Below are positions 1 through 64,000 of a stretch of 64,000 nt of DNA, one piece after another. Origin of the DNA: an uncultured Hoeflea sp. (lineage in GTDB: Bacteria; Pseudomonadota; Alphaproteobacteria; Rhizobiales; Rhizobiaceae). The first letter of the stretch is position 1. Every line of letters starts with the position of its first letter. Where the stretch lies: NCBI RefSeq assembly GCF_947501405.1, contig NZ_CANMVK010000005.1, positions 186,001-250,000 of the forward strand, written 5' to 3'. The position numbers were made by a program, and so were the translations under genes. Below the pieces are notes generated by a model that saw only the letters and a list, made by a program, of their open reading frames with translations, was not told where the DNA came from and did not search any database.

Positions 1-725
1 GCATCACCCACCTGCATGGCGGCAGCGCCGGCATCGGCAAGCGGCTGTGGCGGCTGGATGCGGAAGGTGACGACTTCGCGGTGTTTTCGATCGTCGATCC
101 CGACGGGCAGTCGGGCTATCCCGGCACTATGAAAGTGGAAGCGCGTTATGAGCTGCGTCCGGGCGGTTGCCTGGCCATCACCTATACCAGCGTCACCGAC
201 CGGCCGACGCTCGCCAACATCGCCCATCACAGCTATTTCAATCTCGATGGCAGCGACTCCATTCTGGATCACGAACTGATGATCGCCGCCGATCAGTACC
301 TGCCGGTCGACGAGCGCCAGATCCCCACCGGCGCAATTGTCGCGGTAGCCGGCACAGAGTTCGATTTTTGCGAGATGCGACCGATCCGGCGCGGCGGAGC
401 AGATGGCCAGGTCGTCTATGATCACAATTTCTGTCTGGCGCGGGAGCGCGGCGCGGTGCGTACGGTGGCGCTGGCGCGGTCGCTCAAATCGGGTATTGCG
501 ATGGAGCTGCGCACCGGTGAGGCGGGCGTTCAGTTTTATGCCGGCCATAAGATAAAGCCTTCAATTAACGGGCTTTCCGGCAGGCCCTACGGCGTGCATG
601 CAGGCTTTTGTCTTGAAACCCAGAGCTGGCCCGACAGCCCCAATCATCCCGGCTTCGCGCAAGCCGTGCTCAGGCCCGGTGAGACACTGGTGCAACACAG
701 CGAATATATCTTCCTGCGCGATTGA
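1..725 (+). CDS. Aldose 1-epimerase (mutarotase), 5' end beyond window
   Basis: The reading frame is open from the first bases and ends at TGA 723-725, so the N-terminus lies outside the window. The first visible residues include HLHGG, a GalM-family active-site segment. Further GalM features follow: NIAHHSYFNLDG with the family histidines, a DGxVVYDHNF-like stretch, VQFYAG, and a C-terminal FCLETQSWPDSPNHP segment near the catalytic glutamate. The family interconverts alpha and beta anomers of free sugars. It stands 119 bp upstream of a TRAP operon in a probable sulfoquinovose locus, where a mutarotase (YihR-like role) would fit. That substrate is inference; the family call is secure. Confidence 0.88.
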   Translation, partial: ITHLHGGSAGIGKRLWRLDAEGDDFAVFSIVDPDGQSGYPGTMKVEARYELRPGGCLAITYTSVTDRPTLANIAHHSYFNLDGSDSILDHELMIAADQYLPVDERQIPTGAIVAVAGTEFDFCEMRPIRRGGADGQVVYDHNFCLARERGAVRTVALARSLKSGIAMELRTGEAGVQFYAGHKIKPSINGLSGRPYGVHAGFCLETQSWPDSPNHPGFAQAVLRPGETLVQHSEYIFLRD

Positions 726-751
726 ACATCTCGTGGCCGAATCATCCGGTC

Positions 752-801
752 TTGACATGCGCAGCGAAATAGAAGCCCATAGGCAAGTCTTATATAAGAC
801 T
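752..801 (+). promoter_or_regulatory. Promoter region with GntR-type palindromic operator, site 1 (dctQM)
   Basis: A perfect 14-bp palindrome GTCTTATATAAGAC lies at 787-800, or 16 bp (786-801) when the flanking A and T are counted. It is 45 bp upstream of the dctQ start. A consensus-like -35 element TTGACA is at 752-757; no clear -10 is visible. The same palindrome occurs before dctP, before the kinase gene, and between gntR and suyA. It is probably the operator of the GntR protein encoded at 11647-12390, since HutC-subfamily regulators bind AT-centred palindromes of this GT-N-AC shape. Confidence 0.8.
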
Positions 802-844
802 CGCAGAACCGCTGTGGTTGCCGGCTTGGGGGAGGACCTAGACC

Positions 845-1432
845 ATGACAGTGATTTTGGCGCTGCTGAGACCGCTTACGCATCTCAACACGTTGCTCTT
901 GCGACTGGGGCGCAACGTCGCCTGGGTGGCGATGGGGCTGATGGTGCTGATCATCATGCTTCAGGTGTTTTTCCGCTATATTGTCGGCAATGCCTTAGCC
1001 TGGCCCGATGAGGGCGCGCGGTTTCTGATGCTGTGGATGACGGCGGTGATTGCGCCGACCGCCTATCGTTGGGGCGGGTTCGTTTCCATCGAAATGGTCA
1101 AGGATCTGCTGCCGGCCCGGGTTGGCGCGTTGCTCGGGCTGGCGCTGCTGCTGGTGTCGCTGGTGGTGCTGGTTTACGGCTTCCGGCTCGGACTCAACCA
1201 CATCAACTCGGGTTGGCTGTTCGCTTCGTCATCGCTCAAGTTGCCGCTCGAATTCCTCGGGCTGGGGCTGATACGGATCAAGCTTGCATGGATGTACATG
1301 TCGCTGCCGGTCGGCCTGTTTTTGATGATCCTGGTCAATCTGGAGCTGTGCCTGAAGGCGGTCGCGCATCTGATCGATCCGGATGCGGAGCTTCCCGAAG
1401 ACCATGATCAAGTCATTGTAGCGGTGGAGTAA
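845..1432 (+). CDS. TRAP transporter small permease (DctQ type)
   Basis: This 195-residue membrane protein has four hydrophobic segments, at roughly residues 20-45, 55-75, 90-115 and 140-165. The WPDE segment around residue 57, in front of a membrane helix, is typical of DctQ. DctQ proteins form the small membrane component of tripartite ATP-independent periplasmic transporters, which use an ion gradient and a periplasmic binding protein. The start has a strong GGGGGAGG site at about 828-835. The large permease gene begins 3 bp after the stop, so the two are one operon. An operator palindrome lies 45 bp upstream. Substrate is not shown by this protein; context suggests an organosulfonate. Confidence 0.9.
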   Translation: MTVILALLRPLTHLNTLLLRLGRNVAWVAMGLMVLIIMLQVFFRYIVGNALAWPDEGARFLMLWMTAVIAPTAYRWGGFVSIEMVKDLLPARVGALLGLALLLVSLVVLVYGFRLGLNHINSGWLFASSSLKLPLEFLGLGLIRIKLAWMYMSLPVGLFLMILVNLELCLKAVAHLIDPDAELPEDHDQVIVAVE

Positions 1433-1435
1433 GTC

Positions 1436-2725
1436 ATGCTGTTTTTCTTTCTGCCGCTGTTTCTGATTTTTCTGATGATCGGCCTGCCGGTGTTTTTCGG
1501 CATGCTGGCTGCCCCCGGTTTTCTGCTGTGGCTCAATGGCCAGGAGCGTGACATCGCGCTGCTTTATCGCAACGTCTACACAGGCATGGATTCATTCCCG
1601 TTGATGGCGATCCCGTTCTTCATGCTGGCGGGCGAGTTGATGAACCGCGGCGGCATTACCATGCGCATCGTCGAGTTCAGCCAGGCGATGATCGGCCACC
1701 TCAAGGGTGGGTTGGCGCATGTCAACATTCTCTCGTCCATGCTGTTTGCCGGGCTGTCCGGTTCGGCGGTGGCCGATGTGTCGGCGCTCGGATCGATGCT
1801 GATCCCGGCGATGGAGAAGAATGGGTACACGCGGAAATTCGCAGCCGCCGTCACCGCCGCCTCATCGGTGATCGGCCCGATCATTCCGCCGTCCGGCATT
1901 ATGATCATCTATGCCTATGTGATGGGCGAATCGGTTGCAGCGCTGTTTCTGGCGGGCATCGTGCCGGGCGTGCTGATTGGGCTTTCGCTGATGGCGGTGG
2001 TGGGCTTTCTGGCCAACCGCAATGATTTTCCGGCCGCGTCGCGGCGCGCCACCTGGCCGGAGAAGGGCCAGGCCAGCCTGAAGGCTTTTTTCCCGCTGCT
2101 CACACCGGTGATCATTCTGGGTGGTATCCTGGGCGGCATCTTTACGCCAACCGAGGCGTCCGCGGTGGCGGCGGTCTATGCCTTCATCGTGGCGCTGTTC
2201 ATCCTCAAGACCATGGGCTGGGCTGACCTGCCGAAGGTGCTGACAAAGGCGGCGATGACCACCTCGGTTGTGCTGCTTCTGGTGGGGGCGGCGATGGCGT
2301 TCAAGACCGTGGTCAGCCTGTCGCATACGCCGGAAATTCTCGCCAACTTCATTCTCGGCCTGTCGGACAATCCCTATATCCTGCTGTTTTTGATCAACCT
2401 GCTGTTGTTCATTGTCGGGATGTTTCTCGATGCAGGGCCGGCGATCATCATCCTTGGTCCGATCCTTGGTCCGATCTTCACCGATCTCGGCGTTCATCCA
2501 GTGCATTTCGCCATCATCATGAGCGTAAACCTGACCGTCGGGCTGGCGACGCCGCCCATGGGGCTGGTGCTGTTTGTCACCTCGAGCGTGTCGGGAGAAC
2601 GGGTGGAAACCATCGCCAAGGCGATCATGCCGTTCCTGCTGGTGCAGATCGTAGCCATATTCCTGATCACCTTCGTGCCGCAGATCTCGTTGTTCATGCC
2701 GCAGCTGTTTGGCTTCGCGAAGTAG
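1436..2725 (+). CDS. TRAP transporter large permease (DctM type)
   Basis: The protein has 429 residues with about 12 hydrophobic helices, the usual size of a DctM subunit. Family marks include the MDSFPLMAIPFFMLAGELMNRGGI segment near residue 50, the FAGLSGSAVADVSALG motif near 105, IGPIIPPSGIMIIYAY near 145, FTPTEASAVAAVYA near 235 and NLTVGLATPPMGLVLFV near 365. DctM carries the substrate and ions across the inner membrane together with DctQ. It is translationally close to dctQ (3-bp gap). The binding-protein gene follows but has its own promoter and operator, a split that can allow more SBP than permease. Confidence 0.95.
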   Translation: MLFFFLPLFLIFLMIGLPVFFGMLAAPGFLLWLNGQERDIALLYRNVYTGMDSFPLMAIPFFMLAGELMNRGGITMRIVEFSQAMIGHLKGGLAHVNILSSMLFAGLSGSAVADVSALGSMLIPAMEKNGYTRKFAAAVTAASSVIGPIIPPSGIMIIYAYVMGESVAALFLAGIVPGVLIGLSLMAVVGFLANRNDFPAASRRATWPEKGQASLKAFFPLLTPVIILGGILGGIFTPTEASAVAAVYAFIVALFILKTMGWADLPKVLTKAAMTTSVVLLLVGAAMAFKTVVSLSHTPEILANFILGLSDNPYILLFLINLLLFIVGMFLDAGPAIIILGPILGPIFTDLGVHPVHFAIIMSVNLTVGLATPPMGLVLFVTSSVSGERVETIAKAIMPFLLVQIVAIFLITFVPQISLFMPQLFGFAK

Positions 2726-2825
2726 CGGCGGGCAAGATGTCGTGGCGGTGTCATACGCGATCGGTTAGGCTGCAAGCGGGCAGGCGCGAAGTTACTCGAC
2801 CTTGCTGACCGGGATGCCGGAACGC

Positions 2826-2872
2826 TTGACAAGCACGGGAGCCTCGTCAATCTTGTGTCTTATATAAGACTT
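2826..2872 (+). promoter_or_regulatory. Promoter region with GntR-type palindromic operator, site 2 (dctP)
   Basis: GTCTTATATAAGAC is at 2857-2870, 35 bp before the dctP start codon. A -35-like TTGACA is at 2826-2831. The 22 bases 2851-2872 are identical to 6482-6503 in front of the kinase gene, so conservation reaches beyond the palindrome and includes an extra upstream half-site-like TCTTG. The palindrome would overlap or adjoin the transcription start, which fits repression relieved by an inducer. Confidence 0.8.
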
Positions 2873-2905
2873 AACGGGTACCAAAGACCAATGGGAGGGT
2901 CATTC

Positions 2906-3985
2906 ATGATTTTGAAGCAGGCAATGAAAACGCTGACCGCCGCTGCGCTCGGCCTGTCGGTTCTGGCCGGCGGCATGATCACCGCGGCGCAGGCCGCTGA
3001 CATCACGCTGCGCGCCACAGCCAACTCCAATGAGAACGACGAGGACTATGATGGCCTTGTGGTGTTCAAGGACTATGTCGAGAAGGCCTCTAACGGCACC
3101 ATCGCTGTGGAGCTGTTCATCGGCACGCAGCTATGCTCGACCGGTGCGGAGTGCCTGCAGGGCATCGCCGACGGATCGATCGATATCTATATCTCGACCT
3201 CGGGCGGCGCGTCGGGGATCTTCCCCTATGTGCAGGTGCTCGATCTTCCCTATCTGCTTCGCGATGACCGTATTGCCGAGGAAGTGCTGACCGAAGGTAC
3301 CTTCACCCGGGCGCTGCGCGAGCAGATGCTGGCCGATTCAGGCGGCATGATCCGGCTGATGACCGTCGGCAACACCGGTGGCTGGCGCAACTTCGCCAAC
3401 ACCCAAAGAGAGATCCGCTCGCCCGCTGATATGGACGGATTGAAGATCCGCACGATTGTTGCCGATCTGCCGCAGGAACTGGTGCGGTCGATGGGCGCAT
3501 CGCCGACGCCGATCCCGTGGCCGGAGCTGTTCACCTCGTTCCAGACCGGTGTCGTGGAAGGCACCCAGAACGGCATCACCGACATCATGGGTATGAAGTT
3601 TCCGGATGCAGGCCTGAAACATCTCACGCTTGATGGCCATTCCTACATGGGCGCTTTGTGGTTCATGAACAATGACCGTTTCATGGGACTGGACGAGAAT
3701 CTGCGCCGCGTCGTTGTTGACGGTTTTGCAGCTTTGCAGCAGGCGACCTTCGCCTCGCCCAAGCGCAAATCCATTCAAGCCTATCAGGATTTCGCCGAGA
3801 TCGGCGGCCAGATCTATGTGCCGACAATGGAAGAGAAGGCGCAGTTCAAGGAAGCTGCGGCGCCGGTGTTCGAGTGGTTCAAAACCAATGTCGATGGCGG
3901 CGCCACCTTCTATGATTTGCTGGTGGCCGAAGCGGAAAAAGCCTCCGGCGTCGTCGACAGCGGCGCGATGATGGATCTGAAATAG
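2906..3985 (+). CDS. TRAP transporter substrate-binding protein (DctP family)
   Basis: ATG 2906 is chosen because GGGAGG at about 2894-2899 precedes it and it gives a clean Sec signal peptide (basic start, hydrophobic core, AQA-ADI cleavage near residue 29). A longer reading from an upstream GTG would run through the operator. The mature protein (about 330 residues) is a periplasmic DctP protein. The segment MDGLKIRT near residue 183 carries the arginine that usually salt-bridges an anionic group of the ligand. It is followed by GASPTPIPWPELFTSFQTGVVEGTQN, a DctP signature. Placement in a sulfonate locus suggests a sulfonate ligand (SQ, sulfoquinovosyl glycerol or sulfolactate), but the ligand cannot be read from sequence. 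Confidence 0.93.
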   Translation: MILKQAMKTLTAAALGLSVLAGGMITAAQAADITLRATANSNENDEDYDGLVVFKDYVEKASNGTIAVELFIGTQLCSTGAECLQGIADGSIDIYISTSGGASGIFPYVQVLDLPYLLRDDRIAEEVLTEGTFTRALREQMLADSGGMIRLMTVGNTGGWRNFANTQREIRSPADMDGLKIRTIVADLPQELVRSMGASPTPIPWPELFTSFQTGVVEGTQNGITDIMGMKFPDAGLKHLTLDGHSYMGALWFMNNDRFMGLDENLRRVVVDGFAALQQATFASPKRKSIQAYQDFAEIGGQIYVPTMEEKAQFKEAAAPVFEWFKTNVDGGATFYDLLVAEAEKASGVVDSGAMMDLK

Positions 3986-4011
3986 ACCCGCGCACCGTCG
4001 CAATTGTTCAG

Positions 4012-4040
4012 GCCGTCCGGTTCACGCCGGGCGGTTTTTT
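4012..4040 (+). terminator. Rho-independent terminator after dctP
   Basis: GCCGTCCGG (4012-4020) pairs with CCGGGCGG (4027-4034) around a short loop, with one G-U pair, and is followed directly by six T residues (4035-4040). It lies 27 bp after the dctP stop and would end the TRAP transcript before the convergent VOC gene. Confidence 0.8.
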
Positions 4041-4045
4041 GTTGC

Positions 4046-4423
4046 CTAGCCCTGTCGTGACAGTGGCTGACCGAACAGGATCAGCGTCGCGTAGTCATCG
4101 GCGACATGGAATTCACGCTGGCCGTAGTGCTGATCGAAAGGCGAGCGTATCCGGACTTGCGGAAGCGTATCCAGGCCAGGCTTGAGCTGCTCATAGAGCG
4201 CGTCGACATCATCGACATCGATATAGATCATCTGTTGCCGACGTTCGTCACTCAGATCGACATCGGCGGGTGTGACCACCACGCGGATGGCGGCATGGTC
4301 GCGGCGCAGGAAAGCGTAGCCATCGGCCTTGAAGGTGCAGTTAAACCCCAGGATCCCGCAATAAAAGCGGATCGAACTATCAAGATCGGAGGTCAGAACG
4401 AACGGTGTGATCTGCTTGAACAT
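4046..4423 (-). CDS. VOC-family protein (glyoxalase/bleomycin-resistance fold)
   Basis: A 125-residue protein made of two beta-alpha-beta-beta-beta modules. TPFVLTSDLDSSIRFYCGILGF at the start and a REFHVADDYATLILFG end are typical of bleomycin-resistance-like VOC proteins. The C-terminal glutamate that often binds metal is replaced (FGQP), and no clear metal-ligand set is visible. Small-molecule binding is therefore as likely as catalysis. It faces the dctP operon convergently and is followed in the same direction by nothing obvious; the Sel1 gene lies upstream. No operator is seen at its start. Substrate unknown. Confidence 0.8.
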   Translation of the reverse strand: MFKQITPFVLTSDLDSSIRFYCGILGFNCTFKADGYAFLRRDHAAIRVVVTPADVDLSDERRQQMIYIDVDDVDALYEQLKPGLDTLPQVRIRSPFDQHYGQREFHVADDYATLILFGQPLSRQG

Positions 4424-4474
4424 CGACGGTTCCCGAGAGGCGAGTTTTGCGCGGCGAGCTGGGGGATGGGACAG

Positions 4475-4984
4475 CTACCTGAAGGGATACATCCAGGGCC
4501 GGTAATCATCAATCAGCACTTCGGCGCGACGGATTTGCTCAGGCGTCATTTTCTTGGCCACCTCTTCGATCGAGATCGCTGCATCCGGATCGCCGCCGAT
4601 CGCTGACAGGCCGTACCAGAGATAGGCGCGGACCAGATCGACGGCGGTGCCGCGGCCGACTTCGAAATACCAGCCGATGCCCGATTGCGCGCCGGGGTGT
4701 CCTTTCATCGAGGCGCGCAGATACCACTCGAAGGCGCGCTCATCGTCTCGCTCCACCCCTAGCCCCATGGCATACATGACGCCGATGAGTTCCTCGGCGT
4801 CAGCATTGCCCGAGCGGGCGGCAGGCAGGAACTCAGCCATGGCGTCCTCGAAGCGGCTTTGCTCCATGAGGATCCGGCCTTTTTCGATTTCGGCGCTGGC
4901 GGATGCCGGGTGGAGCACCACGGCAACGGCGATAAGACCAAGGGCGGCGAGAGCTTTTTTGGCGTTTGCAAGCCGAGACGTCAT
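4475..4984 (-). CDS. Secreted Sel1/TPR-like repeat protein
   Basis: The 169-residue protein starts with a signal peptide (SRLANAKKALAALGLIAVAVVLHPASASA-E). It then has alpha-helical Sel1-type repeats: EDAMAEFLPAARSGNADAEELIGVMYAMGLGVERDDERAFEWYLRASMKGHPGAQSGIGWYFEVG and so on. Sel1 repeats form a solenoid used for protein-protein contacts, here in the periplasm. Its start is about 100 bp from the di-haem peroxidase gene, which runs in the opposite direction, so the two may share a divergent promoter region. Whether it belongs to the catabolic locus is not clear. Confidence 0.8.
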   Translation of the reverse strand: MTSRLANAKKALAALGLIAVAVVLHPASASAEIEKGRILMEQSRFEDAMAEFLPAARSGNADAEELIGVMYAMGLGVERDDERAFEWYLRASMKGHPGAQSGIGWYFEVGRGTAVDLVRAYLWYGLSAIGGDPDAAISIEEVAKKMTPEQIRRAEVLIDDYRPWMYPFR

Positions 4985-5087
4985 TTGTCATTGTTCCCCA
5001 ACGCTTGGACCGGGCCGACAATAGGGTGCGCGCCGCGTGCAAGGCAAGACAGTCACGGTTTGGTTAGGGAGGCGTTTGGGTGGTGCG

Positions 5088-6440
5088 ATGGTGACATGGC
5101 AGGCGCGATGGGGAAGGGCGATTGCAGGAGGCTTGCTCGGTATGCTGGCCCTGGGCGCGCCGGGTGCGTCTGCAGAGCCTGCAACCGCAAGCCCGCCGCC
5201 GCTGGTTGCGGCCGATTTCCATGAGTTCGACGAGGCGTTGGCCGAAATCGGCCGGCTCTTGTTTTACGACCGCGTGCTTTCGGGCAACCGCAACATTTCC
5301 TGCGGCGCCTGCCATCATCATGACCTTGCGTCCGGCGACGGGCTGGCGCTGGGTGTGGGCGAGGGTGGCGAGGGCATCGGCCCCAAACGCACCACTGGTC
5401 GCGATGCGGCGCGGATCGAAAAGCGCGTGCCGCGCAATGCGCCGGCGCTGTTCAATCTCGGTGCACGCGATATCCGGGTGTTGTTTCACGACGGACGCCT
5501 GAGCATCGATGACATTTTCGGCAATGGCTTCAATTCCCCGGCGGAGGAATATCTGCCTGATGGGCTGAAGGGGATACTCGCTGCCCAGGCCCTGTTTCCG
5601 CTGACATCGGAAACCGAGATGGCCGGCAATCCCGAGGAAAACAAGGTGGCGGGAGCCGCCTATGACCGGATTGACCATGTCTGGCCCCTGTTGGTCGAGC
5701 GGGTGCGGGCGATTCCGGAATATGTGGAGATGTTCGGGCGTGCGGATCCCTCAATCCGAAGCGCAGGCGATCTGACGATTGCTCATATCGCCAATGCGCT
5801 CGGCGACTTCATCAACGGCGAATGGCGGGTGACCGACAGCGCCTTCGACCGCTTTTTGGGTGGCGATACCGCGGCGCTTTCAACGCCGGCGCTGGCCGGA
5901 ATGGAGCTCTTTTATGGCAAGGCCGGATGTGCGGCGTGCCATTCGGGCAAGTTGATGTCGGACCAGGAATTTCATGCTTTGGCGCTGCCGCATTTCGGAC
6001 CGGGCCGTACCCGCCTGTTCGATCCCTATGTGCGTGATGTCGGGCGGATGGCGGAATCCAACCGGCTTGAGGATGCCTACCGGTTCCGCACCCCGATGCT
6101 GCGCAATGTCGAGCTGACCGGTCCCTGGGGGCACAATGGCGCCTATGCGACGCTTGAGGGAATCGTCCGTCATCACCTTGATCCGCTGCTGTCGCTTAGG
6201 GCCTGGACGCCCGAGATGGTGCAGTTGCCTGCCGACGAGCGGCTTGCGGAGGTGGATTTCATCGCACTTCAGGACCGGCGTGAACGGGCGCGGCTTGAAT
6301 CGAGGGTCGACATCGCGCCGGTGGCGCTCAGCGATTCTGAGGTGGGCGATCTGATCGCCTTTCTCAAAGCGCTGACGGGCAGCGCGGATGGACGCCTCGG
6401 CCGTCCCGACCAGGTACCGAGCGGCCTGCCGGTCGATTGA
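5088..6440 (+). CDS. Di-haem cytochrome c peroxidase / MauG family protein
   Basis: Two CXXCH haem-binding motifs are visible: CGACH about 75 residues in, and CAACH about 280 residues in. The family segments FHDGR, FNSPAE and GPWGHNGAYATLEGIVRHH are present. ATG 5088 gives a typical signal peptide (RWGRAIAGGLLGMLALGAPGASA-EP); an upstream GTG at 5037 is possible. Proteins of this family act in the periplasm, reducing H2O2 with electrons from cytochrome c, or oxidising protein or small-molecule partners as MauG does. A link to sulfonate breakdown is not established. The kinase operon promoter follows 47 bp after its stop, so it is probably a separate unit. Confidence 0.87.
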   Translation: MVTWQARWGRAIAGGLLGMLALGAPGASAEPATASPPPLVAADFHEFDEALAEIGRLLFYDRVLSGNRNISCGACHHHDLASGDGLALGVGEGGEGIGPKRTTGRDAARIEKRVPRNAPALFNLGARDIRVLFHDGRLSIDDIFGNGFNSPAEEYLPDGLKGILAAQALFPLTSETEMAGNPEENKVAGAAYDRIDHVWPLLVERVRAIPEYVEMFGRADPSIRSAGDLTIAHIANALGDFINGEWRVTDSAFDRFLGGDTAALSTPALAGMELFYGKAGCAACHSGKLMSDQEFHALALPHFGPGRTRLFDPYVRDVGRMAESNRLEDAYRFRTPMLRNVELTGPWGHNGAYATLEGIVRHHLDPLLSLRAWTPEMVQLPADERLAEVDFIALQDRRERARLESRVDIAPVALSDSEVGDLIAFLKALTGSADGRLGRPDQVPSGLPVD

Positions 6441-6481
6441 GCGGAGGCGGCAATCAAATCCATCGATCCGCGCATGTTCGG

Positions 6482-6503
6482 TCTTGTGTCTTATATAAGA
6501 CTT
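6482..6503 (+). promoter_or_regulatory. GntR-type palindromic operator, site 3 (kinase-aldolase operon)
   Basis: GTCTTATATAAGAC is at 6488-6501, 67 bp upstream of the kinase start codon. The 22 bases 6482-6503 repeat exactly those at 2851-2872 before dctP. No convincing TTGACA lies at the spacing seen at the other three sites, so the promoter core here is uncertain. The site places the upper-pathway genes under the same probable regulator as transport and sulfolactate cleavage. Confidence 0.8.
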
Positions 6504-6568
6504 GATAAAGTCCGGCACAGACGGATGGTTTTCGTCCGCTAGAAACAAGCCTTGGGTGCATATCTGAC

Positions 6569-7474
6569 ATGCCAAAGATCGTGACCGCCGGCGTCGCCGT
6601 GATCGATTTCGTATTCCTGGTCGACGAGATGCCGCGCCGGGCCGAGAAATACCGGGCGCGGGAGGCCAGCATCACGGGCGGCGGTTGCGCCGCCAATGCC
6701 GCGGCGGCGATTGCGCGGCTTGGCGGAGAGGCGGCGCTGGCTGCGCGTCTTGGCGACGATCAGGTTGGCGACATGATTGTCGCGGGTCTGGCGGCCGACG
6801 GGGTGGATTGCACCATGGTGCGACGGTTCGAGGGGCGACGGTCGTCGTTTTCCTCGGTGTTTGTCGACCGTGAGGGCGAGCGGCAGATTGTCAATTTCCG
6901 CGATCAGACCCTTTCCATGAAGGCCGATTGGCTGGCGACGGCGCTTCCAGACAGTTTCGACGCAGCATTGGCGGATACGCGATGGCCAGACGGTGCCGCG
7001 GCGCTGATGCAGGCGGCGCGCGACCGGGGCCTGCCGGGTGTGCTGGATGCGGAAGCGCCGATCCACGGTGCCGAGGCTGCGTTTGAGCTTGCAAGCCACC
7101 TGGCGTTTTCCGCGCAAGGGCTTCGTGACTGGGCCGGTCACGACGATCTCGAAGGCGCGCTGGTCGCAGCGGCTGAGCAGACAGGGGCTTTCGTGTGCGT
7201 GACCGACGGGGCCAAGGGCGTGCGCTGGCGGCAGGGTGCAGAGGCCGGATTCGAACCATCCTATGCGATCGAAGCCCTGGATACGCTGGGAGCTGGCGAT
7301 GTCTGGCATGGTGCGTTTGCGCTGAGCCTGGCTGAAGGCGAGGAGATCAGCCGGGCGATCCGGTTTGCCAATGCGGTCGCGGCGATCAAGTGCACCAGGC
7401 CGGATGGCCGCCCGGGCTATCCGACCCTGCAAGAGACAGAAGACTTCATGCGAGAGGCGAAGCTATGCAATTGA
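6569..7474 (+). CDS. PfkB-family sugar kinase, candidate sulfofructose kinase
   Basis: The 301-residue protein has the PfkB (ribokinase) fold. The first strand is KIVTAGVAVIDFVFLVDEMP, followed by a glycine-rich ITGGGCAANAAAAIARLGG segment near residue 32. The second signature is DTLGAGDVWHGAFALSLAEG, with the catalytic aspartate at about D244. The family phosphorylates sugars with ATP. It overlaps the aldolase gene by 10 nt. A kinase plus a LacD/YihT-type class I aldolase is the core of the sulfo-EMP route, where the kinase makes 6-deoxy-6-sulfofructose 1-phosphate. With suyAB nearby this is the favoured role. A tagatose or fructose-phosphate kinase is the alternative. Confidence 0.85.
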   Translation: MPKIVTAGVAVIDFVFLVDEMPRRAEKYRAREASITGGGCAANAAAAIARLGGEAALAARLGDDQVGDMIVAGLAADGVDCTMVRRFEGRRSSFSSVFVDREGERQIVNFRDQTLSMKADWLATALPDSFDAALADTRWPDGAAALMQAARDRGLPGVLDAEAPIHGAEAAFELASHLAFSAQGLRDWAGHDDLEGALVAAAEQTGAFVCVTDGAKGVRWRQGAEAGFEPSYAIEALDTLGAGDVWHGAFALSLAEGEEISRAIRFANAVAAIKCTRPDGRPGYPTLQETEDFMREAKLCN

Positions 7475-8499
7475 GTGCGGGAAAACTTTGGGGCATGCGG
7501 CGCATGGCCGATGAGGGCGGGCTGTTCAAGATGACGGCAGTGGATCAGCGGCCGCCGATCAAGGGGCCGATCGCCAAACATCACGGATTGGCGGAAGCTC
7601 CATGGGCTGAAGTTGCCGATTTCAAGACCCTGTTGATCGAAACCCTGCAGGGGCAATCCTCGGCGATGCTGCTTGATCCGCATTTCGCCATTCCCCGTGG
7701 CATCGGCAAGCTTTCGCCGATGAAAGGACTGATCGTTACGCTGGAGGATTCGATTTTTGCCGAGACGCCGGGTGGGCGGCTGTCGAGCGAGATCGACGAC
7801 TGGTCGGTGGAAAAGATCAAGCGCATGGGAGGGGATGCGGTCAAGGTGCTGGCCTGGTACCGTCCCGATGCCTCCGATCACGTCAAGGACAAGCAGAAGG
7901 ATTTCACCAAGCGCATTGGCGAGGTCTGCGCGCGCTACGATATCCCGTTCCTGTTCGAACTCTTGGTCTACCCGCTGGCGGGAGACGCGCACCAGACCAC
8001 GGATTATGTCGAAATGACCGGAAAGCGCACCGACCATGTGCTGCAATCGGTCGCGGATTTCGCGGCACCGGATTACGGGATCGACGTGTTCAAGCTCGAA
8101 AGCCCGGTGGCTGCCAGGCATGTCCCCGATGAAGAAGACGCCCGGGTGCAGGCGGCATTTGATGAAATGGGACGGTTGGCGGGCCGGCCATGGGTCATGC
8201 TCTCTGCGGGCGCCGGCAAGGCGGAGTTCCGCAACATCATGGCCCATGCCTATCGGGCCGGCGCTTCGGGCTATCTGGCCGGACGGGCGATCTGGCTCGA
8301 AGCTTTTAGCCATTACCCCGATTGGCCGGCAATGCGCGCAGCACTCGAGGGCGAGGCTGTTGCCTATATGCGCGATCTCAATGCGCTGACTGACGCCGCG
8401 GCGCTGCCCTGGCACCGGCATCCGGTGTTCGGTGCGGACGGCGTGGGCTTTGTGCCGGCGGACCAGAGTTTCCGCCACGTCTATGCAGACATGCGTTGA
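7465..8499 (+). CDS. LacD-family class I aldolase, candidate sulfofructose-phosphate aldolase
   Basis: ATG 7465 lies inside the end of the kinase gene and gives a 344-residue protein. It is related to tagatose 1,6-bisphosphate aldolase (LacD) and to E. coli YihT. Visible features are FKMTAVDQRPPI near residue 22, the phosphate-handling region LLDPHFAIP, VKVLAWYRPD, FLFELLVYPL and DVFKLESPV, where K210 is the probable Schiff-base lysine. The end of the barrel has PWVMLSAGAGKAEFRN. In sulfo-EMP such an enzyme splits sulfofructose 1-phosphate into dihydroxyacetone phosphate and (S)-sulfolactaldehyde. The non-sulfonated tagatose bisphosphate reaction cannot be excluded from sequence alone. Confidence 0.85.
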   Translation: MQLSAGKLWGMRRMADEGGLFKMTAVDQRPPIKGPIAKHHGLAEAPWAEVADFKTLLIETLQGQSSAMLLDPHFAIPRGIGKLSPMKGLIVTLEDSIFAETPGGRLSSEIDDWSVEKIKRMGGDAVKVLAWYRPDASDHVKDKQKDFTKRIGEVCARYDIPFLFELLVYPLAGDAHQTTDYVEMTGKRTDHVLQSVADFAAPDYGIDVFKLESPVAARHVPDEEDARVQAAFDEMGRLAGRPWVMLSAGAGKAEFRNIMAHAYRAGASGYLAGRAIWLEAFSHYPDWPAMRAALEGEAVAYMRDLNALTDAAALPWHRHPVFGADGVGFVPADQSFRHVYADMR

Positions 8500-8513
8500 T
8501 GGCCGGGCGCCTG

Positions 8514-9104
8514 TCAGTCCAGCAGCAGCCGGTTGATCACCCGCGGCGGATCGCCGGGCGTGATCGCCGGCGCTATGATCACCGCCTCGCCTTCACGCGG
8601 CAATGTGCCGGAAATCGCCCGGATCAGCTCCGGATGGGTGACCATCAACTGATTGCCGGCGCCGTAAAACTCGTCGACAGCGGCGATCAGCTCCAATGGA
8701 ATGACCTGTGGGTCGTCACCGCCGACAATCGAGTTGAGATAGGCCCTGGTTTCGATGCGGCTGCCGCCAAAGCCCAGTTCGGCTGTCTGGAGGGCACGGC
8801 AGAATTCTCCGGAATAGACCGCACTGATCGACACCGCGCGGGCGGCAAAGCGCATGCCGATGCGCCGTGCTTCCTGGATGCCGCGGTCGCTGAGGCTCTT
8901 CCTGGCGTCGCAATCGCCCAGATCCGGCCGGAGCGGTTCGCCGCGACCGGGTGTGCGGGCATAGCCCAGCAGGATGGTGTAGCCGCCCTGTGCCAGCCGG
9001 GCCCATGCGGCCTCGGTGGCGAAGGTTTGAGTAAAGGGCGCAAGGACGGACAGGGTCATTGCCAGGATGAGGGCCGTGGCCCGGCGTCTGGAGATCATTG
9101 TCAT
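8514..9104 (-). CDS. Histidine-phosphatase-like secreted protein lacking the catalytic RH
   Basis: The 196-residue protein has a signal peptide (ATALILAMTLSVLAPFTQTFA). It then has a branch-1 histidine phosphatase fold: LSDRGIQEARRIGMRF, AVYSGEFCRALQTAE, a late VTHPELIRAISG with the second histidine. In active members the first strand ends in RHA; here it reads LLGYARTPG, so the arginine and the nucleophilic histidine are replaced by G47 and Y48 (codons at 8966-8961). The protein is therefore probably not a phosphatase. It is convergent with the aldolase gene (14-bp gap) and divergent from the isomerase gene. Function unknown. Confidence 0.75.
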   Translation of the reverse strand: MTMISRRRATALILAMTLSVLAPFTQTFATEAAWARLAQGGYTILLGYARTPGRGEPLRPDLGDCDARKSLSDRGIQEARRIGMRFAARAVSISAVYSGEFCRALQTAELGFGGSRIETRAYLNSIVGGDDPQVIPLELIAAVDEFYGAGNQLMVTHPELIRAISGTLPREGEAVIIAPAITPGDPPRVINRLLLD

Positions 9105-9150
9105 GACTGCAATCTAGTGTTTTTGGACGGTGATGTAAGGGGGCAAAACC

Positions 9151-10539
9151 ATGGCTGACGAAACTCTGCGCATCGGCGTGCTGCCGCTTGGCCGCCCCAC
9201 ATTCGACGTGCCGTTTGCCGAGACGATGCTTGAGGGCATGTTTGCTGATCTCGATCAGTCGGGCCACGAGTTGGTCGGATCCCGAAATCTGTTGATGGAT
9301 GCGCAGTCGGCGCATGCCGCAATCGACGAGATTGCGGCAAAAGCGGTCGATCGGATCCTGATCCTGCAGGTCACGTTTACGGATGCCGCCATGACCTGCG
9401 ATATCGCCGCGCGGTTCGATCAGCCGCTGGCGATCTGGGCGGTTCCCGAACCGCGGCTTGGCGGGCGGCTGCGGCTCAATGCCTTCTGCGGCCTCAATCT
9501 GGCGTCGCATGCGCTGTCATTGCGCGAGCGGCTGTTTTCCTGGGCCTATGCCGCGCCGGGGGAAGCGGATCTTGTCGCGTTGCTTGGCGCGGAACCGATG
9601 GTTCGGCCGCTTACGCCGCAGGCTGTCAATGCCGAGCCCGAACGCGGCCTGGAGTTGCTCGATCAGCTCAGGGGCAAAAACATCGCCCGGATCGGCGCTC
9701 ATCCGGTAGGATTCGACACCTGTGCCTACCAGCCGGATCGGCTGGCCGAAACCACCGGGCTGGCGGTCAAGGATTTTGATCTGGAAGATCTGTTCAGCCG
9801 GGCGCGTGCCGCTCCGGATCAGGCCGCGCGGCAGTTGCGCCAGTCGGCCAGCACGATGCTTGCGGGCCTCGATGAGGTCGACCAGCCGCAGCTTGACCGG
9901 TCGCTGCGGCTGAAGCTGGCGCTGGACGGTATGAAGGCCGAGGGCGGCTTCGATGCTTTCGCGATCCGTTGTTGGCCGGAGACCTTCACAGACTATGGCG
10001 GGGCGGTGTGCGGACCGGTGTCGATGATGGGGGAAGCGCGAACGCCGTGCGCCTGCGAGGCGGATGTCTATGGCGCCGCCACGCAGCTTTTGCTGCAGGC
10101 GGCGAGCGATCAGCCGGTGTTTCTGGTCGATCTGGTCGATATCGACGCTGCGGACAATTCCGCGGTGGTCTGGCATTGCGGTCAGGCGCCGGTGTCGATG
10201 GCCGATCCCGATGCAGTGGCAGAAGCCACCATCCACACCAATCGCAAAATGCCTCTGCTGTTCGAGTTTCCGCTCAAGCCCGGTCCCGTGACATTTGTCC
10301 GGTTAAGCCAGGCGCGGGGCAGGCACAGCCTGGTGATCGGGCGTGGCGACATGCTTAGGCGCGACAAGGCGTTTACCGGCACTTCTGGGGTGGTACGGTT
10401 TGACCGCGACGCGAACGCGGTGCTTTCACGGGTGATCGACAGCGGGCTCGAACACCACATGGCGCTGGCCTATGGCGACCATGTCGCGGCACTTGAAAGC
10501 TTCGCAGTCGCCGCCGGTCTTCCGGTCACCCATCTCTGA
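9151..10539 (+). CDS. L-fucose/L-arabinose isomerase-like protein, candidate sulfoquinovose isomerase
   Basis: The 462-residue protein resembles the FucI/AraA superfamily. The N-terminal half has RILILQVTFTDAAM and PLAIWAVPEPRLGGRLRLNAFCGLNLASHAL. The C-terminal half has RCWPETFTDYGGAVCGPVSMM (E277) and CACEADVYGA (E303), spaced like the metal-binding acidic pair of AraA and FucI, then VVWHCGQAP (H342). These enzymes interconvert aldoses and ketoses with Mn2+. In a kinase-aldolase locus the missing step is SQ to sulfofructose, so an isomerase fits well; I recall FucI-like SQ isomerases (SqvD) in sulfoglycolysis variants. Start has GTAAGGGGGC about 10 bp upstream. No operator is seen in the 46-bp gap before it. 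Confidence 0.75.
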   Translation: MADETLRIGVLPLGRPTFDVPFAETMLEGMFADLDQSGHELVGSRNLLMDAQSAHAAIDEIAAKAVDRILILQVTFTDAAMTCDIAARFDQPLAIWAVPEPRLGGRLRLNAFCGLNLASHALSLRERLFSWAYAAPGEADLVALLGAEPMVRPLTPQAVNAEPERGLELLDQLRGKNIARIGAHPVGFDTCAYQPDRLAETTGLAVKDFDLEDLFSRARAAPDQAARQLRQSASTMLAGLDEVDQPQLDRSLRLKLALDGMKAEGGFDAFAIRCWPETFTDYGGAVCGPVSMMGEARTPCACEADVYGAATQLLLQAASDQPVFLVDLVDIDAADNSAVVWHCGQAPVSMADPDAVAEATIHTNRKMPLLFEFPLKPGPVTFVRLSQARGRHSLVIGRGDMLRRDKAFTGTSGVVRFDRDANAVLSRVIDSGLEHHMALAYGDHVAALESFAVAAGLPVTHL

Positions 10540-10565
10540 TCGATCATCTGCTTGAGGCGTAAGTC

Positions 10566-11660
10566 ATGACTGACATTAGATACGGCGTCATCGGTACCGG
10601 CATGATGGGCCAGGAGCATATCCGCAACATCAATCTGATCGATGGCGCGCGGGTGACCGCGATCTGTGACCCTGACCCAGATATGCGGACCGGCGGGCAG
10701 ACACTGGCAGGCGGAGATTGCGCGGCCTTTGACAGCCATGAAGCGCTGGTCGGCTCCGGTCTGTGCGACGCTTTGGTGATCGCCTCACCCAATCACCTGC
10801 ATCACCGGGTGCTGATTGACGTGTTGCCGGCCGATCTCCCGGTGCTTGCCGAGAAGCCGCTTTGCACGACGCTTGAGGATTGCGAGGAGGTGCTTGCCTT
10901 GGCGTCACAGCGCTCCGCACCGGTATGGGTGGCGATGGAGTACCGCTTTATGCCGCCCGTCAAGCGACTGCTTGGCGCGGTGACCAAGGGCGAAACCGGC
11001 GCCGTGCGGATGATCTCGATTCGCGAGCACCGGTTTCCGTTCCTGAAAAAAGTCGGCGACTGGAACCGCTTCTCAGATCAGACCGGCGGAACACTGGTGG
11101 AGAAATGCTGCCATTTCTTTGATCTGATGCGGCTCATTGCCGGGGCCGAAGTGGTGCGTGTCTTTGCTTCGGGCGGGACCGACGTCAATTTTCTTGAAGA
11201 GGATTATGGCGGCCGCACGCCCGACATTCTCGACAATGCCTTCGTGATCGTGGATTTCGACAATGGGGTGCGCGGCATGCTGGAATTGTGCATGTTCGCC
11301 GAAGGATCTGAGTGGCAGGAGGCGATTTCGGTGATCGGCGACAGCGCCAAGGCCGAGGCGCTGGTGCCAGGACCATCACGGTTTTCGCCCGATGGCGTCG
11401 AGCGGCATTCCGAGTTCGTGTTGTCGCCGCGGGCGAGCAAATCCCAGATGCGCGAGGTGATGCATGTCGATGCCGCGATCCTGGCTGCGGGTGACCATCA
11501 TGGCTCGACATTCTTTCAGCATCAGAAATTCTTCGCCATGATCCGCGATGGCGGCACGCCGGTGGTGACCCTGGAGGACGGGCTCAAATCGGTGCGGATC
11601 GGGCTTGCCGCAGAGCAGTCGGTCAAAAGCGGCGAGCCGGTGGCGCTCAGCGTAGATTGA
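10566..11660 (+). CDS. Gfo/Idh/MocA-family NAD(P)-dependent protein, candidate SQ glycosidase or dehydrogenase
   Basis: The 364-residue protein has an N-terminal Rossmann fold (YGVIGTGMMGQEHI, residues 5-18) and the family motif VLAEKPL (E96-K97-P98). A later GGTLVEKCCHFFDLMR contains the K180/H183 pair of the active-site helix. Family members oxidise sugars or inositols. Some use tightly bound NAD+ to hydrolyse glycosides by transient oxidation (GH109 and the NAD-dependent sulfoquinovosidases, GH188). No GH31 sulfoquinovosidase is in the window, so this protein could release SQ from sulfoquinovosyl glycerol. It follows the isomerase gene by 26 bp (same operon) and its 3' end overlaps gntR by 14 bp, tail to tail. 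The family is sure, the role is not. Confidence 0.85.
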   Translation: MTDIRYGVIGTGMMGQEHIRNINLIDGARVTAICDPDPDMRTGGQTLAGGDCAAFDSHEALVGSGLCDALVIASPNHLHHRVLIDVLPADLPVLAEKPLCTTLEDCEEVLALASQRSAPVWVAMEYRFMPPVKRLLGAVTKGETGAVRMISIREHRFPFLKKVGDWNRFSDQTGGTLVEKCCHFFDLMRLIAGAEVVRVFASGGTDVNFLEEDYGGRTPDILDNAFVIVDFDNGVRGMLELCMFAEGSEWQEAISVIGDSAKAEALVPGPSRFSPDGVERHSEFVLSPRASKSQMREVMHVDAAILAAGDHHGSTFFQHQKFFAMIRDGGTPVVTLEDGLKSVRIGLAAEQSVKSGEPVALSVD

Positions 11661-12390
11661 CTGCGTAGTGGATTTCGCGGGAGATACAGCGCGACCACCT
11701 GAGTTCCACGGGCCGTTTTTCGAGATCGCGGGCGACACGGCTGATCAGCAGCAACGGCTCGCCGGCGTCGCAACCGAGTCTGGCGGCATCGCGTTTGCTC
11801 GCAGCAATTGCCTTGAGGCGCTCTTCGGCGCTGCCGATGGTGATGCCCCAGCGTTCGGAGTAAAGCCGATAGAGATTGTTGGGAATGATGGTCAGGTGGT
11901 CGAAATCGGGAAACCTTGCTTCGGGTAGGGTGATGGTTTCGATCAGGATCGGCTGGTCCGAGAGCGACCGGATGCGCTCGATGCGAAACACCTGCTCATC
12001 CCCTGACAATCCCAGGGCCTTGGTTTCGGTCTTTGTGGGCTTGGCGTGGCCGGTGCTCAAGACCCGGGAATCAGGAAAGCTCGGCGCGCCCTCGTCCGGC
12101 GCCAGTCGGAAGAACTGAAACAGAATGCGGCTTTCCTCAGGCTCTGCCACATAGGTGCCGCGTCCCTGTCTGCGGATCAGAAGATTGTCGGCGGTCATCG
12201 AATCGAGCGCCTTGCGCACGGTGCCCTGGCTGACATTGAGCTGGCGCGCCAGCTCGATCTCGCTGGGCAAAAGCATGCCCGGCGACCACTCGCCTTCGAC
12301 CAGGCGCCGCATCATTCGCTCGCGCACCTGGGCGTAAAGCGGCTTGAAGCCGATCGCCGCGTCTGCATCAGGCCCGGCTTGCTCCGCCAT
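11647..12390 (-). CDS. GntR-family (HutC/FarR subfamily) regulator of the locus
   Basis: A 247-residue regulator. Residues about 15-80 form the GntR winged helix-turn-helix: PLYAQVRERMMRRLVEGEWSPGMLLPSEIELARQLNVSQGTVRKALDSMTADNLLIRRQGRGTYVA. The rest is a UTRA ligand-binding domain, as in HutC. It is divergent from suyA; the 126-bp space between them carries the palindrome ATCTTATATAAGAC at 12452-12465, so autoregulation is likely. The same palindrome stands before dctQM, dctP and the kinase gene. Ligand is probably a pathway intermediate or sugar phosphate; this is inference. Repression is more usual than activation in this subfamily. Confidence 0.9.
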   Translation of the reverse strand: MAEQAGPDADAAIGFKPLYAQVRERMMRRLVEGEWSPGMLLPSEIELARQLNVSQGTVRKALDSMTADNLLIRRQGRGTYVAEPEESRILFQFFRLAPDEGAPSFPDSRVLSTGHAKPTKTETKALGLSGDEQVFRIERIRSLSDQPILIETITLPEARFPDFDHLTIIPNNLYRLYSERWGITIGSAEERLKAIAASKRDAARLGCDAGEPLLLISRVARDLEKRPVELRWSRCISREIHYAVNLR

Positions 12391-12423
12391 CGGGTTTTTC
12401 CTTTCCCTGCACCGGCCTCCCGG

Positions 12424-12465
12424 TTGACATTCCGATCTCTCCGTATCTTATATCTTATATAAGAC
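12424..12465 (+). promoter_or_regulatory. suyA promoter with GntR-type operator, site 4 (also in front of gntR)
   Basis: A -35 element TTGACA lies at 12424-12429. The operator ATCTTATATAAGAC (12452-12465; inner 12 bp TCTTATATAAGA perfect) overlaps or adjoins the expected -10. An extra left half-site is present: ATCTTAT occurs twice in direct repeat at 12445-12451 and 12452-12458, which may allow a second dimer to contact the site. The operator is 51 bp from the suyA start and 61 bp from the gntR start. GGAGG before GTG 12517 marks the suyA ribosome binding site. Confidence 0.82.
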
Positions 12466-12516
12466 CTGTCCATCGGGCAGGCGGAGATATCTCATTATCC
12501 ACATCGGAGGACGGAC

Positions 12517-12804
12517 GTGACCACCCCCCATTTATTGGTACATGATCACACGGACAATGTCGGCGTTGTTGTTGTCGAGGGTTTGACTTCGGGGACCAAG
12601 ATGCTTTGCGTTGTCACGCATGACAATTCGAGTTTTTCGCTTACGGCGGGGGCTGATGTTCCGATCGGCCACAAGATCGCGCTTTCAGACATCAAGTCGG
12701 GCGACACGGCGATCAAATATGGCGAGGACATCGGCAAGTTCATCGCCGACGTCGCCAAGGGCGCGCATGTGCACACCCACAATCTCAAGACCAAGCGCTG
12801 GTAG
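12517..12804 (+). CDS. suyA: (R)-sulfolactate sulfo-lyase small subunit (SAF domain)
   Basis: The 95-residue protein corresponds to the N-terminal SAF domain of altronate dehydratase (UxaA), encoded here as a separate gene. Residues such as [42 protein letters not shown] and the end [17 protein letters not shown] match the SuyA/UxaA small domain, including the HTHN segment. SuyAB splits (R)-sulfolactate into pyruvate and sulfite. The start is GTG with GGAGG upstream. It is the first gene of suyA-suyB-slcC-comC directly behind the operator. A split altronate or galactarate dehydratase is the main alternative, made less likely by the two sulfolactate-dehydrogenase-like genes downstream. Confidence 0.82.
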
Positions 12805-12815
12805 GAGCAAACGTG

Positions 12816-13997
12816 ATGGCATCGAACTATTCCAACATGACCTTTCACGGCTACCGGCGCGAGAACGGCCGGGTGGGGGTGCGCAACCACGTCGTCATCC
12901 TGCCGGTCGACGACATCTCGAATGCGGCCTGCGAGGCGGTGGCCAACAACGTCAAGGGCACGCTGGCGATCCCCCATGCCTATGGCCGTCTGCAGTTCGG
13001 CGAAGATCTCGAGGTGCATTTCCGCACCATCATCGGCACCGGGGCCAACCCCAATGTGGCGGCTGTGGTGGTGATCGGCATCGAGCCGGGCTGGACCAGG
13101 AAGATCGCCGACGGCATTCGCAAGACCGGCAAGCCGGTCGCCGAGTTTTCGATCGAGCAGAAGGGCGACTTCGAGACGATCCGGGCGGCGGGATGGGCTG
13201 CCAAGGAATTCGTCCATCACGCCTCCGAGCTGCAGCGCGAGGAGTGCTCGATCTCCGAACTCTGGGTGTCGACCAAATGCGGCGAGAGTGACACCACGAC
13301 GGGACTGAGCTCCTGCCCGACGGTGGGCAACATGTATGACAAGCTGTTGCCCGAGGGGATCACCGGGTTCTTCGGCGAAACCTCGGAGATCACCGGGGCC
13401 GAACATATCTGCCAGAAGCGCGCCATCAATGAAGAGGTTGGCGAGCGCTGGCACAAGATGTGGAAGGCCTATCAGGATGACGTCATCTTCGCCCACCAGA
13501 CCGACGATCTTTCCGACAGCCAGCCGACCAAGGGCAACATCGAGGGTGGTCTGACGACGATCGAGGAGAAAGCGCTGGGCAATCTCGAGAAGATCGGCCG
13601 GACCTCCAGGTTCATCGACATTCTCGATCCCGCCGAGATGCCCGATTCTGGCAACGGGCTGTACTTCATGGATTCGTCCTCCGCGGCAGCGGAATGCGTC
13701 ACTCTGATGGCGGCGGGCGGCGCGGTGATCCACACCTTCCCCACGGGCCAGGGCAATGTGGTGGGCAACCCGATCGTGCCGGTGATCAAGATCTCCGGCA
13801 ATCCGCGCACCCTGCGCACGATGAGCGAGCATATCGATGTCGACGTGACCGGCGTGCTGACCCGCGAGATGACCATCGACGAGGCCGGTGATGCATTGAT
13901 CGACATGATCCGCCGCACCTCAAACGGCCGCGTAACCGCCGCAGAAGCCCTCGGACACAGAGAATTCTCAATGACAAAACTCTACCGATCAGCGTAA
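12816..13997 (+). CDS. suyB: (R)-sulfolactate sulfo-lyase large subunit (UxaA C-terminal family)
   Basis: This 393-residue protein is the catalytic-domain partner of suyA. It begins with [24 protein letters not shown], the UxaA large-domain start. It has [23 protein letters not shown] (C155 and a second cysteine about 12 residues on; the segment corresponds to the Fe-binding CGxSD region of UxaA), then [11 protein letters not shown] and [22 protein letters not shown]. Start ATG 12816 is 7 bp after AGGAG; GTG 12813 is an alternative. Together with SuyA it would eliminate sulfite from (R)-sulfolactate, giving pyruvate, in the cytoplasm. The sulfite must then be oxidised or exported by proteins not seen here. 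Confidence 0.82.
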
Positions 13998-14015
13998 GCG
14001 CGGACGAGATCGATC

Positions 14016-14948
14016 ATGGCGGATATCGTGATTTCCGAGTTCATGGACGAGGTGGCTGTTGCCCGCCTCGTCCAGGCCTATGACACTTTATATGATCCGA
14101 GGCTGGTGGACGATCCGGCTGCTTTGCATGGGCACCTTGCCTCCGCCAAGGCGCTGATCGTGCGCAACCGCACCCAGGTGCGCGAAGCGCTGCTGGGATT
14201 AGGCCCGAACCTCAAGGTGGTGGGCCGGCTCGGTGTCGGGCTCGACAATATCGATGTCGATGCCTGCCGTGCGCGCTCGATCAAGGTGATTCCCGCCACC
14301 GGCGCCAATGATCTGTCGGTGGCTGAATATGTGATTACCTCGGCGTTGATGCTGTTGCGTGGCGCCTGGCTGCGATCGGCAGAGGTCGCGGAGGGAACCT
14401 GGCCCCGGCAATCGATGATGGGCCGGGAACTGGCGGGCAAGACCATCGGGCTGGTGGGCTATGGCTCGATCGCTCGAGAGGTGGCCTGGCGGGCGCACAT
14501 GCTGGGCATGCAGATCGTGGCCTATGATCCCTATCTCGCAGCCGATCATCCCGGCTGGCAGATTGCCCGGAATGTGTCGCTGGATGCGGTTCTGGAACTT
14601 GCCGATGTGGTTTCGCTGCATACGCCGCTAACCGATGCGACGCGCAACATGATTGACGCCAGGGCGCTGTCGGCCATGAAACCGGACGCCGTAGTCATCA
14701 ATGCGGCGCGCGGCGGTATCGTCGACGAGACGGCTCTGGCCGAAGCGATCAGGGCCGGACAATTGGGCGGGGCAGCGCTTGACGTGTTTGCCGAGGAGCC
14801 GCTGACGGCTAAGGCCGGAGCCAAATTCAAGGATTTGACGAATCTCATCCTCACCCCGCACATCGCCGGGGTCACGCAGGAATCCAATCAGCGCGTCAGC
14901 CATCTGATCGCCGAGAAGGTTCTCGAAGCGCTGGGAGCCAATGCATGA
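14016..14948 (+). CDS. slcC: D-2-hydroxyacid dehydrogenase family, candidate (S)-sulfolactate dehydrogenase
   Basis: The 310-residue protein is a D-isomer-specific 2-hydroxyacid dehydrogenase. The nucleotide-binding motif is TIGLVGYGSIAREVAWRAHMLG near residue 145. The catalytic triad is visible as R232 (NAARGGIVDE), E261 (FAEEPL) and H282 (LTPHIAG). In sulfolactate degraders SlcC oxidises (S)-sulfolactate to 3-sulfopyruvate with NAD+. With comC it acts as a two-enzyme racemase that supplies (R)-sulfolactate to SuyAB. It lies 18 bp after suyB and overlaps comC by 4 nt. Phosphoglycerate dehydrogenase is the generic alternative, but the protein lacks an ACT domain and sits in this operon. Confidence 0.8.
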   Translation: MADIVISEFMDEVAVARLVQAYDTLYDPRLVDDPAALHGHLASAKALIVRNRTQVREALLGLGPNLKVVGRLGVGLDNIDVDACRARSIKVIPATGANDLSVAEYVITSALMLLRGAWLRSAEVAEGTWPRQSMMGRELAGKTIGLVGYGSIAREVAWRAHMLGMQIVAYDPYLAADHPGWQIARNVSLDAVLELADVVSLHTPLTDATRNMIDARALSAMKPDAVVINAARGGIVDETALAEAIRAGQLGGAALDVFAEEPLTAKAGAKFKDLTNLILTPHIAGVTQESNQRVSHLIAEKVLEALGANA

Positions 14949-15949
14949 ATGACACGACACGGATGACGCCCGACGCAGTTACGGAGCTGATCGCCGGTGC
15001 GCTGACACGCAGCCGCACATCCCAGGCCAACGCGGCCTCGGTGGCCCGCGCGCTGCTGGCGGCGGAGCTCGCCGGGCAGAACGGGCACGGTCTGCGGCGG
15101 GTTGCGGCCTATTCGGCGCAGGCGCGGGCCGGCAAGGTCGACGGGTTGGCGACGCCGGTGTCCGCGCAGTTTCGGCCCGGAGCGCTGTCGATCGATGCCG
15201 GCAACGGCTTTGCCTATCCGGCGATGGATCTGGCGGTCGACTGGTTGCCGGACGCGGCGCGGAGCCAGGGGATTGCCATTGCCGGGATTCGGCGGTCGCA
15301 TCATTGCGGCGTGGCCGGGGTGATTGTCGAAGCGCTGGCTGAGCAGGGCGTTGCAGCGCTGATGGTCGCCAATGCGCCGGCGGCGATGGCGCCGTGGGGC
15401 GGACGGCGGGCGCTGTTTGGCACCGATCCGATTGCATTTGCCGCACCGCTCGACGGTCAAGACCCGGTGGTGGTCGATATTTCGCTGTCGAAAGTGGCGC
15501 GCGGCAAGATCATGGCCGCCGCACAGAAAGGCGATGCCATTCCCGAGGGCTGGGCGCTCGACCCCGACGGTCAACCCACCACCGACGCCAAAGCGGCGAT
15601 GGCCGGCACCATGATTCCACTGGGCGACGCCAAAGGCACGGCGCTGGCGCTGATGGTGGAATTGCTGTGCGCCGGTCTCACAGGGGCCAATTACGCCTGG
15701 CAGGCGAGTTCGTTTTTTGACGACAAGGGCGATCCACCCGGCACCGGGCAGGCGATCATCGCGATTGATCCGGATGCATTCGGGCCCGGCGGGGGCGAGC
15801 GCATGGCGATGATGGCCGATATGGTTGCAGGCACCGAAGGCGCCCGGCTGCCCGGCCGCCGCCGCCAGCAGGTCCGCGCCGATTATCTGGCAAACGGCAT
15901 CCCGGTCGACGTCGCTCTGGCCGACGATATCCGGGCTATCGGCGGATGA
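14945..15949 (+). CDS. comC: Type 2 malate/lactate dehydrogenase family, candidate (R)-sulfolactate dehydrogenase
   Basis: The 334-residue protein belongs to the Ldh2/MDG1 family, unrelated to classical MDH. Visible features are NGHGLRRVAAY near residue 38, the catalytic region IAGIRRSHHCGVAG near residue 118, and MIPLGDAKGTALALMVELLCAGLTGA near residue 220. ComC reduces 3-sulfopyruvate to (R)-sulfolactate with NAD(P)H. It is the last gene of the suy operon, joined to slcC by an ATGA overlap. The downstream TRAP operon is convergent, 37 bp away. A GCGCC/GGCGC hairpin at 15961-15976 lacks a T tract and is not called as a terminator. Confidence 0.8.
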   Translation: MNDTTRMTPDAVTELIAGALTRSRTSQANAASVARALLAAELAGQNGHGLRRVAAYSAQARAGKVDGLATPVSAQFRPGALSIDAGNGFAYPAMDLAVDWLPDAARSQGIAIAGIRRSHHCGVAGVIVEALAEQGVAALMVANAPAAMAPWGGRRALFGTDPIAFAAPLDGQDPVVVDISLSKVARGKIMAAAQKGDAIPEGWALDPDGQPTTDAKAAMAGTMIPLGDAKGTALALMVELLCAGLTGANYAWQASSFFDDKGDPPGTGQAIIAIDPDAFGPGGGERMAMMADMVAGTEGARLPGRRRQQVRADYLANGIPVDVALADDIRAIGG

Positions 15950-15986
15950 GGGGTATCCCCGCGCCGGGATCGGCGCAGGCGCTCGC

Positions 15987-17309
15987 TCAGTAGAGCAGCC
16001 TGACGGCCACCAGGGTGATGGCCGGGAACATGGTGAGAATGGCGACGCGGACGATGTCGGTGAGCACAAAGGGCGCTACGCCACGATAGGTGGCCGACAA
16101 CGGCGTGTCCTTGGCCATGGAATTGATGACGAAGAGGTTCATGCCGACGGGCGGCGTGATCAACCCGACCTCGACGACGATCAGCACGATGATGCCGAAC
16201 CAGAGTGCAAACTCCTCGGGCGTCAGGCCGAAATCCAGCGCCGACATGATCGGGAAAAAGATCGGCACTGTGAGCAGGATCATCGACAGCGAATCCATCA
16301 CGCAGCCGAACACCAGATAAAGCAGCAGCACCGCGACCATTACCAGCCATGGATTGAAACCCTGGCTGCCGACAAAGGCTGCAGCGGTCTGCGGCAACTG
16401 GCTCAAGGCCAGGAAGGCGTTGAACACGCCGGCGCCGAAGACGATCAGGAAGATCATGCCGGTGGCGCTGGCGGTGGTCAGGATCGAGGATTTGAGCGTC
16501 GCGCGGTTGAGCCCGCCATTGACCAGGGCGATAACCCCGGTGCCGAAGGCGCCGATGGCAGCGGCTTCGGTGGGGGTGAAGATGCCGCCATAGATGCCGC
16601 CGACCACTGTTACGAAAACCACCAGCACCGGCCAGACCGCGAGCAGGCTGCGGAAACGTTCGGAATAGGGCGCGCGCTCGCGGTTGCCCGCCGAGCCCGG
16701 CTTGAGCCGCACATAGATCGCTATGGCGATCATGTAACCCACGGCAGCCAGGATGCCGGGAATGAAGGCTGCGACAAACAGCTTGGCGATATTCTGCTCG
16801 GTCAGGATGGCGTAAATTACCAGGATCACCGAGGGCGGAATGAGAATTCCGAGCGTCCCGCCGGCAGCCAGCGCGCCGGTCGCCAGTTCACCCGAATAGC
16901 CGTAGCGCTTGAGCTCGGGCAGGGCCACCTGACCCATGGTGGCGGCGGTGGCGAGCGAGGAACCGCAAATCGCGCCGAACCCGGCACAAGCGCCGACGGC
17001 GGCCATAGCGACACCGCCCTTCTTGTGGCCGATCCAGGTTTCGGCCGCCTTGAACAGCGCCTGAGACATGCCGCCAAGGGTTGCGAACTGACCCATCAGC
17101 AAGAACAGCGGAATGATCGATAGCGAATAGCTTGAAAACGTGCCCCAGGTCAGGTTCTTGAGCTGCGCGAAGATCATAAGGAACGAGCCGTTGATGAAAT
17201 AGCTGCCACCGATGCCGGTGATCAGCATCGCCAGCCCAATCGGGATCCTGAGGAAGATCAGCGCCAGCAGCACCGGAAAGGAGAGCAGGGCGATATCGAT
17301 ATTGGTCAA
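15987..17309 (-). CDS. TRAP transporter large permease (DctM type), second system
   Basis: The preferred start is TTG 17309, which overlaps the dctQ stop (TTGA), giving 440 residues starting LTNIDIALLSFPVLLALIFLRIP. A longer upstream frame exists but runs through dctQ and lacks family similarity. Family marks include FSSYSLSIIPLFLLMGQFATLGGMS near residue 50, GFGAICGSSLATAATMG near 105, LIPPSVILVIYAILT near 150 and FTPTEAAAIGAFGTG near 250. It forms the membrane channel of a second TRAP system whose SBP and small permease genes lie upstream on the same strand, with a flavin monooxygenase between them. Substrate unknown. Confidence 0.93.
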   Translation of the reverse strand: MTNIDIALLSFPVLLALIFLRIPIGLAMLITGIGGSYFINGSFLMIFAQLKNLTWGTFSSYSLSIIPLFLLMGQFATLGGMSQALFKAAETWIGHKKGGVAMAAVGACAGFGAICGSSLATAATMGQVALPELKRYGYSGELATGALAAGGTLGILIPPSVILVIYAILTEQNIAKLFVAAFIPGILAAVGYMIAIAIYVRLKPGSAGNRERAPYSERFRSLLAVWPVLVVFVTVVGGIYGGIFTPTEAAAIGAFGTGVIALVNGGLNRATLKSSILTTASATGMIFLIVFGAGVFNAFLALSQLPQTAAAFVGSQGFNPWLVMVAVLLLYLVFGCVMDSLSMILLTVPIFFPIMSALDFGLTPEEFALWFGIIVLIVVEVGLITPPVGMNLFVINSMAKDTPLSATYRGVAPFVLTDIVRVAILTMFPAITLVAVRLLY

Positions 17310-17836
17310 TGCACGGCCTCCCCGTGAACCTGGTCGCGTCCGGTGGCAAGCACTCGCAGGCTCAGGATCACGCACCAGGCGCTGATCAACACGAAACCGA
17401 AGGCGCCGACCAGACCCGAGGCATAGGCCCACCATATGGGATACTGGATGATGAAGGTGGTTTCGCCATAGGCGAATTTATCCAGTGTTCCTTCCCAGTG
17501 CTTCCAGGCCAGAAGCAGCGCGATCGCCAGCATCAATACATCGGCGAAGAGATCAATAATCCGGTTGAAGCGTATGCCCAGATGCATGGTGAGGATTTCC
17601 ACCGCCGCGTGTTGGCGATTGATCTGAACCCAGGGCAGGAAGGCGAAGACCGCAAATCCGGTGCCCAGTTCCACCAGTTCGAAATCGCCGCGGATCGGAC
17701 CCAATCCGATGGCGAGAAGGGCGCGCCCCGAGACCGAAGCCACGGTGGACAGCAGCACCAGAATGAGTGCCAGCCCGCCCAACACGGCGAGAAAGGCGGC
17801 AAGCCTGCGCATGAAGCGGTCAATATGATCAAACAT
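17306..17836 (-). CDS. TRAP transporter small permease (DctQ type), second system
   Basis: A 176-residue protein with four hydrophobic helices (about residues 12-40, 50-72, 90-110, 130-158). It has the DctQ-type segment FLPWVQINRQHAAVEILTMHLG in the middle. It overlaps the monooxygenase gene upstream by 8 nt and the large permease by 4 nt, so the three genes are tightly coupled. It pairs with the large permease encoded next. No copy of the GntR operator was found upstream, so this transporter is probably regulated apart from the sulfonate locus. Confidence 0.88.
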   Translation of the reverse strand: MFDHIDRFMRRLAAFLAVLGGLALILVLLSTVASVSGRALLAIGLGPIRGDFELVELGTGFAVFAFLPWVQINRQHAAVEILTMHLGIRFNRIIDLFADVLMLAIALLLAWKHWEGTLDKFAYGETTFIIQYPIWWAYASGLVGAFGFVLISAWCVILSLRVLATGRDQVHGEAVH

Positions 17837-19142
17837 CCGCGGGATCTCCGTTGCGGTTGCCCGTGGATTGCGCGTTCCCCTTGTCGCCGCCGATCAGCGG
17901 CGGGCGGGAGTTGAGTGTGTCGCGATCAAATCCTGCGAGCGCCTTGTAGCGCGCCGCATGCTCGTGAAGCTCGTCGGTGCTCATGATGTCGGTGATGTGT
18001 TCAAACATGCCCTGACATTTCTCTTCGACGACCTGCATGATCTGGTCGGGTCCATTGCCGCGATTGGCGGTGACGATGCGGCTGGTGGCCGGACGCCGTT
18101 CGTCTTCATAGGTGATCAGCGCCTGTTTAGACAGCCCCTGTTCGACCAGGCATTTGCCCAAAACGCGTGCGTCGAGGATTGCCTGCGACGCGCCATTGGA
18201 ACCGATCGGGTACATCGGGTGGGCGGCGTCGCCCATCAGGGTAACGCGGCCTTCGCCCCATTTGTCGAGTGGATTGCGGTCGACCATCGGATATTCGTAG
18301 ATCGCATCCGCGGCCTTGATCAAGGCCGGCACATCGAGCCAGTCAAAATCCCATTTCTCAAATGCCGGGAGGAAGTCCTCAAGCCGGCCGGGGCGGTTCC
18401 AGTCTTCCCGGTTCCACAGCGCATCGGGCGTCTTCTTAAGTTCGGCGACCCAGTTGATGTCGACAAGGCCGGTCTTGGGGTCGGGGACTGAGATCGGATA
18501 GGTGACGAATTTCTGCCACTCATGACCGGCCATGGCCATCGAGGCGCCGGTCAGAAAAGGCTTGGCGCGGCTGGTTGCGCGCCACAGGACCGCGCCGCCC
18601 CAGACCGGTGGGCCTTCAGTCGGGTTCATCTGCGCACGTATGGCCGAATGGATGCCGTCAGCGGCAATCAGCAAGCTCCCGCGCTCGCTGCGCTTGATCC
18701 CGTCGCGGCTTTCAAGCTCGAGGGTTACGCCCTGATCATCCTGCGAAAAACCTGTGGCCTTCCAGCCGGTTTCGACGGCGTCCTGTCCCAGGCGCTCCCG
18801 GAGCATCGCCAGCAGCATGAGTTGCAGCCGGCCGCGGTGGACGGAAAATTGCGGCCAGTTATAACCGGCATCGTGGCCGCGCGCCTCGGACCAGATCAGT
18901 CGTCCATGTTTGGAGTAATAGGCAACCTCGCGGGTGCGAATGCCTACGGGTTCGAGCTGCTCGGCCAGCCCGAGTTCGAACAATTCGCGAATGGCATGCG
19001 GCTGCAGGTTGATGCCAACGCCCAGAGGCCGGATGTCCGCAACCTGCTCGAAAAGTTTGACCGGCACACCGATCTGGTGGCAGGTCAGCGCGAAGGTGAG
19101 ACCGGCAATGCCGGCGCCGGCAACAAGAATGGTCATCGTCAA
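17829..19142 (-). CDS. FAD-dependent monooxygenase (PhzS / salicylate-hydroxylase-like)
   Basis: The 437-residue protein has the three group A flavoprotein hydroxylase motifs: GxGxxG (LVAGAGIAGLTFALTC, residues 5-20), DG (LLIAADGIHSAIRAQ, about 160) and GD (VTLMGDAAHPMYPIGSNGASQAILDARVLG, about 310). The GSNGASQAI segment resembles the PhzS subgroup. Such enzymes hydroxylate aromatic compounds with NAD(P)H and O2. Location between the SBP and permease genes of a TRAP system suggests the transporter brings in its substrate or a precursor, perhaps an aromatic acid. The last about 30 residues are unusual and low in similarity to the family core. Confidence 0.87.
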   Translation of the reverse strand: MTMTILVAGAGIAGLTFALTCHQIGVPVKLFEQVADIRPLGVGINLQPHAIRELFELGLAEQLEPVGIRTREVAYYSKHGRLIWSEARGHDAGYNWPQFSVHRGRLQLMLLAMLRERLGQDAVETGWKATGFSQDDQGVTLELESRDGIKRSERGSLLIAADGIHSAIRAQMNPTEGPPVWGGAVLWRATSRAKPFLTGASMAMAGHEWQKFVTYPISVPDPKTGLVDINWVAELKKTPDALWNREDWNRPGRLEDFLPAFEKWDFDWLDVPALIKAADAIYEYPMVDRNPLDKWGEGRVTLMGDAAHPMYPIGSNGASQAILDARVLGKCLVEQGLSKQALITYEDERRPATSRIVTANRGNGPDQIMQVVEEKCQGMFEHITDIMSTDELHEHAARYKALAGFDRDTLNSRPPLIGGDKGNAQSTGNRNGDPADV

Positions 19143-19157
19143 ACCCGAATATCAAGT

Positions 19158-19193
19158 CCGGCGGAGCCCGCCACCTGGGGTGAACTCCGCCGG
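19158..19193 (-). repeat. Inverted repeat between dctP2 and the monooxygenase gene
   Basis: CCGGCGGAG at 19158-19166 and CTCCGCCGG at 19185-19193 can form a perfect 9-bp stem with an 18-nt loop. It sits in the 74-bp gap between the SBP gene and the monooxygenase gene. No T tract follows on the minus strand, so it is not a strong terminator. A stem here could protect the SBP part of the message or reduce read-through, giving more binding protein than permease; that role is inference. Confidence 0.6.
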
Positions 19194-19216
19194 AAGCTTC
19201 TTGAGGCCAGTTGACC

Positions 19217-20266
19217 TTACTTGGTGTGTTTGGCGATCAGTTCCTGCGCCTTGGCATGCAGCGCCTTGCCATCGATGCCCTTGCCTTCCATTTCCTCGTA
19301 CCAGTTGTCGATGACGGTCTGGGACGCATCGCGCCAGCGCTGCAATTCGTCGCCCTCAATCTGCACGATCTCGTTGTCGGTAGCTTCCGCGACCTTGCGG
19401 CTTGGCGCATCGAAGGCGGCCTGGGTCTTGCCGGCAAAGGCCGAGAATTCGAGGCCGGTGTTGTCGTCGATCACCTTTTTGAGGTCATCGGGCAGGCTGT
19501 CGTATTTGGCTTGGTTCATGGCCAGCACGAAGGCGGCGGTGTAAAGTGCGTGGTCGCCGCCAAACTCGGTATGGGTATTGACCAGTTCGGCGATCTTGAG
19601 CGCCGGGGTGACTTCCCACGGGATCACGGTGCCGTCGATCACGCCCTTGGACAGGGCTTCCGGAATGGCGGGAACCGGCATGCCGATGGGCTCGGCGCCG
19701 AGTTCGGCGAGCATGCCGTTGATTACCCGGGTGGGGCCGCGCAGCTTCTTGCTCTGCATGTCCTCGAGCTTACGCACGCCCTCGCCCTTGGCGTGGACGA
19801 CACCTGGACCGTGGACCCAGGTGGCAAGAATCTTGACGCCCTTGAACTGGCTTTCTTCCATGTCGGATTTGAACAGCTCCCAATAGGCGCGCGAGGTGGC
19901 TTCCGCATTGGTCATCATGAAGGGAAGCTCAAACACCTCGACGCTGGGGAAGCGGCCCGGGGTGTAGCCCGGAAGCGTCCAGACAATGTCGACAACGCCG
20001 TCGCGTGCCTGGTCCATCAGTTGCGGCGGAGTGCCGCCCAGCGACATGGCGGAAAACACCTCGACCTTGATGCGGCCATCGGAGGCTTCGCCGATTTGTT
20101 CGGCCCAGGGAATGAGAATTTCCGCCGGGACATTGGCCTGTGGCGGCAAGAACTGGTGCATGCGCAGGGTGACTTCCTGCGCGAGAGCGCTTGCCGAAGC
20201 AAACCCGAGCGCGGAAACGGCAATGGCCGCTGCGGCGGCGGATTTCAGGAATTTGCGTTTTTTCAT
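19217..20266 (-). CDS. TRAP transporter substrate-binding protein (DctP family), second system
   Basis: ATG 20266 follows GGGAGG closely and gives a signal peptide MKKRKFLKSAAAAAIAVSALGFASASALA-QEVTLRMHQFLPP. The 349-residue product is a periplasmic DctP protein: SLGGTPPQLMDQARDGVVDIVWTLPGYTPGRFP, FELPFMMTNAEATSRAYWELF, then KLRGPTRVINGMLAELGAEPIGMPVPAIPEALSKGVIDGTVIPWEV. The arginine in KLRGPTR is at the usual ligand-carboxylate position. It is the first gene of a minus-strand operon with the monooxygenase and the two permeases. The ligand is likely an organic anion; a link to sulfolactate is possible because the operon faces comC, but nothing in the sequence shows it. Confidence 0.93.
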   Translation of the reverse strand: MKKRKFLKSAAAAAIAVSALGFASASALAQEVTLRMHQFLPPQANVPAEILIPWAEQIGEASDGRIKVEVFSAMSLGGTPPQLMDQARDGVVDIVWTLPGYTPGRFPSVEVFELPFMMTNAEATSRAYWELFKSDMEESQFKGVKILATWVHGPGVVHAKGEGVRKLEDMQSKKLRGPTRVINGMLAELGAEPIGMPVPAIPEALSKGVIDGTVIPWEVTPALKIAELVNTHTEFGGDHALYTAAFVLAMNQAKYDSLPDDLKKVIDDNTGLEFSAFAGKTQAAFDAPSRKVAEATDNEIVQIEGDELQRWRDASQTVIDNWYEEMEGKGIDGKALHAKAQELIAKHTK

Positions 20267-20850
20267 TGTATCCTCCCAGATAAGTGAAGCGGGTCGCATC
20301 CCGCGGTTGGCCCGGAAACTACGGGTAAAATTTGTAACTGCCTAGAGTTAGAATCCCCTAATTTGACGGCGCCTCCGTAATCTCTTGCCGCGGTATGCCG
20401 GGCAAAAGGCCGCGAAAAGCGGGGCCAGCGGTCTTACTGTGTCCCGGCGGCTGTATGATGCACGCCCTTGCGGGTTTGCATCAACATCGGCTGGTAGTGC
20501 GCGGTCGATGCAAGCTCATGATGAATTGACCGACCGATCGGTCAGTTTATAAGCGAGATTGATCCCGGCGACAACTGTTTTTTGCCGGCAGTGGGTTTCA
20601 TGGCCCGACTGAAGCAAAGCGCGGGGCGTGGCATCGGCGCGCCGTGGCTGCCGTTTCGCCGGGATGCTGGTGCAAAAGGAGCCCTTTTGCCGGAACAATC
20701 GCGTTGCTGTGCGGATTTGGAGAACGGGCAAAGCCGCGATGGAGATGGCGTTGATCTGTTTTATCCAAGTTTGACGGTTGATCCTTTTGAAAAAAAGGAA
20801 AATGATGACCTCAGGGTGAGTGAGGATCAAACCCCCAAGGGAGGAAATTG
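20267..20850. other. Intergenic region without a gene; TetR-type palindrome inside
   Basis: About 580 bp separate the divergent dctP2 and the hydroxylase small-subunit gene. Small open frames on both strands here lack family resemblance and ribosome sites and were not accepted. The region holds a GACCGATCGGTC palindrome (20532-20543) and, close to the plus-strand gene, AAGGGAGGAAATTG as ribosome binding site. No copy of GTCTTATATAAGAC was found. Promoters for both directions must lie here. Confidence 0.6.
20527..20545. promoter_or_regulatory. Candidate TetR-family operator
   Basis: The sequence TGACCGACCGATCGGTCAG contains the perfect 12-bp palindrome GACCGATCGGTC (20532-20543) and an extra upstream GACC half-site. 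It resembles the TGACCGACCGGTCGGTCA type of operator bound by several TetR/AcrR regulators. It is about 300 bp from both flanking start codons. No TetR-family gene is present in this window, so the regulator would be encoded elsewhere. Confidence 0.5.
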
Positions 20851-21342
20851 ATGGCGAATGTATCGATGACCGTGAACGGGCGCACCGTTTCCGGCCACTG
20901 CGAGGACAGGACCTTGCTGGTCCAGTTTATCCGCGAAAATCTCGGGCTGACGGGAACCCATGTCGGTTGCGACACCTCGCAATGCGGCGCCTGTGTGGTG
21001 CATGTCGACGGCAAGGCAGTCAAATCCTGCACCATGCTGGCTGCGCAGGCTGACGGCTCGGAGGTGATGACCATCGAGGGCCTGGCTTCGGGCGGCGAGT
21101 TGCATCCGGTTCAGGCGGCGTTTCGCGAGCATCATGGTCTGCAGTGCGGCTTTTGCACTCCGGGCATGATCATGTCGGCGGTTGACATCATCAACCGTCA
21201 TGGCGGGCAGCTTGACGAGCAAACCGTGCGGGCCGAGCTGGAAGGCAATATCTGCCGCTGCACGGGCTATCACAACATCGTCAAGGCAATTCTCGACGCT
21301 GCGTCCAAGATGGGCGACAGCGCCAAGGTCGCCGCCGAATAG
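20851..21342 (+). CDS. Molybdenum hydroxylase small subunit, two [2Fe-2S] clusters
   Basis: ATG 20851 follows GGGAGG; the 163-residue protein matches the small subunit of the xanthine dehydrogenase/CO dehydrogenase family. The plant-type ferredoxin domain has [22 protein letters not shown], preceded at about residue 22 by a short conserved strand. The second cluster domain has [16 protein letters not shown] and [14 protein letters not shown]. It passes electrons from the molybdenum subunit to the FAD subunit. The large and medium subunit genes follow on the same strand, with an unusual 189-bp gap before the large subunit. Substrate is not evident. Confidence 0.93.
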
Positions 21343-21531
21343 ACAACGCCGAAACCGGCGAAGGTTCGCGGTGTCGAGATTCGAGGCGACAGGCAAACCG
21401 GGCGGTGACGGCTCAGCGATTGCAGCGGCGTAAACAGGATAGCGCAGCGGCAACCGAGCCCAGACCCCGGAAACCTGGCCCTGACACGGACACTGATTGT
21501 TTCGCCACACTCAACCGGAGGAGTTTGAGAG

Positions 21532-23880
21532 ATGGGAATGGAAGGCATTGGCGCCCGCGTGGCGCGCAAGGAAGACAAACGGTTTATCACCGGCAAGGGC
21601 CGCTACACCGATGACATGGTGGTTCCGGGCATGAAGCATGCGCATTTCGTGCGGTCGCCGCATGCGCATGCCAAGATCATCAGCATCGACACATCAGAAG
21701 CCGACAAGATGCCGGGCGTAATCGGCATCTTGAATGGCGCGCAGTTGTCCGAGGATGAAATCGGCAACATCATCTGCGGCTGGATGATCCATTCCAAGGA
21801 TGGATCGCCGATGAATATGGGCGCCTGGCGGCCGCTGGCGCAGGATACCGTCCGCTATGTCGGCGATGCGGTGGCGATCGTGGTCGCCGACACCAAGGCC
21901 CAGGCCCGCGATGCCGCGGAAGCCGTGGTGGTCGAATATGAAGAGCTGCCAGTGGTCACGGATGCCGTGAGTGCGCTTGAGGATGGTGCACCTCAGCTTC
22001 ATCCGGAAGCCAAGAACAACCTGATCTTCGATTGGGAGATCGGCGACGGGGCCGCCACCGATGCGGCGATCGAGGCTGCGGCGCATGTGACGGAAATGAA
22101 GATCGTCAACAACCGTCTGGTGCCCAATCCGATGGAGCCGCGCGCCGCACTTGGTGTCTATGATGGCGGTGAGGATCATTACACGCTCTGGACCACCTCG
22201 CAGAACCCGCATGTGGCGCGGCTGGTGCTCAGCGCGTTCTACAATGTCGCGCCGGAAAACAAGCTTCGGGTGATTGCGCCCGATGTTGGCGGCGGCTTCG
22301 GATCGAAGATCTACATCTATCCCGAAGAGATCGTCTGTCTCTGGGCTTCCAAGCGCACCGGGGTTCCGGTCAAATGGAATTGTGACCGGACCGAGGCGTT
22401 CCTGACCGACGCCCATGGCCGCGATCATGTCTCGACCATCAAGATGGCATTCGACGCCGACAACAAGATCACCGGCTTCAAGGTCGATACCATCGCCAAT
22501 CTCGGCGCCTATATGTCGCTGTTTTCGAGCTCGGTGCCGACCTATCTCTATGCGACGCTGCTGTCGGGCCAGTATGAAATCCCGGCGATCCACGCCAATG
22601 TTCGCACGGTTTACACCAACACTGTACCGGTGGACGCCTATCGCGGCGCCGGCCGCCCGGAAGCCTGCTATCTGCTCGAGCGGGTGATGGAAACCGCGGC
22701 GCGCGAACTTGGCGTGACGCCGGCGGATCTCAGGCGCAAGAACTTCATCCGCGAGTTCCCGTACCAGACGCCGGTGATCATGTGCTACGACGCGGGCGAT
22801 TTCGACGCCTCGCTGGATGCGGCGATGAAGGCGATCGACTATGACGGCTTTCCGGCGCGCCGGGCGGAAGCTGAAGCCCGCGGCAAGAAGCGCGGCATCG
22901 GCATCAGTTGCTACATCGAGGCCTGCGGCATCGCGCCGTCTGCGGCGGTGGGGTCGCTTGGCGCCGGCGTCGGGCTGTGGGAGTCAGCGGAAGTGCGGGT
23001 CAATGCGGTGGGCACCATCGAGGTACTGACCGGTTCGCACAGCCACGGCCAAGGCCATGAAACCACGTTTTCGCAACTGGTGGCCGATCGCTTTGGCGTC
23101 GGCATGGATAGCGTCTCGATCGTTCACGGCGACACCGACAAGGTGCAGATGGGTATGGGCACCTACGGCTCGCGCTCCGGCGCGGTCGGTATGTCGGCTA
23201 TCGTCAAGGCGCTCGACAAGGTCGAGGCCAAGGCCAAGAAGATCGCCGCCCATCTGATGGAGGCCGACGAGAGCGATGTCGTCATCGAAAACGGCGAGTT
23301 GAAGGTCGCGGGCACCGACAAGAGCGTGCCGTGGTTCCAGATGGCGCTGGCCGCCTACACAGCGCACAATCTGCCCGAGGGTCTCGAGCCGGGCCTGAAG
23401 GAAGGCGCATTCTACGATCCATCCAACTTCACCTTCCCGGCCGGCACCTATATCTGCGAGGTGGAGGTCGATCCCGACACCGGCAAGACACAGGTCGTGG
23501 ACTTCGTCGCAGCCGACGATTTCGGCAAGATCATCAACCCGATGATTGTCGAGGGGCAGGTGCATGGCGGCGTGGCGCAGGGCATCGGCCAGGCGTTGCT
23601 CGAAGGCACTCACTACGATCCGGACACCGGGCAGCTGCTGACGGCGAGCTACATGGATTACACCATGCCGCGCGCTGATGATCTGCCGTCGTTCAAGGTA
23701 TCGACCACGGAAACGGCCTGTCCGTCCAACCCGCTCGGCATCAAGGGCTGCGGCGAGGCGGGCGCCATCGGGTCTCCGCCGGCGCTGATCAACGCCATCA
23801 CCGACGCAATCGGCAACAATGAACTGGCCATGCCCGCGACCTCGGAACGGGTCTGGGCTGCGCTCAAGTCGGCACAGTAA
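21532..23880 (+). CDS. Molybdenum hydroxylase large subunit (CoxL form II-like)
   Basis: The 782-residue protein is the molybdopterin-cytosine-dinucleotide subunit: an N-terminal a/b hammerhead domain (IGARVARKEDKRFITGKGRYTDD) and then the Mo-binding domains. The active-site loop reads AYRGAGRPEACYLLE near residue 370. This is the form II motif; genuine aerobic CO dehydrogenases carry AYxCSFR. Other marks are PDVGGGFGSK near 260, GSHSHGQGHETTFSQLVADRFG near 505 and GIKGCGEAGAIGSPPALINAI near 740, with the catalytic glutamate in the last. CO oxidation is therefore not supported; hydroxylation of an aromatic, heterocyclic or aldehyde substrate is more likely. Confidence 0.93.
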   Translation: MGMEGIGARVARKEDKRFITGKGRYTDDMVVPGMKHAHFVRSPHAHAKIISIDTSEADKMPGVIGILNGAQLSEDEIGNIICGWMIHSKDGSPMNMGAWRPLAQDTVRYVGDAVAIVVADTKAQARDAAEAVVVEYEELPVVTDAVSALEDGAPQLHPEAKNNLIFDWEIGDGAATDAAIEAAAHVTEMKIVNNRLVPNPMEPRAALGVYDGGEDHYTLWTTSQNPHVARLVLSAFYNVAPENKLRVIAPDVGGGFGSKIYIYPEEIVCLWASKRTGVPVKWNCDRTEAFLTDAHGRDHVSTIKMAFDADNKITGFKVDTIANLGAYMSLFSSSVPTYLYATLLSGQYEIPAIHANVRTVYTNTVPVDAYRGAGRPEACYLLERVMETAARELGVTPADLRRKNFIREFPYQTPVIMCYDAGDFDASLDAAMKAIDYDGFPARRAEAEARGKKRGIGISCYIEACGIAPSAAVGSLGAGVGLWESAEVRVNAVGTIEVLTGSHSHGQGHETTFSQLVADRFGVGMDSVSIVHGDTDKVQMGMGTYGSRSGAVGMSAIVKALDKVEAKAKKIAAHLMEADESDVVIENGELKVAGTDKSVPWFQMALAAYTAHNLPEGLEPGLKEGAFYDPSNFTFPAGTYICEVEVDPDTGKTQVVDFVAADDFGKIINPMIVEGQVHGGVAQGIGQALLEGTHYDPDTGQLLTASYMDYTMPRADDLPSFKVSTTETACPSNPLGIKGCGEAGAIGSPPALINAITDAIGNNELAMPATSERVWAALKSAQ

Positions 23881-23898
23881 GAAAGGGAGGCAGACATC

Positions 23899-24699
23899 AT
23901 GTATGCAACCAATTATCACCGCGCCTCCTCGGTGGAGGACGCCGTCAAGCTGGCTTCCTCATCCGATGAGGCCAAATACATCTCCGGTGGCCAGACGCTG
24001 CTTCCGACCATGAAGCAACGGCTCGCAGCTCCATCTGATCTGGTGGATCTGCGCCACGTCTCCGACATGAAAGGGATCAGTGTCGATGGCGGCAAGATCC
24101 GGATCGGGGCCGCGACAACCCATGCGGAGGTGGCAAGTTCCCCGGATGTCGCCAGCGCCTGTCCGGGGCTGGCGCATCTGGCCGGCCATATCGGCGATCC
24201 GCATGTGCGGCATCTGGGTACAATCGGCGGGTCGATCGCCAACAATGACCCGGCGGCAGACTATCCCGCAGGCCTGATGGCACTGGGCGCGACCATCGTT
24301 ACCAATACGCGCTCGATCAGCGCCGATGAGTTTTTCACCGGCATGTTCGAGACCGCGCTTGAGGACGGTGAGCTGATCGTGGCGGTCGAGATTTCGGCGC
24401 CTGCGAGCTGCGGTTACGCCAAATTCCCCAATCCGGCGTCACGTTACGCAATGGCCGGCGTGTTCGTGGCCAGGCAGGGCGACGGATCGGTACGGCTGGC
24501 GGTCACCGGTGCGGGCTCGGACGGCGTTTTCCGTCATGCAGGGATGGAGCAGGCTCTTGCCTCCGACTTCTCGCCGGGCGCGCTTGACGGTATCGGTGTC
24601 GACGACAGCGAGTTGCTGTCGGACATTCACGCGTCGTCCGCCTATCGGGCCAACCTCGTGAAAGTCATGGCGAAAAGAGCGGTTTCGGCCGCTGGCTGA
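23899..24699 (+). CDS. Molybdenum hydroxylase medium (FAD) subunit
   Basis: The 266-residue protein has the FAD-binding domain of the xanthine dehydrogenase medium subunit: AKYISGGQTLLPTMKQRLAAPSDLVDLRHV near residue 30, then HVRHLGTIGGSIANNDPAADYPAGLMALGA near 105, the motif that binds FAD. It accepts electrons from the iron-sulfur subunit and passes them to an acceptor. It lies 18 bp after the large subunit gene with GGGAGG before the start. A terminator hairpin follows at 24749-24777. Confidence 0.92.
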   Translation: MYATNYHRASSVEDAVKLASSSDEAKYISGGQTLLPTMKQRLAAPSDLVDLRHVSDMKGISVDGGKIRIGAATTHAEVASSPDVASACPGLAHLAGHIGDPHVRHLGTIGGSIANNDPAADYPAGLMALGATIVTNTRSISADEFFTGMFETALEDGELIVAVEISAPASCGYAKFPNPASRYAMAGVFVARQGDGSVRLAVTGAGSDGVFRHAGMEQALASDFSPGALDGIGVDDSELLSDIHASSAYRANLVKVMAKRAVSAAG

Positions 24700-24748
24700 A
24701 CGATTTTGGGCGTTTGACGTCCGAAATCGAAGTTGAGTTGAAGAATGA

Positions 24749-24777
24749 GGGGCGAATCTTCGGATTTCGCCCCTTTT
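24749..24777 (+). terminator. Rho-independent terminator after the molybdenum hydroxylase operon
   Basis: GGGGCGAA (24749-24756) and TTCGCCCC (24766-24773) form a perfect 8-bp stem with a 9-nt loop, followed by TTTT. It lies 50 bp after the FAD-subunit stop. The rest of the 290-bp gap up to dxr shows no gene. Confidence 0.85.
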
Positions 24778-24989
24778 CCTTCAAGAGATGGCGAATGCGC
24801 GAGCGAATATGAAAGGAATCGCCATTGCATGAATTGGGGATTGGCGTTTAATCGCCGCCAAGTCGGGGGCTGGATATCATCTCTTGGTGAAAATAAAGCG
24901 CTGCGTACAAGCACAGGGGATACGCGAAGACAGATTTCAGGGCGCTTATGGCCAAGAGCGTGCTGGAGACGATGCTCGCATCCGCCGCG

Positions 24990-26186
24990 TTAGCTGCATT
25001 GCGCGAGCTTTGAAATGAGCGTTCCCGCAACCATGCGGGCGTCCCGGTCGGCGGCATAGACATCCTCGATCGCCTGCGGCAGGCGGCCATCATCGAGCTG
25101 GTCCATTGCCGCGGCGACGATGTCGGCCATATCAAGAAATCCGATCCGGCCGCAGATAAAGGCATCGAGTGCTGCCTCCTTTGCGCCGTTGAGCACCGCG
25201 CCCTGAAGGCCGCCGCGCTGCATGGCGGTACGGGCCAGCGCCAGCGCGGGAAAGCGGGTCTCATCGGGGGCGATAAAGTCGAGCCGTGCCAGCTTGGCGA
25301 GGTCGAGCCGCTCCACTGGCAGGCTGGCCCGGCGCGGATGCGAGATCGCATAGCCGATTGCCGTACGCATATCCGGCGCGCCGAGCTGGGCGAGCACAGA
25401 GCCATCCGAATAACCGACCATGGAGTGGATGACGGATTGCGGATGCACGATCACTTCGATTTGCTCGGGCCGCATATCGAACAGATGCCTGGCCTCGATC
25501 ATCTCCAGCGCCTTGTTGAACATCGAGGCGCTGTCGATCGAGATTTTTAGGCCCATGGACCAGTTGGGGTGGGCGGCCGCAGTCTCGGGTGTCACCGCGG
25601 CCATCTGCTCAAGAGTATAGTCGCGGAACGGGCCACCCGAGGCGGTCAAGATGATGCGCTCGACCGCATGACGCTGGTTCTGCTCCAGCACCTGAAAAAT
25701 CGCATTGTGCTCGCTGTCGACCGGAAGCAGCTTGCCGCCGCCGGCCGCCATGGCAGCGCCGAACAACTCGCCTGCTGAAACCAGGCACTCCTTGTTGGCA
25801 AGCGCAATATCAGCGCCGCTTGAGACGGCCGCCAGGGTCGGCGCCAGGCCGGCGATGCCGACAATTCCTGCAACCAGCAAGTCGGTATCGCGCGCGCCGG
25901 CTTCGACCAGCGCCGAGGGCCCGGCGCCGGCCTCCACGCCCGAGCCCGACAGCGCGGATTTGAGATCCTGATAGCGATCAGGATCGGCGGTCACGGCAAA
26001 ACCCGCTCCGATGCCTCGCGCCTGTTGGGCCAGAAGGTCGATATTGCCCATGCCGGTGATGGCTGGCACTTCGAAGGCGTCGCGGCCCCCCAGATGGGTC
26101 ATCACATCAAGCGTGTTGCAGCCGATCGAGCCGGTGGCGCCAAGAATGCTGACGCGCCGGCGGTCCGGGGTCTGGATCTGGTTCAT
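24990..26186 (-). CDS. dxr: 1-deoxy-D-xylulose 5-phosphate reductoisomerase
   Basis: ATG 26186 gives a 398-residue protein (a GTG 15 bp upstream is possible). It has the NADPH site VSILGATGSIGCNTLDVMTHLG, ALANKECLVSAG near 120, the metal and substrate residues in PVDSEHNAIFQ near 145, LTASGGPF near 183, HPNWSMGLKISIDSASMFNKALEMIEARHLF near 205 and IEVIVHPQSVIHSMVGYSDGSVLAQLG. The enzyme commits DXP to the MEP isoprenoid pathway. It lies apart from the usual rseP/cdsA/uppS surroundings of rhizobial dxr genes. It is 36 bp after a 3-hydroxyisobutyrate-dehydrogenase-like gene on the same strand. Confidence 0.92.
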   Translation of the reverse strand: MNQIQTPDRRRVSILGATGSIGCNTLDVMTHLGGRDAFEVPAITGMGNIDLLAQQARGIGAGFAVTADPDRYQDLKSALSGSGVEAGAGPSALVEAGARDTDLLVAGIVGIAGLAPTLAAVSSGADIALANKECLVSAGELFGAAMAAGGGKLLPVDSEHNAIFQVLEQNQRHAVERIILTASGGPFRDYTLEQMAAVTPETAAAHPNWSMGLKISIDSASMFNKALEMIEARHLFDMRPEQIEVIVHPQSVIHSMVGYSDGSVLAQLGAPDMRTAIGYAISHPRRASLPVERLDLAKLARLDFIAPDETRFPALALARTAMQRGGLQGAVLNGAKEAALDAFICGRIGFLDMADIVAAAMDQLDDGRLPQAIEDVYAADRDARMVAGTLISKLAQCS

Positions 26187-26222
26187 GCCCGCAACAACCA
26201 CAGCCGGGACGCGGTGGTCAAG

Positions 26223-27113
26223 CTACGTCCTGGTTGAGCCACGGCCATTGAGATCCAGCAGTTCCTGAAACAGCGCAGAATGGTCCAGATCAGCGCCGCC
26301 AAGCTCATCCGCCAGGCGCGCGAAGCGGTCGCGTACCGCCGCAACGAACGGCAGCCGGATACCCAGATCGGCGGCTTCGGCAAGGATATTGTCGAGATCC
26401 TTGATCTGGACCGAGACCCGGCCGCGCGGCGCAAAATCGCGCGACTGCATACGTTGACCATGAAGCTGCAGGATCGTCGAATCGGCAAAGCCGCCACTGA
26501 GCGCTGTGCGAAAGGCATCCAGGTCCCCGCCACCCTCTTCGACCAGCAGAATCGCCTCGGCAACCGCGCCGATGGTGACGCCGACAATTGCCTGATTGGC
26601 CAGTTTGGCCAACTGGCCGGCGCCCGAGGGGCCCACCCGGATGGCCCGGCCCATCGGCGCAAAAACATCCGCGGCGCGTTCGAACACAGACGTCTCGCCA
26701 CCCACCATGATGGCGAGTGTGCCGTCTTCAGCGCCCTTGGTTCCGCCGCTGACCGGCGCGTCGAGATGAGTTGCTCCAAATGCCGCAAGCCGCGCGGCAT
26801 GGGCGCGGGCCTGGGAGGGTTTGATCGAACTCATGTCGATCACGCAGGCGCCGTGGTCGAGATTGTCGGCGACCCCGGTTTCAAACAGCACCTTCTCGAC
26901 CACCGACCCGTCGGTCAGCATGGTGATGACGTGATCGGCACCCTTGACCGCATCAGCCGCGGATGCGGCAACCCGCGCACCGTCTTGCGCCAGTGGCGCG
27001 GCCTTGGCGCTGTCCCGGTTCCAGACGGTCAATCGGTGACCGGCGCCAAGCAGCCGACGGGCCATCGGCAAACCCATCAGCCCGGTTCCGAGCAAGGCGA
27101 TTGATGCACTCAT
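26223..27113 (-). CDS. 3-hydroxyacid dehydrogenase (HIBADH/GLYR1-like family)
   Basis: The 296-residue protein has an N-terminal NAD(P) fold (IALLGTGLMGLPMARRLLGAGH), the substrate motif LDAPVSGGTKGAEDGTLAIMVGG near residue 118, and the catalytic lysine in AGQLAKLANQAIVG near 172. Family members oxidise or reduce beta-hydroxyacids: 3-hydroxyisobutyrate, tartronate semialdehyde, L-threonate, and in E. coli YihU sulfolactaldehyde. Position upstream of dxr gives no clear pathway. A role in sulfolactaldehyde reduction is possible in this genome but unsupported, as the gene is 10 kb from the locus and no operator is seen. Confidence 0.85.
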   Translation of the reverse strand: MSASIALLGTGLMGLPMARRLLGAGHRLTVWNRDSAKAAPLAQDGARVAASAADAVKGADHVITMLTDGSVVEKVLFETGVADNLDHGACVIDMSSIKPSQARAHAARLAAFGATHLDAPVSGGTKGAEDGTLAIMVGGETSVFERAADVFAPMGRAIRVGPSGAGQLAKLANQAIVGVTIGAVAEAILLVEEGGGDLDAFRTALSGGFADSTILQLHGQRMQSRDFAPRGRVSVQIKDLDNILAEAADLGIRLPFVAAVRDRFARLADELGGADLDHSALFQELLDLNGRGSTRT

Positions 27114-27300
27114 GCTTTGAATTCCCTCGCGCCGTGTTGATCTGGCAATGGCGCTGGAACAGCTTTAGCGCGGATCGTCTGCTTCGACAATTTGCAGGTG
27201 GCGTTCACATCAACGCTTTGATCAACGCTGGCGGCCATTGCTTCCGGGCTTGGCTCCATTTGTGCATTACGGCGGAATGCCGGGATGCGCCCGGGCAGTT

Positions 27301-28059
27301 TCAGGTGCGCAGATTTGCCTGATGCAAGACCGATGTCCAGCTGTTCATCGAGGCCAGGTGGCAATAGATGGTGGCGAGCGCATCCGCCTTGCGCAGGCCC
27401 AGAAACGCGTCGTCATCCATGGCCAGCAATTTGGCTTCGTCGACCAGATGAAATCCGGTGATGTTGAAGTTCTTGCCGTCGCCCAGCGTTATCTTGCTGT
27501 TGCGCTCGGCCAGCAGCCCCGCCTCCGCAATGACCTTCATGATCGCTTTGGTTTTGACCAGCATGCCTTGATATTCCTGGCAGAACGCCAGCGCGCTGTT
27601 GACGACAGCACCTTGCTCGCCGTCCTCGAACATCGGCTGGTCGATCTTGACGGAGGGGTCGTCAAGATCGACCAGCCGCGCCGGGTCGGCGTCGACACAC
27701 AAAGTGAGCCGTTCGTCGGTGTCGCTGCCGGCGAGAATAAAGGGATAGCGGCGGGCATAGGCGGGCACATAATGCGGATCGGCCCATTTGCCGTCCTCGC
27801 CAACAAACAGGTTCTCGCCTTCCTTGATCCCCACAACCACCATGGGCATGAATTCCGGTCCCGAAAACACGATTGGATAGGAGCGCATTGCAGCGGGCAT
27901 TTCCGCCGCCATCAGCGGAATCACCACTGCCTTGGCGGCAAAGCCGAAATCGCCGGTCTGAGCCAGTCCCTTGTTCTGATGGCGGTCCGGATTGACCGGT
28001 TCCGGGGCCGTGTAAAACAACGGCAGCGGATTTTTGTTCTGATCAGTTGTTTCGGCCAA
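27301..28059 (-). CDS. SapC-family protein
   Basis: TTG 28059 is chosen because CGGGAGGGG stands 7 bp upstream; an earlier TTG would add 26 poorly conserved residues. The 252-residue soluble protein resembles SapC, named from a Caulobacter S-layer-associated gene: PLFYTAPEPVNPDRHQNKGL, FAAKAVVIPLMAAEMPAAMRSYPIVFSG, ADPHYVPAYARRYPFIL and FCQEYQGMLVKTKAIMKVIAEAGLL. There is no signal peptide. The biochemical function of the family is not known to me, and no S-layer genes are nearby. Confidence 0.82.
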   Translation of the reverse strand: MAETTDQNKNPLPLFYTAPEPVNPDRHQNKGLAQTGDFGFAAKAVVIPLMAAEMPAAMRSYPIVFSGPEFMPMVVVGIKEGENLFVGEDGKWADPHYVPAYARRYPFILAGSDTDERLTLCVDADPARLVDLDDPSVKIDQPMFEDGEQGAVVNSALAFCQEYQGMLVKTKAIMKVIAEAGLLAERNSKITLGDGKNFNITGFHLVDEAKLLAMDDDAFLGLRKADALATIYCHLASMNSWTSVLHQANLRT

Positions 28060-28321
28060 TGCGTGCCCCTCCCGGCAGATTGAAAATCTCAACCGCTTTT
28101 CGCGTCTACGGCGAGGAAATTCAAGCTCAATCGACAATTGCCGCTGTTGGCTCTGAGTTTCCCGACCGGCTCACCAAGGACTTGCGTTTTATGCATTCAT
28201 ACAGCGGTCGTGCGACCGATTGCGCAGCGGGGCCGGTGCTTTGATGGAATGGCCGAGACTGCGGCGTTCCATCAAAAAACTTCGCTATACAATCATCCAT
28301 GCGGTTCATAGATTGCCGGCC

Positions 28322-29542
28322 ATGACAGGATCGAACATTCTCGACAGCCGTTATTCCTGGTGGCGGCTCGGCGTTACGCTCGGGATCGCCGTCACCGGCA
28401 ATGTCGGCATGTGGGCGATCATTGTCATCATGCCGGCGGTGCAGCAGGAATTCGGCGTTGATCGCGCCGACGCTTCCATTCCCTATACGATGACCATGGT
28501 GGGCTTCGCGCTTGGCAATTTGCTGATCGGCCGGGCCGTCGACCGTTTCGGGATCACCACGGCGTTGATTGGCGCTGCCGCAACCCTCGGCCTGGGTTTC
28601 GCAGCGGCGGCGGTGAGCGGCTCGGTGCTGGTGCTGTCGGTGATGCAACTGATTGTCGGCTTCGGCACGGCCGCCAGCTTTGGTCCGCTGATTGCAGATA
28701 TTTCGCACTGGTTTTATCGGCGGCGCGGCATTGCGGTGGCGATTGCTGCGAGCGGGAACTATCTTTCCGGCGCCATCTGGCCACTGCTGCTGAGCGGCAT
28801 TCTGAGCGATTTCGGCTGGCGCACCGCCTATGCCGTGCTGGCCTGTGCAACGGTGTTGCTGGTGGTTCCGTTGTCGTTGCTGCTTAAGCGCCGGGTTCCC
28901 GAGGAGGCCACCGCGCAGGCCCATCAACTGGCGGTGGCCAATGCACGATCGGTGAATTTCTCGCCCAGATCGCTGCAGTGGATGCTGGGTCTGGCGGGCA
29001 TCGGCTGCTGCATCGCCATGTCGATGCCGCAGGTGCATATCGTCGCCTATTGCGTCGACCTCGGCTACGGTCCCGCCGTGGGCGCAGAGATGCTGTCGCT
29101 GATGCTGATGGGCGGAGTGGTGTCGCGGCTGTTGTCGGGCTTGCTGGCCGATCGGCTGGGCGGGGTGCTGACGCTGTTGATCGGCTCCAGCCTGCAGTGT
29201 CTTGCCCTGTTCCTGTATCTACCGTTTGACGCCATGGTGCCGCTTTATGTGGTCAGCCTGATCTTCGGGCTTTCCCAGGGCGGGATCGTGCCAAGCTATG
29301 CGGTGATCGTGCGCGAATATCTGCCGCCGCAGCAAGCTGGCGCGCGGGTCGGGTTCGTGATCATGGCGACCATCGTCGGCATGGCGCTGGGCGGCTGGAT
29401 GTCGGGCTGGATCTACGATCTGACCGGCTCCTACCAGATGGCATTCATGAACGGCATCGCCTGGAATTTTCTCAATATCGGCATCATCGCGTTGCTGTTG
29501 TTCAAATCACGGGCGCGGCGCGCCGAGCCGGCGCTGACCTGA
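28322..29542 (+). CDS. MFS transporter (monocarboxylate/oxalate-formate antiporter-like)
   Basis: ATG 28322 gives a 406-residue protein with 12 predicted membrane helices; in-frame upstream codons exist but the added part is basic and not membrane-like. Marks include NLLIGRAVDRFGITTALIGAA (MFS motif A) near residue 65, ISHWFYRRRGIAVAIAASGNYLSGAIWP near 130 and a second motif A-like RLLSGLLADRLGGVLTLLIG in the second half. The overall pattern resembles the OFA/MCT-like MFS group that moves organic anions. No catabolic gene is adjacent, so the substrate is unknown. Confidence 0.85.
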   Translation: MTGSNILDSRYSWWRLGVTLGIAVTGNVGMWAIIVIMPAVQQEFGVDRADASIPYTMTMVGFALGNLLIGRAVDRFGITTALIGAAATLGLGFAAAAVSGSVLVLSVMQLIVGFGTAASFGPLIADISHWFYRRRGIAVAIAASGNYLSGAIWPLLLSGILSDFGWRTAYAVLACATVLLVVPLSLLLKRRVPEEATAQAHQLAVANARSVNFSPRSLQWMLGLAGIGCCIAMSMPQVHIVAYCVDLGYGPAVGAEMLSLMLMGGVVSRLLSGLLADRLGGVLTLLIGSSLQCLALFLYLPFDAMVPLYVVSLIFGLSQGGIVPSYAVIVREYLPPQQAGARVGFVIMATIVGMALGGWMSGWIYDLTGSYQMAFMNGIAWNFLNIGIIALLLFKSRARRAEPALT

Positions 29543-29625
29543 CCCCTGCCGCACACGGCAGTTGGCGAGTGTTTGCAGCACAACACCGAAGTCATCACGC
29601 GATGAGTATGGAACAAATGGGAAAA

Positions 29626-29701
29626 TGGTGATCCCGGCAGGATTCGAACCTGCGACACCAGGATTAGGAATCCTGTGCTCTATCCCCTGAGCTACGGGAC
29701 C
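29626..29701 (-). tRNA. tRNA-Arg (anticodon CCU), CCA encoded
   Basis: Read on the minus strand, the acceptor stem GGTCCCG pairs with CGGGATC (one G-U), the discriminator is A, and CCA is encoded. The T arm has GGTTCGAATCC. The anticodon stem CAGGA/TCCTG closes the loop TTCCTAA with anticodon CCT, which reads AGG. The gene is 76 nt with CCA. tRNA genes are common integration targets, but no integrase or duplicated 3' end was seen nearby. Confidence 0.95.
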
Positions 29702-29829
29702 ACGCGATTACGTGCATACAGAAAGCCGGCAGGTAGTTCAACACGGCTGTTCCGGCCCGATGGCGGCATGCGCAGGCGGGCGTATCGCGTGTCTTGAAAC
29801 GGCGCGCCGGACCAGCCGGCGGCCAAGGA

Positions 29830-30996
29830 TCAGGCCGCGAGCGCCCGCTCGGCCAGCTTGACCCAATAGGACACGCCGACGGGGATGGCTTCATCGTTGA
29901 AATCATAGGCGGGGTGGTGAAGATTGGCGGTGTCGCCATTGCCCATGAAAATGAACGCACCGGGGCGGGCCTCAAGCATAAACGAGAAATCCTCGCCACC
30001 CATGGTCGGTGGCTGGTTGCGCTCCACGCCTTCTTCACCGGCTAGCGTCGCCGCGACGTCGGCTGCGAAATCGGTCTCGTCGGCATGGTTGAAAGTGACC
30101 GGATAGTTGCGGTCATAATTGATCTCAGCCTTTGCACCATGGGCTGTGGCGATGCTGGTGGCGATCTCGGTAATCTTTTGTTCGGCGAGATCGCGCATGG
30201 CGGGCGAGAGTGTGCGCACGGTGCCGGCCAGATCGACGGTTTCGGGAATGATGTTATAGGCCGAGCCGCCATTGAACTTGGTGACCGACACCACGACGGA
30301 CTCCAGCGGGTTGGCGTTGCGCGAAGCAATCGACTGAAGCGAGGAAACGATTGCCGAGCTTGCAACGATCGGATCGATCGTCTGATAGGGCATTGCCGCA
30401 TGGCCGCCGCGGCCGGTGATCTTGATATCGAAAATGTCGGTGGCAGCCATGATCGGTCCCTTGCGGATCGCAAACTGGCCCACCGGCAGGCCCGGCAGAT
30501 TGTGCATGCCGAACACCTTGGTGATGCCAAAACGCTCCATCATGCCGTCATTGACCATCTCGCGACCGCCGCCGCCGCCTTCTTCGGCCGGCTGGAAAAT
30601 CACCGCCACTGATCCCGTGAAATTTCGGGTCGCGGCAAGGTGACGGGCAGCGCCTAACAGCATCGCGGTGTGGCCATCATGGCCGCAGGCATGCATTTTG
30701 CCCGGTGTGCGCGAGGCCCAGGCGAGGCCGGTGGTCTCCTCGATCGGAAGCGCGTCCATGTCGGCGCGCAGCCCGATTGCCGGTCCGTTGCCGCCGGGCC
30801 GGCCATGAATGATGCCGACGACGCCGGTGCGGCCGATGCCCGTTACGACTTCATCGCAGCCGAAGGATTTGAGCTTTTCGGTAACGAAGGCCGCGGTATT
30901 GTGAACATCAAACAGCAATTCCGGATCGGCATGAAGGGTCCGCCGCCACTGGGCGATTTCGTCTTTTCCTGCGACCACGTCATCAACAAGCTGCAT
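29830..30996 (-). CDS. M20D-family amidohydrolase (hippurate/N-acyl amino acid hydrolase-like)
   Basis: ATG 30996, preceded by GCAGGGGAAG, gives 388 residues. Metal-binding motifs are visible: MHACGHDGHTAMLLGAARHL near residue 102, PAEEGGGGGREMV near 137 (E138-type catalytic glutamate), MHNLPGLPVG near 165 and MGGEDFSFMLEARPGAFIFMGNG near 335. Members cleave N-acylated amino acids or aromatic amides in the cytoplasm with two divalent metals. It is divergent from the D,D-carboxypeptidase gene. Substrate not determined by sequence. Confidence 0.92.
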   Translation of the reverse strand: MQLVDDVVAGKDEIAQWRRTLHADPELLFDVHNTAAFVTEKLKSFGCDEVVTGIGRTGVVGIIHGRPGGNGPAIGLRADMDALPIEETTGLAWASRTPGKMHACGHDGHTAMLLGAARHLAATRNFTGSVAVIFQPAEEGGGGGREMVNDGMMERFGITKVFGMHNLPGLPVGQFAIRKGPIMAATDIFDIKITGRGGHAAMPYQTIDPIVASSAIVSSLQSIASRNANPLESVVVSVTKFNGGSAYNIIPETVDLAGTVRTLSPAMRDLAEQKITEIATSIATAHGAKAEINYDRNYPVTFNHADETDFAADVAATLAGEEGVERNQPPTMGGEDFSFMLEARPGAFIFMGNGDTANLHHPAYDFNDEAIPVGVSYWVKLAERALAA

Positions 30997-31211
30997 GTTC
31001 TTCCCCTGCGATCCTGGCGCATGGTCGGGCCGCTCATTAGGGGCGAATAAACCCCTGGCGTCCACCTATCGCCTTTTGCCATCTGACTGCCATATAGGAT
31101 AAGTAGTCGAGATTGACGAGGAAAAAGAGGCGTTTTGTCGCGCAACATCAGCAGTGCCGGGGTGACGCCTTAACAAGCCCCGCAAAAACCATGGGAAACC
31201 GGAAGTCCATC

Positions 31212-32426
31212 ATGAATTCAGTGTCGCAGATGCGCCGCACCGGCGTCTGGTTGATGGCGGCAGCGTTGCTGACGCTGGCCGTGCCAACAGGCGCGCTGGC
31301 CGCGCCGAAGATCTCGGTCGATGTGGCTTCGGGCCGGGTGGTCGAGCACAACGAGGCGTTTCAACGCTGGTATCCGGCCTCGCTGACCAAGATCATGACC
31401 GCCTATCTGGCGTTCAGGGCTGTCGAGTCTGGCCAGATGACCATGCAGACACCGGTCACCATGTCGGTTCATGCCGCCAAGGAGCCGCCGAGCAAGATGT
31501 ATTTCAAGCCCGGTGAGCGGTTCCCGCTGGATTCCGCGATCAAGTATCTGATGGTCAAATCGGCCAATGATGTGGCGGTGGCGATCGCCGAGGCGGTCTC
31601 GGGCACGGAAGAGGCTTTCGTCCGGGATATGAACGAGACGGCGCTGGCGCTCGGGATGCGCGCGACGCGCTTTGTCAATCCCAACGGGCTTCCGGGCAAG
31701 GGTCAGTACACAACAGCGCGTGACATGGCAGTGCTGGCGGTGGCGGTGCGCAGGCAATTCCCCCAGTTCGCCCACTATTTCGGCTATGAGGGCTTCGCCA
31801 TGGGGACGAGGACCCACACCAATTACAACCTGCTGGTCGGCCGCTTTCCAGGCGCCGACGGCATGAAGACCGGCTTCATCTGCGCCTCGGGCTTCAACCA
31901 GGTGTCCTCGGCCACCCGCAATGGCCGCACTGTCGTCAGCGTGGTGCTCGGTGCGCCTTCGCAGGAGGTGCGTGCGGATCAATCCGCAGCGCTTCTGCAC
32001 AAGGCACTGACAAAAACCGCCTGGGGCGCGCCGACCCTTGCAACGCTTCAGCCCTATGGCGACGGCCGCGATGCGGTGGCCGATATTTCGGGCGCGATCT
32101 GTACGCCGGAGGCGCGTGCGGCGCGATATGAGGGCCGCGACGTGGAAGGCAAGATGGTGCTCAACTCGCCCTATATCAAACCTCTGACGCGTGAGCCGCG
32201 TCTTGTGCAGGCGCCTGCGGGCCTGGCGCGGACGCAGACCGAGATCGCGCTTTCGCGGGTTCCGATCCCGCTGCCGCGGCCGATGGGTGTCTCGCCTGAT
32301 GGCAATGCGCCGTTCACGGCCTCTGCCTTTAGCGGCCCGGAGCCTTCCGGCGCCTCGTCCGTGGAGGCCATGCCGCTGCGGCCCGGTGTGACCATCCCGG
32401 TTCCGGTTCCTCGGCCGCAGATCTGA
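31212..32426 (+). CDS. D-alanyl-D-alanine carboxypeptidase (S11 family)
   Basis: ATG 31212 gives 404 residues with a signal peptide (GVWLMAAALLTLAVPTGALA-AP); ATG 31191 is an alternative. The three penicillin-binding motifs are present: SxxK in YPASLTKIMTAY, SxN in MVKSANDVAVA, and KTG in DGMKTGFICASG. The enzyme removes the terminal D-alanine of peptidoglycan stem peptides in the periplasm. The C-terminal about 100 residues are proline-rich and lack the beta-domain seen in PBP5. The COG0523 GTPase gene starts 2 bp after its stop, so the two are probably co-transcribed. Confidence 0.9.
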   Translation: MNSVSQMRRTGVWLMAAALLTLAVPTGALAAPKISVDVASGRVVEHNEAFQRWYPASLTKIMTAYLAFRAVESGQMTMQTPVTMSVHAAKEPPSKMYFKPGERFPLDSAIKYLMVKSANDVAVAIAEAVSGTEEAFVRDMNETALALGMRATRFVNPNGLPGKGQYTTARDMAVLAVAVRRQFPQFAHYFGYEGFAMGTRTHTNYNLLVGRFPGADGMKTGFICASGFNQVSSATRNGRTVVSVVLGAPSQEVRADQSAALLHKALTKTAWGAPTLATLQPYGDGRDAVADISGAICTPEARAARYEGRDVEGKMVLNSPYIKPLTREPRLVQAPAGLARTQTEIALSRVPIPLPRPMGVSPDGNAPFTASAFSGPEPSGASSVEAMPLRPGVTIPVPVPRPQI

Positions 32427-32428
32427 CC

Positions 32429-33628
32429 ATGCAGGACCAGGGCGCGATGTCCCCCCCTTCTGATGACGCCAGCGGCTGGCAAGCGCCGCGCGGCGTCCCG
32501 GTGTCGATCCTCACCGGGTTTCTGGGCGCGGGCAAAACCACTTTGCTCAACCGGTTGATCGGCGATCCTTGGCTGAGCGATGCGGCGCTGATCATTAACG
32601 AGTTCGGTGATGTCGGCATCGACCATCTGCTGGTGGAAAGCTCCGGCGACGGGGTGATGGAGCTATCGGACGGATGCCTGTGCTGCACCGTGCGCGGCGA
32701 ATTGGTTGACACGCTCGCCGACCTGATGGACCGGATGCAGACCGGCAAGATCCGGCGATTTTCCCGTGTGGTGATCGAAACCACGGGACTGGCCGATCCC
32801 GTGCCCGTGATGCAATCGGTGATCGGTCACCCGGCGCTGGGGCAATCCTACCGGCTTGAAGGCCTTGTTACGGTGGTTGATGCGGTCAACGGATTGCCGA
32901 CGCTTGACGCCCATGATGAGGCGCGCCGCCAGGTGGCAGTGGCCGATACGCTGGTTGTGTCCAAATGCGGGGACAATGATCCGCCTGCCGAACTTACCGC
33001 ACGGCTTGCCGCGCTCAATCCGCTGGCGCGGCGTGTGGTGGCGGAACACGGCAGTCTCACGGCACAAAGCCTGTTTGACAGCGGCGCCTATGATCCTGAC
33101 AGCAAGAGCATGGATGTTCTGCGCTGGCTCAACGACGGCCGGCAGACTGGCCACAGCGATCATCACTCCGATGCTCATCATCACGACCACGCGCATGGGC
33201 ATCATGGTGCGCACAGTCATGACGTCAATCGTCACGACGACCGGATCCGCGCCGACACGCTGGTCACCGCACAGGCAATCGCGCCAGAGGCGCTGGCGAT
33301 GTTTCTTGATCTGCTGCGTTCGGCGCATGGGCCAAGCTTGCTGAGAATGAAAGCCATTGTCCGCCTTGCCGACGATCCGGCCCGGCCTTTGGTTTTACAC
33401 GCGGTCCAGAGTCTGATGTCCGAGCCGGTCCGCCTTGCGGGCTGGCCTGAAGGGTCGGATGGCAAGACCCGGATCGTGGTGATCACCCGCGATATGCCTA
33501 AGGGCTTTGTTGGCGAATTGTTTGCAGGCTTTTCCGGCGAGCCCGGAATCGACCGGCCCGACCGGGCGGCGCTGGCCGAAAACCCGTTGGCCATTCCCGG
33601 CGCACCGGCCGGCCGGACCGGTTGCTAA
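32429..33628 (+). CDS. CobW/COG0523 G3E GTPase with His-rich loop
   Basis: The 399-residue protein has Walker A (LTGFLGAGKTTLLN, about residues 29-42), a C83-L-C85-C86 metal motif (DGCLCCTVRGEL), and SKCGD where most members have NKxD for guanine recognition. Residues about 243-271 are very rich in histidine and aspartate. The C-terminal CobW domain follows (SLLRMKAIVRL, VLHAVQSL). COG0523 proteins are metal chaperones or insertases, for zinc or for cobalt in cobalamin synthesis. Although cobST lie 8 kb downstream, the histidine loop and the neighbouring peptidoglycan gene leave the metal open. The two nucleotide context SKCGD is worth checking. Confidence 0.9.
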   Translation: MQDQGAMSPPSDDASGWQAPRGVPVSILTGFLGAGKTTLLNRLIGDPWLSDAALIINEFGDVGIDHLLVESSGDGVMELSDGCLCCTVRGELVDTLADLMDRMQTGKIRRFSRVVIETTGLADPVPVMQSVIGHPALGQSYRLEGLVTVVDAVNGLPTLDAHDEARRQVAVADTLVVSKCGDNDPPAELTARLAALNPLARRVVAEHGSLTAQSLFDSGAYDPDSKSMDVLRWLNDGRQTGHSDHHSDAHHHDHAHGHHGAHSHDVNRHDDRIRADTLVTAQAIAPEALAMFLDLLRSAHGPSLLRMKAIVRLADDPARPLVLHAVQSLMSEPVRLAGWPEGSDGKTRIVVITRDMPKGFVGELFAGFSGEPGIDRPDRAALAENPLAIPGAPAGRTGC

Positions 33629-33654
33629 TTCGGAGTTCGGGTCGGGCTCTGCCG

Positions 33655-33909
33655 TTAGGCTATTTCGATCAGAAAGGCGTGACCGTCTGCCGCAGCGGTG
33701 GCGTTGACCAGCCGATGGCCCTCTTCCTGACAGAAATGCGGAATGTCGATGACCGCCAGCGGATCGGTGGTTTCGACCAGAATGCGCATACCCGGGGCCA
33801 GGCTGCGAAGATGTTTGCGCGCGCGCAGAACCGGAAGCGGACATTTCAGGCCGCGCAAATCCAGCGCTTCGGCCTTTGTGTCGCTCAATTGCTGCTCCAG
33901 ATCTTCCAA
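33655..33909 (-). CDS. TusA-family sulfurtransferase-like protein
   Basis: The 84-residue protein has the TusA core LDLRGLKCPLPVLRARKHLRSLAPG with the CPxP cysteine near residue 23, and a DIPHFCQEEGHRLV second half. TusA proteins carry sulfane sulfur as a persulfide, for tRNA thiolation or sulfur trafficking. Its start lies 25 nt inside the end of the L,D-transpeptidase gene, so the two are likely translated from one message. A role with sulfite or other sulfur from the sulfonate locus is possible but only speculation. Confidence 0.9.
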   Translation of the reverse strand: MEDLEQQLSDTKAEALDLRGLKCPLPVLRARKHLRSLAPGMRILVETTDPLAVIDIPHFCQEEGHRLVNATAAADGHAFLIEIA

Positions 33910-35114
33910 AACGGCTTTTCGGTCTCGGCCGCCGCACTTGTCCCGGCGGCCGGCGCAGCAGCGGCGGGATTGGGCACGGGAACCGGAACGCCTTCGGTCG
34001 CGGTGACCGGGGCTGGCAGCGGGCTTGACGCCTCGACAGCCGGTGCGGCATGGTCCTGTTCCACGGCTTGTTGAGGTGTCGCGGCAGGTTGAGACGCCAT
34101 TGCGCGCAGCGGATTGGCGGTGGAAAACAGGCTCATCACCGGGGATGCGGGCGACTGACCGCCATTGGCGGCAAGCCGGGCGGCGCGGTCAGCTTCACGC
34201 GCGGCGCGCTTGGTTTCTGTCTCTGCCTGCGCCTGGGCCTGTGCGATCTCGCGGGCCTCTTCCTTGTCGAACTTGGCCACCGCCTTGGTGAAAGCCTGGT
34301 TCCAGGTTTTCTCATAAGCGTAATGGGCCGAAGCCAGGGTCTGGGGCACGTTGGCTGGCGGGCAGGCCTCACTGGCGCGAAACGCCGCGGTTTCCAGTTC
34401 CAGCACCTGGTTGAACACGTAACGCCGCTCGCAGACCTCGACCTTGGGCGGCCGTTTGGTCAGCTCAAAATGATCATAACCGGTCTTGAGCATTTTCCAG
34501 AACTCGAAATGCTCGCTGTCGCGGTGGCGCGCCATGTTTTCCGGAGTCATGCGGAAGGGCAGCGCCTCGACCAGGAAGTATTCCTGACCGCCCTTGAAGG
34601 CGTCGCGGGCGAATCCGTAGATCTCGAGCACCTGCTCGTCAGTCATCGAATAGCAGCCTGCCGACGAGCAGGCGCCGTGCACCATCAGGTTCGAGCCGGT
34701 ACGGTTGTGGGATTGGTCGTAGGAGTTCGGGAAGCCCATGTTGAACGACAGGTAGTAGCTCGAGTTCGGGTTCATCTGGGAGGGATAGACCCGGTAATAG
34801 CCTTCCGGAGCCTGGCGGTCGCCTTCCTTGAATTTCGGTCCGAGTTCGCCCGACCATTTGCAGATTTCGTAGGAGGCGATGATGTCGTAGCGGCCGTTGC
34901 CCTTTTGCTTCCAGACCTCGAGAATGCCCTCTTCCTTGAAGATGCGCATCATGATGGGCGAGCGCGTGCTCATGTCGTGCGCCTTCATCTTGTTGACGAG
35001 GCGGGCGGGCAACGGATGCTCGACTTTGTTGGAAACCGAATCCAGCGCATCCTGACAGCCGCTAAGGCCCAGAAGCAGCACAGGAATGAAACGCAAAGTT
35101 CTGATCGGTGTCAT
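33885..35114 (-). CDS. L,D-transpeptidase (YafK/YkuD domain) lipoprotein
   Basis: ATG 35114 is preferred because it starts a lipoprotein signal (RTLRFIPVLLLGLSGC); the long upstream extension is not signal-like. The product has 409 residues. The YkuD catalytic motif is HGACSSAGCYSMTDEQV with the nucleophilic cysteine in SAGC. PEGYYRVYPSQMNPNSSYYLSFNMGFPNSYD is typical of the YafK subgroup. The last about 120 residues are rich in Ala, Glu and Pro and include a charged EEAREIAQAQAQAETETKRAAREADRAARLAA helix. The enzyme makes or breaks 3-3 or protein-peptidoglycan links in the periplasm, depending on the subgroup. Confidence 0.88.
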   Translation of the reverse strand: MTPIRTLRFIPVLLLGLSGCQDALDSVSNKVEHPLPARLVNKMKAHDMSTRSPIMMRIFKEEGILEVWKQKGNGRYDIIASYEICKWSGELGPKFKEGDRQAPEGYYRVYPSQMNPNSSYYLSFNMGFPNSYDQSHNRTGSNLMVHGACSSAGCYSMTDEQVLEIYGFARDAFKGGQEYFLVEALPFRMTPENMARHRDSEHFEFWKMLKTGYDHFELTKRPPKVEVCERRYVFNQVLELETAAFRASEACPPANVPQTLASAHYAYEKTWNQAFTKAVAKFDKEEAREIAQAQAQAETETKRAAREADRAARLAANGGQSPASPVMSLFSTANPLRAMASQPAATPQQAVEQDHAAPAVEASSPLPAPVTATEGVPVPVPNPAAAAPAAGTSAAAETEKPFWKIWSSN

Positions 35115-35301
35115 GGTGTCTCGTTGGCAGTGCGTTTGCGGGACGCGGGACAGGATCCGCGATGCCAGCGTTTGGCGTCGATACCCAACCATACGCGGGA
35201 CCGGTTCATGAAGCCTTAACCTTCCCGCGCCGACTGTCGTCATGGCGATGGAACCAAGATAGACTAATACGGTCGAAAATGTGGCCCGAATGGGGCGAAA
35301 G

Positions 35302-36258
35302 TCAACCGATCTGCCGGCCGATCTCCAGGAACTTCTTGCGCCGTCCAGCGCGCAGTTCGTCACCTGACAGCGCATTGAGCTCTTCAAGGGCGGCAAAGAT
35401 CGTGTCGCCGGTGCGCGCCACAACGCTTTCCGGATCCCGATGCGCGCCGCCCACGGGCTCGTCAATGATGCCATCGATGATGCCCAATCCCTGCAGATCC
35501 TCGGCTGTGATCTTCATCGAGGTGGCCGCATCCTTGGCGCGGGTGGCGTCGCGCCACAGGATCGAAGCCGCGCCCTCGGGCGAGATCACCGAATAGATGG
35601 CGTGTTCGAGCATGTAGACACGGTTGCCGGTGGCGATTGCAATGGCGCCGCCGGAGCCGCCCTCTCCGATGATCACCGACACCAGCGGCACACGGATGTT
35701 GAGGCAGGTCTCGGTGGAGCGGGCGATGGCTTCGGCCTGGCCGCGCTCTTCCGCGCCTATGCCGGGATAGGCGCCCGCGGTGTCGATGAGCGTCACAACC
35801 GGAATTTCGAAACGGTCGGCGAGTTCCATCACCCGGATTGCCTTGCGATAGCCCTCGGGCCGGGCGGAGCCGAAATTGTGGTGAATACGGGTCTTGGTGT
35901 CGTGGCCCTTCTCCTGGCCGATCAGCGCGACCGGCTGACCGCGAAACCGTGCAAAGCCCGCCTGGATAGCCGCGTCCTCGGCGAATTTGCGGTCGCCTGC
36001 AAGCGGCGTGAACTCGTCGAACAGAGCCTTGGCGTATTCATCGAAATGCGGCCGGGCGGGGTGGCGGGCGACTTGGGTCTTCTGCCAGGGGTCGAGCCGG
36101 TTGTAGATTTCGGCCATGGCGTCGCGCGCCCGGGTCTCCAATCGCGCGATCTCCTCGCCGGTGTCGACGCTTTCGTCCTCGGAGGCGAGTTTGCGCAGTT
36201 CGAGGATCTTGCCTTCCAGGTCGGAGATCGGCTTTTCGAAGTCTAGGTAATTGTGCAT
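35302..36258 (-). CDS. accA: Acetyl-CoA carboxylase carboxyltransferase subunit alpha
   Basis: The 318-residue protein starts [25 protein letters not shown], the usual AccA start. It has [42 protein letters not shown], [25 protein letters not shown] near residue 158 and [48 protein letters not shown] near 190, the crotonase-fold CoA and oxyanion sites. With AccD it transfers the carboxyl group from biotin to acetyl-CoA, the first step of fatty acid synthesis. Downstream is the L,D-transpeptidase gene, upstream xerD, all on the minus strand. Confidence 0.97.
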
Positions 36259-36413
36259 GGAGTTCTTCCGCGCGGACGCCCGCCTTCGTGTTCACTGCGT
36301 ACAGTCAATCGCAGTTACATGCTGCTGTCACGCTTTGATTGCCCGCGGCCCAGCCAAAGACTGGCGATGGTTCGGCCCTGGATTGGCCGCAGACTGACTT
36401 GTCTCAGGCGCGC

Positions 36414-37355
36414 TTAATCGCGATTTTTGGCGGGCTTTGCAAGGGGGTGATGTTCATTGACGAGTTGCTTTAGCCTTTCGTCGAGGACGTGGGTGTAGAT
36501 TTGCGTGGTGGAGATATCCGCATGGCCAAGCAGTTCCTGCACCGCGCGCAAATCTGCGCCGCCGGCCAGCAGATGGCTCGCGAAGGCGTGTCGCAGCACA
36601 TGCGGAGAAACGCTGGCCGCTGGCAGACCGGCGCGGGCGGCTGTCTCCTTGAGCTCGCGCGCAAACACCTGCCGCGACAAATGGCCCCCGCTGGATTTCG
36701 CCGGAAACAGAAAGCCCGCGTCTTCGGGGCCATCGCCGATGGCTGTGAGCCAGGCATCCAGCGCCGCGCGCGCCGGGCGTGACATTGGCACCATCCGCTC
36801 CTTGGCGCCCTTGCCGCGGACAATGAGAAAGCGGCCGTCTTCGGCCAGCACCCGAAAGGGCAGGCTCACCAGTTCGCTGACCCGCATGCCGGTGGCGTAA
36901 AGCAATTCCAGAAGTGCGCGAAACCGGATCCGCTGCAAGGTTTCCGACGGATTGCCGGCGGCAGCGATGTCCGCTTCGGCCTGAGCCAGCAAGCGGCTGA
37001 CATCATCGATGCTTAAGATCTTGGGCAGCGACCGGGATTTGCGCGGCGAATCCACCACGCCGGTGGGGTCATCCTCGCGCAGACCCTCGGCGTGGAGAAA
37101 CTTGTAGAACTGACGCAACGCGGAAAGCCGGCGTGCCTGTGACGCTGGCGAGAAGCCGCGCGCGGCCAGATCTGCGAGGATGCCGGCAATATCTTCAGCG
37201 CGGGCGCGGGCGAGCGTGGTGCCGAGGCTTGCAAGCACATCCGAGGCATCATCGAGATCGCGCCTATAGGCTTCCAGCGTGTTGACCGCCGCGCCGCGTT
37301 CGGCGCTCATCATCTCGAGGAAGGATTCGGCATGGGCGGCGCTGAGATCGCGCAT
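36414..37355 (-). CDS. xerD: Site-specific tyrosine recombinase XerD
   Basis: The 313-residue protein has an N-terminal SAM-like core-binding domain ([35 protein letters not shown]). The catalytic domain shows R in [17 protein letters not shown] in [25 protein letters not shown] (H and R), [15 protein letters not shown] (H, Y). XerD with XerC resolves chromosome dimers at dif during division. The position upstream of accA and divergent from aroK is a conserved rhizobial arrangement and argues for XerD, not a mobile-element integrase. No dif site was identified in the window. Confidence 0.93.
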
Positions 37356-37373
37356 GATCGGAAACAGATCCCG

Positions 37374-37517
37374 TTAGCGGTTGAGCTTCTCGGTCGGCAC
37401 GCGGATGGTAACATCTCGCTCCACCGGCTCGACATAAATCACCAGGGCGAACATCGCCGCATAGGCCAGTCCGGCGATGACGCCGCAAAAGGCGAGGAAA
37501 CGAAACAGGGTTGGCAT
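37374..37517 (-). CDS. Small single-pass membrane protein, 47 residues
   Basis: A short frame from ATG 37517 to TAA 37374-37376 encodes MPTLFRFLAFCGVIAGLAYA and then AMFALVIYVEPVERDVTIRVPTEKLNR. Residues 4-28 form one membrane helix, and the C-terminal tail is charged. It lies 18 bp upstream of xerD on the same strand and divergent from aroK. Small ORFs of this kind are frequently seen at this place in rhizobial genomes. Function unknown. Confidence 0.72.
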   Translation of the reverse strand: MPTLFRFLAFCGVIAGLAYAAMFALVIYVEPVERDVTIRVPTEKLNR

Positions 37518-37663
37518 ATGTGCTCCGTAAAGCTTGATGGCATGTTATGGAACAGCCGACCGGGCGGATCAACCCGGCCGCGGCCGCCCCGGAAGCTTGA
37601 CGCACCGGTGGACATGGCCAATAGAAGGCCCCAACCTTCAAACGCAAGGGCCGGGGGCGCAAG

Positions 37664-38263
37664 GTGACGGCAGACCAGACAGGCGCGTTGACGCAGGACA
37701 TCGCCCGGGCACGGAAGGCGCTGGGGCGGCGTAATCTGGTGTTCGTCGGGCTGATGGGCGCCGGCAAATCCGCCATCGGCCGGCTTGTCGCGCAGATGCT
37801 GGAAATCCCCTTTGTCGATTCCGATCACGAGATTGAACGGGTGTCGCGGATGACCATCCCCGAACTGTTCGATGCCTATGGCGAAGCTGAGTTTCGGGCG
37901 CTGGAAGCTCGGGTGATCAAGCGGCTTCTCAAGACAGGGCCGCGGGTGCTTTCCACCGGCGGCGGCGCCTTCATGAACGAGGCCACCCGGGCGATGGTGC
38001 TGAAATCGGGCCTGTCAGTCTGGCTCAAGGCTGATCTTGAGGTGTTGTGGATGCGGGTGTGCAAACGTGACACAAGACCATTGCTGAAGACCGCCAACCC
38101 GAAGCAGACGCTGTCGGATCTCTTGGATCAGCGTTACCCGGTCTATGAACTGGCGCATCTTACAGTCCAGTCGCGCAATGACGCCAAGGACACAATCGCC
38201 GCCGAAACCATCGCCGCGCTTGCGCGGTTCGATCAAGCTCAGGACAGGGCGCACACGCCATGA
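37664..38263 (+). CDS. aroK: Shikimate kinase
   Basis: The 199-residue protein starts at GTG 37664 (after CGCAAGG). It has the Walker A motif VFVGLMGAGKSAIGRLVAQML near residue 26, the shikimate-binding DSDHEIERVSRMTIPELFDAYGEAEFRALE, and STGGGAFMN near 98. It phosphorylates shikimate with ATP in the chorismate pathway. The N-terminal about 20 residues before the P-loop are common in alphaproteobacterial AroK. Its stop overlaps the aroB start (ATGA). Confidence 0.96.
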   Translation: MTADQTGALTQDIARARKALGRRNLVFVGLMGAGKSAIGRLVAQMLEIPFVDSDHEIERVSRMTIPELFDAYGEAEFRALEARVIKRLLKTGPRVLSTGGGAFMNEATRAMVLKSGLSVWLKADLEVLWMRVCKRDTRPLLKTANPKQTLSDLLDQRYPVYELAHLTVQSRNDAKDTIAAETIAALARFDQAQDRAHTP

Positions 38264-39396
38264 CACAGCCAGTTTCCCAGCAATCCGGCGAGCGGGTGGT
38301 TCACGTCGAACTTGGCGCACGCGGATACGACATCGTGATCGGCCCCGGGCTCCTTGCGCGTTGCGGTGCAGAGATCGCCGCGCGCCGGCCCGGCATCCGT
38401 TGTGCCATTGTCACTGACCGCAATGTGGCGGCGGTGCATTTGCAGGCACTGACCGCCAGCCTGTCAGCGGCCGGAATTGAAGCGGTTCCGCTGCTGCTGG
38501 AACCCGGCGAGAAAACCAAGTGTTTCGATGAGCTGGTTCATGTCTGCGATCATGTGCTTGGCGCCCGGCTGGAGCGCGGCGACGCGGTTCTTGCTCTGGG
38601 CGGCGGCGTTATCGGCGATCTGGCCGGGTTTGCGGCGGGAATCGTGCGCCGCGGCATGCGGTTCATCCAGATGCCGACCAGCCTTCTGGCACAGGTGGAT
38701 TCCTCGGTTGGCGGCAAGACCGGGATCAATGCATCGCATGGCAAGAATCTGATCGGGGTGTTTCATCAGCCGGATCTGGTGCTTGCCGATACAGATGTGC
38801 TCGACACCTTGCCGATCCGTGAATTTCGCGCCGGCTATGCGGAGATGGCCAAATACGGGCTGATCGACCGGCCGGCATTCTTTGCCTGGCTCGAATCCAA
38901 TTGGCGAACTGTGTTTTCGGGCGGGGATGCGCGCATTCACGCGATTGCCGAGAGCTGTCGGGCCAAGGCCGAAGTGGTGGCCGCCGACGAGCGCGAAGGC
39001 GGGGCGCGGGCATTGCTCAATCTGGGCCATACATTCGGCCATGCTCTGGAAGCGGCGACGCAGTATGACAGCCGGCGTCTGGTGCATGGTGAGGGCGTGG
39101 CGATCGGCATGGTGCTGGCGCACGAGTTTTCAGCCCGCATGAACCTCGCCAGCCCCGATGATGCGGCGCGGGTGCAGCGGCATCTTGATGAAGTCGGATT
39201 ACCGACCCGGATGACGGATATTGAAGGCGAGCTGTCCAGTACCGATATACTGATGGAACACATCGCGCAGGACAAGAAGGTCAAGCGCGGGGCGTTGACC
39301 TTCATTCTGACGCGCGGCATTGGCGAAAGTTTCATCGCCGATGACGTGCCGCAGGCGGAGGTGTTTCGATTTCTTGAGGAAAAACGGGCATCATGA
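38260..39396 (+). CDS. aroB: 3-dehydroquinate synthase
   Basis: The 378-residue protein has the NAD-binding part ALGGGVIGDLAGFAAGIVRRGMRFIQMPTSLLAQVDSSVGGKTGIN near residue 105-150, then KNLIGVFHQPDLVLADTDVLDTLP, and metal ligands in LLNLGHTFGHALEAATQY and HGEGVAIGM. It converts DAHP to 3-dehydroquinate, the second step of the chorismate pathway. It overlaps aroK and the downstream corC-like gene by 4 nt each, so the three are translationally coupled. Confidence 0.97.
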   Translation: MTQPVSQQSGERVVHVELGARGYDIVIGPGLLARCGAEIAARRPGIRCAIVTDRNVAAVHLQALTASLSAAGIEAVPLLLEPGEKTKCFDELVHVCDHVLGARLERGDAVLALGGGVIGDLAGFAAGIVRRGMRFIQMPTSLLAQVDSSVGGKTGINASHGKNLIGVFHQPDLVLADTDVLDTLPIREFRAGYAEMAKYGLIDRPAFFAWLESNWRTVFSGGDARIHAIAESCRAKAEVVAADEREGGARALLNLGHTFGHALEAATQYDSRRLVHGEGVAIGMVLAHEFSARMNLASPDDAARVQRHLDEVGLPTRMTDIEGELSSTDILMEHIAQDKKVKRGALTFILTRGIGESFIADDVPQAEVFRFLEEKRAS

Positions 39397-40688
39397 TGCT
39401 GGAAACGATTGGCGCGGCCCTGGCCGAACACGGGTTTACTATCCTGGCCATCTTCGGCCTTATCGGAGTTTCAGGCTTTTTTTCGGGCTCGGAAACAGCG
39501 CTGACGGCTGCCTCCCGGGCGAGAATGCATTCGCTGGAAACCAGCGGCGAAAGCCGCGCAGGCACCGTAAGTTCACTGATCGAGCGCAGGGACCGCTTGA
39601 TCGGCGCGCTGCTGGTCGGCAACAATCTGGTCAACATTTTGGCCTCAGCCCTTGCAACCAGCGTGCTGTTGTCGATCTTCGGGGATTCCGGCGTCGCGCT
39701 GGCAACGCTGATCATGACCATGCTGCTGGTGGTATTTGCGGAAGTGCTGCCCAAGAGCTGGGCGATTTCGAACCCGGACCGCTTCGCCATGACGGTGGCG
39801 CCGGTGGTCAAGCCCTTTGTGTTGGTCGTCGGGCCGCTGTCGAGTTTCATCAACTGGTTCGTGCGCAAGATCATGGCGCTGTTCGGGGTCACGTTTGCGG
39901 CTGAAACCTCGATGTTGTCAGCACATGAGGAAATTCGCGGCGCGGTGGATCTGCTGCACCGGGAGGGATCGGTGATCAAGGACGACCGCGACCGGCTTGG
40001 CGGGGTTCTGGATCTGGGCGAACTTGAAGTCTCGGATGTGATGATCCACCGCACCTCGATGCGGATGATCAATGCCGACGACACTCCGGAAGCCAGCGTG
40101 CGCGCGGTGCTCGACAGCCCCTATACGCGGATGCCGATCTGGCGCGGCTCGATGGAAAACATCATCGGCATCGTTCACGCCAAGGACGTGCTGCGGGCGC
40201 TCGCGGACGCCGCAAATGAGCCGCAGCGTATCGATGTGGTGAAGATTGCGCAGAAGCCCTGGTTTGTGCCCGATACAACCAGCGTGCCCGACCAGCTCAA
40301 CGCCTTTTTGCGGCGCAAGGCACATATCGCCGTCGTGGTCGACGAATATGGCGAGGTGGAAGGCCTGGTCACGCTCGAGGACATTCTCGAGGAGATCGTC
40401 GGCGAGATTGCCGATGAGCATGATACCGAAGTTCAGGGTGTGCGCCAGGAAGCCGACGGGTCGGTGGTTGTCGACGGCTGGGTGCCGGTGCGTGATCTCA
40501 ATCGTGCGCTGGACTGGTCATTGCCTGATGATGAGGCGACCACGGTAGCAGGTCTCGTGATTCATGAATCGCAGACGATTCCCGAAGAGAAGCAGGCCTT
40601 CACCTTCCACGGAAAACGGTTCATCGTCATGAAGCGTGATCGCAACCGGATCACCCGGCTGAGGATCAGGCCCGCCGAAACCCTCTGA
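39393..40688 (+). CDS. HlyC/CorC (CNNM) family transporter with CBS pair
   Basis: The 431-residue protein has an N-terminal DUF21/CNNM membrane domain (GFFSGSETALTAASRARMHSLE, NLVNILASALATSVLL, VVFAEVLPKSWAISNPDRFAM). It continues with two CBS domains (VMIHRTSMRMINADDTPEASVRAVL to IVHAKDVLRALAD and later AFLRRKAHIAVVVDEYGEVEGLVTLEDILEEIVGEI), and a C-terminal CorC_HlyC domain. Members are linked to Mg2+/Co2+ export or homeostasis. The old 'haemolysin' name does not reflect function. It is coupled to aroB, a common rhizobial arrangement. Confidence 0.94.
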   Translation: MMLETIGAALAEHGFTILAIFGLIGVSGFFSGSETALTAASRARMHSLETSGESRAGTVSSLIERRDRLIGALLVGNNLVNILASALATSVLLSIFGDSGVALATLIMTMLLVVFAEVLPKSWAISNPDRFAMTVAPVVKPFVLVVGPLSSFINWFVRKIMALFGVTFAAETSMLSAHEEIRGAVDLLHREGSVIKDDRDRLGGVLDLGELEVSDVMIHRTSMRMINADDTPEASVRAVLDSPYTRMPIWRGSMENIIGIVHAKDVLRALADAANEPQRIDVVKIAQKPWFVPDTTSVPDQLNAFLRRKAHIAVVVDEYGEVEGLVTLEDILEEIVGEIADEHDTEVQGVRQEADGSVVVDGWVPVRDLNRALDWSLPDDEATTVAGLVIHESQTIPEEKQAFTFHGKRFIVMKRDRNRITRLRIRPAETL

Positions 40689-40745
40689 CATGCAGCCGGC
40701 CACGGCGGACAAAAGAGCTGACCGCAACCGCATCTGGTGAAGATG

Positions 40746-41048
40746 CTACCAGCGTGTCGGTTCGCCGGGAGCGGCGGCTTCCACCGCCATGGCGTGCAGC
40801 CCGCTGTCGAGTTCGGGCTTGAGCAGCGCATTGACGGCGCGGTGACGCTCGATCCGTGACATGCCTTCAAAGGCGCCGGCGACAATGCGGATGCGGAAAT
40901 GAGTCTCACCGCCGCCGTCAAATGTTGCGGCGCCGCCCTCGTCGGCATTGTGATGGCCGGCGTGAAGATGGCTCTCATTGATCACCACCAGTCGCTCGGG
41001 ATCAAAACGCTCGCTCAAGGTGGTTTCGATGCGGCTTTGGCGAGACAT
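40746..41048 (-). CDS. BolA-family protein
   Basis: ATG 41048 gives a 100-residue protein, a normal BolA length. The core RIETTLSERFDPERLVVINESHLHAGH is followed by ETHFRIRIVAGAFEGMSRIERHRAVNALLKPEL, with the FxGxxxxxRHRxV-type motif of the family. BolA proteins pair with monothiol glutaredoxins in Fe-S and iron homeostasis. It is convergent with the corC-like gene (57-bp gap) and divergent from the J-domain gene; bolA next to this J-domain gene is typical of rhizobia. Confidence 0.94.
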   Translation of the reverse strand: MSRQSRIETTLSERFDPERLVVINESHLHAGHHNADEGGAATFDGGGETHFRIRIVAGAFEGMSRIERHRAVNALLKPELDSGLHAMAVEAAAPGEPTRW

Positions 41049-41193
41049 GACGTCGCTCCTCGGGTCTTGATCGGTCACAATTTTCCTTTGCCGCCAAATG
41101 CGCAGTGGCATTCGCGATCAAGACGGGGTACGCAGCTTGAATCACCCTTGTCAATCCTTGTTCCCTAACGTGCAGAGCACCATAATCGACGTC

Positions 41194-41811
41194 ATGAAAC
41201 TGGATTCCAAATATTTTGACCGCATCCGGGTCCGTCGCCGCGGCGAACGGGCAGCCGAACCGAGCACGCCGACGTGTCAGTGGGACGGATGCGACAAGCC
41301 CGGCGCGCATCGTGCGCCGGTGGGGCGCGACGCGGAGGGGCAGTATTTTCTGTTCTGCTTCGAGCATGCCCGCGACTACAACAAGGGCTACAATTACTTT
41401 TCCGGCCTGTCGGACGGTGAAATCGCGCGCTATCAGAAAGAGGCGCTGACCGGCCACCGCCCGACCTGGAGCATGGGCGTGAACCGTGCCGCAAAGAGCG
41501 GGCCGACGCAGTCGACCGCGCGTTCGGGCTCGGCCGGATCACAGGCACGAATGCGCGATCCATTCGGTTTTTTCAACGAGCCGAAGCCCAACCGTCCGGT
41601 CAGGGCGCGCAAGGTCAAATCGCTGGAAGCCAAGGCCTTCGATACACTCGGCATTGCCAACAACGCCTCGGCGAGCGAAATCAAGACCCGCTACAAGGAA
41701 CTGGTCAAGAAACATCACCCCGACGCCAATGGCGGCGACCGCGGATCGGAAGAGCGGTTCCGCGCTGTCATCCAGGCCTACCAATTGTTAAAGCAGTCTG
41801 GTTTCTGCTAA
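41194..41811 (+). CDS. J-domain (DnaJ-class) molecular chaperone
   Basis: ATG 41194 gives 205 residues. The C-terminal about 70 residues form a J domain: KAFDTLGIANNASASEIKTRYKELVKKHHPDANGGDRGSEERFRAVIQAYQLLKQSGFC, with the HPD tripeptide. The N-terminal half has a possible zinc-binding set (CQWDGCDKPGAH, FCFEH) and GYNYFSGLSD. J proteins stimulate DnaK. C-terminal J-domain members of this shape are conserved in rhizobia between bolA and cobS. Client unknown. Confidence 0.92.
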   Translation: MKLDSKYFDRIRVRRRGERAAEPSTPTCQWDGCDKPGAHRAPVGRDAEGQYFLFCFEHARDYNKGYNYFSGLSDGEIARYQKEALTGHRPTWSMGVNRAAKSGPTQSTARSGSAGSQARMRDPFGFFNEPKPNRPVRARKVKSLEAKAFDTLGIANNASASEIKTRYKELVKKHHPDANGGDRGSEERFRAVIQAYQLLKQSGFC

Positions 41812-41934
41812 GCGAACAGTCTAGGTCTCGTGCTCATACCAAAATGATGCTGTTTGTGAGAACGTGACCTTAAGCAGAATCAATGACCGGACGTGAGAGA
41901 CGGCCCATTGGCGGGTGCGCCAGGCCTTGGAGAC

Positions 41935-42933
41935 ATGATGAGCAAGATCGACCTCGACATTACCAACCTGCCCGATACGACCGCCGTGGTGCGCGACGTT
42001 TTCGGCATCGATTCGGACCTCGTCGTCCCTGCCTACAAGGAGCGTGACGCCTATGTCCCGGATCTGGATCCGGACTATCTGTTTGATCGCGACACGACGC
42101 TGGCGATCCTGGCGGGTTTTGCCCACAATCGGCGGGTGATGGTGTCGGGCTATCACGGCACCGGCAAATCGACCCATATCGAGCAGGTGGCCGCACGGCT
42201 CAACTGGCCCTGCGTGCGTGTCAATCTTGACAGTCATGTCAGCCGCATCGATCTGGTCGGCAAGGACGCGATCGTGGTCCGCGATGGGCTTCAGGTGACC
42301 GAGTTCAAGGACGGGATCCTGCCCTGGGCCTATCAGCACAATGTGGCGCTGGTGTTTGACGAGTATGATGCCGGCCGGCCCGACGTGATGTTCGTCATCC
42401 AGCGCGTACTTGAATCCTCGGGCCGGTTGACGCTGCTTGACCAGAGCCGCGTGATCCGTCCCCACCCCGCGTTCCGTCTGTTCGCCACCGCCAATACGGT
42501 AGGACTGGGCGATACTACCGGGCTTTACCACGGCACACAGCAGATCAACCAGGCGCAGATGGACCGCTGGTCGATTGTCACCACGCTGAACTATCTGCCG
42601 CATGATCAGGAAGTCGACATCGTCGCATCCAAGGTGAAGGAGTTCGCCAAGGGTGATGGCCGCGACACGATCTCGCGCATGGTGCGGGTGGCGGACATGA
42701 CCCGCTCGTCTTTCATCAACGGTGATCTGTCTACAGTGATGAGCCCGCGCACGGTGATCACCTGGGCCGAGAATGCCGAGATCTTCGGTGATGTGGCGAT
42801 GGCATTCCGGCTGACGTTCCTCAACAAGTGCGACGAACTGGAAAGGGCGCTGGTGGCCGAACATTACCAGCGTGCCTTTGGTGTCGAGCTCAAGGAAAGC
42901 GCCGCCAATATCGTTCTTAGCGCAACCGCCTGA
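41935..42933 (+). CDS. cobS: Aerobic cobaltochelatase subunit CobS
   Basis: The 332-residue protein (start ATG 41935 after TTGGAG; the next ATG is also possible) is an AAA+ ATPase. It has Walker A in [22 protein letters not shown], Walker B in [12 protein letters not shown], and an arginine-containing sensor region [25 protein letters not shown]. With CobT it powers insertion of Co2+ into hydrogenobyrinate a,c-diamide by CobN in the aerobic cobalamin pathway. cobT follows by 11 bp. No cobalamin riboswitch was found upstream, and cobN is not in the window. Confidence 0.97.
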
Positions 42934-42944
42934 CGGATTTGGCC

Positions 42945-44846
42945 ATGGCCGGTCGCGGCGACAATTCCAGAGCAAAGCCCACGGGTCCAGTTGACGCCGA
43001 GCCGTTCCGGCGGGCGCTGACGGGCTGCGTGCGCGCCATTGCCGGCGATCACGAGCTTGAAGTTGCCTTTGGCAACGACAGGCCGGGCATTTCGGGTGAG
43101 CGTGCGCGATTGCCTGATCTGCCCAAGCGGCCGAGCCGTCGGGATTTCTCGGTGACCCGCGGCCTGGGCGATTCGATGGCGCTGCGCAAGGCCTGCCATG
43201 ATGACGCTACTCACGCGCGTATGGCGCCTGAGGGCCCTGATGCCCGCGCTGTCTATGACGCGGTGGAGCAGGCACGGGTCGAGGCCATCGGCGCCCGGCG
43301 GATGACCGGGGTTGGCGACAACATCACCTCGATGCTCGAGGACAAATACCAGCGCGCCAATTATGCCGGCATTTCCAATCGTGAAGATGCGCCGCTCGAA
43401 GAGGCGCTGGCGCTGATGGTGCGCGAGCAACTGACCGGCCGCAAGCCGCCCGAATCCTCGGGCCGGGTGGTCGAGCTGTGGCGCGATTTCGTCGAGGGCA
43501 AGGCCGGCGACATCCTGCAATCGCTGGAAGGCTCGGTCGATGACCAGCAGGCCTTCGCGCGGGTGGTGCGCGAAATGCTCTCGGCGATGGAGATGGCCGA
43601 GGATTTCGGCGAGGACGACACCGACCAGGACGAACAGGACGAGGTCTCCGACGACGACCAGCCGCGCAGCGAGGAGCAGAACGAACAGTCCTCGGAGGAG
43701 GAGGCCGGGTCTGACGCCGCTCCCGCGGATGAAAGCGAAACCTCTGACGAACAGATGGATTCGGGCGAGATGGACGGCGCCGAAACCGGCGACGATGACA
43801 CCATCGACGACAGCGACGAGGATTCCGAGACACCGGGCGAAACCCGCCGGTCGACCGAGCCTTTTGCCGATTTGAACGAGAAGATCGACTACAAGGTGTT
43901 CACCACCGAGTTCGATGAGGAAATCGCCGCTGAAGATTTGTGCGAGGAAGCCGAGCTCGAACGGCTGCGCGCTTTTCTCGACAAGCAGCTCGCACATTTG
44001 CAGGGCGTGGTGGGGCGGCTTGCCAACCGGCTGCAGCGCCGCTTGATGGCGCAGCAGAACCGGGCCTGGGATTTCGATCTTGAAGAGGGCTACATCGATT
44101 CGGCGCGGTTGCCGCGGATGATCATCGATCCGATGCAGCCGCTTTCGTTCAAGATGGAGCGCGACACCAGTTTCCGCGATACGGTGGTGACGCTGCTGAT
44201 CGACAATTCGGGCTCGATGCGCGGACGGCCGATCACGGTGGCCGCCACGTGTGCCGATATTCTGGCGCGCACGCTCGAACGCTGCGGCGTCAAGGTCGAG
44301 CTCCTGGGGTTCACCACCAAGGCCTGGAAGGGCGGGCAGAGCCGCGAGAAATGGCTGACCGGGGGCAAGCAGCCGACGCCGGGCCGGCTCAATGATCTGC
44401 GCCATATCATCTACAAATCGGCGGATGCGCCCTGGCGGCGGGCTCGGCGCAATCTCGGCCTGATGATGCGCGAAGGCCTTTTGAAAGAAAACATCGACGG
44501 CGAGGCGCTGATCTGGGCGCACACACGGTTGCTCAAGCGGCCCGAGCAGCGGCGCATCCTGATGATGATTTCGGACGGTGCGCCGGTTGATGATTCCACC
44601 CTGTCGGTCAATCCGGGCAATTATCTCGAGCGGCATCTGCGCGCGGTGATCGAGGAGATCGAAACCCGGTCGCCGGTCGAATTGCTGGCCATCGGCATCG
44701 GCCATGACGTTACCCGGTACTATCGTCGCGCGGTGACCATTGTCGACGCCGAGGAGCTGGCCGGTGCCATGACCGAGCAACTGGCGGAACTGTTCGCCGA
44801 CGAGGGGGCAACCCAGACATCGCGGCGCGGACGCTTGCGCGCGTGA
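42945..44846 (+). CDS. cobT: Aerobic cobaltochelatase subunit CobT
   Basis: The 633-residue protein has an N-terminal CobT domain ([31 protein letters not shown]), a strongly acidic low-complexity stretch at about residues 220-310 rich in Asp, Glu and Ser, and a C-terminal von Willebrand A domain. The VWA MIDAS motif is DNSGSMRG near residue 420, with the supporting SDGAP further on. It is the partner of CobS, as BchD is of BchI. The acidic region is usual for CobT. The phytase-like lipoprotein gene overlaps its end by 4 nt. Confidence 0.97.
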
Positions 44847-45874
44847 GTGCGGCGGTACGATTTAAATCGTTGTTGGCGCTGACCGGCGGTCTGGCGCTGC
44901 TTGCTTGCTCCACCCTGCCGATTCAGGCGACATCTCCCGGCGTTGAGCAGGATGCGATCACCGTCAACGCGCGGACGATTGAAAATTTCGAAGTCGGATC
45001 GCAGCAAACCCGCTTTGGCGATTTCGAGTTTGTCGGCGGGTTGGAGTTGAGTTCGTCAAACGCGCTGCTCGGCGCGATGTCGGGCATCCGGCTGGCAGCC
45101 GACCGCCAACGGTTCCTGGGCGTCATGGATACCGGTTACTGGTATGCTGGCCGGCTGATGCGCGATGACGCAGGACGTCCGATCGGCATGGAAGATTTCG
45201 TCGTCTCTCCGATCCTGGATGCCGCGGGCGAGGCGTCCGATGAGAAATGGCTGTTTGATGCCGAAGGCTTGGTGGTGCGCGGCGACGACGTGCTTGTCAG
45301 TTTCGAGCGCAACCACCGTATCGACATCTATCCAGCCGAGCGGCCGGGACGGTCGACGCCCAAGGGAACGCTTCCGATCCTGATTCCGCGCCATGAGTTT
45401 CGCGGCAATCGCGGGCTGGAAATGGTAGCGGTCGCGCCGGAAACTTCGCAGTTGGCGGGCGCGGTGGTGACGATTTCGGAACGAAGTCTCAATGACAACG
45501 GCGATTTGTTCGCCGCCATCCTGACCGGCCCCTCCAAGGGCGTGTTCTTCGTCAAGCGCGACCCGCCTTTCGACGTGACTGACGGCGACTTTCTGCCCAA
45601 TGGCGATTTGCTGCTTCTGGAGCGCCGGTTTTCCATCGCCCGGGGCGTCGGCATGCGCATCCGGCGGATCGACGGCAGCCGGCTGGGGCCGGGAAATCTG
45701 GTCGATGGCGAAGTGGTTCTTGAAGCCGATTACGGCTATCAGATCGACAACATGGAAGGCCTGGACGTGACCACGGACGATGAGGGGCAGGTCTTTGTCA
45801 CCCTGGTATCAGACGACAATCACTCCATCCTGCAGCGCAATCTGTTGCTCGAATTTCGCTACATCGCAGACTGA
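44843..45874 (+). CDS. Esterase-like (phytase-like fold) lipoprotein
   Basis: The 343-residue protein starts at GTG 44843, overlapping cobT (GTGA). It has a lipoprotein signal ([15 protein letters not shown], cysteine near residue 22) and an 'esterase-like activity of phytase' beta-propeller: [80 protein letters not shown] and [31 protein letters not shown]. Its position after cobST is conserved in rhizobia. Neither phosphatase nor phytase activity can be inferred from this fold; a cell-envelope role is likely. Confidence 0.85.
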
Positions 45875-45931
45875 CAGGCCATAAGGCTCCGGTTCCGGAT
45901 CCCGGCTTTGGCAAACAAGACGCGGCGCGGC

Positions 45932-46561
45932 TCAGGCGCGGGCCCTGTCTGCTCCGAGCACCGGTATCAACGCCCCATAAGGTGCCAGCATGGCGAGCCC
46001 CACCAGCAACTTGACCATCAGATCACCAAGCGCCCAGGACACCCAGCGCGGCGCCTCGGTTGCAAGCAGACCGAACAGCGGCGCGGTCTCTGAGGCGAAT
46101 GCGTCGCCGGCGCCGATGAAGCCTGCGGCCTGCGAGAAGGCGAGGCTGAAAAAGATGAAGGTGTCGAGACAGGAGCCGGCCACGGTGGATACCAGCGGCG
46201 GCAGCCACCAGACCCGATCACGCAGACGGTCAAAGAGCGACACATCAAGCAATTGCGCGGTCAGAAACGCTGCGCCCGAAGCAACCGCGATGCGTGGCGT
46301 GGCGAGCCAAACCGAAAGTGCCACGGCGATGAGGAAGCCGAAGAACACCACAAGACGAGCGGATTTTGGCCCGAACCGGCGATTGGCGAGATCGGTGACG
46401 AGAAACGCCACCGGATAGGTGAACGCGCCCCAGGTCAGAAGATCGGCCAGATCGAGGCCGCCTATCGACAAGGCCACCGGGAACTGAACGAGGTAGTTCG
46501 AGGCCACGACAATGGCGGCCATAACGGCCATGAACGGCAAGGCAGAGGAGATCATTCGCAT
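45932..46561 (-). CDS. Queuosine precursor transporter (YhhQ/VUT family)
   Basis: ATG 46561 (AGGA nine bases upstream) gives 209 residues with about six membrane helices. Family marks are NYLVQFPV, LTWGAFTYPVAFLVTDLANRRFGPKSARLVVFFGFL and FLTAQLLDVSLFDRLRD, with SCLDTFIFFSLAF near 130. YhhQ imports queuine precursors for tRNA modification. It lies just downstream of rpmB on the same strand, separated by the rpmB terminator. Confidence 0.9.
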   Translation of the reverse strand: MRMISSALPFMAVMAAIVVASNYLVQFPVALSIGGLDLADLLTWGAFTYPVAFLVTDLANRRFGPKSARLVVFFGFLIAVALSVWLATPRIAVASGAAFLTAQLLDVSLFDRLRDRVWWLPPLVSTVAGSCLDTFIFFSLAFSQAAGFIGAGDAFASETAPLFGLLATEAPRWVSWALGDLMVKLLVGLAMLAPYGALIPVLGADRARA

Positions 46562-46590
46562 TTTTTTATCCTGGGTTGATGCCACCAGCG

Positions 46591-46618
46591 CAAAGAAGAA
46601 AGCGGGCCACCGGCCCGC
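46591..46618 (-). terminator. Rho-independent terminator after rpmB
   Basis: On the minus strand GCGGGCC (46618-46612) and GGCCCGC (46608-46602) form a perfect 7-bp stem with a 3-nt loop, followed by TTTCTTCTTT. It lies 30 bp after the rpmB stop and before the queuosine transporter start. Confidence 0.85.
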
Positions 46619-46647
46619 CATCACGATCGGTAAAACAGCCGGCCTGC

Positions 46648-46944
46648 TCAGGCGGCCTTGTTTTCCTCAAGCTTCTTGGCGATCTGGCGCTTGAGCAGAC
46701 GCGCGCGCATCGACAAGTCGCCATCCTTGGCCTTGGCCAGGAATGCGTCGAGACCGCCGCGGTGTTCGACGGTGCGCAGGGCGGCTGCCGAAATACGCAG
46801 ACGATAGCGCTGGCCCAGCGCATCGGAGATCAGCGTCACGTTGCACAGATTGGGCAGGAACCGGCGGCGGGTCCTGTTGTTGGCGTGGCTGACATTGTTT
46901 CCGGACTGTACGGCCTTGCCGGTCAATTCACAGCTGCGGGACAT
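46648..46944 (-). CDS. rpmB: 50S ribosomal protein L28
   Basis: The 98-residue protein is a full-length L28: [72 protein letters not shown]. The family start (C..TGK....GN.VSH...RT.R.F.PNL) is clear. It is part of the large ribosomal subunit. A consensus-like promoter is found 92 bp upstream and a terminator downstream, so it is a single-gene unit. Its two N-terminal cysteine positions are reduced to one, which suggests a zinc-independent form. Confidence 0.97.
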
Positions 46945-47035
46945 ATTGCACCTATTTTTCTCTTCGCCAGCGATCGGGCTGAGCCGCGTCGGGGCTCACC
47001 CAAAGGACCACGGGCCTTTATCGGAAAGTCGCGTG

Positions 47036-47064
47036 TCTATAGTCAGACACGCAAGCCGCGTCAA
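47036..47064 (-). promoter_or_regulatory. Predicted housekeeping promoter of rpmB, overlapping an inverted repeat
   Basis: Reading the minus strand, TTGACG (47064-47059) and TATAGA (47041-47036) are separated by exactly 17 bp, 92 bp before the rpmB start. A perfect inverted repeat GCGTGTCT/AGACACGC (47031-47038 and 47045-47052, 6-nt loop) covers the -10 region, so it may be an operator. Confidence 0.65.
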
Positions 47065-47220
47065 GCCGGAGACACCGAGAAAGGCGCTTATACGGGCCAC
47101 ATCTGCCGGCAGTGGCATTTTTTCTGGCGACCGGCGTCGAATCGCCGCAATCTGCACCAAGTTCTGGCCGAAAGATGACATGAAGAGGTGGCCGTTTTGG
47201 CAGCCTGGCAGGAGGTGCAT

Positions 47221-48003
47221 ATGGGCCGGATCAGTTCCGCGCTTGGATTGGCGATGGGGGCATTGGCGTTGGCAGCGCCCGTGAGCGAGGCCGTGGCTGA
47301 TCCCGTGCAGGGGCATGCGGAATACTCAGTAACCCTTGCTGGATTTCCCGTGGCCTATCTCAACTTCGTGACTGAAGTCGATGGGGCCAACTACTCGATT
47401 TCGGGAACGATGCGCACTTCGGCGCTGTCGGATATGTTTTCCAAGACCCGCGGCAATGCCAGCGTCTCGGGCGCACTGTCGAAGGACCGCTTTCAGGCGT
47501 CGCGTTTTTCAGTCGCCTACACCAGTGGCAAGAAGGCGCAGCGGACCGAAATCGAGTTCAACAACGGCAATGTCAAATCGGCGACAAACACCCCCGAACG
47601 GCGCAAAAAGGGCGGCGACTGGGTGCCGGTTTCGGCCAAGGATCTGCGGGCGGTGCTGGATCCGCTCTCGGGTCTGGTGTTGCCGGCTTCGGGTCGGGCT
47701 TGCCCGCGCAGCCTGCCGATTTTCGACGGCCAGTCGCGGGTCACATTGCATCTCTCGCCCAAGGGGGTTCGCCCGTTCCGGACCAAAGGGTTCAAAGGCG
47801 ATGCGGTGGTGTGCAGCATCCGCTTCGATCCGCAAGCGGGTTACCGCAAAGGTTCATCCGCCATCAGATATCTGAAGAAGCTCAAAAGCATGGAAGTCTG
47901 GTTCGCCAAATACGAGCGCGGCGGCTACTACGCCCCGGTCCGGGTCAAGGTGCCGACCAAAATCGGGCAGGTGACTGTGACTGCGACCCGCTTCGGAGAC
48001 TAA
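47221..48003 (+). CDS. DUF3108 domain protein with signal peptide
   Basis: ATG 47221, ten bases after GGAGG, gives 260 residues. The signal peptide is SALGLAMGALALAAPVSEAVA-DP. The rest is a beta-rich DUF3108 domain: HAEYSVTLAGFPVAYLNFVTEVDGANYSISGTMRTSALSDMF, then AYTSGKKAQRTEIEFNNGNVKS, DPLSGLVLPASG and VWFAKYERGGYYAPVRVKVPTKIGQVTVTATRFGD. DUF3108 proteins resemble periplasmic lipid-binding or LolA-like folds; no role is established. It is divergent from rpmB. Confidence 0.87.
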   Translation: MGRISSALGLAMGALALAAPVSEAVADPVQGHAEYSVTLAGFPVAYLNFVTEVDGANYSISGTMRTSALSDMFSKTRGNASVSGALSKDRFQASRFSVAYTSGKKAQRTEIEFNNGNVKSATNTPERRKKGGDWVPVSAKDLRAVLDPLSGLVLPASGRACPRSLPIFDGQSRVTLHLSPKGVRPFRTKGFKGDAVVCSIRFDPQAGYRKGSSAIRYLKKLKSMEVWFAKYERGGYYAPVRVKVPTKIGQVTVTATRFGD

Positions 48004-48114
48004 GCAGTCTGACGCCGCCATATTGGCGCTGCGCGATGAAATTCATCGGCGGAATGTCAAATCCGGGGTCCTCACGGTTATGAATTTGCGCTACTGGCTG
48101 GCATCGTAGTTTTG

Positions 48115-49002
48115 ATGCCGGGCAGTCCTGTGTACAGATTTTCCACCTTGATCGGATTCACCGCGGTGCTGATGTGGTCGGCGCTGGCCGTTCTTACGGC
48201 GGCCTCGGGTGCCGTTCCGCCGTTCCAGCTTTCGGCCATCTGTTTTGCCATCGGTTCGCTGATCGGGCTGTCGGCGATGCTTCGCGACCCGCGACGTTTC
48301 AAGGCGTTTCGGCAGCCGCTGAACGTCTGGGCCCTGGGTCTGTTCGGGCTGTTCGGCTATCATTTTCTCTATTTTACAGCACTGAGAAACGCGCCTGCGG
48401 TGGAAGCCGGGCTTATTGCCTATCTCTGGCCGTTGCTGATTGTTGTCGGTTCGGCATTGCTGCCGGGCGAGAGGCTGGGCTGGCACCATGTCGCGGGTGC
48501 GCTGATGGGATTGGCGGGCACCGCGCTGATCCTGACCAGGGGCGCCGAAGGCGGATTTGGCGGCGGCAATTGGCTCGGCTATGGCGCGGCGGCTCTGTGT
48601 GCGTTGACCTGGTCGGGATATTCGCTGGCTTCACGGCGGCTGGGCGATACGCCAACTGATGTGGTCACCGGCTTTTGCATGATCTCGGCAGTGCTGTCGG
48701 CGCTGTGCCACCTGGCGCTGGAAACCACGGTGTGGCCCGAAACTCCGGGTCAGTGGCTGGCGGTGGCGGGGCTTGGGCTGGGTCCGGTAGGACTGGCGTT
48801 CTTCGCCTGGGATTACGGGGTCAAGAACGGCGACATCCAGGTGCTGGGAGTGGCGAGCTATGCTGCGCCGTTGTTGTCGACGCTGATCCTGATCCTGTTC
48901 GGCCATGGCCAGGCGAGTTGGGGGATTGCCGCGGCTTGCCTGCTGATCACCGGCGGCGCCTTTCTGGCGGCCAAGGATTTGTTGCGGGGGAAGCAAACAT
49001 GA
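48115..49002 (+). CDS. DMT-superfamily exporter, YddG-like (aromatic amino acids)
   Basis: The 295-residue protein has ten hydrophobic helices in two EamA halves. It has FTAVLMWSALAVLTAASGAVPPFQLSAICFAIGS near the start and ALRNAPAVEAGLIAYLWPLLIVVGSALLPGERLGW in the middle, then GVASYAAPLLSTLILILFGHGQASW. The pattern resembles YddG, an inner-membrane exporter of aromatic amino acids and related compounds. Start ATG 48115 lacks a strong ribosome site. The lysoplasmalogenase gene overlaps its end by 4 nt. Confidence 0.85.
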   Translation: MPGSPVYRFSTLIGFTAVLMWSALAVLTAASGAVPPFQLSAICFAIGSLIGLSAMLRDPRRFKAFRQPLNVWALGLFGLFGYHFLYFTALRNAPAVEAGLIAYLWPLLIVVGSALLPGERLGWHHVAGALMGLAGTALILTRGAEGGFGGGNWLGYGAAALCALTWSGYSLASRRLGDTPTDVVTGFCMISAVLSALCHLALETTVWPETPGQWLAVAGLGLGPVGLAFFAWDYGVKNGDIQVLGVASYAAPLLSTLILILFGHGQASWGIAAACLLITGGAFLAAKDLLRGKQT

Positions 49003-49649
49003 TGGAGCTCTTTGTCGACAACCATTCGATGGCCGTGCTGACATATGCGCTGGTGTCGGTGCTCGCCTTTGCGGTCTATCTGTTCTTGCTCGACCACCCG
49101 ACCTCGCTGGGGCGCACGCTGTCCAAGACGCTGGCTGTGGCGACGCTGGCGGTCATGGCCTGGGCTGTTGGCGGTCCGCTGTTGCTGGTGGTGGCGCTGG
49201 CGTTGTCGGCACTCGGCGACGCGTTCCTGGCCCATGAGGGCGATGTCGCTTTTCTTGGCGGGCTCGGCAGTTTTCTGGTTGCGCATGTTCTTTATGCGGT
49301 GCTGTTCATTGGTTCCGGGGATGGCTTTACCGGTTCCACTATACCGGGGGTTTTGGCGGTTGCGGCGTTTGCGGTGACGATCGGCTTCGTCATGGTGCGC
49401 AAGGCGGGCCCGCTTGCCCTGCCGGTCGCAGCCTATGTTCTGGCCATCGCCAGCATGGGGCTTGGCGGGGTGACGCTTGGTGGACAGGTGCTTGCGGGCG
49501 TCGTTCTGTTCATGGCCTCTGACGCCATCCTGGGGTCGGAGAAATTCCTGATGGCCGAAGACGACCAGTTGCGAAAGGTTTCGGCGCCGGCGGTATGGGT
49601 GCTCTATTACTCCGGGCAGTTGCTGATCACCCACGGCCTTCTGGCTTAA
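48999..49649 (+). CDS. YhhN-family membrane protein (lysoplasmalogenase-like)
   Basis: ATG 48999 overlaps the previous stop (ATGA) after GGGGGAAG and gives 216 residues with about eight helices. The family segment ALSALGDAFLA near residue 75 carries the conserved SxxGD-type acidic residue, and FMASDAILGSEKF near 170 the second. PVWVLYYSGQLLITHGLL ends the protein as in the family. Members hydrolyse the vinyl-ether bond of lysoplasmalogens, but bacterial roles are poorly known. Its 3' end overlaps the cupin gene by 23 nt, tail to tail. Confidence 0.85.
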   Translation: MMELFVDNHSMAVLTYALVSVLAFAVYLFLLDHPTSLGRTLSKTLAVATLAVMAWAVGGPLLLVVALALSALGDAFLAHEGDVAFLGGLGSFLVAHVLYAVLFIGSGDGFTGSTIPGVLAVAAFAVTIGFVMVRKAGPLALPVAAYVLAIASMGLGGVTLGGQVLAGVVLFMASDAILGSEKFLMAEDDQLRKVSAPAVWVLYYSGQLLITHGLLA

Positions 49650-50097
49650 GCGGCGCGCCATCAAAGGGCTGCGGCCGCCAATCGGGCGGGGCCAGCTCGA
49701 AGCTCGAAAACTCGAAGCCGGGCGCCACGGTGCAGCCGACCAGGGTCCAGGCTCCCAGCGATGCAGCGGTCTGCCAGCAATTTGATGGCACCACCAGTTG
49801 CGGACGCTCCCCGGCGGCCAGGTTCATCCCGAGCCTGAACGATTGGGCATTGCATCCGTCGGCCGACAGGGTCAGAGCCAGCGGGCCGCCGCCGTACCAA
49901 TGCCAGGTCTCGGCGGCGTCAACCACCCGGTGCCAATGCGAACAGTCGCCGCCTTCAAGCAGGTAATAGATCGCGGTGGAATGGCCGCGCGGCCCGCCTT
50001 GCGGATCGCGGAATGTCTCCCGGTACCAGCCACCCTCGGGATGAGCCTGCATGTCAAGAAGCGCGATGATGTCACGGGCGGAGAGATCCGGGGTCAT
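49627..50097 (-). CDS. Cupin domain protein (DUF985)
   Basis: The 156-residue protein is a single cupin of the DUF985 group: ALLDMQAHPEGGWYRETFRDPQG near the start, STAIYYLLEGGDCSHWHRVVDAAETWHWYGGGPLALTL with the SHWHR metal-type histidines, and TLVGCTVAPGFEFSSFELA. The fold can bind metal or sugar-like ligands; no function is known for the family. It overlaps the end of the YhhN gene and is 72 bp downstream of gloB on the same strand. Confidence 0.88.
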   Translation of the reverse strand: MTPDLSARDIIALLDMQAHPEGGWYRETFRDPQGGPRGHSTAIYYLLEGGDCSHWHRVVDAAETWHWYGGGPLALTLSADGCNAQSFRLGMNLAAGERPQLVVPSNCWQTAASLGAWTLVGCTVAPGFEFSSFELAPPDWRPQPFDGAPLKPEGRG

Positions 50098-50169
50098 AGC
50101 TGTGGCCTTCGTCTTGGGGGGCTGGCGCCCGCAAATTCATTGGCCGCTTATCCGCAATTGGCGGCCGGA

Positions 50170-50940
50170 TCAGAAACTGTCCTTGCGGCGTCTGAGCTCG
50201 GTGAACACTTCGAGATCTGAGGCGTTTTGCATGCCGAGCTGTTTGCGGATGGCGGGGTTGCCGGTGCGCATGAAGGGATTGGTGCGCTTTTCAAAGCCAA
50301 TGGTGGTGGGCAGCGTCGGCAAGCCCTTTTCCCGCAGTCCGGCGATGTCCTTGATGCGATCAGCAAGTGCTGGGTTGTCGGGATCCACGGTGACCGCGAA
50401 CTTCGCATTGGACTGGGTGTATTCGTGACCGCAATAGACACGAGTCTCATCGGGAAGCTCGGCCAGCCGGTTCAAGGAGGTGAACATGTCCTGGGGCGAA
50501 CCTTCGAACAGCCGGCCGCAGCCCAGCGCGAACAGCGTGTCGCCGGCAAACAGCAGCTGTTCGTCGGGAATGTAAAAGCAGACATGACCGGCGGTGTGCC
50601 CCGGCGTTGAAATGGTGTGAACGGTGCGTCCGGCGAATTCGAACGTGTCGCCATCCGAAACCGTGCCGGTCAGGTCCGAAATCTTGTCGGCCTCATCGGC
50701 CGGACCAATGACCTTTGGCGAATAGGCCTGCGACAGGGCCGGAACGCCTGCGACGTGATCTGGATGATGATGGGTGATCAGCAGGTGGGTCAGACGCCAC
50801 ACGCCAAGATCGAGATGCGCGGCGATGCGGTCTCCGTCCGGGGCGTCGATGCTCGCGGTTTCCCCGCTCAGGGGGTCATGCAAAATGACCGCGAAATTAT
50901 CCTGACGGCAGATGAATTGCTCAATCATCAAACTGGTCAT
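50170..50940 (-). CDS. gloB: Hydroxyacylglutathione hydrolase (glyoxalase II)
   Basis: ATG 50940 follows GGGGA closely and gives 256 residues, the normal length. The binuclear metal motif is LLITHHHPDHVAG (THxHxDH) near residue 58. Further marks are TPGHTAGHVCFYIPDEQLLFAGDTLFALGCGRLFEGSPQDM near 115 and VYCGHEYTQSNAKFA near 170. The C-terminal domain ends in TNPFMR and VFTELRRRKDSF. It hydrolyses S-lactoylglutathione to D-lactate and glutathione. It is divergent from the methyltransferase gene, as in other rhizobia. Confidence 0.95.
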   Translation of the reverse strand: MTSLMIEQFICRQDNFAVILHDPLSGETASIDAPDGDRIAAHLDLGVWRLTHLLITHHHPDHVAGVPALSQAYSPKVIGPADEADKISDLTGTVSDGDTFEFAGRTVHTISTPGHTAGHVCFYIPDEQLLFAGDTLFALGCGRLFEGSPQDMFTSLNRLAELPDETRVYCGHEYTQSNAKFAVTVDPDNPALADRIKDIAGLREKGLPTLPTTIGFEKRTNPFMRTGNPAIRKQLGMQNASDLEVFTELRRRKDSF

Positions 50941-51164
50941 GACGTCCCCGCTTGCCACCATTGGAATCATTTCCGTCCAAGCATAACCGCCGGGCGTAGC
51001 GCCGTCACCTCGCATCCCGGGCTAAAACCAGGTCAAAGGTCCCGCAAGTGATGGTTTCAAACGGCGGATTGGGGCTTTTTACTGGTAATCCTGCCCGGAT
51101 GTGGGTGTAAGTTCATTTTGAGAGTGCCAATCATGGCGGATCCGCGCCGTTGAGGAAACAATCG

Positions 51165-51920
51165 ATGAACACCGATATTGTTGAACTCAGACAGTTCTAT
51201 CACACGCGGCTGGGGTTGCTCGCCGAACAGTCGGTGAGCATGGCGCTGTCCTCGATCTGGGCCAGCTTGCCCGGCGAGCGGTTGATGGGATTGGGGTATG
51301 CGGCACCGTATCTGGACCGGTTTCGCGCCGACGCTGAGCGGACCTTTGCCTTCATGCCGGCGGGGCAGGGTGCGGTCAACTGGCCCGCAGGCGGGCCTTC
51401 GGCGACAGCGTTGATCTTTGATGAGGAATTGCCGCTGCCCGACGCCTCGCTTGACCGCGTGCTGATGGTGCATTCGCTGGAGTTTGCTGAAAATCCGCGC
51501 GAGACGCTGAAAGAGTTATGGCGGGTGCTGGCCCCGGGCGGGCGGCTGGTGATTGTGGCTCCCAACCGGCGCGGCGTCTGGGCGCGGTTCGAGCACACGC
51601 CGTTTGGCGCAGGACGCCCCTATTCGCGCGGACAATTGGTCCGGATTCTTCGCGAAAGCAACTTTGCTCCGGGCGCCTTTGCGGAGGCTTTGTTCTTCCC
51701 GCCCTCCGAACGCAGGCTGGTGATGCGGATGCGCAGCGTGTTCGAGCGGCTCGGGCGGCGGATGTGGCCGGTGTTTTCGGGCGTTATTGTCGTGGAGGCC
51801 CAGAAGCGGCTGTATCAGGGCCTGCCGGTGGCCCAACGGGCCTCGCGCCGGGTGTTCGTGCCGGTGCTCGCCCCCCAGACCTCGCGGGCAACGCCGCGCC
51901 AGGCCGACCAAACGGGGTAA
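51165..51920 (+). CDS. Class I SAM-dependent methyltransferase
   Basis: ATG 51165 after TGAGGAA gives 251 residues. The first glycine-rich motif is weak ([19 protein letters not shown]). The later part is clearly methyltransferase-like: [70 protein letters not shown]. The order gloB / this gene / hisC is conserved in rhizobia. The substrate is unknown. The C-terminal tail is proline- and arginine-rich. Confidence 0.87.
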
Positions 51921-52009
51921 TCGCGAACCATCTCCGGCTCTCGACAAGAGCGCCACGAGAGGCTATTTCCGCCCCCATTCACGGCTTTTTGCACGCAAGG
52001 ACTACTTCC

Positions 52010-53119
52010 ATGACCAGCTCCGACCTGCCGCGCCCGAATCCAGGCATCATGGAGATTGCCGCCTATGTGCCCGGCCGCGAGACCGCGCATGGCGTCGAGA
52101 AGGTCTACAAGCTGTCGTCCAATGAATCGCCGCTCGGCCCAAGCCCCAAGGTGGCCGAGGCGATCGCTGCGGAGCATTCCAATCTGGCGATCTATCCCGA
52201 TGGCTCATCATATGTGTTGCGCGAGGCGATCGCGCGCGCCCACGGGCTCAATCCGGCCAACATCCTGTGCGGCAACGGATCGGACGAATTGCTGGGTCTT
52301 TTGTGCCAGACCTATCTGGGACCGGGCGATGAGGGGCTGTTCACCGATCACGGATTCCTGGTCTACAAGATCCAGATCATGGCCGCCGGTGCGACGCCGG
52401 TATCGGTTCCCGACCGGGAGGATCTGACCGCCGATGTGGATGCAATCCTTGCGGCCGTCACCCAAAAAACCAAGATCGTGTTTCTCGCCAATCCGAACAA
52501 TCCAACCGGCACCTATATCCCGGTCAATGACGTCAAACGCCTGCATGCGGGCCTGCCCAAGGGCACGATCCTGGTGCTGGACGCTGCCTATGCGGAATAT
52601 GTGCGGCGCAACGACTATGAAGCCGGCATCGAACTGGTTTCCGACAACGCGAATGTCGTCATGACCCGGACGTTTTCGAAGATCCATGGGCTGGCAGGGC
52701 TGAGAATCGGCTGGATGTATGCCCATGAGGCGATCATTGATGCCTGCAACCGGGTGCGCGGACCGTTCAATGTCAATGCGCTGGCGATCCTGGCCGGCGC
52801 CGCGGCGATTGGCGACAAGGCGCATGTCGAACGTGCGGTCGAGCACAATGAGGTCTGGCTCGCAAAAGTCAGCGATACGCTGGCCGCGCTAGGGCTCGGA
52901 GTGACGCCATCGGTGGGCAATTTCGTGCTGGTGCACTTTCCCAAGACGCCGGGCAAAACCGCGGCAGAGGCGGATGAGTATCTGTGCGCGCGCGGATATG
53001 TGCTGCGCCGGGTGGCCGGCTACGGGCTGCCTGACGCGCTGAGAATGACCATCGGCAGCGAAGAAGCCAATCTCGGCGTGATCGAAGCGTTGACGGCATT
53101 CATGGCCCCCGCATCATGA
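52010..53119 (+). CDS. hisC: Histidinol-phosphate aminotransferase
   Basis: ATG 52010 is the likely start; the open frame continues upstream antisense to nothing useful and overlaps the methyltransferase, so it is not accepted. The 369-residue protein is a fold-type I PLP enzyme: [55 protein letters not shown], the PLP lysine in [16 protein letters not shown] and FVLVHFP. It makes histidinol phosphate in histidine synthesis, and HisC homologues may also transaminate aromatic amino acids. That second role fits the 4-nt overlap with the prephenate dehydrogenase gene. Confidence 0.94.
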
Positions 53120-54057
53120 CCGAGCCTCTATTCGACTCCATCGCTCTGATCGGCATCGGGCTTATCGGTTCCTCACTGGCGCGCGTGATCGCGGCGAAGG
53201 GGCTGGCCGGTCAGGTCCGGATCGCAACGCGGAGTACCGAGACACTTGACGCGGCCCGGGCGCTGGAACTTGGTGACAGCTATTTCCGGTCGAATGCGGA
53301 AGCGGCTGAAGGTGCGGATCTGGTGATCGTGTCCGTGCCGGTGGGCGCTTCGGAGGCGGTCGCACGGCAAATCGGCCCGCATCTCAAGCCTGGCGCGATC
53401 GTCAGCGATGTCGGTTCGACCAAGGCCTCGGTGGTGCGGCAGATGGCGCCGCATATTCCCGATCATGCGCATTTCATCGCCGGCCACCCGATCGCCGGCA
53501 CCGAGCAGAGCGGCCCTGAAGCGGGTTTTGCCGAACTGTTTGAAAACCGCTGGTGCATTTTGACCCCCGAATCCGGTGCGGATCCGGAGGCAGTGGCGCG
53601 GCTGCGGGGATTCTGGCAGGCCTGCGGGTCGATGGTCGATGAGATGGATCCCGATCATCACGACCGAGTGCTGGCGATCGTGTCGCACCTGCCACACATT
53701 ATCGCCTACAATATTGTGGGCACCGCCGATGACCTCGAGACGGTGACCAAATCCGAGGTGATCAAATACTCGGCCTCAGGTTTTCGCGATTTCACCCGGC
53801 TGGCGGCGTCCGATCCGGTGATGTGGCGGGATGTCTGCCTGCATAACAAGGACGCGCTTCTTGAGATGCTGTCGCGGTTCTCCGAGGACTTATCCTCGTT
53901 GCAGCGGGCGATCCGCTGGGGCGATGGCGACAAGCTCTATGAGTTGTTCAGCCGGACGCGCGGAATTCGCCGCTCGATCATCCAGGCCGGTCAGGACACC
54001 GAAGAGCCGAATTTCGGACGCGATGCGCACAAGGCGGAAGCTGGCGCGGCGGAATAG
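53116..54057 (+). CDS. tyrC: Prephenate/arogenate dehydrogenase
   Basis: The 313-residue protein has the NAD(P) fold [22 protein letters not shown] and the TyrA-family region [56 protein letters not shown] near residues 92-150, with [10 protein letters not shown] around the catalytic histidine. [24 protein letters not shown] follows. It makes 4-hydroxyphenylpyruvate or tyrosine. It is translationally coupled to hisC (ATGA), which suggests joint aromatic and histidine amino acid transamination. Confidence 0.93.
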
Positions 54058-54087
54058 CCGGCTTTTAAGCTGGATGGCCGGCGAGCA

Positions 54088-55098
54088 TTACAGCGGTGCG
54101 AGTTGGCCGAGCGGAATCATGCCCATCGAGACCGCACCATTGCGGATGGTCAGCGGTAAAGTGATGGCGTCATCGCCCGGCACAGTGTCGAGCGCGCCCA
54201 GCATTGGCGCAAACCGGCTGATCATCTTGCCGGCCTCTGCGTCATAGGCGGTCACAACCGAGGCCAGTTGCCCGGCATCGCGCACGGTGAGCTGCAACGC
54301 GGCCGAGATCAGGCCATCGGCGGCGACGCTTACGGGACCGGCAAGTTCGAGCGAGGAGGCCTCATCCAGTGCGAGTGCGATCTTGTGCAGGCGCACCTCA
54401 TAGGCCCCCTCGGGCCAGACAAAGGGCGCATCGAGCAGACCGGGCTGGTTTGAAAGCGTTGTCTCAATAGTCAAGGACTTCGCATCGAACCGACCCAGCA
54501 AGTGCCCTGCGATCGCATCGCCATAGGCAGCAATGTCCACATCATCGCCGTTCTGGCGGATATGAGCGGTCAAGCGCCCGATGGTCAGATTGATTTGCTC
54601 CGACAGGCCGCCGCCCGGTGCAGCATCGGACATTTCGAGGCGGAGTTCGTGGCCATCAAGCGATCCTCGCTGCAGGCCGTTCGGGGTGGCGTTGGTGCTC
54701 ATTTGCAGACCCTGCCAATCGATGCTGCCTGACAGGCGCGGCGAGGAGATGATTAGAGGACCATCGAGTTCCGACACGATGTGGCTTGGCCGGTAGAATT
54801 GTGCGGCCGAGCGAAACGCCCCGGCATCGGCGCTGAGCCCGTCGGCTTGATTGCGGTAAGTCAGGCGATCGCAAAACAGGCCAAAGCGGAAAGGATATCC
54901 CCGAACGATGGCGTTGGCGCATTCCGCGCGCGCATTGTTGCCGGCGATACTGCTCAGCGTTTGCGGGGTGGCTGTCTCAATCCGTGCAGCGATCATGTGC
55001 CATGCCACGGTCCAAGCGACAATGGCTGCGACAATCGCCACGGCGAGCCAGATGAAACGGCTGGCGCTGGAGCGTGCCGGTGAAGATGTGGTCGGCAT
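54088..55098 (-). CDS. DUF2125 domain membrane-anchored protein
   Basis: ATG 55098 follows GGGAGA and gives 336 residues. One N-terminal membrane helix (FIWLAVAIVAAIVAWTVAWHMIA) anchors a large periplasmic domain. ARAECANAIVRGYPFRFGLFCDRLTYRNQADGLSADAGAFRSAAQFYRPSHIVSELDGPLII is the DUF2125 signature, with a cysteine pair that could form a disulfide. The domain is long and beta-rich. The family is confined mainly to alphaproteobacteria and has no known function. It is convergent with tyrC and divergent from chaC. Confidence 0.9.
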   Translation of the reverse strand: MPTTSSPARSSASRFIWLAVAIVAAIVAWTVAWHMIAARIETATPQTLSSIAGNNARAECANAIVRGYPFRFGLFCDRLTYRNQADGLSADAGAFRSAAQFYRPSHIVSELDGPLIISSPRLSGSIDWQGLQMSTNATPNGLQRGSLDGHELRLEMSDAAPGGGLSEQINLTIGRLTAHIRQNGDDVDIAAYGDAIAGHLLGRFDAKSLTIETTLSNQPGLLDAPFVWPEGAYEVRLHKIALALDEASSLELAGPVSVAADGLISAALQLTVRDAGQLASVVTAYDAEAGKMISRFAPMLGALDTVPGDDAITLPLTIRNGAVSMGMIPLGQLAPL

Positions 55099-55231
55099 TG
55101 CGTTCTCCCTGCCTGCCCTGCCATAAGGACGCCAGCGGAGCGAGGGCAGCGTTGGCGCTGGCGTCGTCCCGAAAGGCGGCCGAGATCCGTAACGGCTTTG
55201 CCGTTCACAGCAAAGCGAGCCGTGAGGCAAT

Positions 55232-55822
55232 ATGGGCGTGGATATGGACGATTTCTGGGTGTTTGGCTATGGCTCGCTGATGTGGCGGCCGGGCTTTGAG
55301 CATGAGGAAGTGCGCCCGGCGCGGTTGTTTGGCTATCACCGTGCCTTGTGCGTGCGCTCTTCCGTTCATCGCGGCACCCCTGAGCGCCCGGGTCTGGTGC
55401 TTGGACTGGATCGCGGCGGCTCGTGCCGCGGCATGGCTTTCCGGGTGTCAGGCCGCAACCACAAAACCGTGACCGACTATCTTCGCGCCCGCGAACTGGT
55501 GACCCGGGTCTATGTCGAAACTTCCCACAGGGTGCGTCTTGAAGACAGCCGCCCGATCAATGCCATGGCCTATATCGTTGACCGTTCGCACGCCCAGTAT
55601 GCGGGGGCGATCTCCGTCGCCGAGGCCGTAAACAGGGTGCGTGGCGCCGTGGGACAATCGGGCCCCAACGAGGCGTATGTGCTCAATACGGTCGCTCATC
55701 TTCAGGCCATGGGAATCCGTGACCATCATCTCGAAGAGATTGCAGCGGCAATCGACCCGGGGACGACGGGTTCGGGTTCAATCGACCCGGACGCGTTGCC
55801 GTCAGGTCGGTTGCGCGCCTGA
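55232..55822 (+). CDS. chaC: ChaC-type gamma-glutamylcyclotransferase
   Basis: The 196-residue protein starts with FWVFGYGSLMWRPGFEHEE, the ChaC YGSL motif that binds the gamma-glutamyl group. It continues with ARLFGYHRALCVRSSVHRGTPERPGLVLGLDRGGSCRGMAFRV and NEAYVLNTVAHLQAMGIRDHHLEEI. ChaC enzymes degrade glutathione to 5-oxoproline and Cys-Gly. Its 3' end overlaps the plsC gene by 21 nt tail to tail. Start ATG 55232 has GTGAGG upstream. Confidence 0.92.
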   Translation: MGVDMDDFWVFGYGSLMWRPGFEHEEVRPARLFGYHRALCVRSSVHRGTPERPGLVLGLDRGGSCRGMAFRVSGRNHKTVTDYLRARELVTRVYVETSHRVRLEDSRPINAMAYIVDRSHAQYAGAISVAEAVNRVRGAVGQSGPNEAYVLNTVAHLQAMGIRDHHLEEIAAAIDPGTTGSGSIDPDALPSGRLRA

Positions 55823-56605
55823 GGGCAGGGCTCCCAATTCGGTCAGGCGGCGGCGGGCATCTTCCCTGAGCGGCAGATGCGGATTGGCTTCAACGGTTTC
55901 GATCAACAGCTTGTCGCTGGCGGTTTCCATCACCTCGACCAAGGTATCCATGAAGACGTCAGGATCCAGTCCGGGTTGGATCGGTTCGAGGATCTGCACC
56001 TTGAAGTGCCCGGGAAAGCGCAGGAATTTGCGCCGCGGCCAGAACAAGCCGGGATGCATGACCACCGGTACCACCGGGACGTCGAGATCGCGGTAAAGCC
56101 GGGCAATGCCGTATTTGTAAGACGGTGGCGCGCCAGGCGACCGGCGGGTGCCCTCCGGATAGATGATCAATTGCCGGCCGTTGTCCATTTCGCGTTTTGT
56201 GCGCTCCATCACCCCGGTCATGACCTTGCCCTTGGCCCCGCGATCGACCGGGATCATTCGCATCTTGAAGATATATTGGCCGAACAAGGGGATCCAGCGC
56301 AGCTCCTGCTTGAGGATGTAGACCGGGTCGTCGAGCCAGGGGAGAAGCCCATAAGCGTCCCAGAAGGACTGGTGTTTGGGCGCGAAGATATAGCCGCCCT
56401 CGGGAATGTTTTCCAAACCCTCGATCTCGAATGTGGTGCCTACGATCTTTTCCTGAAGCCAGTGGTTGGACCGGACCCAGTTCTTTGGAATTGACCATGC
56501 CGCCTTGCGTTCGGCAAGAAAGTAGTAGGGCGTGAAGATGATCATCTGAACGATCAAACTGATGTAAAACGCGATGTTGAAAAGAATCGAACGAACAATG
56601 ACCAT
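55802..56605 (-). CDS. plsC: 1-acyl-sn-glycerol-3-phosphate acyltransferase
   Basis: ATG 56605 gives 267 residues. The N-terminal helix SILFNIAFYISLIVQMIIFTPYYFL anchors it to the membrane. The acyltransferase motifs are FAPKHQSFWDAYGL (HX4D), VDRGAKGK, IIYPEGTRRSPG and PVVPVVMHPG. It makes phosphatidic acid from lysophosphatidic acid. The 72 residues that could be added upstream contain no family features. It belongs to the plsC / ydcF / ftsX / ftsE minus-strand block, conserved in rhizobia. Confidence 0.94.
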   Translation of the reverse strand: MVIVRSILFNIAFYISLIVQMIIFTPYYFLAERKAAWSIPKNWVRSNHWLQEKIVGTTFEIEGLENIPEGGYIFAPKHQSFWDAYGLLPWLDDPVYILKQELRWIPLFGQYIFKMRMIPVDRGAKGKVMTGVMERTKREMDNGRQLIIYPEGTRRSPGAPPSYKYGIARLYRDLDVPVVPVVMHPGLFWPRRKFLRFPGHFKVQILEPIQPGLDPDVFMDTLVEVMETASDKLLIETVEANPHLPLREDARRRLTELGALPSGAQPT

Positions 56606-56711
56606 GATGCAATCCGGTTGAACGGTTGAGCCCGGGACCGGAAATCCGACGAGCCTTTGGCTCCGGGTTACACCATCAATGGGCGATGTAAAACCTGCGG
56701 GGAGGGGAAAA

Positions 56712-57455
56712 TCACTCGAGATTGGCAGCCGCCGGCTGGGGGGCGTCCGTTGCGGCGCGCATTCCGCTGTCGGCCTTGGTGCCGCTCCAGTTGCGCAGCC
56801 GGGCCAGCGAGTATTTGGCATATTCGGTGATCAGGGTGCGCATCGCCATGGGGTCGGTCAGCCAGGCCTCGGTGGTCAGATCCGAATAGGTGACCGGGTG
56901 GGCGAGAAAGGTGACGTCCGGACTTGCCTGCGAGAGCTCCAGCAAGCTGCGCGGCATATGGTAATTGTTGGTCACCACCAGAACGCGGCCATAGCCGTGC
57001 TGACGGATCCAGCCTGCGGTTTCATTGGCGTTGCCGATGGTGTCGAGCGCCTGGTAGCCGATATCGACGCAGCAGGCGAATGTGGCCGATTTCGAGCCGG
57101 TGGCGCGACGCAGGGCGGCGCTGGTCGTCGAGGGATTGACGCCGGAAATCAAAAGCCGCTGGCCGACGCCCTGCTCAAGCAGCTCCAGCGCCTGATCGAT
57201 GCGCTGGTAACCGCCGGTGAGCGCCACAATGGCGTCGACCTTGGATGCATCGCCGGACGCCCTGAGATCGGCGATGGTGTCGGTAAAGCGGAAAAACCCG
57301 ATGATGGCCAGCGTCAGGCCGACAATCAGCGCAATCGTGAACAGCCGCAGGCCATGGTGTCCCACCCGCCGCAGACGATGGAACGTGTTCCATCGGGCGG
57401 AGGTTGGGGCGGCTTCCGGGTGAGCCGAATCGGGCCGGGCGGCGTCAGCGCTCAT
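56712..57455 (-). CDS. YdcF-family (DUF218) membrane protein
   Basis: ATG 57455 gives 247 residues. One membrane helix (LFTIALIVGLTLAIIGFF) near residue 40 is followed by the DUF218 domain: ASKVDAIVALTGGYQRIDQALELLEQGVGQRLLISGVNPSTT, ANETAGWIRQHGYGRVLVVTNNYHMPRSLLELSQ. Related SanA and ElyC proteins influence envelope properties. Two cysteines (CC) near residue 138 might coordinate a metal or form a disulfide. Located between plsC and ftsX. Confidence 0.9.
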   Translation of the reverse strand: MSADAARPDSAHPEAAPTSARWNTFHRLRRVGHHGLRLFTIALIVGLTLAIIGFFRFTDTIADLRASGDASKVDAIVALTGGYQRIDQALELLEQGVGQRLLISGVNPSTTSAALRRATGSKSATFACCVDIGYQALDTIGNANETAGWIRQHGYGRVLVVTNNYHMPRSLLELSQASPDVTFLAHPVTYSDLTTEAWLTDPMAMRTLITEYAKYSLARLRNWSGTKADSGMRAATDAPQPAAANLE

Positions 57456-57518
57456 ATATGATGGATACTCCGAGAATCTGGCCGGGACCAGTCGGATTTG
57501 CGGCAAATTTCCGACGGA

Positions 57519-58511
57519 TCAGTCCATTTCCGCCAAAGATGGATCCGCCCGCTGCCGATCGATCTCCCGGATTGTGCGGATTACCGTCAGCCGGGTGGTC
57601 ACAGCGGTCATGCCGGCAATAAGAACCACAATGCCGACGATGCCGAAATATCCGGCGCTGCTCAATGTGAAACGGCCGAAGAGAGCGGTAACCTGATCAT
57701 TGACCGCGGTCGCCATGGAGTTGGTCTGCCAGACCGCAAGCGCCAAGAAGGCCAGGATCGCCAGCCCGCCGCCGGCGGCTGCTCCCTTGAGGCCGATCAT
57801 CAAAAAGCGCTTCTGGAATTCGGAGGCGATGAACCCGGTCTCAGCGCCGACGAAATGCAGAACCTCGACAATGTGGCGGTTGCCGGCCATGGCGCCGCGG
57901 GTTGCGAAAATCACCGTGAGCATGGTGGTCGCGAACATCAGCGCCAGAATGCCGACGCCGACCAGAACGCTGATCCGCGCCATCGAGATCAGGCGGCTGG
58001 CCCAGGCGCGATGATCATCGAGGCTTGCAGCCGGCACGGATTCTGCGAGCGCCTGCCGCATGGCCGTAAAATCGGGCGGAGCGGCCTCGTCGATGGAGAC
58101 AATGACCAGTCTCGGGACTGGCAGCTCGTCAATGTCGATGCCTTCGCCGAGCCAGGGCTCGAGAAGCCTGGCAGTGGAACTGCGATCAACGATCTGCGCG
58201 CTCACGGCGCCGGCAAACGACAGTGCGATGGTGCGAACCTCGACCAGTGCGGCTTCCATGTCGAGGCCATCGGCGGGCTTGATCTGGATGGTGATTTCGC
58301 GGGCCACATCGCCCTGCCAGGCTTCGGCCTTTTCCTGCACCATGGTAACGGCGCCAAGGGTAACTGCGCACAGGAACGACATGATGGCGATCACCACCAT
58401 CAAGGCGCGGCCCGACACGTTAAGCGGCGGCACGATGGGCGCCAGCGGCCGCAAGGTGACCAGGCGCTCCTTGCCGGAGGTCGTGGATGTGGGGCCGGCG
58501 GGATCAGTCAT
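57519..58511 (-). CDS. ftsX: Cell division permease FtsX
   Basis: The 330-residue protein has an N-terminal helix (ALMVVIAIMSFLCAVTLGAVTMV), a periplasmic domain around residues 60-160, and three C-terminal helices (ISVLVGVGILALMFATTMLTVIFATRG, AAAGGGLAILAFLALAVW and YFGIVGIVVLIAGMTAVTTRLTVIRTIREI). It has the FtsX/permease segment HIVEVLHFVGAETGFIASEFQKRFLMIGL. With FtsE it controls peptidoglycan hydrolases at the septum. It overlaps ftsE by 8 nt. Confidence 0.93.
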   Translation of the reverse strand: MTDPAGPTSTTSGKERLVTLRPLAPIVPPLNVSGRALMVVIAIMSFLCAVTLGAVTMVQEKAEAWQGDVAREITIQIKPADGLDMEAALVEVRTIALSFAGAVSAQIVDRSSTARLLEPWLGEGIDIDELPVPRLVIVSIDEAAPPDFTAMRQALAESVPAASLDDHRAWASRLISMARISVLVGVGILALMFATTMLTVIFATRGAMAGNRHIVEVLHFVGAETGFIASEFQKRFLMIGLKGAAAGGGLAILAFLALAVWQTNSMATAVNDQVTALFGRFTLSSAGYFGIVGIVVLIAGMTAVTTRLTVIRTIREIDRQRADPSLAEMD

Positions 58512-59163
58512 AGATATCGAGCCGCCCCTCCGAAAGGATCATCCGCCGTGCATTGACCCGGTCCATCAGGCTCAGATCATGGGTGGCGATCACCACGGCG
58601 GTGCCCAGGCGATTGAGTTCGATAAATAGATTGAGCAGCCGCTGCGCCATTGGCGGGTCGACATTGCCCGTCGGCTCATCGGCAAGCAGGATCTCGGGCT
58701 GGTCGATCAATGCCCGGGCGATGGCCACCCGCTGCTTCTCGCCACCCGACAAAACCGGCGGCAACACATTGATACGCTCACCGAGGCCGACCCATTTGAG
58801 CAGTTCGATGACGTCGGAACGATAGCTTGACTCATCCTTGCCGCGCACCCTGAGCGGTAGCGCAATGTTCTCATAGGTGGTCATGTGGTCGAGGAGCCGG
58901 AAATCCTGGAAGACGATGCCAATGCGCCGCCGCAGCAGCGGCAATTCCTCGCCGGGAATGACGGCAATGTCGCGATCGAACATGCGGATCAAACCCCGGG
59001 TCGGTTTGAGCGACATGAACAATAGCCGCATCAGGGTGGTCTTCCCCGCGCCCGAGGGCCCGGTGAGAAACTGAAACGACTTCTTGGGGATGTCGAAGCT
59101 GAGATCGCGCAGGACCTCCGGCCCCATGCCATAGCGCAAACCGACATTTTCAAAATGGATCAA
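58504..59163 (-). CDS. ftsE: Cell division ATP-binding protein FtsE
   Basis: TTG 59163 (AGGA nine bases upstream) gives the standard start LIHFENVGLRYGMGPEVLRDLSFD; an earlier in-frame start adds 11 unconserved residues. The 219-residue ATPase has Walker A FLTGPSGAGKTTLMRLL, the signature VLSGGEKQRVAIARAL, Walker B ILLADEPTGNVDP and the switch histidine VIATHDLSL. It powers FtsX in septal peptidoglycan control. A CtrA-type box lies 48 bp upstream of the start. Confidence 0.95.
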   Translation of the reverse strand: MIHFENVGLRYGMGPEVLRDLSFDIPKKSFQFLTGPSGAGKTTLMRLLFMSLKPTRGLIRMFDRDIAVIPGEELPLLRRRIGIVFQDFRLLDHMTTYENIALPLRVRGKDESSYRSDVIELLKWVGLGERINVLPPVLSGGEKQRVAIARALIDQPEILLADEPTGNVDPPMAQRLLNLFIELNRLGTAVVIATHDLSLMDRVNARRMILSEGRLDIYD

Positions 59164-59211
59164 CGGTCGTATCCTGTCGCGGAGGGCAATCGGCACACTC
59201 GCCCGGCATGG

Positions 59212-59226
59212 TTAACGCAACGTTAA
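59212..59226 (-). promoter_or_regulatory. Candidate CtrA binding box upstream of ftsE
   Basis: The 15-bp element TTAA-N7-TTAA (TTAACGCAACGTTAA) is at 59212-59226; on the minus strand it reads TTAACGTTGCGTTAAC, a full match to the alphaproteobacterial CtrA consensus TTAA-N7-TTAAC. It lies 48 bp before the ftsE start and 122 bp before the divergent gene. The intergenic region is 185 bp. Control of division genes by CtrA is known in the class, but not specifically shown for this promoter. Confidence 0.6.
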
Positions 59227-59348
59227 ATCCGTCCGAAATCGCGGGCTCGGCGGCGGCTTGTTGGCGAAACGTTAACCATTTCCGTTTACGCATCGGTAAC
59301 CGATGTTTCAATGCCTTCTGACTGGCAGAGGCGGAAAAGGGGCTCGCA

Positions 59349-60077
59349 ATGGGCGTTTCAGGCCGCACCACCTATGCGATTGAACCGAAGAACTCCGACT
59401 TGTTGATCCCCGATCATCGTGCGGGACGAGGTCCGGCCCGGTCGCGCGACATCGAGGACGCCAGTTTCGAAATTCTGGGCAGCGCGCGGGATACCGCGTT
59501 CACGGCCCATGCGCAGCCCCATACAAGGCCGCATTCGCGGCAGGTGTTCAAATCACGGCTGACGCAGGGCGAGCCCGGAGGACCGTTCCCCCGTGATTTC
59601 GCAAGCCCCGATCCCGCGCCAATCATTATGCGGCCGGAACCGGGTGAACGGCTGGGTGTGTTTGGAAGCGGGCCTTCACGGGCATCGAGCGCGGCTACGG
59701 GTCTGCCGTCGGCGGGCGCCGCCTTTGCGTTGACCGTGTGTGCGATCGCCGCTGCGGCGTTCTGGATGGCGGGCGGTCATTCGCTGGTGATCGCGCCATC
59801 CGGCCAGTTGCAGGCGTCAGGCCAGACCCCGGGCTCCATCGCTCCGGTTCACGAACAGGCGGAAACCGGTCAATCCGTCACTTCCGTTGCGGCAGCCCAA
59901 TCGGACGATGCGTTGATGACGCCCGACCCGATTGTCACGGCATCCACGCCCGCGGATACGCCGCTTGCCGCATCTTCTTCATCAGCCTCGTCAGGGTCCT
60001 TCGTCGACCTCAAGCCGCGTCCGGCGCGGATCGAGCGGGCAGGGTCGATCCTGATGATTCGCCCGCAAAGCGAATGA
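59349..60077 (+). CDS. Conserved-position hypothetical protein with one membrane helix
   Basis: The 242-residue protein has a polar, proline- and arginine-rich N-terminus of about 120 residues, one membrane helix at about residues 125-147 (GAAFALTVCAIAAAAFWMAGG), and a low-complexity Ser/Ala/Thr/Pro tail ending in PARIERAGSILMIRPQSE. No domain is recognised. It is divergent from ftsE. At this place rhizobia often have a MJ0042 zinc-ribbon membrane protein; the overall layout is similar, but no zinc-ribbon cysteines are found here. Confidence 0.7.
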   Translation: MGVSGRTTYAIEPKNSDLLIPDHRAGRGPARSRDIEDASFEILGSARDTAFTAHAQPHTRPHSRQVFKSRLTQGEPGGPFPRDFASPDPAPIIMRPEPGERLGVFGSGPSRASSAATGLPSAGAAFALTVCAIAAAAFWMAGGHSLVIAPSGQLQASGQTPGSIAPVHEQAETGQSVTSVAAAQSDDALMTPDPIVTASTPADTPLAASSSSASSGSFVDLKPRPARIERAGSILMIRPQSE

Positions 60078-60168
60078 CTGGCACACATCGGGCGGAAATC
60101 GGTTTGCAGGGCTGATGGGATCGGCTAGGAGTGGGCGGCAATTCTGACCGAACCCTCTGGAGATCCGA

Positions 60169-60711
60169 ATGCCGGTTGTGCGCGGAAAACAAATCGAGCC
60201 TTTGTTCACACCGGAGGCGATCGCCGAGCGCAATCGCGCGATGGCGGCGGAAATCGCCGCCAGTCCGAAAAAGGACCTGCTGGTCATCTCCATCCTCAAG
60301 GGCTCGTTCATCTTCGCCGCGGATCTGATCCGGGCGCTGCATGCTGCGGGGCTGGCGCCGGAAGTCGAATTCATCACCTTGTCGAGCTACGGCAAGGGCA
60401 CCCAGAGCCAGGGCGTCAAGATCATCAAGGACATCGACAGCGATGTGCGGGGCCGGGACGTGCTGCTGATCGATGACATTCTCGAATCTGGCCGTACGCT
60501 GCGCTTTGCCCGTGACCTGATGTATGAGCGCGGCGCCAATCACGTCGACATCGCGGTGCTTTTGGACAAGCGCTCGCGCCGGGAAGGCAGCCTCGATGCC
60601 GAATATGTCGGCTTTGAGTGCCCGGACTATTTCGTGGTCGGCTATGGCATGGACGTAGCCTATGCGTTCCGCGAACTGCCGTTTGTCGGCGTGGTCAAGG
60701 GCGACGCCTGA
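60169..60711 (+). CDS. hpt: Hypoxanthine phosphoribosyltransferase
   Basis: The 180-residue protein has LLVISILKGSFIFAADLIRAL near residue 40, EVEFITLSSYGKGTQSQGVKIIKDID and the PRPP-binding motif DVLLIDDILESGRTLRFARDLM near residue 100. The end has YVGFECPDYFVVGYGMDVAYAFRELPFVGVVK, with the purine-contacting aromatic. It salvages hypoxanthine and guanine to nucleotides. It is followed by cpdR on the same strand after 123 bp. Confidence 0.95.
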   Translation: MPVVRGKQIEPLFTPEAIAERNRAMAAEIAASPKKDLLVISILKGSFIFAADLIRALHAAGLAPEVEFITLSSYGKGTQSQGVKIIKDIDSDVRGRDVLLIDDILESGRTLRFARDLMYERGANHVDIAVLLDKRSRREGSLDAEYVGFECPDYFVVGYGMDVAYAFRELPFVGVVKGDA

Positions 60712-60834
60712 AGGTCAGCACAGCATCTCGACCGGATTGCGGCATTGAGTTTTCCTGGATTCGATCTCCTTTTGTTCATCTTGCGGCAAGCTTTGGGCCA
60801 TAGCTTCGCGAGAGAAGAGAAAGGTATCCGAGCG

Positions 60835-61203
60835 ATGGCGAAAATCCTGATTGCCGAAGACGAAGACAGCCTGAGGCGCTTTGTCGCGCGGGCGCTGGAA
60901 ATGGATGGTCACCAGACGGTCCAGGCCGCCGATGGGGCCGATGCGCTGGATCAGCTCGAAAGCGAGAGTTTCGATCTGCTGCTGTCGGACATCAGAATGC
61001 CGGTGATGGACGGCATTGCGTTGGCCGAGCAGACCGCGGCGCTCGCACCGTCGATGCCGATTTTGCTGATGACCGGCTACGCCGAACAACGCGAGCGGGC
61101 CGAGCCGCTGATGCGCATCATTGTCGATGTGGTGCCCAAACCCTTTTCCCTGCCGCAGATACGTCAGGCAGTGGCGGACGCGCTTGAACCCAGGGCGGCA
61201 TGA
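60835..61203 (+). CDS. cpdR: Response regulator CpdR
   Basis: ATG 60835 gives a 122-residue stand-alone receiver domain: MAKILIAEDEDSLRRFVARALEMDGHQ with the acidic pair, phosphoacceptor aspartate in LLLSDIRMPVMDG near residue 51, T in LLMTGY near 80 and K in VVPKPFSL near 101. The match to CpdR, which when unphosphorylated directs ClpXP to degrade cell-cycle proteins such as CtrA, is good in both length and sequence. The neighbour hpt-cpdR-DUF4175 order is conserved in rhizobia. Confidence 0.92.
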   Translation: MAKILIAEDEDSLRRFVARALEMDGHQTVQAADGADALDQLESESFDLLLSDIRMPVMDGIALAEQTAALAPSMPILLMTGYAEQRERAEPLMRIIVDVVPKPFSLPQIRQAVADALEPRAA

Positions 61204-61212
61204 CCGGTCGGG

Positions 61213-63795
61213 TTATTTGAGATCCAGCAGCCGTTCGAGATAGCGTTTTTCGATCTCCGGGGAGAGTTGATCGCCCAGCCGCTTGCGGATTGCGTCGAGA
61301 ATTTCCCGGGCGCGCTGGATGTCGATTTCGTCAGGAACCTTGACGCGGTTGCCGAAATCCGGGCCCGTGGTGGCGCGGGGGCGACCGAGCGGATCGCGGT
61401 CATCGGCTGACCGGTTGCCGTTGCGGTCGGGACCTTCGCCTTCCGCCTCTCCCTGCTCGTTGCCCATGGCCTGCATCATCTGGTTCATCATATCTTCCGC
61501 GCCCTGGCGCAAGGCCTGCAGCGCCCGTCCCTGATCGCCCAACGCCTGACCGGTCTGACCCTGCTGCAGATTTCCGGTGGCATCACCCATCGCCTCACCG
61601 GCCTCGCCGAAGCCCGGTGAGGGGGTTATGCCGAGCGCCTCGAGGTCGCGTTGCAATTGGTCCAACGCATCCTGGAGTTCCTGCTGGCTGCGTCCGAGCG
61701 CGCCAAGCATTTCCTCAAGCGACTGGCTGCCTTCGCCCTGTTGACCCTGGTCCTGCCCCTGACCCGGCTGGTTCTGGCCCTGTTCCTGACGGTCGCGGCC
61801 CTCGCCCGGCTGGCTTTGGCGGTCGCGATCGGCGCGCATGGTTTCATCCATCAATTGCTGCTGCTGGCGCATCAACTCGCCGAGCTTGTCCATCTGCTGG
61901 CGCATCGGACCGCCTTGCTGCTGTTGGCGTTGCTGCCTGCCGGCCTGCAGATTGTTCATCATCCGCTGCAATTCCTGCAACATCTGCTGGGCCTGATCGC
62001 GGGCGCCGGAGCGGGCCAGATTCTCGATCTGGTCGAGCATGTTGTCGAGATCACGCTGACGCAGCATGTTCTCGGGCATGGCCTGCTGCATTTGGCTTTC
62101 CGGGTTGCCGCGATTCTGGCGAGCCAGTTCACTCAGGTAATCCTGCATGGCTTCGCGCAGCTCGTCCATCAGCCGGGCGATTTCCTCATCGGAGGCATCG
62201 TTCTCCAGCGCTTCGGCCAGCGCGTTCTGGGCGTCGCGCAACCGCCGCTCGGCAAGCGACAGATTGCCATCTTCGATCTGCAGCGCCACGCCCCACATGT
62301 AGTCGATCGCAGCGCGCAGGTCGTCGTCGGAGCGGGCATTTTCCAGCCGGCCACGGACCGATTGTAGCAGCAGATAATGCGACAGGTCGGGAATGGTCTC
62401 TTCGGGCGCGATGGTCAACGCGTCGTGCAGATCGAACACCCGGGGCAGATTGTTGGCGTCCAGCGCCAGAACGCCGCGCTGTTCGACCACCGCGGCGGCC
62501 AGCGGATTGGAGAAACGCCGGCCCGGCAACACCGTTTCCAGTGTTTCGCTGCGGCCTTGCTGCCCGGCTCCATCGACCGCCAGCAGGGTGATCTTGACCT
62601 TCTGCCCGGCCAGCGGGTGCTCGGTAAGATCCTGACTTGCCACCGCGCGGTTGTCTTCCGCTGACCGTCGCGGCAGCGACAGGCGGTATTTTGGCGGCTC
62701 GAAAAGCGGCCGCGCATCGGGCGCAGGATCTTTGGCAGGAACGATCTCGGCCTCGGCGCGGGCGACACCATGATCGTCGGACAGGGTGTAGTCGAGTTCC
62801 AGCGCGCCGTTGACGGCGCGGCGCGGGGTTTCGACGAAGGCTGCGACGGGCGCCGCATCGGGAATGATGCGAATGTCAAAACTTAAATCCGAGCGGCCGG
62901 CGGCCACCCGCAAATTGCCGTGATCACCGGGCTTGAAAGTCCATAGCCTGGCGCCTGCAATGGCGGCAGGATCAACAGTTTCGGGCGCTGCGGGATCGAG
63001 AGGCATCAGCGACTGCGCGTCCGGACCCCAGGAGACCGAGGCGTCGTCGCCCGCACCGCCGAGCCTCACGGTGATTTCGCTGCCCTCAATGGCCGTGACT
63101 GCCTCGCCTTCCGCGCGGGATACGCCGGTCAAGAACACCGGCGCCTGATTGACATAGGTGGGCGGGGTAATCCAGGCGTCAATCCGCACGTCGGGCAGTT
63201 CAGTGCTGATATGGCTGACGAAGGCATCGCCGGGCCGGCCGGCCTGACCTGAATAGGAATAGAAGAAGGCGACAAACAGCAGCAGGCCTACGGCGACGCG
63301 GAGGCCGAACGGGTCCCGTTCGGGCAGGCTGGACCGGGGGATACCGGTCTCCAACTGTCCGATTTTGGCAGCCATACGGCGGCGGTGCTCTTCCCAAAGC
63401 GCCCGGGCCACCGGATCATTGGCGTCGAGGTGATCATCCTGGCTGGCGATCGCCTGGTTAGCGATCCTGTTTTCGGCCTCCAGGCGCGCGTCGATCTCAC
63501 CCTGGACGGGTGCTCGAAACCGCGACAGTGGCCAGAGCGAGGCAGCAAAGCCAACCGCAAAAACCGCCAACAGCGCCAGCCGGGCCGCGTCGGGGACGGT
63601 TCGAAACACGCCGAGCCAGGACAGGCTCAAAAACAGCGCGATCACACCCAGCGCCGGAGCGGCCAGGGTCAGGAACCGGCCGGCCATGAGATTTAAGCGC
63701 ATGCGCAACCGCGCGAAAGACACCGATCGGCGGATCCGGCCGGCGGTTTCGTCCGGAACTGCGCTCTTGCTTTCAAGCTCGCGGGCCATGGCCAT
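61213..63795 (-). CDS. TIGR02302-family (DUF4175) membrane protein
   Basis: The 860-residue protein has two N-terminal helices (LTLAAPALGVIALFLSLSWLGVF, LLAVFAVGFAASLWPL), a third near residue 170 (VAVGLLLFVAFFYSYS), and a long periplasmic part. Residues about 590-740 are rich in Gln, Met and Gly, with coiled-coil-like MLQELQRMMNNLQAGRQQRQ and later QGQNQPGQGQDQGQQGEG. The family is conserved in rhizobia between cpdR and lysA. Its function is not established. It is convergent with cpdR (9-bp gap). Confidence 0.88.
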   Translation of the reverse strand: MAMARELESKSAVPDETAGRIRRSVSFARLRMRLNLMAGRFLTLAAPALGVIALFLSLSWLGVFRTVPDAARLALLAVFAVGFAASLWPLSRFRAPVQGEIDARLEAENRIANQAIASQDDHLDANDPVARALWEEHRRRMAAKIGQLETGIPRSSLPERDPFGLRVAVGLLLFVAFFYSYSGQAGRPGDAFVSHISTELPDVRIDAWITPPTYVNQAPVFLTGVSRAEGEAVTAIEGSEITVRLGGAGDDASVSWGPDAQSLMPLDPAAPETVDPAAIAGARLWTFKPGDHGNLRVAAGRSDLSFDIRIIPDAAPVAAFVETPRRAVNGALELDYTLSDDHGVARAEAEIVPAKDPAPDARPLFEPPKYRLSLPRRSAEDNRAVASQDLTEHPLAGQKVKITLLAVDGAGQQGRSETLETVLPGRRFSNPLAAAVVEQRGVLALDANNLPRVFDLHDALTIAPEETIPDLSHYLLLQSVRGRLENARSDDDLRAAIDYMWGVALQIEDGNLSLAERRLRDAQNALAEALENDASDEEIARLMDELREAMQDYLSELARQNRGNPESQMQQAMPENMLRQRDLDNMLDQIENLARSGARDQAQQMLQELQRMMNNLQAGRQQRQQQQGGPMRQQMDKLGELMRQQQQLMDETMRADRDRQSQPGEGRDRQEQGQNQPGQGQDQGQQGEGSQSLEEMLGALGRSQQELQDALDQLQRDLEALGITPSPGFGEAGEAMGDATGNLQQGQTGQALGDQGRALQALRQGAEDMMNQMMQAMGNEQGEAEGEGPDRNGNRSADDRDPLGRPRATTGPDFGNRVKVPDEIDIQRAREILDAIRKRLGDQLSPEIEKRYLERLLDLK

Positions 63796-63920
63796 CTTCC
63801 TTCAGTGATCGGAAAGAAGATAACAGTCTTTGCGGCCAAGGCGAGGCCTGTGACAAAAAAGTGAAAGCCGATTGCCGCCTGTACGGCGAAAATCAAACCG
63901 CCCGGGCGTAGTCTACGGCG

Positions 63921-64000
63921 TCAATCCAGCCAATCGGGAAGCGAATCCAGGCCAATCAGGTCTTCATAGCTCGGGCGTTTGCGCACCACATGATATTGGT
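63921..64000 (-). CDS. lysA: Diaminopimelate decarboxylase, 3' end only
   Basis: Only the last codons are in the window; the minus-strand frame ends at TGA 63923-63921 and reads QYHVVRKRPSYEDLIGLDSLPDWLD. This is the characteristic alphaproteobacterial LysA C-terminus, and lysA upstream of the DUF4175 gene on the same strand is the common rhizobial order. The enzyme makes lysine from meso-diaminopimelate. The start and active site lie outside the window. Confidence 0.75.
   Translation of the reverse strand, partial: QYHVVRKRPSYEDLIGLDSLPDWLD

Follow-up and report, generated by a model that had tools for sequence, protein, structure and literature searches.

The 64,000-nucleotide stretch of DNA from an uncultured Hoeflea sp. 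that was analysed here (the window) carries a gene cluster whose products would import a plant sulfosugar and degrade it by way of sulfolactate (Table 1). The cluster reads as one for sulfoquinoside use because its Gfo/Idh protein is, by sequence, a close relative of SqgA, matching over residues 3-361 the solved structures 8qc2 and 8qc3 with E about 1e-117 (1.5e-117 for 8qc2), both of which are SqgA (PMC10755693). The isomerase is a homologue only of the sulfoquinovose isomerase SftI, scoring 272.2 bits against NF048012 where the curated cut-off is 700. The names suyA and suyB were given from gene context, the family matches of the former being weak and the scores of the latter falling under the galactarate dehydratase cut-off. 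No sulfolactaldehyde dehydrogenase was recognised among the window genes searched, up to position 16000, and no fifth operator (up to two mismatches) points to one in the genome.

Table 1. Genes, candidate operators and putative promoter elements of the cluster, in window coordinates.
Feature	Position	Strand	Description
TTGACA, putative −35 of dctQ	752..757	+	
Candidate operator 1	787..800		GTCTTATATAAGAC; precedes dctQM; without third half-site
dctQ	845..1432	+	TRAP transporter small permease, PF04290
dctM	1436..2725	+	TRAP transporter large permease, PF06808
TTGACA, putative −35 of dctP	2826..2831	+	
Candidate operator 2	2851..2870		TCTTGT (third half-site) + G + TCTTATATAAGAC
dctP	2906..3985	+	TRAP solute-binding protein, PF03480; start codon picked by reading
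Candidate operator 3	6482..6501		TCTTGT + G + TCTTATATAAGAC; precedes pfkB
Putative pfkB promoter, TTGTGT-N16-TAAAGT	6484-6489, 6506-6511		−35 overlapped and spacer filled by candidate operator 3
pfkB-family sugar kinase	6569..7474	+	PF00294; putative sulfofructose kinase
LacD/DeoC-family aldolase	7462..8499	+	PF01791, NF009498; putative sulfofructose-1-phosphate aldolase
SftI-related isomerase	9151..10539	+	NF048012, Fucose_iso_C domain; without own operator
Gfo/Idh protein	10566..11660	+	Homologue of SqgA (GH188), an NAD-dependent sulfoquinovosidase
GntR/UTRA regulator, HutC subfamily	11647..12390	−	Proposed binder of the palindromes
TTGACA, putative −35 of suyA	12424..12429	+	
Candidate operator 4	12446..12465		TCTTAT (putative suyA −10) + A + TCTTATATAAGAC; common to suyA and divergent gntR
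suyA	12517..12804	+	Sulfolactate sulfo-lyase SAF-domain subunit
suyB	12813..13997	+	Sulfolactate sulfo-lyase large subunit; GD_AH families
slcC	14016..14948	+	2-hydroxyacid dehydrogenase family, PF02826
comC	14945..15949	+	Ldh_2 family dehydrogenase, PF02615

An earlier note on this DNA had reported four copies of one palindrome, and its coordinates proved exactly right: GTCTTATATAAGAC lies at 787-800, 2857-2870 and 6488-6501, and ATCTTATATAAGAC, with one mismatch to that core, at 12452-12465. A search of the window with up to three mismatches returned these four matches and no further copy, again as reported; 100 shuffles of the window gave a mean of 0.24 matches and at most 2. The distances to the first gene span the 35-67 nt originally given (dctQ, 44 nt, ATG at 845; dctP, 35 nt, ATG at 2906; pfkB, 67 nt, ATG at 6569; suyA, 51 nt, GTG at 12517), and the fourth site is common to suyA and the divergent gntR, which starts 61 nt away on the minus strand (ATG ending at 12390). 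Many unrelated genomic copies would have spoken against a regulon, and at up to two mismatches the genome (4,451,211 bases in 11 contigs) holds the palindrome at four places only, all inside the sulfosugar cluster. The same palindrome read backwards, used as a control, matched six places in the genome at up to two mismatches and none at up to one, and evidential weight is therefore placed on the exact and one-mismatch sites.

The TTGACA that had been noticed before three of the palindromes (752, 2826 and 12424) does lie 35, 31 and 28 bp upstream of the palindrome start, and is absent before pfkB. Three of the palindromes, all but the one before dctQM, are also preceded at a 7-bp step by a third half-site that had been overlooked; it reads TCTTGT at 2851 and 6482 and TCTTAT at 12446, and has one mismatch at two of these three places. 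Among 62 sites directly before dctQ (7), dctP (6), pfkB (13) and suyA (36), hand-picked so that the palindrome at up to three mismatches was preselected but the flanks were not, and many of them from species of one genus, the third half-site was found 7 bp upstream in 50 (up to one mismatch): 32/36 for suyA, 13/13 for pfkB, 5/6 for dctP and 0/7 for dctQ. At any other offset from −30 on, a half-site was present in less than a quarter of sites. TTGAC was present at all 36 suyA sites, all six dctP sites and six of the seven dctQ sites, and the spacer from TTGAC to the third half-site of suyA measured 16 nt in 30 cases, 15 in five and 17 in one. The register of the pfkB promoter was likewise kept across its 13 sites (TTG in 13, T19 in 13, A20 in 12, T24 in 11). 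To judge from these alignments, the third half-site likely coincides with the −10 element at suyA and with the −35 element at pfkB, an overlap that fits steric repression. A suyA −10 inside the palindrome, paired with the upstream TTGACA, was rejected because it is the third half-site, not the palindrome, that lies 16 nt after TTGACA.

The protein encoded beside the fourth site has the layout of HutC-subfamily GntR/UTRA regulators (PF00392, 4.4e-19; PF07702, 8.5e-32), and in its modelled structure the effector domain aligns with 3cnv (TMt 0.90) and with domains of DasR. The usual, though not universal, HutC operator motif has GT and AC 4 nt apart, and the arrangement here is GT-N10-AC; this does not exclude HutC membership, because SdhR, which has the same core, is counted among the exceptions to that spacing in PMC4494728. 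The recognition helix VSQGT[VI]RKA occurs in 34 of the 36 homologues listed. A contig scan for further relatives, from which the best 80 of 592 were retained, chose its loci by the helix peptide, and helix agreement in that set is therefore selected. The genome encodes seven other proteins with a GntR-domain match, all distant (best E 7e-21, 34% identity over 222 residues), and the helix differs in the two of them in which it is readable.

Site and regulator were counted together over all 297 family genomes, none omitted. At up to one mismatch, the site was present in 45 of 54 genomes with the regulator and in 11 of 243 without it (Fisher 1.1e-33, a value that ignores kinship). Among suyB-positive genomes the figures were 43/50 with the regulator and 1/11 without, and in that one genome (G115) a 37% homologue adjoins the site, indicating that the site follows the regulator and not suyAB. 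Nine of the 54 regulator-positive genomes have no site at this threshold; two loci examined among them have weaker sites, with two (L182) and three (L183) mismatches. On the regulator-negative side, where 11 genomes have a site, G115 and G281 were examined as well, and in the latter the site precedes a frame without Pfam match. A lack of the motif beside gntR orthologues, which would have counted against the proposal, was not seen: sites stood upstream of the gntR relatives at 30 of 30 family loci (up to three mismatches; 30 taken out of 58 matches). Across 117 homologue entries, which contain some genomes twice (L036/L164 and L037/L153, for example), 88 had a site within 350 bp upstream at up to two mismatches, and the backwards control gave 0/117 in the same regions even at three. 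At up to three mismatches 20 of the 117 had no upstream site, though some of these (for example L051-L053) carry one elsewhere in the locus.

That another transcription factor binds the palindrome, the divergent gntR being just one of its targets, is quite improbable on these grounds, given the 43/50 against 1/11 with which the site tracks this GntR, the distance of the seven remaining GntR-domain proteins, the differing helix in the two of them where it is readable, and the same core printed for the HutC regulator SdhR (PMC4494728).

Placement is kept as well. Sites were hand-picked before suyA in 20 genera, before pfkB in six, before dctQ in three (one of them a three-mismatch site) and before dctP in two; the flanks diverge between genera, and the position of the site before the same genes is retained. 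In two genomes (G060 and G020) gntR and suyAB are on separate contigs, yet suyA has the site. In G203, of the same genus, the pfkB homologue has no site at up to three mismatches. The six backwards matches at two mismatches could suggest that the repeats are chance or structural, without regulatory role, a reading that is barely credible in view of the empty control at one mismatch in this genome and at three mismatches in all 117 upstream regions and of the conserved placement between diverged flanks; a background repeat was rejected from the shuffles, the genome scan and the backwards control.

A division of labour, this GntR serving the sulfolactate part and another regulator the upper pathway, is suggested by G255 and G167, where a second GntR (46% and 43% identical) adjoins the upper-pathway genes and the sites are variant. 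For the window genome such a division is very improbable, as it encodes a single GntR of this kind, the nearest other one being 34% identical, and the core recurs unaltered before pfkB, dctQ and dctP.

The motif had been thought unreported, an impression that the literature corrects: the SdhR motif TCTTATGTCTTATATAAGACATAAGA printed in PMC4494728 (citing PMC3370838) has exactly this 14-mer as its core, together with extra half-sites in 7-bp steps, as here, and with a fourth half-site that the window sites lack. Among the best 80 of 592 relatives, Burkholderiales homologues (38-42% identical) mostly have the same upstream site and share the recognition helix of the window regulator. Their flanking genes include members of the malate/lactate dehydrogenase family (L096) and of the succinate dehydrogenase flavoprotein family (L112), both by Pfam, the remainder having been grouped by BLAST, and from this context the homologues are probably SdhR. 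The window regulator lies in a different part of the tree, and the succinate/malate dehydrogenase context expected of SdhR from its name and flanking genes is replaced by dct, pfkB, lacD, sqgA-like, suyAB, slcC and comC genes. Nor is a regulator of sulfolactate degradation new as such: the name suyR is in print (PMC6018796, citing Denger and Cook 2010 on Chromohalobacter salexigens), and likewise designates a regulator accompanying suyAB, slcC and comC, which may or may not correspond to this GntR. Tandem use of a sulfosugar upper half and a SlcC/ComC/SuyAB lower half in one bacterium, likewise, is described for the sulfofucose-sulfolactate pathway of Paracoccus wurundjeri, whose cluster includes PF00294 and PF01791 genes, whose active upper half is of the ED type, unlike the sulfo-EMP type proposed here, and in which, in the text available, a GabD/SlaB-type dehydrogenase was not found (PMC12421959). 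The words GntR and regulator are absent from the main text of that paper, as is the word regulator from PMC13372026, and the accessible part of PMC4334477 mentions GntR at ectoine genes only. A search of largely open-access literature turned up no description of a GntR operator at genes of sulfolactate or sulfoquinovose use. The palindrome has been printed for a related regulator, and a role of it in the breakdown of sulfosugars was not found described.

The closest solved relatives in sequence and fold are the HutC-subfamily repressors DasR (E 2.8e-33, top Foldseek matches) and YvoA, whose crystals hold other ligands, namely amino-sugar phosphates such as glucosamine-6-phosphate. Their operator differs from the window palindrome. 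CsqR (YihW) of E. coli belongs to the DeoR family and not to GntR/UTRA. It likewise controls a sulfoquinovose gene set (PMC10991401).

With a probability of roughly 0.8, these sequence comparisons suggest that the GntR/UTRA protein uses the palindromes as its operators and would repress the genes that follow them and allow their joint induction. When inducer is absent, a regulator dimer would occupy each operator, and an additional protomer bound at the third half-site would probably help it to do so. The bound protein would cover the −10 and start region of the TTGACA promoter at suyA, and at pfkB would overlap the −35 and fill the spacer to the −10, keeping RNA polymerase off both; through the shared site it would also repress gntR itself. 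A sulfonated intermediate, with 3-sulfolactate the favoured candidate, would bind the UTRA domain and release the regulator, so that TRAP uptake, sulfoquinoside hydrolysis, a sulfo-EMP-type upper pathway and SuyAB/SlcC/ComC would be induced together. The earlier proposal that one regulator controls uptake, upper and lower pathway thus stands as a local regulon of one HutC-subfamily GntR, with limits: the genome has another suyAB copy, 99% identical, that lacks the site, and neither the aldose epimerase gene nor the isomerase and Gfo/Idh genes, to which transcription would presumably extend, have an operator of their own. Binding by the same protein with activation, or a dual action, at some sites such as pfkB or dctQ would accommodate the varying distance from palindrome to TTGAC between dctQ, dctP and suyA, and the poor −35 of pfkB, which has no TTGAC. 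We consider this unlikely, since the suyA and pfkB sites overlap the likely core promoter, the usual position for a repressor, and DasR and YvoA are named repressors.

Repression by a sulfolactate-responsive GntR may be an instance of something wider, a proposal that we offer tentatively and at somewhat less than even odds. A HutC clade defined by this helix and a three-half-site operator would sense sulfolactate and coordinate sulfonate catabolism in Alpha- and Gammaproteobacteria. Any upper pathway that a genome has gained, and any importer, be it of the TRAP, ABC or tricarboxylate type, would come under its control through a copied operator, which would be used in two registers, on the −10 at suyA and on the −35 and spacer at pfkB. 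SdhR of central metabolism would be an offshoot or the source of this clade, with the same DNA code and a changed effector. Sulfoquinovose is produced at 10 billion tons a year (PMC10755693), and a sulfosugar upper pathway with sulfite release in one bacterium has been termed unusual (PMC12421959). The operator could serve as a simple genomic marker of the transporter and upper pathway that feed the sulfolactate route, even away from gntR; a sulfolactaldehyde dehydrogenase could be traced through it in relatives, and control of the full route from glycoside to sulfite by a single regulator becomes testable.

Additional sites were seen in some of the relatives examined. Those of L156, L171 and L184, each within a long frame, resemble background and were set aside. 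Others precede an ABC binding protein gene (L155), a PF03601 gene (L182, two mismatches) or a frame without Pfam match (L162), coincide with the beginning of a TctC frame (L158), or lie between GMC oxidoreductase and DctP genes (L159).

The 14-bp palindrome was confirmed at all four positions reported in an earlier note, and the claim that it lies 35-67 bp before the catabolic units agrees with the measured distances to the start codons. These four copies are the only matches in the window at up to three mismatches, and the only ones in the genome (4,451,211 bases) at up to two. A control pattern read backward matched six genomic places at up to two mismatches and none at up to one, so the weight rests on the three exact copies and the one single-mismatch copy, all within 11.7 kb.

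Coordinates of the features discussed (window positions unless a contig is named; gap, palindrome to start codon)
Feature	Position	Strand	Gap or remark
Palindrome before dctQ	787-800		44 nt
Palindrome before dctP	2857-2870		35 nt
Palindrome before pfkB	6488-6501		67 nt
Palindrome between suyA and gntR	12452-12465		51 nt (suyA), 61 nt (gntR)
gntR	11647-12390	-	
CCP_MauG gene	5037-6440		
Histidine-phosphatase-family gene	8517-9104	-	
Second TRAP system and monooxygenase-type gene	16032-20299	- (dctM, dctQ, dctP)	
suyAB stretch shared with second copy	12524-13998		suyAB coding stretch minus first 7 bases
Second suyA	8746-9021		in G000:C2:160001-180000 (L222)
Second suyB	9033-10214		in G000:C2:160001-180000 (L222)

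The note called the regulon unreported-looking. The core of the palindrome has in fact been published for SdhR, a HutC-subfamily regulator whose motif, TCTTATGTCTTATATAAGACATAAGA, contains the window core with the same 7-bp steps and is placed among the exceptions to the usual HutC motif (PMC4494728). What binds the DNA is thus read from a code already in print, whereas the literature searched yielded no report of this code serving sulfosugar mineralisation. We consider the regulon coherent, well supported and of a known kind, with a probability of about 0.8. The name suyR appears in PMC6018796, citing Denger and Cook 2010.

To what extent the site accompanies the regulator was determined across 297 family genomes (regulator, E 1e-40; site, at most one mismatch; suyB, E 1e-120), in which regulator, site and suyB occur in 54, 56 and 61, respectively. 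Site presence follows the regulator: with relatedness of genomes ignored, sites were found in 45 of 54 regulator-positive versus 11 of 243 regulator-negative genomes and, among suyB-positive genomes, in 43 of 50 with the regulator versus 1 of 11 without it. In that one genome (G115), a 37% homologue adjoins the site. Thirty regulator loci were fetched from 58 matches, and all carry a site upstream of gntR at up to three mismatches; in eight the strand was misread, and the site is therefore listed at +785 to +866. Of 117 homologue rows, drawn from Alpha-, Beta- and Gammaproteobacteria, 88 have a site in the 350 bp before the match at up to two mismatches and 97 at up to three, leaving 20 with none, while a reversed control gave 0 at either limit.

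Burkholderiales homologues adjoin malate/lactate and succinate dehydrogenase-family genes and share the recognition helix and, for the most part, the operator, although the scan that found them used this helix as its pattern, so that the helix agreement is partly selected. In a tree whose root is unplaced, most of the proteins that cluster with the window regulator are linked to suyAB, and the Burkholderiales homologues form a branch of their own.

Comparison of the operators revealed a third half-site, lying 7 bp further upstream than the first half of the palindrome, at suyA (32/36), pfkB (13/13) and dctP (5/6), but not at dctQ (0/7), at up to one mismatch; at any other offset from −30 to −6, a half-site occurs at below a quarter of sites. 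Upstream flanks are near random, with a mean of 0.19 bit over 34 non-redundant rows for suyA and of 0.15 bit over 13 rows for pfkB. At suyA, TTGAC precedes the third half-site by 16 nt in 30 of 36 sites, by 15 nt in five and by 17 nt in one, a spacing that makes the half-site, TCTTAT, the likely −10. At pfkB it reads TCTTGT in 13 of 13 and may instead supply the TTG of a −35; 16 nt past this candidate, conservation of T19, A20 and T24 reaches 13, 12 and 11 of the 13 rows, a pattern that would suit a −10. These promoter assignments rest on conservation among rows of which several are close relatives. At dctP (19 nt from TTGAC to the third half-site, 6/6) and dctQ (22-24 nt), the spacing gives no clear −10. 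What is new here is the operator layout of three half-sites, with two likely promoter registers.

Overlap of the sites with the likely promoter core argues that the regulator would repress, as do DasR and YvoA, repressors and its nearest solved relatives. The predicted model (mean pLDDT 85.6, pTM 0.68) is unsure in domain orientation; its effector domain alone aligns closely with solved effector domains. Of the 54 genomes with the regulator, 50 also have suyB, but the upper-pathway genes next to gntR differ between genomes; we would therefore favour 3-sulfolactate or a close C3 sulfonate as the effector.

Pfam and NCBIfam matches comprise DctQ, DctM, DctP, a PfkB kinase, a LacD/DeoC aldolase, a Gfo/Idh protein and the GntR/UTRA regulator. 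The SAF-domain and GD_AH-domain proteins are read as SuyA and SuyB, and the 2-hydroxyacid and Ldh_2 dehydrogenases after them as SlcC and ComC. The isomerase candidate has a fucose-isomerase C-terminal domain and scores 272 bits against the SftI sulfoquinovose isomerase model, which requires 700. The Gfo/Idh protein matches structures 8qc2 and 8qc3 (E about 1e-117), described in PMC10755693 as SqgA, an NAD-dependent sulfoquinovosidase. From the gene families and this likeness, the cluster would take up and hydrolyse sulfoquinosides, then isomerise, phosphorylate and aldol-cleave the product before sulfolactate sulfo-lyase acts. A search of the cluster for a sulfolactaldehyde dehydrogenase recognised none, a gap that Paracoccus wurundjeri shares (PMC12421959).

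The isomerase and Gfo/Idh genes lack an operator of their own, and their transcription may thus involve read-through across the histidine-phosphatase-family gene, which runs on the opposite strand between lacD and the isomerase gene. In one locus set, 13 of the 14 loci that match the isomerase have a homologue of this antisense gene next to it; in another set, 2 of 7 do. Between dctP and pfkB is a di-haem cytochrome c peroxidase (CCP_MauG) gene, found in the same place in loci L153, L154 and L160 of one genus (64-68% identity). No palindrome accompanies the second TRAP system of the window (dctM, dctQ, dctP), which stands together with an FAD-binding monooxygenase-type gene.

The reading that one regulator would control the whole pathway is supported by sites before uptake, upper and lower genes, but is limited by a second suyAB copy on contig C2 of the genome, which has no palindrome at up to three mismatches in the surrounding 20 kb. 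This copy is 98.98% identical over 1475 bp to the window genes, likely through recent copying or gene conversion, and the operator falls outside the copied stretch. TRAP genes, a HisD-family dehydrogenase, an SDR, a TIGR00698 match (putative sulfate exporter family) below the model cut-off and a frame read as a zinc-type dehydrogenase surround it; we read the locus as a DHPS (HpsN-type) cluster. In genome G139 (L223), too, a second suyAB adjoins TRAP genes and lacks a site.

The regulon is conserved to a depth that differs by unit. The full order (epimerase, site, dctQM, site, dctP, site, pfkB-lacD-isomerase-Gfo/Idh, gntR, site, suyAB) recurs in L145 of the window genus and in a single other genus, g85, represented by three species (L153, L154 and L160); L146, also of the window genus, keeps it as far as its contig end. 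Sites before suyA, 36 in all, span 20 genera. The pfkB site, present also in g33, g62, g68 and g49, is known from six genera, the dctQ site from three, the third (L170) with three mismatches, and the dctP site from two. In G060, gntR and suyAB lie on separate long contigs and an exact site still precedes suyA; they are also separated in G020, where one contig is only 5.8 kb and the real distance is unsure. Counting against conservation, no site accompanies the pfkB homologue of G203, which belongs to the window genus. In other genomes, sites adjoin other importers (an ABC binding protein, a TctC protein, another DctP).

In G255 (L168) and G167 (L169), the upper-pathway genes have a second GntR paralogue, 43-46% identical, next to them, and the sites there are variants; control thus seems divided in these genomes, which offer a natural experiment in operator divergence. 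In three Alteromonadaceae and Colwelliaceae loci (L086, L094, L100), a regulator homologue has a GH31 glycosidase gene on one side and an aldo/keto reductase gene on the other, and each locus carries three separate sites, which may mark another sulfosugar regulon; neighbours were assigned by Pfam in L086 and grouped with these by BLAST in the others. A regulator branch in Rhodospirillaceae and other Alphaproteobacteria (L063, L065, L068, L072) has no suyAB in the locus, and in L063 the regulator adjoins an Ldh_2 dehydrogenase and a hydroxyisobutyrate-dehydrogenase-type gene.
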